Assembly: GCF_000003195.3 (NCBI RefSeq)
Contig: NC_012870.2
Location: 48,672,967 to 48,736,966, forward strand
Direction of reading: 5' to 3'
DNA: 64,000 bases
Origin: Sorghum bicolor
Taxonomy: Eukaryota; Streptophyta; Magnoliopsida; Poales; Poaceae
Under the pieces are notes generated by a model that worked only from the letters and a program-made list of their open reading frames with translations, was not told the origin of the DNA and did no database searches. Both the position numbers and the translations under genes were made by a program. Of the stretch, positions 1 to 64,000 are shown in pieces (position 1 is the stretch's first letter; each line of letters starts with the position of its first letter).

Positions 1-75
1 ATGAAGGAGATAGAAGAGGCCAATCAGATCCGTCTGCGCGCCATATCGACGATCCAGGCTCTGTTAAACATGTGA
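1..75 (+). CDS. 3' end of antisense PMD/coiled-coil gene of element A1 (partial)
   Basis: The window opens inside an exon that encodes 24 more residues and stops with TGA at 73-75. The residues (KEIEEANQIRLRAIS and following) align closely with the C-terminus of the antisense gene at 58834-62121 in the intact copy (KEIEAANQIRLLAIS). The strand is opposite to A1 gag-pol, as in A2. This shows that the antisense gene is a fixed part of the family and not a one-off capture. The upstream exons lie outside the window, so whether this copy is still intact cannot be judged. Confidence 0.85.
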   Translation: MKEIEEANQIRLRAISTIQALLNM

Positions 76-126
76 ACTCTTCATCGGCGGCGTGCTTTGC
101 TTCTTTCTTCTAATCATTTTGGTCCA

Positions 127-214
127 GCCGATAGGACTGTTATCGGCATCCTTTTAAAACATTAAGTCTGTCCCCAGATACACTTTTAATTCAGCCGATA
201 GGAATGTTATCGGC
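127..214. repeat. Twin hairpins between convergent genes of A1
   Basis: There are two copies of a perfect 7-bp inverted repeat, GCCGATA - 7 nt - TATCGGC, at 127-147 and 194-214. They lie in the gap between the antisense stop (75) and the end of pol (225). The same pair occurs at the same place in A2 (58691-58711 and 58760-58780). The stem is identical in all four hairpins while the loops vary. The role is unknown; 3'-end formation for the convergent transcripts is one possibility. Confidence 0.8.
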
Positions 215-224
215 ACTTAAACTT

Positions 225-3200
225 TCATGCATCAAGCCATATGCTGGGGTAATATCTCTTTAAATATTTGCCGTTCAATGCTCTGGCAAATTCAACTCCT
301 TCGATAGTTTCTAAGATATAGGCGTTGCCAGGAGCAGATTGATTTATCCGATAGAGACCTTCCCAATTGGGAGACCACTTCCCAAAGTTTGAACTTTCAG
401 TCCCGATCGGTAAGATTAGTTTCCATACTAAGTCTCCATCGACAAACTCCTTAGCCCTTTCCTTCTTATCATACCATCTGGCAACTCTCTTCTTATTTTC
501 TTCTATACTTATCAAAGCCCTTAGCCGATGCCCTGCTAAATCATCCAACTCGTCTGTCATCAAAGTAGCATAATCATCGGCAGCCAATTAATCTTGAAAA
601 GATAGTCGCCTAGACCCAGTTGTAATTTCCCAAGGTAGCACTGCATCATGTCCATACACCAACTGATAAGGTGAAACCTTGGTCGACCCATGACAAGCCA
701 TCCGATATGACCATAAAGCTTCGTTCAACAACGTATGCCACCTCCTAGGATTTTCTTCAATCTTTCGTTTAATAAGTTTGATAATTCCTTTGTTAGATGC
801 TTCGGCCTGCCCATTAGCTTGAGCATAATAAGGAGAAGAATTTTATACTTTAATTCCCATACCGATTGCAAACTCATCAAACTCCCCTGATGTAAACATA
901 GTACCCTGATCGGTAGTAATTGTTTGAGGAATTCCAAATCGGTAAATAATATGCTCTTTCACAAAATCAATCATATTGACCGATGTGACTTTCTTCAAAG
1001 GAATAGCTTCAACCCACTCGGTGAAATAATCGGTGGCAACCAAGATGAATTTATTTCCTTTGCTTGATGGTGGGTAAATTTGGCCGATTAGATCAATAGC
1101 CCATCCCCGGAACGGCCAAGGCTTAATAATGGGATTCATGGCCGATGCAGGTGCCCTTTGAATATTGCCAAATTTCGGACATCCTTGACACCCCTTGAAA
1201 TATTTAAAGCAATCTTCAAGCATAGTTGGCCAATAATACCCATTCCTCCTAATCATCCACTTCATCTTAAAAGCCGACCGATGCGCTCCACATACTCCTT
1301 CATGGATTTCCCCCATTAAAGTTTTAGCCTCATCATCACCTAAGCATTTGAGAAGAATTCCATCAATTGTTCGAAAATATAATTCATCTTCAAGGAGCAC
1401 ATACTTGGTGGCTTGAAACCGAACACGCCCCTCAACTTTCTTGGATGGATCCTATAAATAATCAACGATTCCTTTCCTCCAATCATCGGCACCGATTGCC
1501 GATAACATGTTAACCATAGGTTGATACCCTGAAGCATGCTGAGCCAACCAATTAGCCTCCTCATTATGTAATCGAGGAACATGCTCTAATTGGAAATCTT
1601 TGAATTCCTTTAATAGTTGCATACTTTTTTCAAAATAAGCTATCAGGACTTCACTTCGGCATTCATAGCTTACAGCCAATTGATTTATAACCAGCATAGA
1701 ATCCCTGAAGACCTCAACTGCATTAGCATGGACTTCTCTTAACAATTCCAACCCCTTTATCAAAGCTTGATACTTGGCTTGATTATTCGTTGACGTGGCG
1801 ACTATCGGCAAGGAGAACTCATACTTCCTTCCTTGAGGGGAAATTAATACTATGCCGATTCCTGCCCCCCGGTCACACGTGGATCCATCAAAGAAGAGCG
1901 TCCAAGGCACAATTTCCAAAGTCTCCACTGTACCGCAATGTTGAGTCACAAAATTGGCCATAATCTGTCCTTTAACCGCTTTAGCCGATTCGTAACGCAA
2001 ATCAAATTCTGACAGTGCCAAAATCCACTTACCGATTCTACCACTCATGATCGGCATAGATAGCATATATCGGACCACATCATCTTTGCATATAACAGTA
2101 CATTCGTCCGATAGTAAATAGTGCCTCAACTTGGTGCAAGAGAAATATAGGCATAAACATACCTTTTCAATAGCCGAATACCTGGTCTCAGCATCAATCA
2201 ATCTTCTGCTCAAATAGTAAATCACACGCTCCTTCCCTTCAAATTCTTGAATCAAAGCTGAACCGATGACCACCCCGTCGGTAGATAGATATAATCTGAA
2301 GGGCTTGCATTGCTGAGGTGGAATCAAGACTGGAGGATTTACCAAGTAACTCTTGATTTCATCTAAAGCCAACTGTTGCTCTTTCCCCCATATAAACTCT
2401 TGATCGGCTTTCAATTTAAGCAAAGGACTGAAAGCACAAATTTTACCAGACAAATTAGATATAAACCTCCTGATAAAATTTACCTTGCCGATCAAGGACT
2501 GGAGCTCAGTTTTGTTAGTAGGAGCAACTATTTTGTTAATAGCATCAATGGATCTCCTACTAATTTCAATCCCCCTTTGATGCACCATGAAACCAAGGAA
2601 TTGTCCTGCCGACACACCAAATGCACACTTGTTAGGGTTCATCTTCAAACCATGCTTCCTTGTACATTCCAACTCCTTTCGTAAATCGGCAAGATGTTTT
2701 ATGAAATCCCCAGACTTAACCACCACATCATCAATATAAATTTCCACCAGCTTGCCGATGAACTCATGAAAGATAAAATTCATAGCCCTCTGATAAGTAG
2801 CACCAGCATTTTTCAAGCCAAAGGTCATGACTATCCATTCAAACAACCCAACATGACCAGGACATCTAAATGCAGTCTTTGGAATATCTTCTTCAGCCAT
2901 GAATATTTGATTGTATCCTGCATTGCCATCCATAAAGCTGATGATCCGATGCCTAGCCGCAGCATCAACTAGCAGATCGGCAACCGGCATTGGGTAACCA
3001 TCCATCGGTGTAGCTTTATTAAGATTCCTGAAATCAATGCAAACCCGAAGCTTCCCATTTTTCTTGTAGGCTGGAACAACATTGGAAATCCACTCGGCAT
3101 ACCGACACTGCTGAATAAATTTAGCTTCAATAAGTTTGGTTATTTCGGCCTTAATATCAGGAAGAATATTAGGATTACATCGGCGAGCTGGCTGTTGATG

Positions 3201-3458
3201 TGGCCGAAATCCAGACTTGATGGGTAACCGATGTTCAACAATCGATCGGTCCAAACCAGGCATCTCAGTATAATCCCAAGCAAAGCAATCTTTATATTCC
3301 TTTAACAAATTGGTTAACTGCTGCTTACACTCAGAATTTAACTTAGCACTAATAAAAGTAGGTCTAGGCTTATCACCACTACCTATATCTACCTCTACCA
3401 AATCATCGGCCAATGTGAACCCCTGGCCTAATTTTCCATCATCGGCGAACCTATTCAT
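225..3458 (-). pseudogene. pol of A1: reverse transcriptase, RNase H, integrase (broken)
   Basis: The reading frame starts with ATG at 3458, which overlaps the gag stop by one base (TAATG), exactly as in the intact copy. The order is reverse transcriptase (FMDGNAGYNQIFMAEEDIP, YIDDVVV), a first RNase H, a second archaeal-type RNase H (FFDGSTCDRGAGIGIVL, NNQAKYQALIKGL), then integrase with an HHCC zinc-binding region and catalytic motifs (IDLIGQIY, TTDQGTMF, GQAEASNKG). Premature stops lie at about 1452 (after the RNase H), 843 (inside the integrase catalytic core) and 588 (integrase C-terminal part). The long first piece of 668 codons is still open, but no complete Pol can be made. Confidence 0.92.
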
Positions 3459-6400
3459 TAAAACTCCTCATCAGAACCGACTGCTTGGATCGGTGGAATT
3501 TCATAATCGGCAACTTTGACGAAATCCTTCTCCCAAATCTCTCCCGAGAGACACCTAGTTCTTTCATAGGTATCGGCCTCTGCCGATGCAATGACATAAG
3601 AAGAATCCCCCGGGACAATCTCAATCTTGTACCTACCCACTAAACCAAGCAATGGTGCATTGTAGACGGGATGCAACAATTGGCATGAATCCAATCTCTC
3701 CCTAGCAGCAAATTATAAGCACCTTTTCCACTGATCACAAAGAAAGTTGTCGGCAAGGTTTTGCTGTCGATGGTCAACTCGACGCAGATTGCCCCCTTAA
3801 CCGGAGATACATTTCCTTCAAAATCCTTTAGCATCATATCGGTCTTGGTCAAATCCTGATCTCCCTTTCCAAGCTTCCGATGAACTGCATATGGCATGAT
3901 GTTGATAGCAGCCCCACCATCAATTAATATCTTAGTCATCGGCTGACCATCAACTCTTCCTTTGACAAACAGAGCTTTAAGATGCTACCTTTCATTGTCG
4001 GCAGGCTTCTCAAAGATAGCTGTCATCGGATCTAGAGCCAACTGAGCTATCTGGTCGGAAAACTCCAACTCCTCATCATCACTGGATGGCGCAAGGAACT
4101 CCATCAGCAACATAAATACCAAGTTGACATCTGCCGATGGTCCCTTTCCCTTTGGGTCCTGCTGTTGCTGATCCCCAGACTGGCCAGAGTTCTCGCCCTT
4201 GCTTAGCTCTTCTCGTCTTTTACGTTGCAGTCTCCTTTTTTGTGTCTTGGTCAACCCCTCTGGACACCATGGGGGAAGTGGTGACTGCCTTGCCGATAGA
4301 CGATGATGTTCCCTTGACTACATCCGATAAGTATTAGCATCCCTGCAAAATACGAACTCATTGGGAACTCGTGCATTAGCCATATCTTCAAGCTCCTCCT
4401 GGTTCCTAGGAAAATATTGAACACGATCACCAAGCCTATCGTGCACACTGAGTCTGCCCCCCAGCCAATCCTGAACTGACGCTCTCCCCCTAATCGGTCC
4501 ATTAAATCGCCGATCATCTTCGTGATAGCACCAATCGGATCTGTCATATCGATCATAACCATTGCACTCAGGGCAATCTCTAACAGTGGGTAATTTAATG
4601 TTCTGCTCCCAGCAATGGATAAAGAACGGATAGTTCCAGTGATCTTTGTACCGATTCCACTCCTGTCGGTGTCTTTCTTCTTCCCGACGATAGTCTTCTT
4701 GCTGGCGCCGATACCGATCATCACGTTGCTGCCAAGTCTCCCGAGGCCTTCTATGCATTATCACAATACCAGATCGGGGAGGCCTTCCCGAGTTAGTTCC
4801 CTCTTGGATCAAGCCTTTTCCTTTGGCATCGGTAGCAGTGATTTGATGCTGAGGATCTACCGATGCACTCCTTTCAGCTGCCTCCGACGTCAAGACCTTG
4901 GTCTTTCCCTTAGCATCCAACATATTTGTTGGGAAAGGATGTTGATTGATCTTCATCGGCTTCTGAGCTTTGGAACTATCAAATTTGATTCTCCCAGATT
5001 CAATAGCCGATTGCAGTTGTTGTCTAAAAACCTTGCACTCATGGGTGCTGTGAGAAGTTGTATTGTGCCACTTGCAGTATTTCATCTTCTTTAATTCTTC
5101 GGTCGATGGAATAACATGATTAAGCGACAACTTGATCTGGCCTTCCTGAAGTAGAAAGTCGAATATCCTATCGGCTTTGGTGATATCAAATGCAAACTTT
5201 TCTGGCTCTTTATGCCCAAAAGGGCAAGACATCGGCTTCTTATTTTTTACCCATTCTGCCAAGCCGATGACTGGCTCCTCATCAGAATCCGAGCTTGTTG
5301 CTTCATCTACAAATGACACCTTTTTGTTCCAAGCTCTCTTAGGTTCAAAGGGTTTGATATCCTGGTCGAAGATCCTCTGGACCAAGTGACTTAAGCTTTC
5401 GAACTCTTGAGAAGCATACTTGTCCCTGATATGTGGCAACAAACCCTGGAAAGCTAAATCGGCTAGCTGTCAATCGTCCAAAACCAGACTATAGCACTTG
5501 TTCTTAACTTCTCGCAATCTCTGCACGAAGCTTTCAACCGATTCATCATTGTGTTGCTTCAATCTGACCAAATCGGTGATCTTCTTCTCATGGACTCCAG
5601 AAAAGAAGTACTTGTGGAACTGTTTCTCTAGATCGGCCTAAGTGATTACTGAGTTGGGAGGTAACGAAATAAATCAGGTAAAAGCCGATCCAGACAAAGA
5701 TGACGAGAATGACGTATCATCCTGTCCAGAAAATTTAGTAAAATCGGGTACATTGTACCGATTTGGCAGTGGAATCAAGTCGTATGCAGGAGGATACGGT
5801 GTCCAATAAGAGTAAGTGTTGACTTTGGGTTTTATCCCGAATTGGTCCCTCATTACATCAGCAATGTTATCGGCCCAATAAGCATCGGCATCTTGCCGAT
5901 GAGGCGGTTGCGGATCTGGCACCTGCTGATATGCTTCCACGTGTCTGTGCGGTGCATGATCTGCATGGAACATTGGGTTAATCATCTGACCACCAATCTG
6001 CTGGCCACTAATCTGTTGACCACCAATCTGTTGGCTACCAATCTGCTGGCCAAGATTGATCGGCTGGTTGGCCAATCCTTGATTCTGGAACCTAGGTTGG
6101 CCCTGTTGAAACCCTGGAACTTGATGATTCTGTTGAAGCATCTGTTGAAAGACTAACTGCCCGGTCCATCCACTATTAGGATTTATCGGCATAGGCCCTA
6201 CCGATGACTGGTAATTGGGCATCATCATCGAATTGACATACCCTGGCTGAGTCATAAACCTCTGTTGCGTCGGCATTGAATCTGCCGATGCATTAGGCAT
6301 CTGGAATGTTGGAGCTTGAGAATTCCCAGTGTAAGGTCGTGCAGTAGTAGTTGTAGTATACTGGGGACTCTGATTTATCGGCAAATTTGGGAGTGCCGAT

Positions 6401-7041
6401 GCCATAGGAGCCTTGCCTCTCATATCAGCCGTCTGAGATGTGCCAAGCGTCTTCAACATCATCTCTGGGGGCATACCATAACCCCACCAGTTGGGAGGAA
6501 CGGCCCCCGACATTGCCGATGCCAATAGATCTGTGGCAAGCTTGATTCGCTCATCTGAAGTTGCTGGATTGGTTGTCATCGGCGTAGATTGCACATCAGT
6601 GAGTCCTAATGTGCTTGGAGGAGCGGTGGTCTCTGTGCCCGCAGCGGCCGTAGTAGCCGATGGAGCTGTGACAACTGGTGATCCTGCCTGATGATAGACA
6701 GGGCCCACATAATTTGGTGGCAATTGTCCTTCTTTGAAAGTTCTAGCCACGGCATTGAAAACCGTATTGGACAGCACACCAGCTTGATTGATCAAGGTAC
6801 GGTTAATCGCACTATCAACCATGTCTTGAAGTTTACTAGGATTTGCATCAAAAGTAACCTACCGAGGAGCCGGCGGTGCTTCTTTCTGGATTACTTCGCC
6901 ACTCCTATTGATGCTGAAGGACTTCAAACATTGTTGCTTGTAATCCTCCATGGCTTTTGCAATAGCTTGCTTCTGCTCATCTTTGAGATTAGCTTCCGTC
7001 ACGGGGATGACGTTCTACAAGTCGAACTCAGTAGTCGACAT
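3458..7041 (-). pseudogene. gag-protease of A1 (broken)
   Basis: The start is the ATG at 7041, homologous to the start at 51803 in A2. Visible parts are a Gln/Pro/Gly-rich N-terminal half, the Gag core, a CX2HX4HX4C knuckle, an Arg/Glu-rich stretch and a protease domain with the active-site motif LIDGGAAINIMP near 3925. Compared with A2 it has in-frame stops near 7017, at 6859-6861, 5674-5676, 5638-5640, 5470-5472, 4318-4320, 3985-3987 and 3640-3642. It also has a 1-base deletion just after the last of these, and it lacks 25 codons of the Gag core near 5700. Several of the stops are single C-to-T or G-to-A changes (CAG to TAG, TGG to TAG or TGA). Confidence 0.92.
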
Positions 7042-7087
7042 GTCGATCTTGATCCTGAATCTGTCCCACTGGGCATGCCAAAAGATG

Positions 7088-7798
7088 TGTTGATGCAAAA
7101 GCTGATCTGCAAACACAAAGGGCTAATACCCGATTCAAACGTTAAGGCGTGCCAGCCGATTTGACCTTACTATCGGCAAAGGTGATAACTCGAATACTTT
7201 GGTCCCGACAACAGCGATGCGCCCAGATGTCATGGCCAAGAGGTATTCACACAAAACTCGAGAATACGCCGAGCTTAAGTCGACGAACTCCTAAGAACTC
7301 ATAATAAAAGGAAAATTTGACGAAGTCGTCAAAAAAGTAGATGCTGGAATATGAGTAAAAATTTATGTTTGATTGATTGATAGATATATTATTACAAGGC
7401 CCTAGGGTCTACATTTATACCCTGCTCGAAGAGCTACAATCAGACACGACTAGGACTCAAATTCTTAAACGGAGTCCGTATACAAAACGACACTAAATAA
7501 CTAAGGAAAACATAAAACTATCTCCTTGTAACCGACCGGGACACCGCCACAAATCAATCGGCAATCTTCATGGTTTCCTTCAGAGTCATCAGCAATCTCC
7601 CTGTTATGGCCATCGGCAAACACCGATATTGATCATCGGTAAGAATACGTCACCACCCCTGGACTTAGTCACATTCAATCGCCTCTTCATCGGCAACTAT
7701 CCTCATCGGCAACTCTTCTGCAGACTAATTACTGTTGCTCCACCTGCCGATCTATACTGCACTGGTCCCCGGGTACGTGTCCAAAAACGGTGTCAACA
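7088..7798 (-). repeat. 5' LTR of A1 (711 bp)
   Basis: On the minus strand it starts TGTTGACACCGTTTTTGG and ends GCATCAACA, matching the 688-bp LTRs of A2 at both ends. The sequence next to its end (7063-7087) reads, on the minus strand, TTTTGGCATGCCCAGT. This corresponds to the primer-binding region TTTTGGCACGCCCAGTGGG of A2 with one change. Confidence 0.9.
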
Positions 7799-7953
7799 CC
7801 TTCATATTTCCTGATAACTCCCTGCAAAAATAGACAAACACCAAAACTCATGGAATTCTGTCAGATAAAACCCTATGTCTGGGTGTTGGTTGCATTTGGA
7901 TCCTTTTCTTTAATTATTTGATGATTATATTTGGTACTTAAGGACTGTCAACA
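7799..7953 (-). repeat. Partial 3' LTR of B1
   Basis: This is the first 155 bp of the LTR in element orientation, starting TGTTGACAGTCCTTAAGTACC on the minus strand. It matches 14908-15062. The remainder lies beyond the A1 insertion, outside the window. Confidence 0.88.
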
Positions 7954-10100
7954 AAGTCTCCCAAGCTTACCTCTTGCTCGTCCCTGAGCAAGGATGGACT
8001 CAAGAGTTTCTACAATGGTTTCTTGCCTTAAAAGTACACATGTGTTCAAGCAAGATCTCATCTCTGAGTTAGAGTAAACTGTTAAGACTTAAAACTTACT
8101 CATTTTACCTTTCACCATGGGGCTTGCAACCGTCACTTTTGTCTTGAGCAGTTAAAAGATAGAATGGTCAAGTCAAGCGCCATGTCTCTTATTCTTGATC
8201 AGGTATGGCTCTAGATTCCTTGTATGACTCTCTCAAATCTCTCTTTTGTGGTATTTCTGGATCCTTTCCAAGGCAGTAATGGTATATGCCTTCTCTCAAA
8301 GTATGTGGTATTTTTTGTATGAGGAATAGTGATATTGCCTTCTCTCACACCCTACTCTAATAAGGTTTTGATATCTAGAGCTCATAGGTGGGAGACAGAT
8401 AATACATACTTACAAGACATTTATTGCATAGTCAAACCATGGATCCAAAAGAACAAGTCAATAAGTCAAATCAAGATGTGCATGTGTGGCGAGTGAATGG
8501 TGTATGGTGATGATGGTGATAACAATGGTGAAAGTCTAATTCTACTTTTGCTCTTTTAAGGGGATACATACCTTTCTTGCACTTTGAAGCTTTTTGAGGA
8601 GAATGAGATGCTCTATATATTCTTTTTCTTTTCTCTCAGGTGGGTATCTTGTACCACTAATTCTACTGTCGTACACTTATCCATTTTTACCTATCGTCTC
8701 ACTTTTTCTTTTCTTCGAGGTTCCGAGCACTTGCCCCTTTTTATTTCCTCGTATCCTTTCTCTCTTTTTTTAGAGCACTCATCTCCTGAAATAATATAGC
8801 AAGTGGTAGTAACCAAGATAACTCGAGCATTTATTTCACAGGGAAAATAGAAATAGGGAAATGTTTTTGGCTATTCTCTCTCGGATTAGGAGTAGAATAA
8901 TTTGAGGTGAATCTAGAGATGGAAATGAGTGGATATATGTGTATGCGTACTTCCGGAGCAGAAGCAGCATGTTTGAGTGAACGTGCAAGTGGATCTTGAT
9001 TTTAACCACATGACAAGCTCCTATGGGTCTACACAGTTTGACCACACTCAATGCTCATAAGCAGTAAAAAGTAAATATATGGTTCATAGTCTAATAAGCA
9101 TGTATATATGGCTGTGGTAGGATTTTAAACTTTCATCATACAGGAACTCATCATGCAACATTTTAAAGATTTTCAAAGATAAAATTCTCCAGAATTCTAG
9201 CATCTCTAGGAACAGATAAACAGCAGCTCAACCTTCCCATATCATATCCGTTAACAACTTAGACTTCAGATCAAGTACTCTTCCCACAAGTTCAGGTTTA
9301 GAGCAGGTTTAAATTATAACAGTTATGCCTAAACTTAAGAGAGAGCTCAAACATGAAAACTAGGTACATGGCAGAGCAACTATTTATCATATCCATGTAA
9401 GAGTTTATCATTTAAGTTCAGTTTGGCCTAGACACTTTATTTATTTAGCAAACTAAGCAAAGATATATATAAGCACAAAATTTTTATTTGGGTTTTCATG
9501 ATTATGCATTTTTTTATTATTTGAGTAAAGTATAAACGCGAGTAGAAACACTTAGCTGGATAAATGGGGGTGCTCTCCCCCAAGCTAGATTTTGACGTAA
9601 TTTCATCTGATTTAGCTGGCAGGTGGTGGAGGTGTATTTGAATGTCGGCAGCACCCTAAGAGCGATTACTATGTCCTCCGGCGGCTAGTCTTCTTTGATC
9701 CTTGAATTCTGTGGAGCTCAAATAGACAACAAAGCTTTGTGGAACTGGTTAAGTGTTAGCATAAATATCTTGCCTTTATCATGTTGAGCCTCCTCAATAA
9801 ATGTCACTCTCTTTGGTAGGATCATAAATTTATTTTTATATTTTTATTTTTATAGGATAGGAATATATTTATTTTATTTTTACGCCACCACAATGAATGT
9901 ACTTATGGGTTTTATGCCATGAGCATACTCACATGGGGCTTACTATCTTAAACTTTTTTTTTATTTTCTTTTCGAGATTATATGAACCTGATTGACTAAG
10001 AAAACTATTTTAAATAATTGAAGGGAAAAGGATAACTACCAAGCTTACCTCTTGGCAAGGCGTTCGGTATTTTTAAGTCCTCCGAACAGGACTCTCTGTT
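7954..10100 (-). other. 3' noncoding region and polypurine tract of B1
   Basis: There is no coding region I can support. The polypurine tract abuts the LTR; on the minus strand it reads GGTAAGCTTGGGAGACTT at 7954-7971. A second polypurine-like motif (minus AGCTTGGGGGAGAGCACCCCC) is near 9565-9586. The stretch is collinear with the 3' regions of C (29842-31295, 39192-39907), B2 and B3. Confidence 0.7.
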
Positions 10101-11116
10101 TTCTCAGTTGTCCTGGGATTCGCTGGATGGCGTAGTCGGTGGTTCCGGCGGCGCCTCTTCTTCGTGTATAACTATCTTCTCTCTCCACACCTGACTCGGT
10201 GCTACGGTCTCCTCAGGACAGTTCTGTTCAAGCTGTATGTCTTCAGACCTTACCACTTCTCCTTCGTAGTCTACCCATCCATCCTTGATGATTTTCCTCC
10301 TCTGGTTGCGGTTGCATCATCTTCTTCTTGTCCTGACCTGCTTAGAGTTTTCAACTATATAGTTAAGGTCAGTAAAATAGCGGCATACCATCTCAGAGGG
10401 GAAATGCATGTGGACTTCTCAGGTTCCAATGTAGATGATTGCTTTAACAGTGCCGAGCAACGGTCCCCGAAGGATGATGGGTGGATCGTACTCGTCTTCT
10501 CCCATATCAATAACCTGGGTCATCATTTTTGGTCAGGAACTGAGACTTAAGTCGATGATCTTGACCTACTTGAGCTGCAGTGACCATCTTAGCTGACTCG
10601 GTCCACATTTGCTTGTTCCTGTTCCTCCTGTTGGTCCTCTTCCTCGGTTCATGTCGGGATTGCTCTGAAATTTGTGTAGTCTTGTTCTTGAAGGAAAACG
10701 CTTCCTTCTTCCCCTTGATGTAGAAACTGATCTTGGCAGCACTAGCATAGATGACAGCTCCCGAGGTGTTCAGGAATGGCCTCCCTGAGTAGTTAGGCCT
10801 CTGTTGATTCCAACCTTGATTTTTTGAGGACGGTTGTTGTAGTAGTTGTTGTTGTTGATGTAGTTTACGTCCTCAAGCATCTCAAGGCAGTCATTACCTG
10901 AGTGTCCAGTATCTCTAGTGTGTTTGTGCTCGTAGATCCAGGTTGTTCACTTGGTGGAGTCTCGGAGTTGTAAAACTCCTTCATATTTTGCTTGAAGTGT
11001 ACCTGCTCATAGAGACAAGGCAGAGAACAAGTGCATGGGCCCTGTTGGTGAAAAACACCAATAGAACCAAAAGTGTATTTGTTCTTCTCTATCCTTAAGC
11101 ATAGGGAGCAAGACAA
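10100..11116 (-). pseudogene. Degraded tandem protease region of B1
   Basis: Reading the minus strand in shifting frames gives fragments of both retropepsin-like domains that are better preserved in C and B2. There is a fragment of the linker rich in Arg/Asn (KRTNRRNRNKQMWTESAKMV) and, further on, a fragment with AIIY-like and VHMHFPSE-like remains. The active-site segments are deleted or scrambled. A near-perfect stem-loop (ctgttggtg / caccaatag) is at 11042-11064, at the 5' side of the region. Confidence 0.6.
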
Positions 11117-12323
11117 AGTTGATGGGTGATAAGTTCATGAGTGTAGCATTTAAAACATTTGTCAGATCAGATCACTCAACCTTATGGAAAGATAATCTAT
11201 CTATGTATATGTCTTTTTCTTTATATCTTCCCAAAGATCGAATGTGCAATATTTTAGCTTATATGATTAGGAGTGTGGGATCACGAAGGTAGTACTAAGA
11301 ACAAAGATTAAAGGACTAAACATGTTGAATTAATTGGGCTGGTTAATTTGGAGTTACAAATCATACATGTTTGTCTCTTTATTTTATGTGAACGCCGAAC
11401 CCAACGAGAAACTTATAAAAGTGATAGTCGCGTACCTTAAGATGTTACCTTGAAGAGTGATGGTACAGAATCACCTTGTGGAAGCTTTCCTTTCTTAGCG
11501 GTTGTGCATCGTGTTTATGTACTTTGTCTCCTTCCATGGATCATCTCTCTATGATGAATGAGCTATGTCTTCCTTGTGCAAATCATTAAACTTCATGTGT
11601 CTCCTTTGTCTCCAATGTGCGTTTGTATCTCAGGACTTCCTAGGTTGATATTAAAAGTTTTCCTGTAGGGGTTACTCCGACAAAATATACCAATGTCTAC
11701 TCAAGCAGTTTTTAGTTCAGTAATCAAACTAGACTCCATTATAATCAGATTAAGGGAGGCTATTTAACCTAAGCACCACGCTTAATTTAAAAGACAATAG
11801 AAGTATGTGCAGTACTTCCAAACTAACACTTACTAGGATAAACAAAGGTAGTGTGATGGCTTTTATAGAGATCTACTCAAGTGGAGATGAAGTAGTGTGC
11901 TTAGTATTTAACAAATTGAGCATGTCTCAAGGGTAAGGACAACCAACATAGCAACATGGCAAATGATGTTTTTATGTAATGTATTTCCCCCAAGCTTGAA
12001 TTTTGCAAAATTCAAGTTTGGATGAATTGAATTCAATGTTGTATGATGATTGGTTGGACATACCTTGTGCTTGTCATTCCTCGGATCTTCTTGCTCCAAT
12101 CCTAGAAAGGTTAGTGACAACAATACCCGAAGGAATATTTTTACAATTATCCTTATATGCTCAATACATAAGGCAATGTTGCAAATAATTAAAAATTCAT
12201 GTTACGATCTGGTAAGTGCTTGTTTTAGGACACTAAGCTTGTCCTTGGGAAACCATCAAATTATGTTGGTGAAGTTGTTTCCCCCTCCAACACCAACCTA
12301 AGCGTGCCTATATCAAAATCGAC
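11117..12323 (-). other. Noncoding middle region of B1
   Basis: No coding region is supported. The stretch contains a perfect 22-bp palindrome at 11995-12016 (core TTGAATTTTGCAAAATTCAA) next to a polypurine-like motif. Both are conserved in B2 (26615-26636) and B3 (33862-33883). Confidence 0.65.
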
Positions 12324-13577
12324 TCAACGATATCTGCAATATTTATTATAGGCATATGCATCAATAACCACCCCTTTAAAGTTTTTATAAATAGAAAGGA
12401 AGAGGGGGTTGGAGATCTCAAATGTGGTAAGGTTGGAGAGACCAATTGATTGGGGAGATGTTTTATATGAGCAAGGACTTGGTGAGGTATTTATGAAATA
12501 ACTTCTATGCTCACTGTTGTTTCTCTCATTCTCAAACTCCAAGGATGATTCTTCATGAATGCTTAAAATTCTTCTAGGATTGTCTCTCAAGTTTGTTTTA
12601 TCCATCCATTCAATGGTGATAGCACATGGATTTTTAATGCCCTCTAGCCATTGATGTTGCTCTTCTCGATCCTCCTTGTGGTCTTGGTGACTCTTATGCA
12701 TGGGATGTCTAGAGAGATTCATAGGGTCATCGGGAGGTTCAAGAGAAAGAGCATAGTAGAAATTATTAGGCTCAAGGATGGGTTTAAAGATAGGTTCGAA
12801 TTAGTCATCAAGAATGGGCGTAGAAGGGGAGAAGATGAGATTGTGTTCTAAATGGCTTCGCTCTCCTTCTATTGCATCACTTAAGATGCCATCCTTGAGT
12901 CTTTCTAGATGTCCATCAATGGGATTGGATTTGAGATGCTTTCTAAGAGATCCCTTCTTAGGAAGGTTCAGACTATATGCACTCAAAGGTCTCTTATGAA
13001 GCAAGAAGTTTAAGCTCATACCAAAATGAATTTCCAAAGGTAGAATTTCTTCTTCTCTTAGATTATTTTGGAGCACTACTAGTTTGGGTTGGATAGCCGA
13101 ATCATGGGATTGAAATGTTTGGAAATCGGCTATTGAAACTTCCTTTCCTCGTCTGGGAGATGATTCCTTCTCTATCTCTAGGATTTTTTTATGAAGACTA
13201 GTGCAAGAAGGATGTCCATGAATGAAGACATACCTTGCTTTACTAACAGATAAAGAAAGAAAAACTCTACGAAAGGTTATATGATTATGGCCAATGTGAA
13301 AATATCGAGGAGAAACATGGTCTTGTAGGGCTAGGTTTAAACCATAATTTATAGAAAGATTAAAAGATTCCCTAGGTGTAGCTAAAAGTTCATTATCTTC
13401 TTGATTAAAAGATAGGACCTCGGCTATAGAAAAGGGTTGGTTTTGACCTATTGCAATCAACTCCGGACACAGATCATAATTAGGGGCAAAGAAAGGACTC
13501 GTTGACTCCCATGTTCTATGGCTAGTCTCCGAAGGTGCAAAAAATTCAATAATAGGTGCGGAATTTGAGTTATCCAT
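12324..13577 (-). pseudogene. Unrecognised ORF of B family, longest version, one internal stop
   Basis: ATG at 13577 opens a frame (MDNSNSAPIIEFFAPSE) that runs to 12324, interrupted by one TAA at 12801-12803. Reading across that stop gives about 417 codons. I recognise no domain; it occupies the place where gag would be. Compared with B3 (313 residues) it contains an additional stretch of about 100 residues after the SHDSAI motif. B2 lacks that stretch and more. No zinc knuckle, signal peptide or membrane segment is obvious. It could encode a highly diverged Gag or a protein of unknown function. Confidence 0.7.
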
Positions 13578-13673
13578 AAAGATGGAAAAATAAAAAGATA
13601 AAAGAATAAAAGTATAAAAGTATAATACAAGAGTATAGCAATACTGAAAGTTATCTCAGCAAACTGTCTTTCT

Positions 13674-13690
13674 CCCCGGCAACGGCGCCA
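13674..13690 (-). other. Primer-binding site of B1 (tRNA-Asp type)
   Basis: The minus strand reads TGGCGCCGTTGCCGGGG, the complement of the 3' end of plant tRNA-Asp as I know it. It lies eight bases from the LTR end. Confidence 0.85.
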
Positions 13691-13698
13691 GAAATGCT

Positions 13699-15062
13699 TG
13701 TTGATATTTGGTAACACCATCACGAAATGTTCCGCAAGCGCACGGATATCGGTGAGCATTTCACCCGGGAGGTTATCTAGAGTATTGTATTTATATTTTT
13801 ACCACTGGGAGAAAGTGTGCATCTGACTAACCAAATCTATTCCTACTACCCTTTAGGCTACAAACAACGTGATTCGATGCGATGTATAGAGAAGACTACA
13901 ACCGCACTCTCGTTCTAACCTTGGTAAGGATGATCTACTGTTTTGTTGGGGAGGCTCACGGAATCTAGACACCACAAAGGATGTTCGACCCACAGCTATA
14001 AACCCTATCGATCCTGCTAACGGGATGTGGGCTACAAAGGTAACTCGAAAATGTCACGTTGCTCGCTACTACCACGGTCCAGCTAGACAGGGGATATGTA
14101 TGAGTACCCTAGCCCAAACACCACGTTTACGCTAGCAATGATTACTCTAAACTCAACCGGAAGACATTAAAGGAAACACATAAACCAAAGAACAATAAAA
14201 CAAAGAACTTACTAGAATTTAGAAGTCGAAATACTGAAGAATCCTAGGAGCAAGCCTCGGGTTAGGACACTTGATCCCGCAGGTACAACCTCGGAGTAGA
14301 CACCGACAGGCCGGGCTTTCTCCGATCTACACCTCCACTCTATCTCTCTCAATCTAGAAGAAATTAGAAGAACTAATTCTAATCGCACATTGGATGCTAA
14401 GCCCTAATTCTCTATAGAGGAAAGGTTATCCTTTGTGGGCACCTCTCAACTCTATAATGATGTGTTCTCCTCCAGGGGCCAGGGGCCTTGCTTATATAGC
14501 CTCCTCCTTTTGTGCCTTTTTGGTTCAGCAGGCGATGTGGTACTAAAATTTCCACCATATCTCATTGAAATGCACATAGGCCATAATGGACCAAAATCTG
14601 ATTTGGGCCCAATTAATCCCGCAGCTCTTTTATGTGGAGTCCTTCTTTTATTAATATCTATTGATTCCGAACTCCAAATATAGCAAATAATATATGCATT
14701 TCGATCAGCTCGATGAGATCTTTGTAATGGTACTCCATTCTGTGGTTGGTGCTAGTACCAGTGCGGGCGCCCAAGGGGGAGGGCGGGCGCCCTGCCCCCA
14801 GGCCCGTTCGGCCTCCCGTTCGTTCCCGTGGCTTCTGAAGTCTTCTAGATGATAGAAAATCGCACGGCACATTAATATCTCTATGGAAACCCGACGTGTG
14901 GGCCTTTCCTTCATATTTCCTGATAACCACCTGCAGAAATAGACAAACACCAAAACTCGTGGAATTATGTCAGATAAAACCCTAAGTCTGGGTGTTGGTT
15001 GCATTTGGATCCTTTTCTTTATTTATTTGATGATTATATTTGGTACTTAAGGACCGTCAACA
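13699..15062 (-). repeat. 5' LTR of B1 (1364 bp)
   Basis: The ends are TG..CA: on the plus strand it starts tgttgatatttggtaac and ends ggaccgtcaaca. The homologous LTRs are at 20958, 27739, 31296 and 37957. A GC-rich segment with two gggcgcccgcc-like motifs lies near 14760-14800. The LTR copies of this family have a TATATAAG box just downstream of such a segment. Confidence 0.9.
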
Positions 15063-16250
15063 TGGAGCACTTGGCTTCTTTTTCTATTCTCAAGCACTGA
15101 TCGGTATCCTGTCTCTCACTAGGTAACCATAATGAGTGATATATTTCTATGCATGCGGTCTTAATGGTTGGCCTGTAGCCTTGTCGAATTCGGAGATTAT
15201 GTGACGATCCTCCAACAGCTTCCTCGGCCCTTGTACCGGTCTGCTCTTCTCAGTCATAGATGTCGATCTAGAGGGCTACATATGTAAAGAAACGAAGATG
15301 AAACTAATACAAGATGCAATAAACCCTAAAGTCTAAATATAAACCCTAACCCTAATCCCTAATAAGCATGTAATATACCTCACGAGTAGTGGTTTGCTGG
15401 ACAATTTGTTGCTCTTCAGGCAGCTAGGACGATCCCTGCATGGTCTCTTCATAATCTGCCCGCAAGTACTGACTCCCGTCATCATCACCCTCGATTTGTT
15501 TGTCACCACGGTGATGCGATTCATCATGATGTCATCCATCGAGTCGGCCATTTCTATCTACATATATATAATCTATATATAAAAGGTGTATATATACTAA
15601 TCATTAAATTTATGTTCCTTTAGAAACTATAGGTAAAAACAGTAGATCTCTTATATATACATTGTCTATATAATAGCTAAAAACTATAAAAAAACTCTAT
15701 ACTAGTTAAAGTATATATAAAACGTCAATATAGGAAAACTATATATATGTAAAAACCATATATAAAAAGTCCATATAAAAACTATATGGGAATGCGGGGC
15801 GCGATGGCGGGTTGGAGAAGGCGGCGGTGGTGAGCACATGGATCCAGAGATGGTGGTGGTGGCGATGAGACGACGGTGGCGCAATAGATCGACGATGGTG
15901 CACAACAAAGATGACGAGGGGACTTAGGCGTGTGATGCTGATCATGGGAGGTTGGGAAGACGAAAGCTTTATAATGATGGGGGTTTTAGTCCAAGGTGGT
16001 GGCTGGTAGCAGGACTAAAATCCCTTTAGTCCTGGCTGGTGACACACGCCGGGACTAAAGGGTGATCTTTAGTCCAAGTCCGATCCACCAGCCGGGACTA
16101 AGTCCCCCCACGCGCGGGCTGTGAGAATTTTTAGGGCCTCTAGTCCCGAGCCATACCACGGGTCCACGGCCAACAAATAAAGGCCCAAAATTTTCTAGAG
16201 CCCGCCGGTTATAGTAGTTTTAGGTTTTTAAATTGGTTTCTGTTTATTTA
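15063..16250 (-). mobile_element. CACTA/EnSpm DNA transposon remnant
   Basis: The right part (about 15960-16200) holds repeated ggactaaa / tttagtcc motifs in both orientations, such as tttagtcctggctggtg and ccgggactaaaggg. These are typical of subterminal regions of grass CACTA elements. The left part holds minus-strand coding fragments resembling the CACTA accessory protein (see 15127-15551). B1 cuts the element at 15063. I could not find an intact CACTA terminus on the right side, so the outer boundary is uncertain. Confidence 0.68.
15127..15551 (-). pseudogene. CACTA accessory (TnpA/En-Spm-like) protein fragments
   Basis: An ATG at 15551 (MADSMDDIMMNR) is followed, in another frame, by DDDGSQYLRADYEETMQ. 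A probable donor (GAG/GTATAT) lies near 15385. A further exon-like stretch near 15262-15127 reads like RPVQGPRKLLEDRHIISEFD. Acidic YL..Y and GPRKLLEDRHI..E motifs of this kind occur in the plant En/Spm-type transposase-associated family. Frames are broken, so it is a fossil. Family assignment is by motif memory only. Confidence 0.5.
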
Positions 16251-16548
16251 AAGGCTCAAACTTTGTTAAATGTACAGAATATTAAATACTTGACATAATT
16301 TGTTCAAAAAATAATATCTGTTTATTTTTGCTTTAATTTACACAGTAAAAATTTGTAACTTAAAATCTCTTTTTTTTGAAAATTTTAAACACAAATGTCT
16401 CTAATATTAAGTATTTTGTTAATGCAAAAATATATTGTTCAACTATAATTCAAAAAATTGTTGGTTGATAATAGGAAATTTATTTTCACATCATTTGAAC
16501 ATTAATCTTTTGTTTATAACCTAGAGGACCACATAAATCAATGATCAC
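16251..16548. other. AT-rich spacer, nothing recognised
   Basis: AT-rich sequence with no ORF, repeat or motif that I can assign. It may be the outer part of the CACTA remnant or the target DNA of the MITE. Confidence 0.5.
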
Positions 16549-16550
16549 TA

Positions 16551-16810
16551 CTCCCTCTATCCCAAATTGTAAGTCATTCCAAGAATCTTGGAGAGTCAAA
16601 CTTTTCTAAGTTTGACCAAATTTATATTATAAAATAATAATAATTATGGTACTAACTAAGTATCATTAGATTCTTTCTTAATTATATTTTCATAGTATAT
16701 TCACTTTACGTTACAAATCTTTGTATTTTTCTCTATAAGTTTGGTCAAACGTGAAAATGCTTTGACTCTCCAAGATTCTTGGAATGACTTACAATTTGGG
16801 ATGGAGGGAG
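16551..16810. mobile_element. Stowaway-type (Tc1/mariner) MITE, 260 bp
   Basis: The terminal inverted repeats start CTCCCTC(T/C)ATCCCAAATTG and extend about 50 bp with one mismatch. Weaker symmetry continues inward (gtttgaccaaa). The flanking dinucleotides are TA on both sides (16549-16550 and 16811-16812), the expected target duplication. The centre is AT-rich and noncoding. Confidence 0.92.
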
Positions 16811-16841
16811 TACTAAACATATATTAATTTAAATCCATTGT

Positions 16842-17358
16842 TGTTGGCAATATTTATGCCTTGTTGTCCACTACCATAACTATCAACAGTTTACTCATAT
16901 TGGGGAAGAATCCACATGTACATGTCATTATTTGTATGCAGGTGATCAATCAGGTACTTTCCAAGGTCTTGGAGCTCAAAATCAAAGAAGTAGCAAGACT
17001 ATAAGTTTGCTACACAAATACAAACATCATAAGAGCAAAGAACAAGGGGAATGAAGCAAGGCTGACACCCTAGCCCCACAATGAGGGGGTCACCCGACCC
17101 CCACATTGTGGGCCCAGCCAGTGCCAAGCTCGCACAATCCATGCCAACCTTCCCAAGCTAATTTCAAACCCTTGGATTACAAGTATAACCCAAATCAATG
17201 ATCAAGGAGCAAAGTACAAGCATCAATGGACCCACAACATAGTTATCGAGGCAAAGCAACAAATGGCACTCTGGATGACAAGTGGGGACAACAAGTGAAG
17301 AAAGTTGGTGGGACCACCCCAACAAAGAGGGATAAGTTGGTCCCCTAGTTATGGTATC
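16842..17358 (+). repeat. Left part of LTR of element E
   Basis: Element C is inserted at 17359; removing C and one GTATC joins this stretch to 41567-42594 as one continuous LTR of about 1.5 kb. The right end is well defined by the primer site after 42594. The left end is a guess (TGTTGTTGGC at about 16842), because the other LTR of E is not in the window. No gene is visible. Confidence 0.55.
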
Positions 17359-19012
17359 TGTTGACGGTCCTTAAGTATCAAATTTAATTATCAAATAAAC
17401 AAAGAAAAGGATCCAAATGAAATCAACATCTAGACTTAGGGTTTTATCTGACAGAATTCCATGAGTTTTGGTGTTTGTCTATTTCTACAGGGGGTTATCA
17501 GGAAATACGGAAGAAAGGCCCACACGTCGGGATTACATGGAGATATTAACGTACCGCGCAATTATCTTACATCTAGAAGACTCCAGAAGCCACGAGACCG
17601 AAGCGGAGACGAAACGGGGCCAGAGGCAGGGCGCCCGCCCTGTTCCCCTGGGCGCCCGCCCCCTCCCTGAGTCCAATCAGGACTCTGCTTCATGGGAGAT
17701 CTCCACCGACCTAAAGGATGAATCTAAACTATACAATCTATGTCGGTTTGATCCAACGGCCCATATTCACTTGAAGGGACTATAAAACCAGACCCCCTGG
17801 CCCCTGGAGGAGAGAGCCTCTCAACCCTAATTCATTATTCCTTAAGGGAGAAGAAGCCTCTGATCAAGATTAGAGCCACCACATCAATTAGATATCTAGA
17901 TTAGCATAGCTACATAGGATTAGAACTAGAAGGAGTCAATCTTCGATTGGTTTCCGGATCTGTCAAGAGGATTCTTGGTAATTCTCTAATTGTGCTTCTA
18001 ATTGTTCTTCTAATTATCTTTGTTCTTCAATATTATGAATATGATTTTGTTCTACTTCAATATATTGCTTATGACTTTGCTCTACTTGCTTATATTCAAG
18101 ATTATATTGTTCTTAGTTTATCATAGTTATGTACTTGGCTTAGTTAGATTGGATCTATATACATGCTTAGGATCGTATAGCATTTATCCATTGGATCCAT
18201 GGGTAAATGATAGATATTGTGTAGGCGTGGTGCTTATACCGTATTTATCTGCGATTGTACCCAATATGCTAGATCGTGGGGTAGTTCGTGATAGTGACAG
18301 CTTCATTGATTCTTATATAGTCCCCCTCTCGTGTATTGGGCTGGCAGAGCAACATTATTACAGGGGAGTGATTGCTATGTTTCTCATTTACCTTGCTAAT
18401 ATCACTATGCATGGGCGTAGTCTTGTCTCACAATAATTTCTAAGTATGCTTGCACTAACTATGATAATGCTAGACTATATAGTTGAGAATAACTTAGGGA
18501 ATATTCTTGTAGTTCGTTCTAATTCCATGCTAATGACTTTCTAGAGTATCTAATTGAGGTGCTTATCATATTTATTATGTGGCTGATCAGATTAATTATC
18601 TTTGTCACTATTCATTATTTCATATATCTTTTATGTGACACTTATCCCTGTATGAAGAGTTAGATAAATGTTCTCAATTATACATGCAATGATAGATGCT
18701 CAATCTCATATTCTATTCTGTAATCAATGTTGATGATTGCTAATCCCTTCACAGTGGTAAAAATATAAATAACGATGCCTGGAATACTTCCCGGTTAAAA
18801 TGTTGCATCGGTATTAATCTGTGCGCTTGCAGATTCCATTCATTATTTATTTAGAAGAGCAATTGAATATTTCAATACCGCGTCTCTCATGTCATGCTGG
18901 GGATGACAACTTGGCTTAAGTGGTGTGAGGGATAGGTTTGGCATTTTTGGCACCGTTACAAGATTTAGAGAACGTAGTATACTTTTGGTAATGATGTTAA
19001 GAATACCCAACA
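17359..19012 (+). repeat. 5' LTR of element C (1654 bp)
   Basis: It starts TGTTGACGGTCCTTAAG and ends ACCCAACA. The first 280 bp or so are clearly related to the LTRs of the B elements; the rest is not. Two copies of gggcgcccgccc lie near 17630-17655. A TATA box (TATAAAA) is at 17781-17787 and a likely start of transcription some 30 bases after it. Confidence 0.93.
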
Positions 19013-19020
19013 AGCATTTT

Positions 19021-19037
19021 TGGCGCCGTTGTCGGGG
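19021..19037 (+). other. Primer-binding site of element C (tRNA-Asp type)
   Basis: TGGCGCCGTTGTCGGGG lies eight bases after the LTR. It differs by one base from the tRNA-Asp complement seen in the B elements. Confidence 0.85.
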
Positions 19038-19171
19038 AAGGTTGATTACTAATCAAGAATGGAATAAAGGATTTTGAGTTATCATTCGCATCACTAATAT
19101 GATTGAGCTTATCTATTCTCTTATACAGTTTTACCCCGATATTTTCTATTTTAACTTATGCAGGGGAATGT

Positions 19172-20957
19172 ATGAATAGAAGACATCTTCCAGGAAATTT
19201 TGTTGACAATCCCGAAGCATTATTCAAGAAGACTAGAGCCAAACTCAAGAAGAGATCATCAACACTTCAGCAAGAAGCTTCATCCAATCAAGAAGATTAC
19301 TGGAACTTGTCTTCAGAGTTCGAAGCCATGGCAAACAAATCAATCCGCGAGTTCTCAGCTCCCACTACGGACAACATCCGCACTGGACCTGCTGCAGAGA
19401 TCGACGGCAACTTTGATCTCAAGCCTGGACTTATCAACATGGTGCAATCCAACCAGTTCTGTGGGAAGGCACACGAAGATGCTAGTGCTCATCTACAACA
19501 CTTCCTGGAGATTTGCAACACATTTACCATATCAGGAGTTTTCAAAGATGCTATACTACTTCGCCTCTTCCCATTCTCACTGTTAGGAAGCGCGAAGTAG
19601 TGGTTCTATGCTACAAAGGAGAAGAATACTACGTGGGCACTCTGCTCAACAAACTTCCTTGCTAAGTTCTTTCCCATGGGCAAGACCAATGCTCTCCGTG
19701 GGAAGATTACAAGTTTTTAGCAATAAAATGATGAATCTGTTCCAGAAGCATGGGAGCGCTTTCAAGACTACATCCTAGAATGTCCCCATCATGGAATGGA
19801 GAGTTGGCTATTGATGCAGAATTCTATCATGGGCTCGGCAACAGTGCCCGAGAAACCATGGATGTTGCAGCTGGAGGAGCATTCTTATCACTTACCATAC
19901 CACAAGCCACAGCTCTTGTGGAGAAGATGGCGTCCAACCAAAGCTGGAATGAAGAGAGGACCCAGACACGCAAGAGAGGTGGAGGTATGCATCAGCTCAA
20001 GGAGGTAGACATGCTGTCTGCAAAGCTAGACCTGCTCATGAAGAAGCTCGATGATTGAGCTGGACATAAGAAAGAAGTTATGCACATCTACGACTCTCAC
20101 ATGACTTGTGAGGAGTGTGGAGACACTGGACACTCAGGCAATCACTGCCCTGAGATGCTTAAGGATGTGAACTACATCAACAACAACAACTACTACTACA
20201 ACCGTCCTCAACAAACTCAAGGTTGGAATCAACAGAGGCCTAACTACTCAGGTAATTATCAAGGTAATAATTCTTACAACAATACTAATAATTTTCCACC
20301 TTTGAGAGAGTTAGTGTCTAATCAAGGAAAGCTAATGGATAACCTATCTAAGAAATTGGCATCTAATGATAAAATGCTAGAAAATATAAATAATAGAATG
20401 GATAATTTCTCTACTGCCATCAAGAATCAAATTAGCTTTAATAAAATGATTGAATTTTAGTTAAATCAAATAGTTGCTGCTGTTCCTGCTACTAACCCCG
20501 GTATACCATCACAACCGGAAGGATTAGAATCTGCAAATCTTGTAGACATGTTTGATGCAGGTAATAATTGGAGTAACCCCGTCACTGAATTCAATACTGA
20601 CCTTCTGCCTGTCAAGAGAGGTGATCCAGGACGCCCCGTCATCCCGATCTCCATCGGCATGGCGGACGTGCCAGAAGCACTCTGTGACTTTGGCTCTAGC
20701 GTCAACATTATACCCAGGGTACTCTATGAAAAATTCTTTACATATCCTTTATTAGAGAAAACCATGTGTTTGCAGTTTGCAGATGAGACGATAACTTTTC
20801 CAAAAGGAATATTGAGGAATCTTTGTGTCCGAGTGGGTACCTTGTATGCCCCAGCAGACTTCGTAGTGGTAGAGACCGGAAATGATGAGAGGGCACCTAT
20901 CATCTTAGGGAGGCCATTCTTGAACACCACGGGAGCTATCATCTACGCTAGTGCTGC
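19172..20957 (+). pseudogene. gag and first protease domain of element C (broken)
   Basis: ATG at 19172 (MNRRHLPGNF) opens an Athila-like Gag. The core has the family pattern of NFDLKPGLINMVQ, EDASAHLQHFLEICNT, LRLFPFSLLGSAK. TAG at 19598-19600 follows this core, then a frameshift near 19720. A CCHC knuckle (CEECGDTGHSGNHC) is at about 20106-20147, followed by an Asn/Tyr/Gln-rich stretch and TAG at 20458-20460. The first retropepsin-like domain follows, with DFGSSVNIIP as its active-site segment (about 20690) and APIILGRPFLNT (about 20896). B2 interrupts the frame at 20958, and the coding sequence resumes at 28980. Confidence 0.85.
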
Positions 20958-22192
20958 TGTTGATATTTGGTAACGCAATAAGGAAATGATCCGCAAGCAC
21001 ACGGATATCGGTGAGCATTTCACCCGGGAGGTTTTCCAGAGTATCGTATTTATATTTTTACCACTGGGAGAAAGGGTGCATCTGACTAACCAAATCTATT
21101 GCTACTATCCCTTTAGGCACAAACAATGTCTTTCGATGTGAGTGATAAATAGAGAAGACTGCAACCGTAGTCTCCTTCTAACCTTGGTAAGGATGATCTA
21201 CTGTTCTAATGGGGAGGCTAACGGAATCTAGACACCACAAAGGATGTTCAACCCGCACCTATAAACCCTATCCTTCCTGCTAACGAGATGTGATCTACAA
21301 AGGTAGCTCGGAATTGTCACGTTCCTCACTACTACCACGGTCCAGCTAGTCAGGGAATATCTATGAGTACCCCAGCCTAAACACCACGTTTACGCCAGCA
21401 ATGATTACTCTAAACTCTACGTGAAGAGATTAAAGTAAACTCATAAACCATAAGAACAATAAAACAAGAACTTACTAGAATTTAGAAGTCGAATTACTGA
21501 ATAATCCTAGGAGCAAGCTTCGGGTTAGGAGAACTTGATCCCGCAGGTACAAGCTTGGAGTAGACACCGACAGGCCGGGCTTCCTCCACTCTATACCTCC
21601 ACTCTATCTCTCTCAATCTAGTAGAAACTAGAAGATCTATTTCTACCTTTCATTGATTGCTAAGCCTAAAAAGAAATATTAATTAGAGAAGAGGTTTTCC
21701 TTCGAGGGCACCCCTCAGTCTCTATGATAATTTCTTCATGTCTTCGAGGGGCCAGGGGAGCCTCGCTTATATAGTCCTCCCCTTCTATGCGTTTTTGGGT
21801 CGATAGCCGAGGTGGTACTATGTTTTTCTTGATCCAATAGGTCGGTGGAATATCCCGAGCGAAGGAGTCCTGAATTGGCTCCAGCAGGGGGGCGGGCGCC
21901 CAGGCTTCCAGGGCGGGCGCCCTGGGCCTGGCCCAGCTTCGCCTCCGCTTCGGTCTCGTGGCTTCTGGAGTCTTCTAGATGATGTAGAATTGCGTGGTGC
22001 GTTGATATCTCTATGTAATCCCGACATGTGGGCCTTTCTTCCTTATTTCCTGATAACCCCCTGCAGAAATAGATAAACAACAAAACTCGTGGAATTCTGT
22101 CAGATCAAACCCTAATTCTAGGTGATGGTTGCATATTGGTCCTTTCTCTTGTTTATTTGATAATTAAAATTGATACTTAAGAACCGTCAACA
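20958..22192 (-). repeat. 3' LTR of B2 (1235 bp)
   Basis: Plus-strand ends are tgttgatatttgg and ccgtcaaca. The minus-strand TATATAAG box is near 21767-21774. Two gggcgggcgcc motifs lie near 21892-21921. Confidence 0.94.
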
Positions 22193-24600
22193 AATACCCC
22201 CATACTTAGGCTTTTACTCGTCCTCGAGAAAAGGATGGTTAAGAAAAATATCTGGGGTAAACATTTAAAACATTCTCTTTACAATTGCAGGGTGTTAAAA
22301 AAATTCCACTGTGTACCATAGTCAGGGAAGTATAAGAGTAAAGATCCTTTCTTCTCAATCCTGTCACTTGGAGTTTTTTTTTTGTATATTTTTGAAAGAA
22401 AGTTAGCATACCTTTTGATCCTCATAGGTTCTCTCAGATCACTCATTATCTTTTATATATATCTCACTGAGGCTGTTTTATTTTGCAAAAATTCTCAAGC
22501 ATACTTACTTTGGATTTATTGCCTGATCAAAACGGGATCCGAGGAGGGAAATGTCATACTCTTAGATCAAAGACTTTGAAAATTAAAATCTTTGTCAACT
22601 CTTACTGGCATATTGCTTATTAGAGGGACCATGGGCTATCATTTTTTTCTCTCTTTTCTCTTTTTTTTAAGTGGATACCGAGGTACCTCTAATTCTACTG
22701 CCGGACACTTGTCCATTTTTTTCTGCGAGGTTGTCGAGCACTTGCTCCTTTTTATTTCCTCGAAATATCTTCTATTTTTGCATAGCCCATGCCTCTAATG
22801 CAATAATACTTCGGAAGAGTGAATCTTACTGAAATAGTGTCTTGATCTTGGGAGCATGATAAATCTCTCAACAAGGGTCTAACTCATTTTGAACAAACTC
22901 AATACAGAGCAGATAGCTTTTATAATCATATTTAATATTTCAGTTTTATCAGGCATATAAAACACTGAGGATGGTAGCTAGGAATTTGAACATTTTGAAA
23001 TAAATTCTCCAAGCAACAATGATATCAAGAATAAGAAACTCATACTCTACCATCACATATTCCATCTTGACTTAAGTAACACAGGTTTTTTTTTAAAAAT
23101 GATTTTATACTAATTGCAAGTTTTCAGGAAATATCACAGATTGAGATTAATCATGATTAGAAATATTTTAATCTTTTTATTTTATCATGTCGGGAACAAT
23201 ATTCTGCATAATCTAAAATATATATATGTGTAGAGTAAAGTGTGCAGAGTGTGTACCTGAATCGTGGAGTGGTGTAGTCGGAGTGTGTTTAGCATGTCGA
23301 GGGATCTCCCCCATACTTGTTTTCTGCTTTCTTGCACAAAAATAAAGTAGAGACACACAAGACATAATAATAATACTCTTTATTGATCTTGAGGCATTTA
23401 TTACACAAGGAAGAACAAAATTATTTTTGGCTATTCTCTCCCGAATTAGGAGTAGAATATTTTTGGGTGATTCTGAAGATGGAAATGTATGGATATATGT
23501 GGATGGTACTTCCGGAGTAGAAGTAGCATGTGTGAGTGAACGTGCAAGTGAATCTTGATTTAACCACATGACAAGCTCCTAAGGGTTTACACAGCTTAAC
23601 CACACTCAATGCTCATAAGCAGTAAAAAGTAATTGTGTGGCTCGAAGTCTAGCAAGCATGTATATATGGCTGTGGTAGGAATTTAAACTCTCATCATACA
23701 GGAACTCATCATGCAATATTTTAAAGATTTCCAAAGATAAAATTCTCCAGAATTCTAGCATCTCTAGAAACAGATAAACAGCAGCTCAACCTTCCCATAT
23801 CAAATTTTCATCCCACAAGTTTAGGTCTAGAGCAAGCTTTAAATTATAACAGTTATGTCTAAACTTGAGAGAGAACTTAAAATGTGCAAATTAGGCAGAG
23901 CAACTATTCATCATTTCCATGCTTGAGTTTTATTTAGATACAGATTAGCATAGCCACTTTATTTATTTATTAAACACACTAAGCAAAAGACATATATATA
24001 TAAGCATAAAATCTTTATTTGGTTTTTCATAGTTATGTATATTTATATTCTAAAAGAATATAAGTATAGAGATAGATAGATAGAAATACTTATCGAGATA
24101 AATGGGGTGCTCTCCCCCAAGCTGAATTTTGACGTAATTTCTCTTGATGTAGCTAGCAGGTGGCAGAGGTGTATTTGAAAGTCAGCAGCATTGTGACAGC
24201 GATTAGAATATCCTCCGTCTGCCAGTCTTCTTGATTCTTAGATTCTGTGGAGCTCAAATAGACAACAAAGCTTGTGGAACTAATTAAGTGTTAGCATAAA
24301 TATCTAGCCTTTATCATGTTGAGACTCCTTAAAAATTATTACTCCCTGTTTTTATATTTTTATTTTATAAAGCAGAAAAATATTTTTGTTTTATTTTTAT
24401 GCCACCACAGTGAATGTACTTATGGGTTTTATGCCACTCGTATCCTCACATGGGGCTTACTGTTTTTCACATTTTTACTTTCTGTTTAGAACTTAATTAA
24501 CTAAGTGAACTACTTGAAATAATTGAAAGGGAAAGGATAACTACCAAGTTTACCTCTTGGCAAGGTGTTCGGTGTTTTTAAGTCCTCCGAACGGGACTCT
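22193..24600 (-). other. 3' noncoding region of B2
   Basis: No coding sequence is supported. It is collinear with B1, B3 and C 3' regions but partly rearranged next to the LTR, where the tract reads aatacccccatacttaggc instead of the usual ctcccccaagctt. A polypurine-like motif (minus AGCTTGGGGGAGAGCACCCC) is near 24105-24125. Confidence 0.65.
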
Positions 24601-24608
24601 CCTCCTTC

Positions 24609-25511
24609 TCAATTATCCTGAGGTTCGTTGGGTGGCGTAGTCGGTACTTCCGGTAGCGCCTCCTCTTCATGTATAGTTATCTTCCTTTTCCACGCCTGAC
24701 TTGGTGCTTCGGTCTCCTCTAGATAATTCTGTTTAAACTCAACGTCTTCTGACCTTACAACTTTTCCTTCGTAGTCTGCCCATCCGTCCTTGATGATTTG
24801 CCTCCTCTGGTTGCGGTTGCGTCGTCTTCTTCTTGTCCTGACCTGCTTAGAATCTTCAACTATATAGTTAGAATCATTAAAGTAATGGCGTACCTTCTCA
24901 GAGGGGAAATACACGTGGACTTCTCCGGTTCCAATGTAGATGATAACTTGGATAGTGTTGAGGAATGGTCTTCTAAGGATGATGGGTGGATCGTACTCGT
25001 CTTCTCCCATATCAATGTTCTGAAAATCATCTGGAGCTAAATATATATTGGTTGTAGGGGCATGGTTCCATGCAGGAGCTGATAAGTGACTGCGGCCATT
25101 ATGTTGACGTTAGATCCGGTGTCGTAGAGTGTTTTCTAAAAAGAGTATCTATTGGTTGTGCACTCGATGATTGGAACATCAGGGTCGTCCTTCTTGATCA
25201 AGAAAGGTGACTTGAGTCGACGATCTTGACCTCCTTGAGCTGCAGTGACCATCTTAGCTGACTCGGTCCACATTTGCTTGTTCATGTTCCTCCTGTTGGT
25301 CCTCTTCCTTGGTTCATGTCGGGATTGCTCTGAAGTTTATGTAGTCTTGTTCTTGAAGAAAAGTCTCCTTCTTCCCCTTGATGTAGAGACTGATCTTGGC
25401 ATCATTAGCGTAGATGACAACTCTGGTGTTTAGGAATGGCCTCCGTAAGATGATGTGTGCCGTCTCCTCAGTACCAGTCTCTACCACCACGAAGTTTGCT
25501 GGAGCGTACAA
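24609..25511 (-). pseudogene. Two protease-like domains of B2 (broken)
   Basis: The minus strand encodes the C-terminal part of a first retropepsin-like domain (YAPANFVVVETG, IILRRPFLNT, about 25511-25317). After a basic linker comes a second domain whose DTG-type segment is in a broken frame near 25125-25080. Its C-terminal part is open from 25010 to 24609 (MGEDEYDPPIILRRPFLNT, IIYIGTGEVHVYFPSEKV) with an Arg-rich tail and an acidic end. A perfect stem-loop (ctgttggtg / caccaacag) is at 25699-25721 just upstream. Confidence 0.75.
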
Positions 25512-25559
25512 AGTACCAACTTGGACACAGAGGTTCTTTAATATTTCCTTTGGGAAACT

Positions 25560-26870
25560 AAGTGTCTGATCTCCATTGTGTTTGTGCTCGTAGATCCCGG
25601 TTCTTCACTTAATGGAATCTGGGAGTTGTAAAACGCCTTCACGTTTCTCAAAATGTGTCCTGCTCATAGAGACAAGGCAGAGATCAAGTGCATGGGCTCT
25701 GTTGGTGGAAAACACCAACAGAACCAAAAGTGTATTTATTCTTTTCTAACCATAAGCATAGTGAGCAAGACAAAGTTGATGGATCATGAGTGTAGCATTT
25801 AAAACATTTGTTAGATCAGATGGCTCAACCTAATGGAAAGATAATCTATCTATTTTTTTTATCTTCCAAAGATTGAATGTGCAACATATTAGCTTATATG
25901 TTTAGGAGCGTGGGATTACGAAGGTAGTACTAAGAACAAAGATTAAGGGACTAAACATGTTGAATCAGTTAGGTTTGGTTAATTTAGAGTTATAAATCAT
26001 ACATGTTTGTCTCTTTATTTATGTGAACGCCAGAACCAAGGAGAAACTTATAAAAGGATAGTCAAGTACCTTAAGATGTTACCTTTGAAGAGTGATGGTA
26101 CAGTATCACCTTGTAGAAGCTTTCCTTTCTAGCGGTTGTGCATCGTGTTTGTGGCTCCCTCCATGGATCATCTCTTATGAGCTACATCTTTCTTGTGCAA
26201 ATTGTTAAACTTCATGTGTCACTTTCTTCATCTCCAATGTGAGTTTATCTCAGGACTTCCCAAGTTGATATTGAAAGTTTTCCTGCAGGGGTTAGTCCCA
26301 CAAAATATACCAATGTCTATACAAGCAATTTTTAGTTCGATAACCGAACTAGACTCCATGTCTAATCAGATTAAGGAAGGCTGTTTAACCTAAGCACCAT
26401 GCTTAATTTAAAAGCCAATAGAAGTATGTGCAGTACTTCCAAACTAACACTTACTAGGATAAACAAAGGTAGCGTGATGGCATTTATAGAGATCTACTTA
26501 AGTGGAGATGAAGTAGTGTGATTAGTATTTAACAAATTGAGCATGTCTCAAAGGTAAGGACAACCAACATAGCAACATGGCAAAGGATGTTTTTATGTGA
26601 AGTACTCCCCTAAGCTTGAATTTTGCAAAATTCAAGATTGGATGAATTTAATTCAATGTTGCATGTTGATTGGTTGGGCATACCTTGCGCTTGTCATTCA
26701 TCCGGTCTTCTTGCTCCAATCCTAGAAAGGTTAGTGACAAGAATACCCGAAGGAATATTTCTACAATTATCTTTATATGCTCAATACACAAGGTAATGTT
26801 GCAAGTAATTAGAAGTTCATGTTACAATCTGATAAGTGCTTGTTTTAGGACACTAAGCTTGTCCTTGGGA
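25560..26870 (-). other. Noncoding middle region of B2
   Basis: No coding sequence is supported. It contains the conserved stem-loop at 25699-25721 and the conserved 22-bp palindrome at 26615-26636. Confidence 0.65.
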
Positions 26871-26875
26871 AACCA

Positions 26876-27619
26876 TCAATTAACTCGACGAGATCTGCAA
26901 TATTTATTATAAACATATGAATCGACAACCGCTCTTTTAAAGTTTTTATAAATAGAAAAGAAGAGAGGGTTGGAGATCTCAAATGTGGTGATAGCACATG
27001 AATTTTTAATGCCCTCTAGCCATTGATGTTGCTCTTCTCGATCCTCCTTATGCATGGGATGTCTAGAGAGATTCATAGGATTATCGGTAGGTTCAAGAAA
27101 AAGAGCATAGTAGAGATCATTAGGCTCAAGGATGGGTAGGATAGCCGAATCATGGGATTGGAAAGTTTGGAAATCGGCTATTGAAACTTCCTCTCCTTGT
27201 ATGGGAGATGATTCCTTCTCTATCTCTATGATTTTTCTATGAAGACTAGTACAAGAAGGATGTCCACGAATGAAGACATACCTTCCGTTACTAACTGATA
27301 AAGAAAGAAGGACTCTACCAAAGGTTATATGATTAAGACCAATGTGAAAATATCTAAGAAAAACATGGTCTTGCAAGGCTAGGTCTAAACCAGAATTTAT
27401 AGAAAGATTAACAGATTCCCTAGGTGTAGCTCAAAGTGCATTATCTTCTTGATTAAAAGATAGGACCTCGGCTATAGAAAAGGGTTGGTTTTGACCCATT
27501 GCAATCAACTCCGGACACAGATCATAATTAGGGGCAGGACGTGTTGACTCCCATGGTCTATGGCTGGTCTCCGAAGGTGCAAAGAATTTAATAATAGTTA
27601 TGGAATTTGAGTTATCCAT
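26876..27619 (-). pseudogene. Unrecognised ORF of B family, shortest version
   Basis: ATG at 27619 (MDNSNSITIIKFFAPSE) is homologous to the ORFs at 13577 and 32635. A TGA at 27431-27433 (TTA in the other copies) stops it after about 62 codons. After that the frame is open to 26876. It lacks the segment of about 100 residues found in B1 and also lacks about 65 further residues before the conserved end (FEISNPLFFSIYKNFKRAV). Function unknown. Confidence 0.7.
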
Positions 27620-27713
27620 AAAGATAAAAATAAAAAGATAAAAGAATAAAAGTATAAAAGTATAATACAAGATAATAGCAAGACTCAAAGTTATCTCAGC
27701 AAACCGTCTTTCT

Positions 27714-27730
27714 CCCCGGCAACGGCGCCA
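27714..27730 (-). other. Primer-binding site of B2 (tRNA-Asp type)
   Basis: The minus strand reads TGGCGCCGTTGCCGGGG, eight bases from the LTR. Confidence 0.87.
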
Positions 27731-27738
27731 GAAATGCT

Positions 27739-28974
27739 TGTTGATATTTGGTAACGCAATAAGGAAATGATCCGCAAGCGCACGGATATCGGTGAGCATT
27801 TCACCCGGGAGGTTTTCCAGAGTATCGTATTTATATTTTTACCACTGGGAGAAAGGGTGCATCTGACTAACCAAATCTATTGCTACTATCCCTTTAGGCA
27901 CAAAGAATGTCTTTCGATGTGAGTGATAAATAGAGAAGACTGCAACAGTAGTCTCCTTCTAACCTTGGTAAGGATGATCTACTGTTCTAATGGGGAGGCT
28001 AACGGAATCTAGACACCACAAAGGATGTTCAACCCGCACCTATAAACCCTATCCTTCCTGCTAACGAGATGTGATCTACAAAGGTAGCTCGGAATTGTCA
28101 CGTTCCTCACTACTACCACGGTCCAGCTAGTCAGGGAATATCTATGAGTACCCCAGCCTAAACACCATGTTTACGCCAGCAATGATTACTCTAAACTCTA
28201 CGCGAAGAGATTAAAGTAAACTCATAAACCATAAGAACAATAAAACAAGAACTTACTAGAATTTAGAAGTCGAATTACTGAAGAATCCTAGGAGCAAGCT
28301 TCGGGTTAGGAGAACTTGATCCCGCAGGTACAAGCTTGGAGTAGACACCGACAGGCCGGGCTTCCTCCACTCTATACCTCCACTCTATCTCTCTCAATCT
28401 AGTAGAAACTAGAAGATCTATTTCTACCTTACATTGATTGCTAAGCCTAAAAAGAAATATTAATTAGAGAAGAGGTTTTCCTTCGAGGGCACCCCTCAGT
28501 CTCTATGATAATTTCTTCATGTCTTCCAGGGGCCAGGGGAGCCTCGCTTATATAGTCCTCCCCTTCTATGCGTTTTTGGGTTGATAGCCGAGGTGGTACT
28601 ATGTTTTTCTTGATCCAATAGGTCGGTGGAATATCCCAAGCGAAGGAGTCCTGAATTGGCTCCAGCAGGGGGGGCGGGCGCCCAGGCTTCTAGGGCGGGT
28701 GCCCTGGGCCTGGCCCAGCTTCGCCTCCGCTTCGGTCTCGTGGCTTCTAGGGTCTTCTAGATGATGTAGAATTGCGCGGTGCGTTTATATCTCTATGTAA
28801 TCCCGACATGTGGGCCTTTCTTCCTTATTTCCTGATAACCCCCTGCAGAAATAGATAAACAACAAAACTCGTGGAATTCTGTCAGATCAAACCCTAATTC
28901 TAGGTGATGGTTGCATATTGGTCCTTTCTCTTGTTTATTTGATAATTAAAATTGATACTTAAGAACCGTCAACA
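27739..28974 (-). repeat. 5' LTR of B2 (1236 bp)
   Basis: It is near-identical to 20958-22192. The minus-strand TATATAAG box is at 28554-28547 and GC-rich gggcgggcgcc motifs are near 28672-28702. Confidence 0.94.
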
Positions 28975-28979
28975 GCTGC

Positions 28980-29841
28980 CAAGATCAGTTTCTACATCAA
29001 AGGGAGGAAGGAGACATTTTTCTTCAGGAACAAGACTACACTAATTCCAGATCAATCCAGACGTGAATCAAGGAAGAGGACCAACAGGAGGAACAGGAAC
29101 AAGCAAGTGTGGACCGAGTCAGCTAAGATGGTCACTGCAGTTTATGGAGGCCAAGATCAACAACTTAAGTCACCATTTTTGACCAAGAAGGACGACCTAG
29201 GAATGCCAAGCATCTACTGCTCCATAAATTGAGACAACTTTTACAAGACATTTTGCGACACCGGATCGGGCATAAACATAATGGCCGCAGTCACCTATCG
29301 GCTCTTGTTCGGAACCATGCCACTAAGACCAACATACATTCAGCTCCAGATGGCAGATCAGACATTTCGAGAAGTTAAAGGAACAGTAACTGATGTCCCA
29401 GTCAAAATAGACGATCATTTTGTCTACACAGACTTTCAAGTTATTGACATGGGAGAAGATGAGTACAATCCACCCATCATCCTTGGAAGACCGTTCCTCA
29501 GCACCGTTAAAGCAATCATCTACATTGGAACCGGAGAAGTCCATATGCACTTCCCCTCAGAGAAGGTACGCCGTTATTTTACTGACCCTAACTATATCGT
29601 TCAAGAATCTAAGCAGGTGAGGAAACGACGCAACCGCAACCAGAGGAGGCAAATCATCAAGGACGGATGGGCAGACTATGAAGGAGAAGTTGTAAGGTCA
29701 GAAGACGTAGAGTTTAAAGAGAATTATCCAGAGGAGACCGTAGCACTGAGTCAGGTGTGGAAAGAGAAGATAACTATACATGAAGAGGAGGCGCCGCTGG
29801 AAGTACCGACTCCGCCAACCAACGAATCCCAAGACAATTGA
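28980..29841 (+). pseudogene. Second protease domain of element C (one stop)
   Basis: This is the continuation of the gag-protease frame of C after B2. A basic linker (RRESRKRTNRRNRNKQ) leads to TGA at 29230-29232. A second retropepsin-like domain follows, with active-site segment CDTGSGINIM (about 29256) and PPIILGRPFLSTVKAIIYIGTG (about 29470-29535, here split from its neighbours only by description). The frame then runs through an Arg/Asn-rich stretch and an acidic Pro-rich tail to a stop at 29841. From the ATG at 29281 the frame is open for 186 codons. No polymerase follows, so this is the 3' end of the coding part of the element. Confidence 0.82.
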
Positions 29842-31295
29842 AGAAAACGGAGAGTCCCGTTCGGAGGACTTAAAAACACCGAACGCCTTGCCAAGAGGTA
29901 AACTTGGTAGTTATCCTTTCCCTTTCAATTATTTAAAATAGTTTGCTTAGTTACTTATGTTCATGCTATCCTAAAAAGAAAATAAAAATGTGAAAAACAG
30001 TAAGCCCCATGTGAGTAGATGAGTGGCATAAAACCCATAAGTACATTCACTGTGGTGGCATAAAAATAAAATAAATATTTCATTTCTGCTTTATAAAATG
30101 AAAATATAAAAACAGGGAGTAATAATTATTAAGGAGTCTCAACATGATAAAGGCTAGATATTTATGCTAACACTTAATCAGTTCCACAAGCTTTGTTGTC
30201 TATTTGAGCTCCACAGGATTTAAGAATCAAGAAGACTAGCAGACGGAGGACATTCTAATCGCTGTCAGAATGCTGCTGACTTTCAAATACACCTCTGTCA
30301 CCTGCTAGCTACATCAAGAGAAATTACGTCAAAATTCAGCTTGGGGGAGAGCACCCCCATTTATCCAGATAAGTATTTCTATCTATCTATCTATCTTTAT
30401 ACTTATACTATATTAGAATATAAATATATATAACTATGAAAAACCAAATAAAGATTTTATGCTTATATATATATATATCTTTTGCTTAGTATGTTTAATA
30501 AATAAATAAAGTGGTTATTCTAATCTGTATCTAAATAAAACTCAAGCATGGATATGATGAATAGTTGCTCTGCCTAATTTGCAAATTTTAGGTTCTCTCT
30601 CAAGTTTAGACATAATTGTTATAATTTAAAGCTTGCTCTAGACCTAAACTCGTGGGATGAAAACTTGATCTGAAGTCTAAGTTGTTAACGGATATGATAT
30701 GGGAAGGTTGAGCTGTTGTTTATCTGTTCCTAGAGATGCTAGAATTCTAGAGAATTTTATCTTTGAAAATCTTTAAAATGTTGCATGATGAGTTCGTATA
30801 TGATGAGAGTTTAAATTCCTACCACAGCCATATATACATGCTTGCTAGACTTTGAGCCACACATTTACTATTTACTGCTTATGAGCATTGAGTGTGGTCA
30901 AGCTGTGTAGACCCTTAGGAGCTTGTCATGTGGTTAAATCAAGATTTCACTTGCACGTTCACTCATATATGCTACTTCTACTCCGGAAGTATCATCCACA
31001 TATATCCACCCATTTCCATCTCCAGAACCACCCAAAAATATTCTACTCCTAACCCGGGAGAGAATAGCCAATAATATTTCTGTTTTTCCTTTATGAAATA
31101 AATGCTCAAGTTAACTTGTTACTACCACTAGCTATATTATCTCAAGAGATGAGCGCTCTAAAAAAAGAGAAAAAAAAAGATACGAGGAAATAAAAAGGAG
31201 CAAGTGCTCGGAACCTAGAAAGAAAAGAAAAAGTCAGACGAGAGGTAAAAATGGACAAGTGTCCGACAGTAGAATTAGGGGTACAAGATACCCAC
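29842..31295 (+). other. 3' noncoding region of element C, first part
   Basis: No coding sequence is supported. It contains a polypurine-like motif (AGCTTGGGGGAGAGCACCCCC near 30338), a short tatc microsatellite near 30380-30400 and a purine-rich stretch near 31155-31250. It ends at the B3 insertion and continues at 39192. Confidence 0.7.
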
Positions 31296-32515
31296 TGTTG
31301 ACGGTCCTTAAGTACCAAATATAATCATCAAATAAATAAAGAAAAGGATCCAAATACAACCAACACCCAGACTTAGGGTTTTATGTGACAGAATTCCACG
31401 AGTTTTGGTGTTTGTCTATTTCTGCAGGGGGTTATCAGGAAATACGAGAGAAAGGCCCACATGTCGAGATTACATAGAGATATCAACGCACCGTGCAATT
31501 TTCTACCATCTAGAAGACTCCAAAAGCCATGGGAAGAAAGTAGAGGCCGAAAGTAAAGCCCGCCCTCCTTCCCTGGGCGCCCGCCCTGTCCTGGACTCCG
31601 TTCGGGACTCTCTTCGCACACGATGTTTCTCCGACCTAAAGGATCAAGGATAACGTAGTACCACATCGCCTACCGACCCAAAAATGCATAGAGGAGGAGG
31701 ACTATATAAGGAGGCCCCCCTGGCCCCTAGAGAAGAGAAGAAGTTATCATAGAGATTGAGGGGTGCCCTCGAAGGAAAACCTCTTCTCTAAATAATATTT
31801 CTTTTTAGGCTTAGCAACCAATGTAAAGTAGAAATAGATCTTCTAGTTTCTACTAGATTGAGAGAGATAGAGTGGAGGTGTAGATCGGAGGAAGGCCGGC
31901 CTGTCGATGTCTACTCCGAGTTGTACCTGCGGGATCAAGTCTTCTAACCCAAGGCTTGCTCCTAAGATTCTTCAGTAATTCGACTTCTAATTCTAGTAAG
32001 TTCTTGTTTTATTGTTCTTTGGTTTATGAGTTTACTTTAATCCTCTTCTGGTTGAGTATTGGAGTAATCACTGCTAGCGTAAACGTGGTGTTTAGGCTAG
32101 GGTACTCATAGATATCCCCTGACTAGCTGGACCGTGGTAGTAGCGAGGAATGTGACATTTCCGAGTTACCTTTGTATCCCATATCTTGTTAGCAGGACGG
32201 GTAGGTTTATAGGTGTGGGTCGAACATCCTTTGTGTTGTCTAGATTCCGTGAGCCTCCCCAATAGAACAGTAGATCATCCTTACCAAGGTCAGAACGAAA
32301 CTATGGTTGCAGTCTTCTCTATACATCACTCACATCGAGAAACATTCTTTGTAGCCTAAAGGGATAGTAGCAATAGATTTGGTTAGTCAGATGCACCCAT
32401 TCTCCCAGTGGTAAAAATATAAATATGATAACTCTGGATAACCTCCCGGGTGAAATGCTCACCAATATCCGTGCGCTTGCGGATCATTTCCTTATTGCGT
32501 TACCAAATATCAACA
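31296..32515 (+). repeat. 5' LTR of B3 (1220 bp)
   Basis: It starts TGTTGACGGTCCTTAAG and ends CCAAATATCAACA. The TATATAA box is at 31703-31709. One of the two gggcgcccgccc motifs present in the 3' LTR is lost here by a small deletion near 31557. Confidence 0.94.
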
Positions 32516-32523
32516 AGCATTTC

Positions 32524-32540
32524 TGGCGCCGTTGCCGGGG
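32524..32540 (+). other. Primer-binding site of B3 (tRNA-Asp type)
   Basis: TGGCGCCGTTGCCGGGG, eight bases after the LTR. Confidence 0.88.
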
Positions 32541-32634
32541 AGAAAGAAGGTTTGCTGAGATAACTTTAAGTCTTGCTATTATCTTGTATTATACTCTTAT
32601 ACTTTTATTCTTTTATCTTTTTATTTTTATCTTT

Positions 32635-33576
32635 ATGGATAACTTAAATTCCATACCTATTATTGAATTCTTTGCACCTTCGGAGACCAGCCATAGACCA
32701 TGGGAGTCAACAAGTCCTGCCCCTAATTATGATCTGTGTCCGGAGTTGATTGCAATAGGTCAAAACCAACCCTTTTCTATAGCCGAGGTCCTATCTTTTA
32801 ATCAAGAAGATAATGAACTTTTAGCTACACCTAGGGAATCTGTTAATCTTTCTATAAATTCTGGTTTAGACCTAGCCCTACAAGACCATGTTTTTTCTCG
32901 ATATTTTCACATTGGTCTTAATCATATAACCTTTGGCAGAGTCTTTCTTTCTTTATCTATTAGTAAAGGAATGTATGTCTTCATTTGTGGACATCCTTCT
33001 TGCATTAGTCTTCATAGAAAAATCTTAGAGATAGAGAAGGAATCATCTCCCAGACGAGGAAAGGAAGTTTCAATAGCCAATTTCCAAACATTTCAATCCC
33101 ATGATTCGGCTATCCATCCCATTCTTGAGCTTAATAGTTTCTACTATGCACTTTCTCTTGAAACTCCCGATAATCCTATGAATCTCTCTAGACAGCCCAT
33201 GCATAAAAGTCACCAAGACCATAAGGAGGATCGAGAAGAGCAACATCAATGGCTAGAGGGCATTAAAAATCCATGTGCTATCACCATTGAATGGATAGAT
33301 AAAACAAACTTGAGAAACAATCCTAGAGGAATTTTAAGCATTCATGAAGAATCATCCTTGGAGTTTGAGAATGAGAGAAACAACAGTGAGCATGGAAGTT
33401 ATTTCATAAATACCTCACCAAGTCCTTGCTCATATAAGACATCTCCCCAATCAATTGGTCTCTCCAACATCACCGCATTTGAGATCTCCAACCCCCTCTT
33501 CCTTTCTATTTATAAAAACTTTAAAAGGGCGGTTGTCGATGCATATGTCTATAACAAATATTGTAGATATCGTTGA
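32635..33576 (+). CDS. Unrecognised 313-residue protein of B family (intact copy)
   Basis: ATG at 32635 is the first ATG with homology among the three B copies (MDNLNSIPIIEFFAPSE). The frame is continuously open upstream into the LTR, but that part is shared with the LTR and primer site and is unlikely to be translated. The protein is polar, without an obvious zinc knuckle, transmembrane segment or signal peptide. It ends with a conserved FEISNPLFLSIYKNFKRAVV segment. Relative to B1 it lacks about 100 internal residues after SHDSAI. It sits where gag would be. I do not recognise the family. It is the only B copy with this frame unbroken. Confidence 0.65.
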   Translation: MDNLNSIPIIEFFAPSETSHRPWESTSPAPNYDLCPELIAIGQNQPFSIAEVLSFNQEDNELLATPRESVNLSINSGLDLALQDHVFSRYFHIGLNHITFGRVFLSLSISKGMYVFICGHPSCISLHRKILEIEKESSPRRGKEVSIANFQTFQSHDSAIHPILELNSFYYALSLETPDNPMNLSRQPMHKSHQDHKEDREEQHQWLEGIKNPCAITIEWIDKTNLRNNPRGILSIHEESSLEFENERNNSEHGSYFINTSPSPCSYKTSPQSIGLSNITAFEISNPLFLSIYKNFKRAVVDAYVYNKYCRYR

Positions 33577-34870
33577 ATGGATCTTGATATAGGTCAGCGT
33601 TGGAAGGGAAACCACTTCGCCGACATAAATTGATGGTTTCCCAAGGACAAGCTTAGTGTCTTAAAATAAGCACTAATCAGATCATAACATGAGCTTTTAA
33701 TTACCTGGTGTATTGAGCATATAAGGATAATTGTAAAAATATTCCTTCGGGTATTCTTGTCTCTAACCTTTTCCAGGATTGGAGCAAGAAGATCGGATGA
33801 ATGACAAGCACAAGGTATGTCCAACCAATCATCATACAACATTGAATTAAATTCATCCAAACTTGAATTTTGCAAAATTCAAGCTTGGGGGAGTACTTAA
33901 CATCCTTTGCCATGTTGCTATGTTGGTTGTGCCTACCTTTGAGACATGCTCAATTTGTTAAATACTAATCACACTACTCTATCTCCAGTTGAGTATATCT
34001 CTATAAATGCTATCATGCTACCTTTGTTTATCCTAGTAAGTGTTGGTTTGGAAGTACTCGACATACTTCCATTGGCATTTAAATTAAGCATGGTGCTTAG
34101 GTTAAACAGCCTTCCTTAATCTGATTAGATATGGAGTCTAGTTTGGTTACTGAACTAAAAACTGCTTGAGTAGACATTGGTATATTTTGTCGGACTAACC
34201 CCTACAGGAAAACTGTCATTATCAACTTGGGAAGTCCTGAGATACAAACTCATTGGAGATAAAGGAGACACATGAAGTTTAACAATTTGAACAAGGAAGA
34301 CATAGCTCATTCATCACAGAGAGATGGTCCATGGAACAAGACAAAGAGTGCCACAAACACGATGCACAACCGCTAAGAAAAGGAAAGCTTCCACAAGGTG
34401 ATACTATACCATCACTCTTCAAGTAAGGTAACATCTTAAGGTACTTGACTATCGCTTTTATAAGTTTCTCCTTGGTTCTGGCGTTCATATAAAATAAAGA
34501 GACAAACATGTATGATTTATAACTCCAAATTAATCAACTCAATTAAATCAACATGTTTAGTCCTTTAATCTTTATTCTTAGTACTACCTTCGTGATTCCA
34601 CACTCCTAATCATATAAGCTAAAGTATTGCACATTCAATCTTTGGAAGATATAAACAAAACATAAATATAGATAGATTATCTTTCCACTAGGTTGAGCCA
34701 TCTGATCTGACAAATGTTTTAAATGCTACACTCATGATCCTATCAACTTTGTCTTGCTCACTATGCTTAAGGTTAGAGAAGAACAAATACACTTTTGGTT
34801 CTGTTGGTGTTTTCCACCAACAGGGCCCATGCACTTGATCTCTGCCTTGTTTCTATGAGCAGGACACATT
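33577..34870 (+). other. Noncoding middle region of B3
   Basis: No coding sequence is supported. It holds the 22-bp palindrome at 33862-33883, which runs directly into a polypurine-like motif (AAGCTTGGGGGAG, 33881-33893), and a perfect stem-loop, ctgttggtg / caccaacag, at 34801-34823. Confidence 0.65.
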
Positions 34871-35620
34871 TTGAGAAACGTGAAGGAGTTTTACAACTCC
34901 CAGACTCCACCAAGTGAAGGACCTGGATCTATGAGCACAAACACACTGGGCAGGATATTGCCAACACCACACTTCAAACTGCTGGACAAACAAAGAACAG
35001 AGGTGACACCGTATCAAGAGGTGCAGATGTCAAGGTCCACACCCAATCAAATGATGCACCTAAAGGATGAAGACGGTGAGAAGTCTTGTCCAGAAGACTT
35101 AAAACATTGGATCCTTGTCGGAAGAGGTCAACATCGTCGACTCAAGTCGCCTTTCCTGATCAAGAAGGACGACCCTGGTGTTCCAAGCATCGAGTGCACA
35201 ATCAATGGATACTCTTCTCAGAAGACACTCTACGACACCGGATCTGACGTCAATGGCCACAGTCACTTATCAGCTCCTGCATGGAACCATGCCCCTACAA
35301 CCAAAATATATTCAGCTCGAGATGATTTTCAGGTCATTGACATGGGAGAAGACGAGTTTGATCCACCCACCATCCTTGGAAGACCGTTCCTCAACACTAT
35401 CAAAGCAATCATCTACATTGGAATCGGAGAAGTCCACATGTACTTCCCCTCTGAGAAGGTACGTAGCTATTTTACTGACCCTAACTATATAGTTGAAGAC
35501 TCTAAGCAGGTCAGGACAAAAAGACGACGCAACCGCAACCAGAGGAGGCAAATCATCAAGAACGGATGGGTAGACTTCGAAGGAGAAGTGATAAGGTCTG
35601 AAGACATACATCTTGAATAG
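34871..35620 (+). pseudogene. Protease-like region of B3 (second domain only)
   Basis: The frame is open for 249 codons. After a low-similarity N-terminal part comes a retropepsin-like active-site segment, LYDTGSDVN (about 35229-35255). The following residues are out of frame and shortened compared with C. The frame then returns to DFQVIDMGEDEFDPPTILG and ends RSEDIHLE. The whole first protease domain seen in C and B2 is absent. A functional enzyme is unlikely because the flap region is scrambled. Confidence 0.7.
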
Positions 35621-37956
35621 GATTGTCCTGAGGAGACCGTAGCACCGAGTCAGGTGTGGAGAGAGAAGATAGTTACACACGAAGAGGAGGCGCCGCCGGA
35701 ACCACCGACTACGCCATCCAGCGAATCCCAGGACGACTGAGAAAATGGAGAGTCCCGTTCGGAGGACTTAAAAATACCGAACGCCTTGCCAAGAGGTAAA
35801 CTTGGTAGTTATCCTTTTCCTTTCAATTATTCAATTATAGTTTGCTTAGTTAATCAGGTTCATGCTATCTTGAAAAGAAAATAAAAATGTTAAAAAATAG
35901 TAAGCCCCATGTGAGTAGACTTATGGTTAAAAACTCATAAGTACATTCACTGTGGTGGCATAAAAATAAAAAAAAATATGTTTTCATCTTACAATAAAAA
36001 TATAAAAATAATAAGTGCATGATCCTGCTAAATAAGTAATATTTATTGAGGAGGCTCAACATGATAAAAGGCTAGATATTTATGCTAACACTTAACCAGT
36101 TCCACAAAGCTTTGTTGTCTATTTGAGCTCCACAGAATTCAAGGATCAAAGACTAGCAGACGGAGGACATCCTAATCGCTGTCAGGGTGCTGCCGACTTT
36201 CAAATACACCTCCACCACCTGCTAGCTACATCAGAAAAAATTACGTCAAAATCCAGCTTGGGGGAGAGCACCCCCATTTATCCAGCTAAGTGTTTCTACT
36301 CGCGTTTATACTTTACTCAAATAATAAGATGCATAATCATGAAAACCCAAATAAAGATTTTGTGCTTTTATATATATATATATATATCTTTGCTTAGTTT
36401 GCTAAATAAATAAATAAATAAATAAAGTTTGCTATGAACCCTCATGATAAACTCTCACATGGAAATGATTAATAGTTGCTCTGCCATGACTAGTTCTTAA
36501 AATTGAAACCTCTCTAAAGTTTAGGCATGACTGTTATGAATTAAGATTTCCTCTAAATCTGAACTTGTGGGAAGAGTACTTAATCTGAAGTCTAAGTTGT
36601 TAACGGATATGATATGGGAAGAGTACTTAATCTGAAGTCTAAGTTGTTAATCTATTCCTAGAGATGCTAGAATTCTGGAGAATTTTATCTTTGAAAACCT
36701 TTAAAATATCACATGATGAGTTCCTGTATGATGAGAGTTTAAAATCCTACCACAGCCATATATACATGCTTATTAGACTTTGAGCCAAACATTTACTTTT
36801 TACTGCTTATGAGCATTGAGTGTGCTCAAGCTATGTAGACCCTTAGGAGCTTGTCATGCGGTTAAACTCAAGATTCACTTGCACGTTCACTCATACATGC
36901 CGCTTCTACTCTGGAAGTAACGCATCCACATACATCCACTCATTTCCATCTCCAGATTCACCCAAAAATTATTCTACTCCTAATCCGGGAGAGAATAGCC
37001 AAAAATATTTTCCTATCCCTGTGAAATAAATGCTCCGGTTATTTTGGTTACTACCACTTGCTACATTAATTCAGGAGATGAGTGCTCTAAAAAAAGGAAA
37101 AAAAAAGACAGTGAAAAAAATACGAGGAAATAAAAAGGGGCAAGTGCCCGGAACCTCGAAGAAAAGAAAAAGTGAGACGAGAGGTCAGAATGGACAAGTG
37201 TCCGACAGTAGAATTAGGGGTACAAGATACCCACCTGAGAGAAAAAAAAAGAGAAAAAGAAAAAAACACAGAGCATCTCATTCTCCTCAAAAAGCATCAA
37301 AGTGCAAGAAAGGTATGTATCCCCTCAAAAGAGCAAAAGTAGAATTAGACTTTCACCATTATTATCACCATCATCACCATACACCATTCATTCGCCACAC
37401 ATGCACATCTTGATTTGACTTATTGACTTGTTTCTCTAGATCCATGGTTTGACTATGCAATAAATGTCTGGTAAGTATGTATTAGCTGTCTCCCACCTAT
37501 GAGCTCCAGATATCAAAACCATATTAGAGTAGGGTGAGAGAGAAGGCAATGCCACTGTGCCTCATACCAAAAATACCACATACTTTGAGAGAAGGCATAT
37601 ACCATTACTGCCTTGGTAAGGATCCAGAAATACCACAAAAGAGAGATTTGAGAGAATCATATAAGGAATCTCTGAGTTTTATTTGAAAATCTGCAAAAAC
37701 TCTAGAGCTATAGCTGATCAAGAATAAGAAACATGGCGCTTGACTTGACCGTTCTATCTTTTAACTCCTCAAGACACAAGTGACGGTTACAAGCCCCATG
37801 GTGAAAGGTAAAATGAGTAAGTTTTAAGTCTTAACAGTTTATTCTAACATAGAGATGAGATCTTGTTTGAATGGGTGTGTATTTTTAAGAAACCACTGCA
37901 GAAACTCTTGAGTTCATCCTTGCTCAGGGACGAGCAAGAGGTAAGCTTGGGGGAGT
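35621..37956 (+). other. 3' noncoding region and polypurine tract of B3
   Basis: No coding sequence is supported. It holds a polypurine-like motif with AGCTTGGGGGAGAGCACCCC near 36257, (ta)n and (aaat)n microsatellites at about 36370-36425, a local duplication of gggaagagtacttaatctgaag near 36570-36640 (described, not aligned) and a purine-rich stretch near 37085-37265. The polypurine tract AAGCTTGGGGGAGT ends at 37956. Confidence 0.7.
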
Positions 37957-39186
37957 TGTTGACGGTCCTTAAGTACCAAATATAATCATCAAATAAATAA
38001 AGAAAAGGATCCAAATACAACCAACACCCAGACTTAGGGTTTTATGTGACAGAATTCCACGAGTTTTGGTGTTTGTCTATTTCTGCAGGGGGTTATCAGG
38101 AAATACGAGAGAAAGGCCCACATGTCGGGATTACATAGAGATATCAATGCACGGCGCAATTTTCTACCATCTAGAAGACTCCAGAAGCCACAGGAAGAAA
38201 GCAGAGGCCGAAAGGGGCCAGGCCCAGGGCGCCCGCCCTCCTTCCCTGGGCACCCGCCCTGTCCTGGACTCCGTTCGGGACTCTCTTCGCACACGATGTT
38301 CCACCGACCTAAAGGATCAAGGATAACGTAGTAACACATCGCCTACCGACCCAAAAACGCATAGAGGAGGAGGACTATATAAGGAGACCCCCCTGGCCCC
38401 TGGAGAAGAGAAGAAGTTATCATAGAGATTGAGGAGTGCCCTCGAAGGAAAACCTCTTCTCTAAATAATATTTTTTTAGGCTTAGCAACCAATGTAAAGT
38501 AGAAATAGATCTTCTAGTTTCTACTAGATTGAGAGAGATAGAGTGGAGGTGTAGATCGGAGGAAGGCCAGCCTGTCGGTGTCTACTCCGAGTTGTACCTG
38601 CGGGATCAAGTCTTCTAACCCGAGGCTTGCTCCTAAGATTCTTCAGTAATTCGACTTCTAATTCTAGTAAGTTCTTGTTTTATTGTTCTTTGGTTTATGA
38701 GTTTAGTTTAATCCTCTTCCGGTTGAGTATTAGAGTAATCACTGCTAGCGTAAACGTGGTGTTTAGGCTAGGGTACTCATAGATATCCCCTGACTAGCTG
38801 GACCGTGGTAGTAGCGAGGAACGTGACATTTCCGAGTTACCTTTGTATCCCATATCTTGTTAGCAGGACGGGTAGGTTTATAGGTGCGGGTCGAACATCC
38901 TTTGTGTTGTCTAGATTCCGTGAGCCTCCCCAATAGAACAGTAGATCATCCTTACCAAGGTTAGAACGAGACTACGGTTGCAGTCTTCTCTGTACATTAC
39001 TCACATCGAGAAACATTCTTTGTAGCCTAAAGGGATAGTAGCAATAGATTTGGTTAGTCAGATGCACCCTTTCTCCCAGTGGTAAAAATATAAATACGAT
39101 AACTCTAGATAACCTCCCGGGTGAAATGCTCATCGATATCCGTGCGCTTGCGGATCATTTCCTTATTGCGTTACCAAATATCAACA
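37957..39186 (+). repeat. 3' LTR of B3 (1230 bp)
   Basis: TGTTGACGG..ATCAACA ends with both GC motifs (gggcgcccgccc and gggcacccgccc, near 38228-38262). It is followed by the CCCAC duplication. Confidence 0.94.
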
Positions 39187-39191
39187 CCCAC

Positions 39192-39907
39192 CTGAGAGGA
39201 AAGAAAAAGAAGAGCATCTCATTCTCCTCATATATTCAAAAAGCAAGGAAGGTATGTATCCCCTCAAAAGAGCAAAGTAGAATTAGACTTTCACCTTTGT
39301 TATCACCATCATCACCATATACTATTCGCCACACATGCACATCTTGATTGAACTTATTGGCTTGTTTCTTTGGATCCATGGTTTGACTATGCAATACATG
39401 TCTTGTGAGTATGTATATTTTATCTCCTACCTATGAGATCCAGATATTAAAGTCTTATTAGAGTAGGGTGAGAGAGAAGACAATGTCACTATGCTTTATA
39501 CCACAAATACTACATATCTTGAGAGAAGGCATATACCATCATTGCCTTGGTAAGGATCCAGAAATACGACAAAAAAGAGATCTGAGAGAATCATACAAGG
39601 AATCTCTGAGTTTTATTTGAAAATCTGCAAAAACTCCAGAACTATAGCTGATCAAGAATGAGAGACCTGGCACTTGGCTAGACTGTTCTATCTTTTAACT
39701 ACTCAAGACAGAAGTGACGGTTACAAGTCCCATGGTGAAGGTAAAGTAAGTAAGTTTTAAGTCTTGACAGTTTACTCTAACTCAGAGATGAGATCTTATT
39801 TTAAAAGCATGTGTACCGTCAATTTTTAAAGATATTGCAACAACTTCTAATCCATTGCTGAGTCTATCCTTGCTCAGGGACGAGCAAGAGGTAAGCTTGG
39901 GGGAGTT
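39192..39907 (+). other. 3' noncoding region of element C, last part, with polypurine tract
   Basis: It resumes the C interior after B3. No gene is visible. The polypurine tract (AAGCTTGGGGGAGT, about 39894-39907) abuts the 3' LTR. Confidence 0.8.
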
Positions 39908-41561
39908 TGTTGACGGTTCTTAAGTATCAAATTTAATTATCAAATAAACAAAGAAAAGGATCCAAATGAAATCAACATCTAGACTTAGGGTTTTATCTCA
40001 CAGAATTCCACGAGTTTTGGTGTTTGTCTATTTCTACAGGGGGTTATCAGGAAATACGGAAGAAAGGCCCACACGTCGGGATTACATAGAGATATTAACG
40101 TACCGCGCAATTATCTTACATCTAGAAGACTCCAGAAGCCACGAGACCGAAGCGGAGATGAAACGGGGCCAGAGGCAGGGCGCCCGCCATGTTCCCCTGG
40201 GTGCCCGCCCCCTCCCGGAGTCCAATCAAGACTCTGCTTCATGGGAGATCTCCACCGACCTAAAGGATGAATCTAAACCATACAATCAATGTCGGTTTGA
40301 TCCAACGGCCCATATTCACTTGAAGGGACTATAAAACCAGACCCCCTGGCCCCTGGAGGAGAGAGCCTCTCAACCCTAATTCATTATTCCTTAAGGGAGA
40401 AGAAGCCTCTGATCAAGATTAGAGCCACCACATCAATTAGATATCCAGATTAGCATAGCTACATAGGATTAGAACTAGAAGGAGTCAATCTTCGATTGGT
40501 TTCCGGATTTCTCAAGAGGATTCTTGGTAATTCTCTAATTGTGCTTCTAATTGTTCTTCTAATTATCTTTGTTCTTCAATATTATGAATATGACTTTGTT
40601 CTACTTCAATATATTGCTTATGACTTTGCTCTACTTGCTTATATTCAAGATTATATTGTTCTTAGTTTATCATAGTTATGTACTTGGCTTAGTTAGATTG
40701 GATCTATATACATGCTTAGGATCGTATAGCGTTTATCCATCGGATCCATGGGTAAATGATAGATATTGTGTAGGCGTGGTGCTTATACCGTATTTATCTG
40801 CGATTGTACCCAATATGCTAGATCGTGGGGTAGTTCGTGATAGTGACAGCTTCATTGATTCTTATATAGTCCCCCTCTCGTGTATTGGGCTGGCAGAGCA
40901 ACATTATTACAGGGGAGTGATTGCTATGTTTCTCATTTACCTTGCTAATATCACTATGCATGGGCGTAGTCTTGTCTCACAATGATTGCTAAGTATGCTT
41001 GCACTAACTATGATAATGCTAGACTATATAGTTGAGAATAACTTAGGGAATATTCTTGTAGTTCGTTCTAATTCCATGCTAATGACTTTCTAGAGTATCT
41101 AATTGAGGTGCTTATCATATTTATTATGTGGCTGATCAGATTAATTATCTTTGTCACTATTCATTATTTCATATATCTTTTATGTGACACTTATCCCTGT
41201 ATGAAGAGTTAGATAAATGTTCTCAATTATACATGAAATGATAGATGCTCAATCTCATATTCTATTTTGTAATCAATGTTGATGATTGCTAATCCCTTCC
41301 CAGTGGTAAAAATATAAATAACGATACCTGGAATACTTTCCAGTTAAAATGTTGCATCGGTATTAATCTGTGCGCTTGCAGATCCCATTCATTATTTATT
41401 TAGAAGAGCAATTGCATGTTTCAATACCGTGTCTCTCATGTCATGCTGGGGATGACAACTTGGCTTAAGTGGTGTGAGGGATAAGTTTGGCATTTTTGGC
41501 ACCGTTACTAGATTTAGAGAACTTAGTCTATTTTTGGTAATGATGTTAAGAATACCCAATA
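39908..41561 (+). repeat. 3' LTR of element C (1654 bp)
   Basis: It has the same length as the 5' LTR. The TATA box TATAAAA is at 40330-40336. The terminal dinucleotide is TA instead of CA, a single change relative to the 5' copy. It is followed by GTATC. Confidence 0.93.
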
Positions 41562-41566
41562 GTATC

Positions 41567-42594
41567 CACACATCCACTTCACCCCACCGACATGGCCAAA
41601 CTTCTAGAAGGCTTGGGTGGGCCCACTTGTGAGAACTTGGGGTCAGTCGAACGCTACATGTGGGCCACCCAATGGCGGTTTGCTGCCACCGACATCCAAC
41701 ACATTCATCACATGTTGGAAATCTTGAGCCATTGATGGAATGATGGTTTGGAGGTCTGTTTGATCCTACGGTGCATGATTGAAGTCTCCTGGATCGCTGA
41801 TGTGGCAATGGAGTAGCCCATACTCCACGCCCCCATATAAATACCCCCCTAGACCTTCACATTTAGCATGTATCATAGGAAGAAGACTACATTTGTAGCT
41901 TAGTGTGAGAATAGAGAGAAGAGAGTGAGGAGCTCTAAGGAGGAGTCTCGGCTGTCGGGAGTCTTCTCCAAGCTATGCCTTAGTGGATGCGAGTCAGCTT
42001 ATAAGTCTTATGTTTGAGTCTTTTATAGCATTTAATACTCTAGTCTAGTTCTTTGCGTATAAATCTTTTACTGTGCACACCGTTTTACTTTAGTAATTTA
42101 TTCAAAGCATTTGGCCAAGCTTAGAGTAGTAAGATAGTGTAGACATGGTGTCTAGACTAAATCTTATCAGTGTGGGTTGCTTGTTGCACTGCAAAACACC
42201 TAGAGCGAGAGTGACAGTCCTCTCTAGGTAGAAAGATCCTTGTTAGTGTGTTAGGCAAGTTAACTACGGTGAAAGCCAAGCTGAGTATGGTGCCATCTTG
42301 GTAGGGGAGGAGGTGTAAAACCTCTTAACTCAATCTACGATTTTAGTTACTGCCCCCAATAAGGGAGGAGGTGGAGAACCTCACTTTATGTAAATTATCA
42401 CGACTAGATATTAATGCTAGTTAGACCTCTTTGTACCCAACCTTTACCCTTTGATCACATCCTAGCAATCTTGAACCTAGTTAGTTCACTTCACGTTCCC
42501 CATGGAAATCACAATACCTGGAATACTCTCGGTGAAGGCTACATTGACTACCGTACGCTTCCATGATAACCGTTTGCCACTTCTGGTGTCGACA
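41567..42594 (+). repeat. Right part of LTR of element E, with TATA box and primer site
   Basis: It continues 16842-17358 after element C. A TATA box (TATAAATA) is at 41836-41843. The LTR ends GGTGTCGACA at 42594. Eight bases later comes TAGCGCCATTGTCGTGG (42602 on), a degenerate tRNA-Asp-type primer site. Confidence 0.75.
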
Positions 42595-42695
42595 AGCTTT
42601 CTAGCGCCATTGTCGTGGAACGGTAGGTGTCTTAACTAAGATAAAAACTGTTAGTTTATCTTTGTTTGATTAGAATCCTTTTATAAACTCTTAAA

Positions 42696-43649
42696 ATGAA
42701 TCAAACTACCCTTCTCAATTATGCTGCTCCATCAGGTGCTGAGTTGGAGCCGTAGAGTTCATCCAAGGCCATTTTGGCCTGTCACTATGAGCTTTGCCCA
42801 AGTCTCATATCGATGGTTCAGGAGAAACCCTTTTCGGGAGAAGGAGATGTGAATCCCTATACCAACCTACGTGATTTCGAACAACTTTGTTCATGCATTC
42901 ACATCCAAGGGATGAGGTGAGTTACCCTTAAGTGGAAGCTATTTCCATTATCTTTGACAGGAAAAGCCAGACGGTGGTACACTCGCTACGTTGGTAGTGT
43001 TGGAGGAGAATGGGAGAAACTGCAAGCCAAGTTCTGTTTGACATACTTCTCCATTTCCTGCATAGGTCACCTTCATAGAGAAGTCCTAAACTTCTAGCAA
43101 AAAGAGAAGGAATCTCTAGGTGCGTCCTAGGCGTGTTTAACAGACTTAGCATCCTCTGGCCCAGATTTAGCTATAACTGGGCCAACACTTAAGCAACATT
43201 TCTATCTCGGTCTTAGCCAAACCTCCACAAAATTCCTTGATCTAGCCTCTAAAGGAGCATTTCTTCACATACCCATTAGTGAAGGTAAGGCTATTCTTGT
43301 GACCATTCTCGAGAAACACCCCCTACACTGATGATCATTACAAAACTCCTAAGGAAGATCAGTCCCCTAGGGAGAGCTATTGGCAGCCGAAACACCATTA
43401 GCTACCTTTCAAGCTGTCGAACCTGAACCACAACCACAACCCTCTCCAAAGGGAGAAGTAATTCACCCTTTGGAATACCCACTTAAAATTGAAACTGATC
43501 TTTTTGCTGACCTTGGCAATGTCTTGAATCACCTTGTGCAAAAGAGATCTACATCACGTAGAGCTCCTAATAGCCACATTCCAACTCATCTTGAGGCATG
43601 CTACCTCAAGGCAACCGCTCAAGAGCTCATGTCCATTATGAGCAACTAA
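42696..43649 (+). pseudogene. gag of element E (broken)
   Basis: ATG at 42696 (MNQTTLLNYAAPSG). A Gag core is recognisable by PYTNLRDFEQLC and LKWKLFPLSLTGKARRWY, then LQAKFCLTYF. Several in-frame stops (after ELEP, before VTLKW, in the SLQNS region) and frame changes make it a fossil. The last part from about 43380 is open for 89 codons, with a Pro/Gln-rich segment, and stops at 43649. Element F is inserted nine bases later, so the rest of E is outside the window. Confidence 0.75.
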
Positions 43650-43657
43650 TGGTTATA

Positions 43658-46600
43658 TGTCGCACCCAGTTTTGATAACAAAACCAAGTACTCAAATATG
43701 TGCGCCCAGGATGTCCAAACACACATATTATCACAAATTGTAAATATATCAAAGTAAAGTACTTTATTACATCGCATATTCAACTTAAACATCTCACATA
43801 GTCTTGCTCATTGGCAACATTATTACATAAAGCGGAAAGCTAAGCCCTTGCTGCCATAGGGACACCAACTGGTGAACACCAGCACTCTAGAAGTCCTGGA
43901 CATCTTCAGGAACTCCTCAGTACACACATCTGTTACCCATCTAGGATTTTCATTGAAATATAAACAAGTGTAAGCGCACCATGCTTAGCAAGTATAACAT
44001 AGGGGTATATGAAGGCTCAAAGGCTTGACTCGATTTAACAGCGATTAGCATTTTAGTTGGTCATATTTTATTATCCAAGACTTGCTACTTTTAATGAGAG
44101 ACCAACCCTGGTTACATAAGTGTTAATCAAAGTTATTACCTTTCCCAAGTATAGCCAAGTGACCGCTAACCAAGAAGGATCCAGGCCGCTCATGACCGAG
44201 AGCTCGGCTGTTATAACAGGTTTTAGATTTCTGCAGAAATTGTACAACTTTACCCCCGAGCCGTGGTTCCCTAGTGTCGAGGTTTGCAAGGCCCACACCA
44301 CTTCTACCGAGGAAGTGTGACCGGGTTCCACTACTTAACCTTTCACTAGTCACCCTAACAAAATAGTAGCCACGAGGTTTCAGTGGCAAGTGTGCATAGA
44401 CGACCTCCTTCAAGAGGCACATGTGGTCGCGGCACTGTACACACCAAGGTAGGAGTGACATCTATACACCACGAGGTACCCCCCTCTAGCGCCTTTTGGT
44501 AACTACTAATTTGCTAGAGATATACTAGTTATATGATTAAGGTCAGAGCCATTTGACTCTCGGGATTGTACGTGACCTCCTGGGTGGCCGCTTCAAGATT
44601 AAGTCCTTATGGAGAGGAATCTAGAGCTTTCAAAACCCAAGCTCTAGCCCCCTGAACCAAGTTACTAGAACATATTTGATCACATTGCATATACCAATTA
44701 ATCAGGTTAATTTATTAACTTGGGTTTTAAACGTAGCAGCAACTACCTAAATAAATGCACACCTTCCCATGGGTATCAAGGATTTGTGGTACAAAATTGT
44801 CTAGGTAAAGTCCTTATAGGTATTTCAATTTAGACACATGCATATGTATGAATTAAATAATATTCATAAGTACAAGGAAGCCTATATTACACTTGCCTTC
44901 CTCAAAAGTTTCCTCATGGTAGAGCTCCACAAACTGCTCCTCAACCACCCCAACCTGATCTCCTTCTATTCGCGATCCAAACACCAATCAAGCATCCAAT
45001 CCAATCATCACATGCATACAAATAGAGTTCTATTAGAACAGTAGACCAAACAGTAAAAACAGTGACTGAAAAGTATATAAATCCACTCTACGCATTTCTA
45101 CGAACACATGAGCGAAAGAATCACTCTAATCGGACTTAAAACGTGAAAGTTATGCATAAAACAGAATGAATGACATTTCTGTGAATAAACTGAATAAAAA
45201 CGAAATTAAAAGAATTAAAACTAAATTCCTAACGGTTCCAGACTGCGCGCACTATTATATAAAAGTATAGGGTTTAAAACGGAAGAAAACAGGATTAAAA
45301 AGAAATATTTTTGAACAAAGTTGGACCGCGGGTTGATTTGCTTGAAACAGCGGGGTTAAAGCGCAAAATTCCCAGCGGTCCGCGGCTGACCGCGTTGTTG
45401 GCCGACAGAGGGGCCACGTGGCGTGCTGGGGTTGGCTCGGTCCACCACTGTGCGCATGGACCGGCCGACCGAGCGCCCGTGGACCGCGCCCATGGTCCTC
45501 GGTGGACCGGTTACATAACCCCGAAGGGGTATGTAATCTGGGCCGTTAGAAACAGATCGGATGGCCGTGGATGAAAGGAGGCGGGGGTGCTCGCCTGAGC
45601 CGAGGCCGACCACGGCGGCGCCATTGCCGCCGACGAGGTGAGCTCCTCTGAGCTCGCCGAAAATATGTTCCCGGCCACGCCAAATAAAAAGGGGACAACC
45701 ACGGTGACCAGCGCGACGAGGCGAACGCGATAGGGTAAAAAGAAAGGGCGGGGAGCACATCGGGACGATGGCCCCGCGGCGGTGCCACTTCCGCGCCCTC
45801 GGAGAGCCGCGGATTTGGCATTAGAGCGCCCAAAATTCACGATTAAAGACATGTGGAGCATCGGGGCTATACCGCGGTCCCGTAAGAGGTGATCGCAGCG
45901 TCCAGGAAGGCTCCGAGCGGCTTGGCCATGGCAACGCGGACTGAGAAGAGAGAGACAGCAACGGTGAGCTCAAATTCATGGCGTACAAGATCAAAACAAA
46001 GGTAAAATAGGTGCCTACGGTTGCGGCGTGTCCCAACCAAGCTCCCATGGTGCTCTACGGGCTCTAGGTCACTCGAGCATGGGGAAACCGAGGTGGGGGA
46101 GAGAAACTATGCACCAGTGTTGGCTAGGGCAGCAAGGGTGCTCGACCTAGGGGTTTTATAGGGCGAGCAGGGGCGTTGAAGGGGCGCGCATGCGGGCGAT
46201 TACTCCCGGCGTCAAGAGACTTGATGGAGCCCCGATTGATGGCCTCCATCAATCGGCGTTGGAAGGAGGGGATGAATGCCCATTGCAGCGCTCCCAACTC
46301 GGTGGAGAAGAAAGGGGGAGACGCTGACGAGCAGGCCCCATGGTGTAGCGAGAGAGAGAGGGGAAGGGAGAGCGCCGACAGGCGGGCCCTACCGCGCAGT
46401 GAGAGGGAGAAGGGGGAGGGCGCGCGGGCTGTCCGTGGCGGTCCGGGCCGCGCCACTGGGCCACGTGCGCGTCGTGGCGAGGGGCGGGGAGCTGGGCCGC
46501 CAACGGCCCAAGGCCAGGGGTGAGCGTGGGGTAAACCTGGGCCAGGGTTTGGGGCTAGGCCAAAATCGGTGAAGGGGATAAAATAAAAGAAAAACTCTTT

Positions 46601-46846
46601 TATATTTTTCGGAGCTTTAAATTTGTATAAATTTCTATCAAATTGATTTTTAAACCAAACAACCTAGTCTTACCATCAATCAAAATATTATGCACCAGCA
46701 TGAATGCAACATTTCATGTTTCTAGACCTCATAGTTTATTTTAAATAATTCCAAAAATTGTTATTTTGCCTAAACAATTCTCAAATAATTCCTATAATTA
46801 TGCCAAATTAAATACTAATTTGAAACTAAATTTTTAGGGTGTTACA
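43658..46846 (-). repeat. 3' LTR of F (3189 bp)
   Basis: In element orientation it starts TGTAACACCCTAAAAATTTAG and ends AACTGGGTGCGACA. The part at 45340-46560 is strongly GC-rich, which creates many overlapping open frames on both strands that I do not regard as genes. A candidate TATA box in element orientation (TATAAAAC) is at 46160-46153. Confidence 0.88.
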
Positions 46847-46860
46847 AACCTACCCCCCTT
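46847..46860 (-). other. Polypurine tract of F
   Basis: The minus strand reads AAGGGGGGTAGGTT, directly abutting the 3' LTR. Its first two bases are part of the pol stop codon. Confidence 0.82.
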
Positions 46861-49800
46861 AGGATGAATCTCGTCCTCGAGATTCGGATGGCTCAAAAAG
46901 ACAAGGGTACTCAGATCTCAAATCATCCTCTCTTTCCAACGTTGCTTCATCTTTAGAATGCCTGTTCCACTGTATTTTGCACATTCTTATGACTTTGCTC
47001 CTAGTGATTCTTTCTGCTGTCTCCAAAATTCTTACAGGATATTCTTTATAGGAAAGATCTTTTTGAACATCAAGCTCTTCTAGAGGTAACTGTTCTTCGG
47101 GTATTCTCAGACATTTCTTAAGCTGTGACACATGGAAGACATTGTGAACACTAGAGAGTTGCTCAGGTAACTCCAGTTGATAGGCCACTTCTCCTCTCCT
47201 AGCAATGATCTTAAAGGGACCCACATACCTAGGAGACAAGTTCCCCTTGGTATGAAATCTCTTGACTCCTCTCCTAGGTGAGACCTTGAGATACACATAA
47301 TCTCCTATCTGAAATTCCAAATCTCTTCTCCTTGTGTCTGCATAACTTTTCTGTCGAGATTGTGCTATTTTCAAGTTTTGTCTTACTGTGTGTGCCTGTT
47401 TCTCTGCTTCTTGCAAAATCTCTAGCCCAAAAACTTGACTTTCCCAAGTTTGACTCCAAAACAGTGGTGTCCTGCATTTCCTGCTATATAATACCTCAAA
47501 AGGTGCCATTTTGAGACTCTTCTGATAGCTATTATTATAGGAGAACTCTGCATAAGGCAAACTATTGTCCCAACTTGTCCCGTATTGCAGGGCACAAGCT
47601 CTCAACATATCTTCTAGTATTTGATTTGTTCTTTCTGTCTGCCCATCTGTTTGAGGATGGTAGGCCGAACTAAAATTCAATTTTGTATCCATGGATTCAT
47701 GTAGTTTCTGCCAAAAGTGTGATGTAAACTGTGTCCCTCTATCAGAAACAATTTTCTTTGGCACCCCATGTAAACACACAATCCTTTCCATGTACAATTC
47801 TGCCAATTTTTCCCCAGAGTAGGTAGTCTTGACAGGGATGAAGTGAGCTATCTTGGTTAATCGATCCACAATAACCCAGATAGAATCGTATCCTTTCTGT
47901 GTTCGAGGTAGTCCCACTATGAAATCCATTCCAACTTCTTCCCACTTCCACTCAGGTATTTTCATGGGTTGAAGTAATCCCGCTGGTCTCTGATGTTTTG
48001 CTTTTACACTTTGGCACGTATCACATATAGCCACATATTCTGCTACATCTCTTTTCAAGCCATACAACCAATATCTTTCTTTAAGGTCGAGGTACATTTT
48101 AGTGCTACCCGGGTGTATACAATAGGCTGAGTCATGAGCTTCTCTCAGAATAGCCTCTCTAATAGACTTTATCTCGGGTACACAAATCCTCTTACCGAAC
48201 CATACTGTTCCCTAGTCATCCATGTGAAAACCTGGTGCCTTACCGATCACTATCCGTTCAGCAATATCTTTAATTTTCTCATCTTCAAGCTGTCCTTTAC
48301 GGATATCTTGTTCTAGTGTGGGTTCCACCTCCAATTCCATAGTGTTAGCCACTATACTCAAGTTTAGATGTTCAAACTCTTCACACAACTCCCTAGGTAG
48401 CTGAGTCACATAAGCCATATTAACATAGCTCTTCCTACTCAGGGCATCTGCCACTACATTGGCTTTACCCGAGTGATAGTGTACTTCCAGGTCATAGTCC
48501 TTAATCAGTTCCAACCACCTTCGTTGCCTTAAGTTCAAATCAGATTGGGTGAAGATATATTTCAAACTCTTATGATTTGTATAAATCTCACATTTATGAC
48601 CGATTAGATAGTGCCTCCATATTTTCAGAGCGTGCACCACGGCCGCTAACTCTAAATCATGGGTTGGGTAATTCAACTCATGTTTCCTCAATTGTATAGA
48701 GGCAGATGCCACAACTCTGCCTTCTTGCATCAGCACACAACCAAGACCTTGCCGAGAGGCATCACAATAGATAGAGAAACTCTTAGTGATATCAGGTAAG
48801 ATGAGTACGGGGGCAGAAGTCAGTCTCTTTTCAACTCTTCGAAACTAGCCTGGCACTCTTTAGACCATATAAATTTGGCATTCTTTTCTAGCAGAGCAGT
48901 CATTGGTTTGGCTAACTTAGAGAAATGCTCAATGAATCTTCTATAGTACCCCAGCCATTCCAAGGAAACTCCTGATTTCACTCACATCTTTAGGTGGCTT
49001 CCAGCTTAGCACATCCTGAACCTTTTTCGGGTCTACTGCTAACCCTCCGTTAGAGACGGTGTGCCCAAGGAAAGACACCTCTTTTAACCAGAATTCACAC
49101 TTACTAAGCTTAGCATAGAGTTGATGTTCCCTAAGCTTCTGCAGCACCAATCTCAAGTGTTTCTCATGTTCTATCTCATTTCTAGAGAAAACAAGTATGC
49201 CATCAATGAACACAACCACGAACTTGTCAAGGTATTCCATGAATAATTTGTTCATCAAATACATAAAGTAGGTAGGTGCATTTGTCAAGCCAAAGGACAT
49301 GACTGTAAACTCATATAATCCGTACCGAGTCACAAAAGCAATTTTAGGGATATCAGATCGTCTTATCCTTAACTGATGATAACCAGACCGAAGGTCTATC
49401 TTACAAAACACACAAGCTCCTTTCAACTGGTCGAACAGGTCATCGATTCTAGGGAGTGGATACTTGTTCTTAATTGTAACCTCATTAAGCGATCTGTAAT
49501 CTATACACATTCTTTGTGTCCCATCTTTCTTTTCTACGAATAACACTGGTGCTCCCCAATGTGAGGAACTTGGTTGAACATAACCTTTATCTAGCAATTC
49601 TCTTAATTGCATCTTAAGTTCTGCTAATTCATTCACACCCATTCTATATGGTCTTTTAGCTATGGGTGCAGTTCCAGGTAAAAGTTCAATTATAAACTCA
49701 ATGTCACGGTCAGGTGGCATACCTAGCAGCTCCTCAGGGAATACGTCCGGATATTCATTCACTATTCATATGTCCTCTATTGACGTCCCTTTTAGTTGAT

Positions 49801-49975
49801 TTACTGTATAGTACTGTTTAGCTGACATACTGACTTCTATCTCAATTTGTTGGCCTGAAGGTGTCATTAACTGAACTGTTTTGCTATCACATTGAATAAC
49901 TGCCTTTCTCTGTTTCAACCATTCCATACCCAAGATAACATCAATACCAGAAGTTTTCAAAACCACTGGGCTAAC
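46859..49975 (-). pseudogene. pol of F: protease end, reverse transcriptase, RNase H, integrase, chromodomain-like (broken)
   Basis: In order from the right: the protease C-terminal part (IDVILGMEWLKQ), TGA at 49766-49768, reverse transcriptase ([21 protein letters not shown] where YIDD/FIDD is usual) to 48941, then RNase H ([35 protein letters not shown]). TAG at 48212-48214 is followed by integrase (MDFIVGLPRTQKGYDSIWVI, SDRGTQFTS, YHPQTDGQTERTNQ) and a chromodomain-like end (CKIQWNRHSKDEATLEREDD). One inserted base near 48948 and one deleted base near 48830 shift the frame and restore it. The two stops lie in the same frame as their neighbours, so they are simple nonsense changes. Confidence 0.9.
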
Positions 49976-51063
49976 TATAAACTGTACCCCCTTAAGGTGA
50001 TGTTCACTAGAGGGCATCTAAGGGTAGCTTGCATTTCTGCTCTAGGTGAGCTAACTATCATGGAATTTTTCATAGCAATCATGGGTATATCATATTTCTT
50101 GACAAATGACTGAGCAATAAAGGAATGTGATGCCCCGAAATCAAATAAAATTGTAGCGGGGCTGGAGTTAACTGGAAACATACCGAGCATCACGTCAGGT
50201 GCCTCCTGTGCCGCCTCGGCTGTCACATGATTTACCCTTCCTCTGACATTGTTCTGTGCCATCTTCTTGGGGCACCTATTGGAGTAATGTCCTGGTTCAC
50301 CACAGCTGTAGCATTTCTTATCATTGTTAGCATTTGGTGCTTTTGGTGCACCATTCTTTGGTGGAGCATTGGGAACATTTGTCTTTACTGGAGCATTATT
50401 GACTGGCTGCTGACGTTGGTTAGGAGCTCTGTACTGCTGCTGCTGCTCCTGTGCACGTTGTGGTTGTTGATTACAATTGATCAGACTTGACTGACCCTGA
50501 TAATGTTGCTGTGGATAAGCTTGCTGGGGATTGGTACGTGTACGTGTGTTGTTTCCTGACTGTTGTCCTTGAAACTTCCTTTTCTTATCTTCCATCTGAC
50601 GGCATTTGTTTTCAATCACCAAGGCCTTGTCTACCAGATACTAAAAAGTTGCAAAAGTGTGGGATAGCAGTTGATACTGGAGCCCATCATTCAGACCTTC
50701 CATGAATAGTTCTTGCCTCTTCTCATCATTTTCCACTTCAGTGGGAGCATATCGTGACAATTGTATGAACTTGTCACGATATTCTGCAACAGACATACCA
50801 CCTTGCTTGAGGGAGAGAAATTCCTTCTTTTTCAATTTCATTAGCCCAGCAGGGACATGATGAGAGCGGAAAGCATTACGGAACTCCATCCAGGTTATGG
50901 GGTCAGCATCTGTACGACCAAAATGGAATGAATCCCACCAATCAAGTGTAGCCCCTTGCAGTTGCCCTGCTGCATACAACACTTTCTCTCTGTCATCACA
51001 CTGTGCAATCTCCAATTGTCTTTCAATAGCACGAAGCCAGTCATTAGCTTCGAGAGGGTCGGT
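49975..51063 (-). pseudogene. gag and protease start of F, left of the A2 insertion (broken)
   Basis: It starts inside the Gag core (TDPLEANDWLRAIERQLE, ITWMEFRNAFRSHHVP). TAG at 50641-50643 interrupts it, followed by KCRQMEDKKRKFQGQQ, a Gln/Asn-rich stretch and a CCHC knuckle (CYSCGEPGHYSNRC). The protease start has DFGASHSFI as its active-site segment. The frame is lost near 49990 by loss of one G in a run of G. The N-terminal part of the same gene is at 63449-63655. Confidence 0.9.
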
Positions 51064-51068
51064 GGAGT

Positions 51069-51756
51069 TGTTGACACCATTTTTGGGCACGTGTCTAGGA
51101 TGGCAGGATAGGGTGGCAGTACGATGCGGGTTGCTGATGAGGATGGTTGCCGATGAGGGAGAGGTTGAATGTGACTAAGTCCACAGGCAGTAATATGGTG
51201 CCGATGACTGGATAAAAAGGTCTGCCGATGACTATGGCAAGGGGATTGCCGATGATGCGAAGGAGGAGTCCGGAAGCTGCCAGTTGTCATGTGGAGGAGT
51301 TTCGGTTTGTCACGAAGGATAGTTTTATTATTTCCTTAATTATTTGCATCGTTTTGTATACGGATTCCGTGTAATTTGGAATTCGAATTCTAATCGTGTC
51401 TGGTTGTAGCTCTTTGAGCAGGGTATAAATATAAACCCTAGGACCTTGTAATAATGAATCAAGAAATCAATCAAACACACGTTTTTACTCATATTCCAGC
51501 ATCTACTTTTCGACGACTTCGTCATACTTTTTTCTTTTTATTACGAGTTCTTAGGAATTCGTCGACTTAAGCTCGGCGTGTTCTCGAGTTCCGCGTGAGT
51601 ACCTCTTAGCCGTGACATCCGGGCGCATCGCTGTTGTCAGGACTAAAGTATTCGAGTTATCACCTTTGCCGATAGCAAGGTCAAATCGGCTGGCACGCCT
51701 TAACGTTTGAATCGGGTATTAGCCCTTTGTGTTTGCAGATCAGTTTTGCATCAACA
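51069..51756 (+). repeat. 5' LTR of A2 (688 bp)
   Basis: TGTTGACACC..GCATCAACA. The hexamer GCCGAT or its complement occurs six times. TATAAATA at 51424-51431 is the likely sense promoter. Confidence 0.96.
51424..51431 (+). promoter_or_regulatory. TATA box of sense LTR promoter, A2
   Basis: TATAAATA in the 5' LTR, in the sequence gcagggtataaatataaaccc. It is the only good TATA box in the LTR. The 3' copy is near 63116-63123. Confidence 0.7.
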
Positions 51757-51763
51757 CATCTTT

Positions 51764-51781
51764 TGGCACGCCCAGTGGGAC
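51764..51781 (+). other. Primer-binding site of A2
   Basis: TGGCACGCCCAGTGGGAC lies seven bases after the LTR. It is the expected position for a tRNA primer site. I do not assign the tRNA. Confidence 0.65.
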
Positions 51782-51802
51782 AGATTCAAGATCAAGATCA
51801 AC

Positions 51803-54800
51803 ATGTCGATCTCTGACCTCGATCAAGAGAACGTCATCCCCGTGACGGAGGCCAACCTCAAGGATGAGCAAAAGCAAGCTATTGCCCAAGCCATGGAAGA
51901 GTTCAAGCAGCAATGCCTGAGGTCTTTCAGCATAAACAGGAGCGGCGAAGTGGTCCAGAAAGATGCACTGCCGGCACCACGGCAGGTCACCTTTGACGCC
52001 AATCCTGGCAAGCTTCAAGATATGGTTGACAATGCCATCAATCGAGCGTTGATTAACCAAGCTGGTGTACTGTCTAATACGGTTTTCAACGCCGTGGCAA
52101 GAACTTTCAAGGAAGGACAAATCCCGCCAGATTATGTGGGGCCCTCCCATCATCAGCCAACGGCACCAGAGGTCACGGCTCCATCGGCTGCCTTGACGAA
52201 TGCAAGTGCACAGTCTGCCGTCCCTCCAAGTACATTGGGGACTACTGGTGCACTATCTATGCCGATGGCAACCAACCCACAAATTTCAGTTGGGCAGCAT
52301 AAACTGACAACAGATATGTTGGCATCGGCAATGTCAGGGTTGACTCTTCCTCCCAACTGGTGGGGTTATGGTATGCCTCCAGAGTTGACACCGGGAACAT
52401 CACAAATAACTGACATGAGGGGCAAAACTCCTATGACATCGGCACCTCCCAATGCGCCGGTGAACCAGAGTCCTCGGTATACCACAACTACTACTGCAAG
52501 GCCTCACACTGGGAATCCTCAAGATTCAATGTTTCAGATGCCCAACGCATCGGCAGAGTCAATGCTCATGCAACAGAGGCCTATGGCCCAGTCGGGGTAT
52601 GTCAATTCAACGACGGTACCCAATTACCAATCATCGGCAGCACCTATGCCGATGAACGCTAATAATGGATGGCTTGGACAGCAAGCCTTTCCACAATCGC
52701 CCCAGCATGGTTATCAGACTACAGGGTTCCAGCAAGGACAGGTCTATCCCGGGTTCCAAGGTCAGGGGATTCCCAACCAGCCAATAAATTTTGGACAGCA
52801 ACTCGGAGGACAGCCAATCGGTGGACAGCAGTTTGGTGGTCCGCAGATTGGAGGACAGGTGACCAATACAATGTTCCATGCAGGTCACGTCCCGAACAGA
52901 CACGTGGAGGTTCGCCACCAAGTGCCGGATCCGCAGCCGCCTCATCGGCAAGATGCCGATGCGTATTGGGCCGATAAGATTGCTGAAGTAATGAGGGAAC
53001 AGTTTGGGATAAAACCCAAAGTCAACACTTATTCTTATCGGACACCGTATCCTCCAGCGTATGATTTGATCCCGCTTCCACATCGGTACAAGGTACCGGA
53101 TTTTACAAAGTTTTCCGGACAGGACGACACGTCAACCATGGAGCATGTCAACAGGTTCATTATTCAATGTGGAGAGGCTGGTAACAGGGACGAATTGAGG
53201 GTTCGTCTATTTTCATCATCATTGTCTGGATCGGCCTTTACTTGGTTCATATCATTACCTCCCAACTCAGTAATTACTTGGGCCGATCTAGAGAAGCAAT
53301 TCCACAAATACTTCTTCTCGGGGGTTCATGAGAAGATCACCGACTTGGTCAAGTTGAGGCAACGTAATGATGAGTCGGTTGAGGGATTTGTGCAGAGGAT
53401 ACGAGAGGTCAAGAATAAATGCTATAGCCTGGTTCTGGATGATCGGCAGCTAGCCGATTTGGCTTTCCAGGGTTTGTTGCCACATATCAGGGATAAGTAT
53501 GCCTCTCAGGAGTTCGAAAGTTTAAGTCATTTGGTGCAGAGGATATCTGATCAAGACATCAAGCCTTTCGAGCCTAAGAGGGCATGGAATAAGAAAGTGT
53601 CATTTGTTGATGAAGCAACAAGCTCAGATTCCGATGAGGAACCAGTAATCGGTTTGGCAGAGTGGGTAAAAAACAAGAAGCCGATGTCTTGTCCTTTTGG
53701 GCAGAAGGAACCAGAGAAGTTTGCCTTTGACACCGCCAAGGCCGATAGGATATTTGACTTTCTACTTCAGGAAGGTCAAATCAAACTGTCACCTAACCAC
53801 GTGATCCCATCGGCAGAAGAGTTGAAGAGGATGAGATATTGCAAGTGGCATAATGCAACTTCACATGACACCAACGAGTGCAAAGTATTCAGACAGCAGC
53901 TGCAATCGGCTATAGAGTCAGGGAGAATCAAGTTTGACAGTTCCAAAGCCCAGAAGCCGATGAAGATAGACCAACATCCTTTCCCGACAAACATGTTGGA
54001 TGCTAAGGGGAAGGCTAAGGTCTTAACGTCGGAGACAGCTGAGAAGAGTGCATCGGTAGATCCTCAGCATCAAGTTACTACTGCCGATGCAAGAAGTAAG
54101 GGCTTGGTCCAGGAAGGAACTAGCTCAGGAAGGCTTCCTCGATCTGGTATCGTCATAACTCATAGGAGGCCTCGAGAAAAATGGCAACAACGGGAAGATC
54201 GGTATCGGCGCCAGCAGGAAGATTATCAACGGGAAGAAGAAAGACGCCGACAGGAGTGGAATCGGCACAGGGATCATTGGAATTGCCCATTCTTCATCCA
54301 TTGTTGGGAGGAAAATATCAAGCTTCCTACTGTCAGAGACTGCCCTGAATGCAACGGTTATGATCGGTACGATAGGAACGATCGGCGTTATCATGATGAT
54401 GAACGGCGAGCTAATGGGCCGATCAGAGGAAGGGTGTCAGTTCATGACCGGCTGGGGGGCAGATTCAGTGGGCACAACAGACTCAGTGACCGTGTCCAGT
54501 ATTTTCCCAGGAACCAAGAGGAGCTCGAAGGAATGGCTGATGCGCGGGTTCCCGATGAATTCATATTTTGTAGGGATGCTAACACGCATCGCATGGAGTC
54601 AAGGGAGAACCGACGCCCGACGGCAAGGCAAAGGCCACTTCCTCCATGGTGCCCTCGAGGATTAACCAAGACACAGAAAAGGAGATTGCAACGAGAAAGG
54701 CAAGAGGAGCTAAACAAGGGAGAGAACTCTGGAAGTCGGCAGCCGTCAGACACTAAGAGGGAAGGTCCATCGGCAGGCGTCAACATGGTCTTCATGTTGC

Positions 54801-55447
54801 CGATGGAGTTTCTTGCACCAGCCAGTGACGATGAGTTGGAATTTTCTGATCAGATAGCTCAGTTGGCTCTGGATCCGATGACGGCTATCTTTGAGAAACC
54901 TGCCGATGACGAGAGGCAGCATCTTAAAGCTTTGTTCCTCAAAGGAAGGGTTGATGGGCAGCCAATGACCAAGATCCTAGTTGATGGTGGAGCTGCTATT
55001 AATATTATGCCGTATGCAGTATATCGGAAGCTTGGGAAAGGGGATCAAGATTTGACCAAGACCGATATGATGCTCAAAGACTTTGAAGGAAACGTGTCTC
55101 CAGTCAAGGGGGCGATATGTGCAGAGTTGACCATCGGCAGCAAAACCTTGCCGACAACTTTTTTCGTGATCAGCGGAAAAGGTGCCTACAATTTATTATT
55201 GGGGAGAGATTGGATTCATGCCAATTGTTGTGTCCCATCTACAATGCATCAGTGCTTGGTTCAGTGGGTAGGTGACAAGATTGAGATCGTCCCAGGAGAT
55301 TCTTCTTATGTTATCGCATCGGCAGAAGCGGATACTTACGAAAGGACCAGGTGCATTTCAGGAGAAGTTTGGGAGAAAGATTTTCTCAAAGTTGCCGATT
55401 ATGAGATTCCACCGATCCAAGCAGTCGGTTCTGACGACGGTTTTTAA
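51803..55447 (+). CDS. gag: Gag-protease polyprotein of A2 (1214 residues, intact)
   Basis: The structural Gag protein and the aspartic protease are in one frame. I chose the ATG at 51803 (MSISDLDQENVIP) because it is the first ATG after the primer site and is conserved in A1. Residues 1-430 are rich in Gln, Pro, Gly and Asn, with a GGQ/IGGQ repeat near 330-355. The Gag core is at about 440-570 (SALSGSAFTWFISLPP-like, DLEKQFHKYFFSG, FVQRIREVKNKC). A knuckle of the unusual form CX2HX4HX4C (CKWHNATSHDTNEC) is near 678. A highly charged Arg/Glu stretch is at about 785-835. The protease is at about 1050-1180 with active-site segment LVDGGAAINIMP (DGG instead of DTG/DSG), and LLLGRDWIH follows. 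It has no internal stop. It ends in TAATG, overlapping the pol ATG. Confidence 0.95.
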   Translation: MSISDLDQENVIPVTEANLKDEQKQAIAQAMEEFKQQCLRSFSINRSGEVVQKDALPAPRQVTFDANPGKLQDMVDNAINRALINQAGVLSNTVFNAVARTFKEGQIPPDYVGPSHHQPTAPEVTAPSAALTNASAQSAVPPSTLGTTGALSMPMATNPQISVGQHKLTTDMLASAMSGLTLPPNWWGYGMPPELTPGTSQITDMRGKTPMTSAPPNAPVNQSPRYTTTTTARPHTGNPQDSMFQMPNASAESMLMQQRPMAQSGYVNSTTVPNYQSSAAPMPMNANNGWLGQQAFPQSPQHGYQTTGFQQGQVYPGFQGQGIPNQPINFGQQLGGQPIGGQQFGGPQIGGQVTNTMFHAGHVPNRHVEVRHQVPDPQPPHRQDADAYWADKIAEVMREQFGIKPKVNTYSYRTPYPPAYDLIPLPHRYKVPDFTKFSGQDDTSTMEHVNRFIIQCGEAGNRDELRVRLFSSSLSGSAFTWFISLPPNSVITWADLEKQFHKYFFSGVHEKITDLVKLRQRNDESVEGFVQRIREVKNKCYSLVLDDRQLADLAFQGLLPHIRDKYASQEFESLSHLVQRISDQDIKPFEPKRAWNKKVSFVDEATSSDSDEEPVIGLAEWVKNKKPMSCPFGQKEPEKFAFDTAKADRIFDFLLQEGQIKLSPNHVIPSAEELKRMRYCKWHNATSHDTNECKVFRQQLQSAIESGRIKFDSSKAQKPMKIDQHPFPTNMLDAKGKAKVLTSETAEKSASVDPQHQVTTADARSKGLVQEGTSSGRLPRSGIVITHRRPREKWQQREDRYRRQQEDYQREEERRRQEWNRHRDHWNCPFFIHCWEENIKLPTVRDCPECNGYDRYDRNDRRYHDDERRANGPIRGRVSVHDRLGGRFSGHNRLSDRVQYFPRNQEELEGMADARVPDEFIFCRDANTHRMESRENRRPTARQRPLPPWCPRGLTKTQKRRLQRERQEELNKGENSGSRQPSDTKREGPSAGVNMVFMLPMEFLAPASDDELEFSDQIAQLALDPMTAIFEKPADDERQHLKALFLKGRVDGQPMTKILVDGGAAINIMPYAVYRKLGKGDQDLTKTDMMLKDFEGNVSPVKGAICAELTIGSKTLPTTFFVISGKGAYNLLLGRDWIHANCCVPSTMHQCLVQWVGDKIEIVPGDSSYVIASAEADTYERTRCISGEVWEKDFLKVADYEIPPIQAVGSDDGF

Positions 55448-58400
55448 TGGATAGATTCGCCGATGATGGAAAATTAGGCCAGGGATTCACATCGGCCGAT
55501 GATTTGGTAGAAGTAGATATAGGTAGTGGTGATAAGCCTAGGCCTACTTTTATTAGTGCTAAATTAGATCCTGAGTGTAAGCGACAATTGATTAGTTTGT
55601 TAAGGGAATATAAAGATTGCTTTGCTTGGGATTATACAGAGATGCCTGGTTTAGACCGATCAATTGTCGAACATCGGTTACCCATTAAGTCTGGATTTCG
55701 GCCACATCAGCAACCAGCCCGCCGATGTAATCCTAACATTCTACCTGATATTAAGGCCGAAATCACTAAACTTATTGAAGCTAAGTTTATTCGGCAGTGT
55801 CGGTATGCCGAATGGATTTCCAATGTTGTTCCGGTTTACAAGAAGAACGGGAAGCTTCGGGTGTGCATTGATTTCAGGAATCTCAATAAAGCTACACCGA
55901 TGGATGGATACCCAATGCCTGTCGCCGATCTACTGGTTGATGCTGCGGCTGGCCATCGGGTCATCAGCTTCATGGATGGTAATGCAGGTTACAATCAAAT
56001 ATTCATGGCAGAGGAGGATATTCCAAAAACCGCATTCAGGTGTCCTGGTCATGTTGGACTATTTGAATGGATAGTCATGACTTTTGGGTTAAAGAATGCT
56101 GGTGCTACTTATCAAAGGGCTATGAATTTTATATTTCATGAGTTCATCGGCAAGCTCGTAGAGATTTATATTGATGATGTGGTGGTTAAGTCTGGAGATT
56201 TCTCAAAGCATCTTGCCGATTTACGAAAAGTGTTGGAGTGCACAAGGAAGCATGGATTGAAGATGAATCCCAACAAGTGTGCATTTGGCGTATCGGCAGG
56301 GCAGTTTCTTGGTTTCATGGTACATCAGAGGGGTATTGAAATTAGTCGAAGATCTATTGATGCCATCAATAAAATAGTGGCCCCTACCAATAAAACCGAG
56401 CTCCAATCCTTGATCGGCAAGGTGAATTTTATCAGAAGATTTATATCGAATTTAACTGGGAGGATTCGTGCTTTCAGTCCTCTTCTTAAATTGAAAGCCG
56501 ATCAAGAGTTTGTTTGGGGAGAAGAACAGCAGTTGGCTCTGGATGAAATCAAGAAGTATCTAGTAAATCCTCCAGTTTTAGTTCCACCTCAACAAGGGAA
56601 GCCCTTCAAATTGTATTTATCTACCGATGGATCGGTTATCGGTTCAGCTTTAGTTCAAGAATTTGAAGGGAAAGAGAGGGTAATTTATTATTTGAGTAGG
56701 AGGTTGATTGATGCTGAAACCAGGTATTCGGCCATTGAGAAACTGTGCTTATGCTTATATTTTTCATGTATCAAGCTGAGACATTACCTGTTATCGGCCG
56801 AATGTGCTGTGGTTTGCAAAGATGACGTGGTCCGATACATGCTATCTATGCCGATTATGAGTGGTAGGATCGGTAAATGGATTTTAGCGCTGTCGGAGTT
56901 CGATTTGCATTACGAATCGGCTAAGGCAGTCAAAGGGCAGATTATGGCCGACTTTGTGACTCAGCATTGCGGTCTAATGGAAACCTTGGAAATTGCACCC
57001 TGGACGCTCTTCTTTGATGGATCTACCTGTGACCGGGGGGCAGGAATCAGCATTGTATTAGTTTCTCCTAAGGGGAGGAAGTATGAGTTTTCCTTGCCGA
57101 TTGTTGCTACATCAACAAATAATCAGGCTGAGTATCAAGCTCTGATCAAGGGATTGGAGTTGTTAAGAGAAGTTCGTGCTGATGCTGTTGAAATATTCGG
57201 GGATTCTATGTTGGTTATAAATCAATTGGCCGGAAGCTATGAATGCCGAAGTGAAGTTCTCATAACCTATTTCGAGAGAAGTATGCAACTATTAAAGGAA
57301 TTCAAGGACTTCCGATTGGAGCATGTTCCCCGATTGCATAATGAAGACGCTAATCGGTTAGCTCAGCATGCCTCGGGATATCAGCCAATGATTAATGCGA
57401 CATCGACAGTAGGTGCCGGTGATTGGAGGAAAGAAATTATTAATTATCTAAAAGATCCATCCAAAAAAGTTGAAAGACGGGTTCGATTTCAGGCAACCAA
57501 GTATGTGCTCCTTGAAAATGAATTGTATTATCGAACTATCGACGGAATTCTTCTCCGATGCTTGGGTGATGATGAAGCCAGAAGTTTGATGGGGGAAATC
57601 CATGAAGGAGTGTGTGGAGCGCATCAGTCAGCTTTTAAGATGAAGTGGATGATTCGAAGGAATGGATATTTTTGGCCAACCATACTTGAAGATTGTTTTA
57701 AATATTTCAAGGGATGTCAAGGTTGTCAAAAGTTCGGTAATATCCAGAGAGCACCCGCATCGGCTATGAATCCTATAATAAAACCTTGGCCGTTCCGGGG
57801 ATGGGCCATCGATCTGATCGGCCAGATTTATCCACCATCTAGCAAAGGGCATAAGTTCATTCTAGTTGCCACTGACTATTTCACTAAGTGGGTTGAAGCT
57901 ATTCCTTTGAAGAAAGTCACATCGGCCAATATGATTGATTTTGTGAAGGAGCATATTATTTACCGATTTGGGATTCCCCAAACGATTACTACCGATCAGG
58001 GCACCATGTTCACGTCGGGGGAGTTCGATGAATTCGCAATCGGTATGGGAATTAAAGTGTTGAATTCTTCTCCTTATTATGCTCAAGCCAATGGGCAGGC
58101 CGAAGCGTCTAACAAAGGAATTATCAAGCTTATTAAACGAAAGATTGAAGAAAATCCTAGGCGGTGGCATACATCATTAAATGAAGCATTGTGGTCTTAT
58201 CGGATGGCTTGTCATGGATCGACCAAGGTATCACCCTATCAATTGGTGTATGGACATGATGCCGTGTTGCCTTGGGAAATTAAGGCTGGATCTAGGCGAT
58301 TATCTTTTCAAGATCAATTAACTTCCGACAATTATGCCACTTTGATGACCGATGAATTGGATGATCTAGCAGGGCATCGGTTAAAAGCTTTAATGAGTAT

Positions 58401-58680
58401 AGAAGAAAATAAGAAAAGAGTTGCTAGATGGTATGATAAGAAAGTGAAGGCTAAAGAGTTTGTCGATGGGGATTTGGTATGGAAATTAATTTTACCAGTT
58501 GGGACCAAAAGCTCGAAGTTTGGAAAGTGGTCTCCTAATTGGGAGGGTCCTTATCGGATAAGTCGATCGGCTCCTGGTAATGCCTACATTCTAGAAACCC
58601 TCGAAGGAATTGAATTTCCCAGAGCATTAAACGGCAAATATTTAAAGAAGTACTACCCCAGTATATGGGTCGATGCATAA
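55447..58680 (+). CDS. pol: Pol polyprotein of A2: reverse transcriptase, two RNase H, integrase (1077 residues, intact)
   Basis: ATG at 55447 shares its A with the gag stop codon. The frame is -1 relative to gag, so expression needs reinitiation or a frameshift. Reverse transcriptase covers about residues 100-300 with YIDD at 241-244. A classic but divergent RNase H is at about 385-460. A second, archaeal-type RNase H is at about 515-650 (FFDGSTCDRGAG near 522, NNQAEYQALIKGL). The integrase zinc region HX6H..CX2C is at about 719-760. Catalytic residues are D789, D850 and E886, with the last two 35 residues apart. The C-terminal part (KWSPNWEGPYRI) matches the small SH3-like fold usual after integrase; there is no chromodomain. 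Dual RNase H marks the Tat lineage. All catalytic motifs are present and there is no stop. Confidence 0.96.
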   Translation: MDRFADDGKLGQGFTSADDLVEVDIGSGDKPRPTFISAKLDPECKRQLISLLREYKDCFAWDYTEMPGLDRSIVEHRLPIKSGFRPHQQPARRCNPNILPDIKAEITKLIEAKFIRQCRYAEWISNVVPVYKKNGKLRVCIDFRNLNKATPMDGYPMPVADLLVDAAAGHRVISFMDGNAGYNQIFMAEEDIPKTAFRCPGHVGLFEWIVMTFGLKNAGATYQRAMNFIFHEFIGKLVEIYIDDVVVKSGDFSKHLADLRKVLECTRKHGLKMNPNKCAFGVSAGQFLGFMVHQRGIEISRRSIDAINKIVAPTNKTELQSLIGKVNFIRRFISNLTGRIRAFSPLLKLKADQEFVWGEEQQLALDEIKKYLVNPPVLVPPQQGKPFKLYLSTDGSVIGSALVQEFEGKERVIYYLSRRLIDAETRYSAIEKLCLCLYFSCIKLRHYLLSAECAVVCKDDVVRYMLSMPIMSGRIGKWILALSEFDLHYESAKAVKGQIMADFVTQHCGLMETLEIAPWTLFFDGSTCDRGAGISIVLVSPKGRKYEFSLPIVATSTNNQAEYQALIKGLELLREVRADAVEIFGDSMLVINQLAGSYECRSEVLITYFERSMQLLKEFKDFRLEHVPRLHNEDANRLAQHASGYQPMINATSTVGAGDWRKEIINYLKDPSKKVERRVRFQATKYVLLENELYYRTIDGILLRCLGDDEARSLMGEIHEGVCGAHQSAFKMKWMIRRNGYFWPTILEDCFKYFKGCQGCQKFGNIQRAPASAMNPIIKPWPFRGWAIDLIGQIYPPSSKGHKFILVATDYFTKWVEAIPLKKVTSANMIDFVKEHIIYRFGIPQTITTDQGTMFTSGEFDEFAIGMGIKVLNSSPYYAQANGQAEASNKGIIKLIKRKIEENPRRWHTSLNEALWSYRMACHGSTKVSPYQLVYGHDAVLPWEIKAGSRRLSFQDQLTSDNYATLMTDELDDLAGHRLKALMSIEENKKRVARWYDKKVKAKEFVDGDLVWKLILPVGTKSSKFGKWSPNWEGPYRISRSAPGNAYILETLEGIEFPRALNGKYLKKYYPSIWVDA

Positions 58681-58690
58681 AAGTTTAGGT

Positions 58691-58780
58691 GCCGATAACA
58701 CTCCTATCGGCTGGAGCCAAATGCTTGGGGACAGAACTTGGTGTTTCAAAAGTTTAGGCGCCGATAACAGTCCTATCGGC
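58691..58780. repeat. Twin hairpins between pol and the antisense gene of A2
   Basis: GCCGATA - 7 nt - TATCGGC occurs at 58691-58711 and 58760-58780, each inside a longer similar unit (aagtttagg(t/c)gccgataaca(c/g)tcctatcggct), with a spacing of 69 bp. It lies in the 153 bp between two convergent stop codons and is matched in A1 at 127-214. Confidence 0.85.
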
Positions 58781-58833
58781 TAGACTAAAAGTTGAGGAAG
58801 CAGGAAAGCGTAGATACAATGCCGATGGAAACT

Positions 58834-61800
58834 CTATGTGTTAAGCAGCGACTGGATAGCCGATATAGCAAGTAGCCGAATTTGGTTGGCTGCTTCTATC
58901 TCCTTGATGTCATCATCGGCAGAACCTTCTATCGGCTTTAGCTTCTTCTTCAGTTGGAGTGCCTTGCGACCATGAACATTTCGCTCGTGCTCAAGAAGCC
59001 TGATGGTCTCTGGCAATTGGTTCTCTTCCTGTTGGGCTTGGGATAAGGCGTTCTCCACTTCCTTGAGTTCCGCCAACAGGGATTCTCTTCTTGCCGATAG
59101 ATCGGATATCTTCTGCTTCAGCGCATCTCCTGAAGATTTCAGGATACCGATGTTCTTGTGCTTCTCATCGGTCAGGAGTTTCTCTTTCCTCATTTCATCG
59201 GAGAGTTGGGTTTGAGCGGCTCTATCGGCAAGACGCCGAGAAGCTCTCTGGTACTGCAGCTGGCGACTCTCCAGATGAGCGGCTTGGAACAGGATTTCTT
59301 CGACGTCGGCTGGGATTTGGCCTCTGAGAGTTCTGAACAGGGCCTTGGTAGGGTCGGAGTCATCGACCAAATGCGCTGTATCCTGGTGAAGGAGAACTGA
59401 CAATTCTTCCAGCCTGGCCCTGGTCTCTGCCGATGTAATGCCAACTGTCTGGGAAGAACTTGCTTCTTCGCCTTCTTCTTCAGAGAGATCGATGGCGAAG
59501 GAAAACAGGCTATCAGGAGAATCTTGTTCCTGGGAGGGAAAGCAAGGTTAGCTCATATTCGGAGAATCGGCAAATGGTGCTGGCGGTAAACAGTGACTTA
59601 CTTGCTTCAAGGCGATCTCTTGCCTTGGACTGGGAGGTGCTGACGGAGCTACGGACTGACCGGCCAAAAATGCCGATGGAACTGCAGGTTGATCGGCTAA
59701 GGTTGCCGATGGGACGATATCGATTGAAAGAAGACAAGAAAGGTTATGAGACTAAATGAGAATGAGTTCATCGGCAACGGTATTGTTAAAGTATGTTACC
59801 TGGAGGGGGAACAACGGTTGTCTGAATCGGGAGAGCCGCCGGTGATATAATTGGACCCACCGGACCAGTTGCTTGTTCACCCACATCAACTGATGTACTT
59901 TCTGTTTGAGGCTCTTCCTGCTGGGATTCTTCCATCTGTGGTGCATCCTGCATTGGTTGGGGAGATGGCACTTGCTGTGTCTGGACTTCTGGAGAAGAAG
60001 GAGAAGACTCTACTGGGATTGGAGATACCGGAGGAGGAGGGGGAGCTGCCACTTTTTGGCGTTTCGTTTCGGCCCTGGTGCTCTTGACACCCTTCCTCTT
60101 TGGCTGGCTGGACTGGGTGGCATCGGCACCTTGAAGTGTGACCTTTGCCGATGCACTGGTTTGCTGCAATAACGGACAAGGGTTTGTAAGTATAAATAAA
60201 GCCGATATAAAGATAGTCAGCGTAAAAGATAAAGATTTGACAAATTGCCTTGAAAGCCCGCGCCAGAGTAGGAGCAGCTACCGTTGGTGATGTCTGGGTT
60301 CTCCTGGTAGTAACTTTCCTGAGGCGCGCACCCCGATGCACGATGGAAGCCAGAGTGGGAGCATTGTGGCCGATTGAGGAAATCGGTCCTGATGGAAACA
60401 AGTCAATCGGCTTGCCACTCCTGCTAACCAATGGAGGAATATTGTCAACCTGCAAAAGGAATACAAGGGTAAGCTGCCGATAGAAGTAATAGTGAGAAAA
60501 TGAAACGTTAGTTTGAGTTACTTACAGTGTCATCGGGAACTTCGTATTCGGGGTCAATCATGCCGCGGTATGAAAGTGCCGATCTGCAGATTAGATGCTC
60601 TTTCCATTCTGCCCACCATAACTTGTATGCCTGAGTGACGAAAGCAGCCGGAACCCATTCTGACAGATCTACATCTACATCGGCGTTTGGTGGTAGTTGG
60701 GCTACTCGAGTCCACTCAAGAAGGTTGTTGATGGTTTCTCTGGGTTTTATTACATCGGCATAAGGAAGTGCAATCGGCAACTGGCCGAAAGCTAACTGGC
60801 GAGCTAATGCCAATGGATTGTAAAATTCGTAAGTCTGGGGAGAAGTTTTCGTGCTACCGAAGAAATTCACTGGAATGGCTCTGGGAGTCACAATTGCCAT
60901 CATCGCCTCATTGTCCCTGTCGAGAGCTTCATCAAATGGATTGAAGGTCAGAGGGAGCATGCTATCTGGGTCATCATAAGCCAGCCATGGTCGTTCATCT
61001 CTAGCTAGACCCTCATACAGAGTCTCGAAGAATCGGCCGATCTGATCCGGATTGTTCCCTGAACCGGGTAAGACTATAACGGCTTTGCCAAAGTTCAAGG
61101 GGGCACGCGTTGCCGATTCCTCTTCACCCAACACATGATTTTCGGCTATATCTCTTGGGAAGTACTGTGAGAACAAGTTGAAATCAAGGCGCTTATGCAG
61201 GTGCAGATTGAGCCACATATTAATAAACCACCAGGGGCCTCCCAAGTTGCCGATGGATTGGCCAAGCAGGAGTTTCTGGGCTACCTGATGAAGAAGGTGG
61301 TAAATGGCGCTGAGCAAATATCGGCCGAGAGGAAATTGGCCACCGTTAGCCAGTCTTTCTGCTGCCGATAGATAGACAGAAGTCGGTCCTGCCGATCGAC
61401 CACAGAATACAAACTTGTCCAGCCACATGTTTAGAAAGGTGGTTTGCTCCTTTATGGTGACAGGCCCTCTCCCGCGGTACTTCTGGATGTACCCCGACCA
61501 ACCGCCGATAGCGCGAGTCTCCACTTTGGCACTGGGGGCAGTATCAAAGAAGTGGGTGCTATCGGCAGAAGATATATCTAGCCCACTGAGCATGGCTACA
61601 TCGGCAAGGGTAGGAGAAGCAGGGCCGTGGCCAAAAACAAAAGCATTGAGAGTGTCTGACCAAAAGTAGGATGCAGCTATCAGCAGTGACTCGTTCCTGT
61701 GCATATCGGCAATGGATAGCCTAATGCATTGGGCTAGCTTCCTCTCACCCCACTGGACTTCATAAGAATTGCTGACCCTCAAGAACCAGTCTTTCCACCC

Positions 61801-62121
61801 TACGGTAGGGCTGGGCCAAGAGCGAAAAGTGTCTTTCCATAGATCTACAGAAAAGTTTTCAGCCCTAAAGGGGATTCTATTGGTTTTTGCGTTGATAAGA
61901 TTGGTTGGATCTGAATCCCCTAGAGGACCGAGACATTGAAGGTGTGGTTGATCGGTGGGGATGACAATTTTATTGGACAACTCCTAGTGATTTTGGGGGA
62001 ATAAAAATACAAAGAAAAAGGAAAAGGGGAATATTCAGTAAGATGAATCGCGGATGAATAGGAATATACACAGAAGATGAGATGGAAGTCTGACCTCAGG
62101 GACGACGAAGCCAATGGCCAT
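58834..62121 (-). CDS. Antisense plant-mobile-domain / coiled-coil protein of A2, six exons
   Basis: The exons (minus strand) are 62121-62095, 61983-60526, 60449-60249, 60163-59800, 59696-59602 and 59529-58834. Their sum is 2841 nt, or 946 residues plus stop, and all junctions keep the frame. Introns are 72-111 nt; four are GT-AG and one (60248-60164) is GC-AG. Exon 2 holds a plant mobile domain (PMD), about residues 40-440, recognised by WKDWFLRVSNSYEVQWGE, FVFGHGPASPTLADVAMLSG and GGPWWFINMWLNLHL. Exons 3-5 give a Pro/Ser/Gln-rich linker with a basic nuclear-localisation-like stretch (PKRKGVKSTRAETKRQK, about 583-599). Exon 6 gives an acidic patch and a long coiled coil (about 790-925). PMD proteins include plant MAIN/MAIL1 and transposon-borne relatives. 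The role here is unknown. The first donor (GAG/GTCAGA) is the weakest call. A TATA box lies upstream. Confidence 0.83.
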
Positions 62122-62270
62122 CTTGTCGTGAAGAGGACGTTGGAGGGCACCGGAGTTGATGAAGAGGAGTGCTTGTCGGAGATCTTGAAGGTTGTAAATG
62201 GCGCCGCCGCTGGAAAAGCAAAGTTGGATAGTAGAATGGTGTAATGGGGGAGGAGTACCCAAGAAGGAAC

Positions 62271-62278
62271 TATTTATA
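62271..62278 (-). promoter_or_regulatory. TATA box of the antisense gene, A2
   Basis: The minus strand reads CCTATAAATAGTTCC. It lies about 150 bases upstream of the ATG at 62121, which leaves a 5' leader of about 120 nt if transcription starts 30 bases downstream. No ATG occurs in that leader. Confidence 0.65.
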
Positions 62279-62437
62279 GGACAAGATGGGCAAGGGCAAA
62301 TCCGACTTATCTCTTTGCCGCATCCGAGAAGCCCGAGGGTACTCAGGTGGATATGGTAACTGTTCGCACGGTAATCCAGAGATTGTGCAGGTGATTTGAC
62401 GGGAAGCGGTCATTATCTGAAGATATTTTACTGTGCG

Positions 62438-62580
62438 AGATCTCCTGGTCGGTCCATCGGCGATATTCTATAACGGTCATCTTGCCGATGGGCGGATAGA
62501 GGGGAGGTAACCGTTTTTGCGAATATCCTGGTCAGAGCATCGGCAGATCTTTGTAACGGTATTGTTGCCGATGTACGACC
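62438..62580. repeat. Imperfect tandem module upstream of the antisense promoter
   Basis: Two related units begin near 62441 (ctcctggtcggtccatcggc) and 62524 (atcctggtcagagcatcggc). Each continues through a taacggt(c/a)(a/t)t motif to ttgccgatg. Each unit holds ATCGGC and GCCGAT facing each other about 30 bases apart. Confidence 0.65.
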
Positions 62581-62746
62581 AAGAAAGATGCCCGTTTAGG
62601 AAGTTGGGGATTTCGAGGAATCTGCGGAGGATTAGGATCAGAGTTGTCCAGATTGAGGTTGTCGGTTACCAAATTAGGAGCATTAATTGCGGAGAAGGCA
62701 TCATTACTGCAGAGAATTTCGGAGCATTAATAGTTTTATACTCCGA

Positions 62747-62760
62747 AACTGGGGGGCATG
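62747..62760 (+). other. Polypurine tract of A2
   Basis: AACTGGGGGGCATG directly abuts the 3' LTR. Confidence 0.75.
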
Positions 62761-63448
62761 TGTTGACACCATTTTTGGGCACGTGTCTAGGATGGCAGGA
62801 TAGGGTGGCAGTACGATGCGGGTTGCTGATGAGGATGGTTGCCGATGAGGGAGAGGTTGAATGTGACTAAGTCCACAGGCAGTAATATGGTGCCGATGGC
62901 TGGATAACAAGGTCTGCCGATGACTATGGCAAGGGGATTGCCGATGATGCGAAGGAGGAGTCCGGAAGCTGCCAGTTGTCATGTGGAGGAGTTTCGGTTT
63001 GTCACGAAGGATAGTTTTATTATTTCCTTAATTATTTGCATCGTTTTGTATACGGATTCCGTGTAATTTGGAATTCGAATTCTAATCGTGTCTGGTTGTA
63101 GCTCTTTGAGCAGGGTATAAATATAAACCCTAGGACCTTGTAATAATGAATCAAGAAATCAATCAAACACACGTTTTTACTCATATTCCAGCATCTACTT
63201 TTCGACGACTTCGTCATACCTTTTTCTTTTTATTACGAGTTCTTAGGAATTCGTCGACTTAAGCTCGGCGTGTTCTCGAGTTCCGCGTGAGTACCTCTTA
63301 GCCGTGACATCCGGGCGCATCGCTGTTGTCAGGACTAAAGTATTCGAGTTATCACCTTTGCCGATAGCAAGGTCAAATCGGCTGGCACGCCTTAACGTTT
63401 GAATCGGGTATTAGCCCTTTGTGTTTGCAGATCAGTTTTGCATCAACA
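62761..63448 (+). repeat. 3' LTR of A2 (688 bp)
   Basis: It is identical to the 5' LTR except for three substitutions by hand comparison: A/G in gccgat(a/g)gctgg-like context, A/C in gataa(a/c)aagg context, and T/C near gtcatac(t/c)tttt. Confidence 0.96.
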
Positions 63449-63655
63449 GGAGTGTTTAAAAACAGGTGGATGTCCCTTCAAGAATTCTCCTCTCTTGTCC
63501 CTAACATGAGGAGGTGCGTTTCCATTTCCATTTCCGTTGTTCTGCATATTTTGAGCCAGCTGCTGCAGCAGTTGTGTTTGCATCATCATTAGCTGCTCCA
63601 TAGTAGGAGGTGGTGGCAAGTCCTCACCCCTCCTGTTCCTCCTAGTGTTGGCCAT
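63449..63655 (-). pseudogene. N-terminal part of F gag, right of the A2 insertion
   Basis: ATG at 63655 (MANTRRNRRGEDLPPPP) opens 69 codons that reach the A2 boundary exactly at a codon end. A Met/Gln-rich stretch and an Asn/Gly-rich stretch precede the HPPVF motif typical of this Gag. The frame is the same as that resuming at 51063 once A2 and one GGAGT are removed, so A2 is what separates these two parts. Confidence 0.9.
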
Positions 63656-64000
63656 CTGTACTAGATACACAATATGAGTCTCATATGTCCAAGATACTTA
63701 ATATATATTTTTTTAGGAGACATAACATGCTGGAATTTATACCATCTGATCAGTTACGGGATTACATATGTTGTGAGTACAAGGTAGTATGCATTCTATA
63801 TTTTTCTGCTGTCCTCACTAAAACCACAGTGAAGTAAAACAAGCATATCTTTCTCTCTGTTTAACGTATGACTGCGAAATTTAACTTTCTGGAAAGCCTG
63901 GAAATTCAGATCACTTTCTCAAATTCTGGCGTTTACATAGGTGAAAACAAATGACAACTTTTACTGTTCTGGAATTTCTGACTGCGCAGATAGGTCAACT
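63656..64000 (-). other. Leader region of F upstream of gag
   Basis: Noncoding AT-rich sequence between the F gag start and its 5' LTR, which is outside the window. I see no primer site in it. Confidence 0.55.

What the first reader, a model, noticed from the sequence alone, without database searches (positions are those of the whole stretch)
58834..62278. A spliced PMD/coiled-coil gene carried antisense inside an intact retrotransposon
The 4 kb between pol and the 3' LTR of A2 reads, on the minus strand, as a complete gene. It has a TATA box at 62278-62271, six exons whose five junctions all keep the frame, a plant mobile domain, a basic nuclear-targeting-like stretch and a long coiled coil. 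Extra and antisense ORFs are known in plant Tat-type Ty3/Gypsy elements, and PMD proteins (MAIN/MAIL1) have been linked to transposon silencing and development. A young element retaining such a gene unbroken suggests that it helps the element, for instance by interfering with host silencing or chromatin targeting. That role is my inference.
Basis: partly seen in the sequence, partly recalled or inferred. Interest (0 to 1): 0.88.

Follow-up and report, generated by a model that had tools for sequence, protein, structure and literature searches.

The report
Jumping gene's reverse-strand gene and address word
A young plant jumping gene carries on its opposite strand a real, intron-containing gene for a nuclear-type protein, and the whole element is sprinkled with one six-letter DNA word kept by selection, which may be the address tag this or another protein reads to recognise the element.

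Summary
The minus strand of 58834-62278 reads as a six-exon, 946-aa gene inside an intact LTR retrotransposon (LTRs 51069-51756 and 62761-63448, 3/688 differences, 5-bp target-site duplication). One intron is GC-AG; two related families have GT there. The protein has a plant mobile domain (E=6e-16), a basic NLS-like stretch and a predicted 123-residue helix. Against a sister family dN/dS is 0.116 (gag 0.095, pol 0.054), with all five splice sites and the TATA box kept. PMD genes in Ty3/gypsy elements and antisense extra genes in Tat elements are already published.

The unexpected part is the DNA. The hexamer ATCGGC occurs 101 times in 12.4 kb (5.5 expected), on both strands, in LTRs, gag, pol, exons and introns; most one-mismatch words are near expectation. 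It is conserved between families above matched controls, also at synonymous sites (116/124 against 1480/2357). A family with a different antisense gene (TRP28) is enriched for another word, CGACCA, with clearly weaker support. Best explanation: the antisense protein reads its family's word to find its own copies and counter silencing, as VANC proteins do for VANDAL transposons. Binding, splicing and silencing effects are untested.

The parts
51069..51756 (+). 5' LTR, 688 bp, TG...CA; 6 copies of ATCGGC/GCCGAT
51707..55447 (+). gag-protease ORF (Retrotrans_gag, gag-asp_proteas); listed from the first TTG, so it overlaps the LTR end
55447..58680 (+). pol ORF: RT, RNase H, second RNase-H-like domain (RVT_3), integrase
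58834..62121 (-). antisense six-exon gene, 946 aa
   Evidence: dN/dS
62095..62121 (-). exon 1
60526..61983 (-). exon 2 (486 aa, holds the PMD)
61192..61731 (-). plant mobile domain, residues 94-273
60249..60449 (-). exon 3
60164..60248 (-). intron 3, GC-AG here, GT donor in two related families
59800..60163 (-). exon 4
60050..60100 (-). basic NLS-like stretch, residues 584-600
59602..59696 (-). exon 5
58834..59529 (-). exon 6 with stop
58942..59310 (-). long predicted helix, probably a coiled coil, residues 789-911
62271..62278 (-). TATA box TATAAATA, kept in 28 of 29 copies and in the sister family
58681..58833 (.). spacer between pol and the antisense gene; 5 copies of the word in 153 bp
62761..63448 (+). 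3' LTR; direct flank GGAGT repeats the 5' flank
51069..63448 (.). 101 dispersed copies of ATCGGC/GCCGAT (preferred form CATCGGCA) on both strands
1..7713 (-). gag-pol and LTR part of an older sister-family element (80-85% identical) with the same word; its antisense gene lies outside the window (L039)

Best explanation
A functional accessory gene of a Tat-lineage Ty3/gypsy retrotransposon. It is transcribed from its own TATA promoter, against gag-pol, and spliced into a mRNA for a nuclear protein with a plant mobile domain, a basic linker and a long coiled coil. The coiled coil lets it form oligomers. One part of the protein or complex recognises the family's DNA word, (C)ATCGGC(A), which occurs about every 120 bp throughout the element. 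By binding many sites at once it marks the element's own integrated copies and opposes their silencing, as VANC does for VANDAL transposons. Shown: gene structure in the DNA, selection on the protein, dispersal of the word and selection on it. Inferred: transcription and splicing, nuclear location, oligomerisation, binding of the word, and the anti-silencing effect.
For: Protein: PMD; dN/dS 0.116 against the sister family, 0.257 pooled over 28 copies; conserved TATA, ATG and splice sites between families; long helix. Word: 101 against 5.5 expected; of 18 one-mismatch words only ATCGGT (25 v 5.0) and TTCGGC (12 v 5.4) are clearly raised; none of 300 order-2 Markov simulations had any hexamer as frequent in gag, pol or the pol-3'LTR region. 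Strands about equal outside the LTRs; enriched in every part of the element. Conserved from A2 to the sister at 57 of 86 aligned sites against 80 of 338 CpG-centred control hexamers, and to a third family at 14 of 32 against 14 of 163. Synonymous third positions identical in 116 of 124 inside words, 1480 of 2357 outside. All six loci of related PMD families examined (L039, L061-L065; exon 2 about 65-93% identical) have this top word. A diverged family (pol 33% identical) with TRP28 is enriched for CGACCA. Close pairs of CATCGGCA: 12,800 in the genome against 23 for the reversed pattern (this also reflects copy number). VANC precedent: PMC5735166, passages read.
Against: No binding, expression or methylation data. 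The modelled exon-2 region (mean pLDDT 66) matched no solved fold at E<=0.001, so structure gives no hint of DNA binding. VANC motifs lie mainly in non-coding tandem repeats; these are dispersed and also in coding DNA. Thirteen other PMD loci of this genome (L001-L008, L040-L044; L041 is a MULE) show 0-4 copies of the word. In pol the word ranks only 8th of 34 hexamers by conservation; [quoted passage not shown] For the TRP28 word: conservation mixed, synonymous test negative (18/21 v 557/775, p=0.12; 24/35 v 717/1055, p=0.55), genome-wide pairs not above control, and in L051 without its array the word is not among the top six. Genic PMD proteins MAIN and MAIL1 act in silencing transposons, not in protecting them (PMC5418596 passages).
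Confidence: 0.42

Rival explanations
1. The antisense protein reads the word but works as a transcription activator or enhancer factor of the element, like retroviral Tat or Tax, rather than by removing silencing marks.
For: LTRs hold 6 words each, three of them at 24-bp spacing. Antisense genes of maize Grande and Retand are proposed to be regulators (PMC7264820 and PMC11963269, parts read).
Against: Activator sites would be expected in LTRs and promoters, not spread through pol and exons under synonymous selection.
Confidence: 0.15
2. The protein coats the element's linear cDNA through the words and helps compaction, nuclear import or integration.
For: Words cover the whole element on both strands; the protein has an NLS-like stretch and a long helix.
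Against: A coat could act without sequence specificity; nothing links the protein to particles or integrase.
Confidence: 0.1
3. A host protein or another element-encoded protein reads the word, and the antisense gene does something else.
For: Nothing ties word to protein physically; PMD loci outside this group lack the word.
Against: Related PMD families share one word while a TRP28 family is enriched for another; the word is kept even at synonymous sites. Gag and pol differ between these families too, so this does not single out the antisense protein.
Confidence: 0.22
4. The gene or its antisense RNA restrains the element (self-limitation through a repressor or double-stranded RNA).
For: MAIN and MAIL1 act in silencing; antisense RNA regulation was proposed by Vicient and Casacuberta 2020.
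Against: Purifying selection on the amino-acid sequence is not explained by RNA alone; at least 88 closely similar exon-2 copies exist, so the element has not been held to few copies.
Confidence: 0.08
5. Chance or compositional artefact: the ORFs and the word have no function.
For: Only the negative results for the TRP28 word and for word conservation in LTR and non-coding parts.
Against: dN/dS, splice sites kept between families, word counts and word conservation.
Confidence: 0.03

Closest known systems
Antisense extra genes (aORF-3R/eORF-3'R) of Tat elements: Grande gene23, RIRE2, Retand ORF4
   Same: Antisense, between pol and 3' LTR; own promoter and nuclear protein reported for Grande (review, parts 1 and 2 read)
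   Different: Here PMD; TRP28 (PF04195), typical of Retand, was tested and not found; six exons with splice sites kept between families; only one weak 15-bp tandem repeat, in gag
PMD-A proteins of Ty3/gypsy elements; PMD reported in 57% of Ogre elements
   Same: PF10536 in a Gypsy element; rice relatives P0091 and P0098 carry PMD, P0098 is named Ty3-gypsy
   Different: Those rice proteins also carry DUF1409, not found here; exon structure and dispersed word not described in what I read; clade by RT tree not tested
VANC proteins and motifs of VANDAL (MULE) transposons
   Same: Element-specific short DNA word at high density, element-encoded accessory protein, different words in different families (PMC5735166 passages)
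   Different: LTR retrotransposon, PMD protein, words dispersed on both strands and in coding DNA; binding and demethylation unproven here
Arabidopsis MAIN/MAIL1 with the DOWN motif
   Same: PMD; a promoter DNA motif is linked to their function (PMC7156037 passages)
   Different: Host genes needed for silencing and for expression of a gene set; the motif's letters were not seen or compared with ATCGGC

Membership tests
LTR retrotransposon, Ty3/gypsy | Paired LTRs, target-site duplication, gag, PR, RT, RH, integrase after RT | tested here: met
Tat lineage | Second RNase H between RH and integrase (Ogre and Retand position) | tested here: met
   (RVT_3 at 523-642, RH at 384-485, integrase zinc domain from 710); defining feature read
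Retand clade | TRP28 (PF04195) in an antisense gene, 97% of clusters in PMC11963269 | tested here: not met
Ogre clade | PMD in extra ORF (reported in 57%; not a strict criterion) | tested here: met
Ogre or Retand clade | Position in RT/RH/INT phylogeny | not tested
   no reference set was aligned
PMD family PF10536 | Score above curated cut-off | tested here: met
   59 against 34.9 bits
VANC-type anti-silencing system | High density of a short element-specific motif | tested here: met
VANC-type anti-silencing system | Motif mainly in tandem repeats of non-coding DNA | tested here: not met
   the TRP28 family has a 70-bp array holding its word
VANC-type anti-silencing system | Protein binds motif and causes DNA methylation loss | not testable with these tools
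   needs experiments
VANC protein family | Sequence homology to VANC | not tested
   no VANC sequence was compared

The most novel reading that the evidence does not exclude
Tat retrotransposons carry an address code. Each lineage keeps its own short DNA word scattered through coding and non-coding DNA, held by selection even at synonymous sites, and the protein of its antisense gene (PMD or TRP28) reads that word to act on the element's own copies. This would be an LTR-retrotransposon counterpart, of separate origin, to VANC/VANDAL anti-silencing, and would explain antisense genes whose role is unknown.
Probability: 0.38. Interest if true: 0.92.

Novelty: new variant of a known kind. Interest (0 to 1): 0.72.

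Why it matters
Antisense genes of plant Tat elements are known without a known function. A selected DNA word shared by a group of related families gives a concrete ligand to test. If the protein reads it, a second class of transposons uses sequence-specific self-recognition, and plant mobile domain proteins of the host, which take part in transposon silencing, would have relatives with a defined DNA target.

Tried and rejected
Word clusters CACCGGACG (L042) and CGGGAC (L041) next to other PMD genes looked like further family words. Two other copies of each (L055-L058) lack the clusters and share no homology there, so they belong to neighbouring repeats. L054 was fetched as a TRP28 pol copy but gave no blast match to L053; its comparison was dropped. 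L066, chosen from a word pair in the genome list, holds another gypsy element without the word. Viral contigs gave no confirmed relative. The PDB by sequence gave one insignificant row and by fold no match at E<=0.001. A dipeptide count hinting at the same word in rice relatives is too weak to use, because the proteins are homologous. A search for remoter PMD families with rice protein P0098 did not complete. Literature: 10 searches, of which I saw listings and then parts of six papers, showed no report of a dispersed word in Tat elements; only open-licence PMC papers are held, so this is not proof.

Full report
The element. The window lies in a 709-Mb assembly. The retrotransposon spans 51069-63448: LTRs of 688 bp with 3 mismatches, flanks GGAGT on both sides, open gag-PR and pol frames of 1246 and 1077 aa. 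The domain order RT, RNase H, a second RNase-H-like domain, integrase is that of the Tat lineage (defining feature read in PMC6317226). At a rate of 1.3e-8 per site and year (recalled), 0.44% LTR divergence means roughly 0.2 million years.

The antisense gene. One correction: intron 3 is GC-AG. A sister family and a third family carry GT at that place, which supports rather than weakens the model. TATAAATA at 62278-62271 is kept in 28 of 29 other copies and in the sister, the ATG in 29 of 29. Pfam finds PMD at residues 94-273 (59 bits, cut-off 34.9) and no TRP28 or DUF1409 at E<=1. Exon 6 is modelled with one 123-residue helix, best in its middle (pLDDT block means 90-97 for about residues 806-905; alignment of 2 sequences, pTM 0.32). 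Residues 584-600 are a basic NLS-like stretch. A search with the whole protein returned 3 relatives; the closest, the Miscanthus model P0001, is 55% identical over 91%. P0001 and P0002 run through junctions 2/3 and 3/4, and P0002 through 5/6; P0001 lacks about 14 residues just before that junction.

Selection on the protein. Against the sister family (73.5% DNA identity in this region) 907 codons give dN 0.150, dS 1.29 and ratio 0.116. PMD gives 0.09, the C-terminal part 0.085, the linker 0.212, gag 0.095, pol 0.054; dS is near saturation, and for residues 1-93 beyond it. For exon 2 the six offsets used as control, on both strands, gave 0.29 to 2.05; gapped columns were removed there, so these frames drift, and the lowest value comes from the offset that starts in the gene's own frame. 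The sister copy holds 6 stop codons among the compared codons of this gene (9 in gag, 4 in pol). Over 28 copies against A2 the pooled ratio is 0.257 with 23 stops; 18 of the 28 keep all five splice-site pairs, and the other 10 differ or have a gap at one or two introns, 7 of them at intron 4 (L024 was not oriented by that script). The copies examined are 29 of the 88 matches listed (A2 itself is one of the 88), the best-scoring of 5682 candidates, so they are biased to intact copies. Of those 88, 76 have no stop in exon 2 (my count).

The word. ATCGGC/GCCGAT occurs 101 times in the element against 5.5 expected from dinucleotides. Of the 18 one-mismatch words ATCGGT (25 v 5.0) and TTCGGC (12 v 5.4) are clearly raised; the others lie near expectation or, for ATAGGC, below it. 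The preferred form is CATCGGCA, 52 in the window against 1.1 in shuffles. It is enriched in every part: LTR 6 each, gag 30, pol 18, exons 26, introns 5, spacer 5, region before the 3' LTR 4. Outside the LTRs the strands are balanced; within an LTR 5 of 6 point one way. Median spacing is 71 bp. In gag, pol and the pol-3'LTR region 0 of 300 order-2 Markov simulations had any hexamer as frequent. Of the window's sixteen 4-kb blocks five have this word as top hexamer; they cover the sister element and most of this one, while block 48001-52000, with under 1 kb of the element, does not. A chromovirus-like stretch, a 19-23 kb stretch, L041 and L066 were negative controls with 0-1 copies. In the genome, close pairs of CATCGGCA number 12,800 against 23 for the reversed pattern; many of these are copies of the same LTR sites.

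Selection on the word. From A2 to the sister family the word is unchanged at 20 of 30 (gag), 13 of 18 (pol), 4 of 6 (LTR) and 20 of 32 (pol-3'LTR) aligned sites: 57 of 86. Hexamers with CG at the same place are unchanged at 80 of 338. In the LTR alone the difference is not convincing (4/6 v 13/29). A stricter control (one CpG, four G+C) gives one-sided p of 7e-7 in gag, 6e-3 in pol and 5e-6 in pol-3'LTR. Ranked by conservation among hexamers with at least 7 aligned copies, the word is 2nd of 28, 8th of 34 and 4th of 26. Swapped words (ATCGGC in the TRP28 family, CGACCA here) show no significant effect, with 0 to 6 sites each. Third codon positions with conserved amino acid are identical in 116 of 124 inside words and 1480 of 2357 outside (p=6e-15). 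Codon choice favours the word: of Ala-Asp pairs, GCCGAT is used in 8 of 10 (gag), 5 of 7 (pol) and 9 of 10 (antisense gene), with 2.2, 1.9 and 2.6 expected. [quoted passage not shown] A third family, L065, keeps 14 of 32 against 14 of 163. Among 29 copies motif CpGs differ from A2 at 28 of 2331, other CpGs at 437 of 9089.

Other families. Related PMD families with exon 2 about 65-93% identical have the same top word in each of the six loci examined (L039, L061-L064; L065). Thirteen other PMD loci (L001-L008, L040-L044) hold 0-4 copies. In a TRP28 family of the same genome (PF04195 in its antisense ORF; pol 33% identical to A2) the top word in three pol pieces is CGACCA: 25, 16 (tied with CTGGTC in count) and 19 copies, with about 5 expected in simulations; 0, 1 and 2 of 300 simulations had any hexamer as frequent. 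The word also sits in a 70-bp tandem array near the antisense gene. Support is weaker: in the antisense region outside the array 7 of 9 and 7 of 7 sites are kept against about 45% of controls, but in pol the four comparisons gave p of 0.086, 8e-4, 0.59 and 7e-3; the synonymous test is negative; genome-wide pairs do not exceed the reversed control (824+918 v 835+826); and in L051 without its array the word is not among the top six.

Interpretation. A word on both strands, in coding and non-coding parts alike and held at synonymous sites, points to a protein that reads double-stranded DNA of integrated copies or cDNA. The best-known parallel is VANC, whose families use different short motifs at high density and lose DNA methylation on their own copies (PMC5735166, passages). 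The antisense PMD protein is the natural candidate reader here, but that link is inference. Gag, pol or a host factor are not excluded.

What was known. PMD in Ty3/gypsy elements (PMC5418596, passages; [quoted passage not shown] PMC11963269, abstract, passages and part 1 of section 11), are in print. The 2020 review asks for attention to antisense and spliced transcripts. In the ten searches listed under Tried and rejected I saw no description of this exon structure or of dispersed words.

Noticed in passing
46859-51068: The element is inserted in a minus-strand chromovirus-like gag-pol, judged from ORF content only.
   Followed up: no
1-7713 and L039: A second, older element of a sister family with the same word lies at the window start; its antisense gene is broken.
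   Followed up: yes
L042:590-981: CACCGGACG occurs 16 times on both strands within 400 bp, in a repeat that is not part of the neighbouring PMD element.
   Followed up: partly
L041:1-211: CGGGAC occurs 8 times in about 210 bp beside a PMD-carrying MULE, not shared by two other copies.
   Followed up: partly
51149-51253 and the matching 3' LTR: Four words in the LTR lie in one orientation, three of them exactly 24 bp apart.
   Followed up: no
P0001: The Miscanthus model P0001 (name includes isoform X2) lacks about 14 residues before junction 5/6 that P0002 has; alternative splicing is possible.
   Followed up: no
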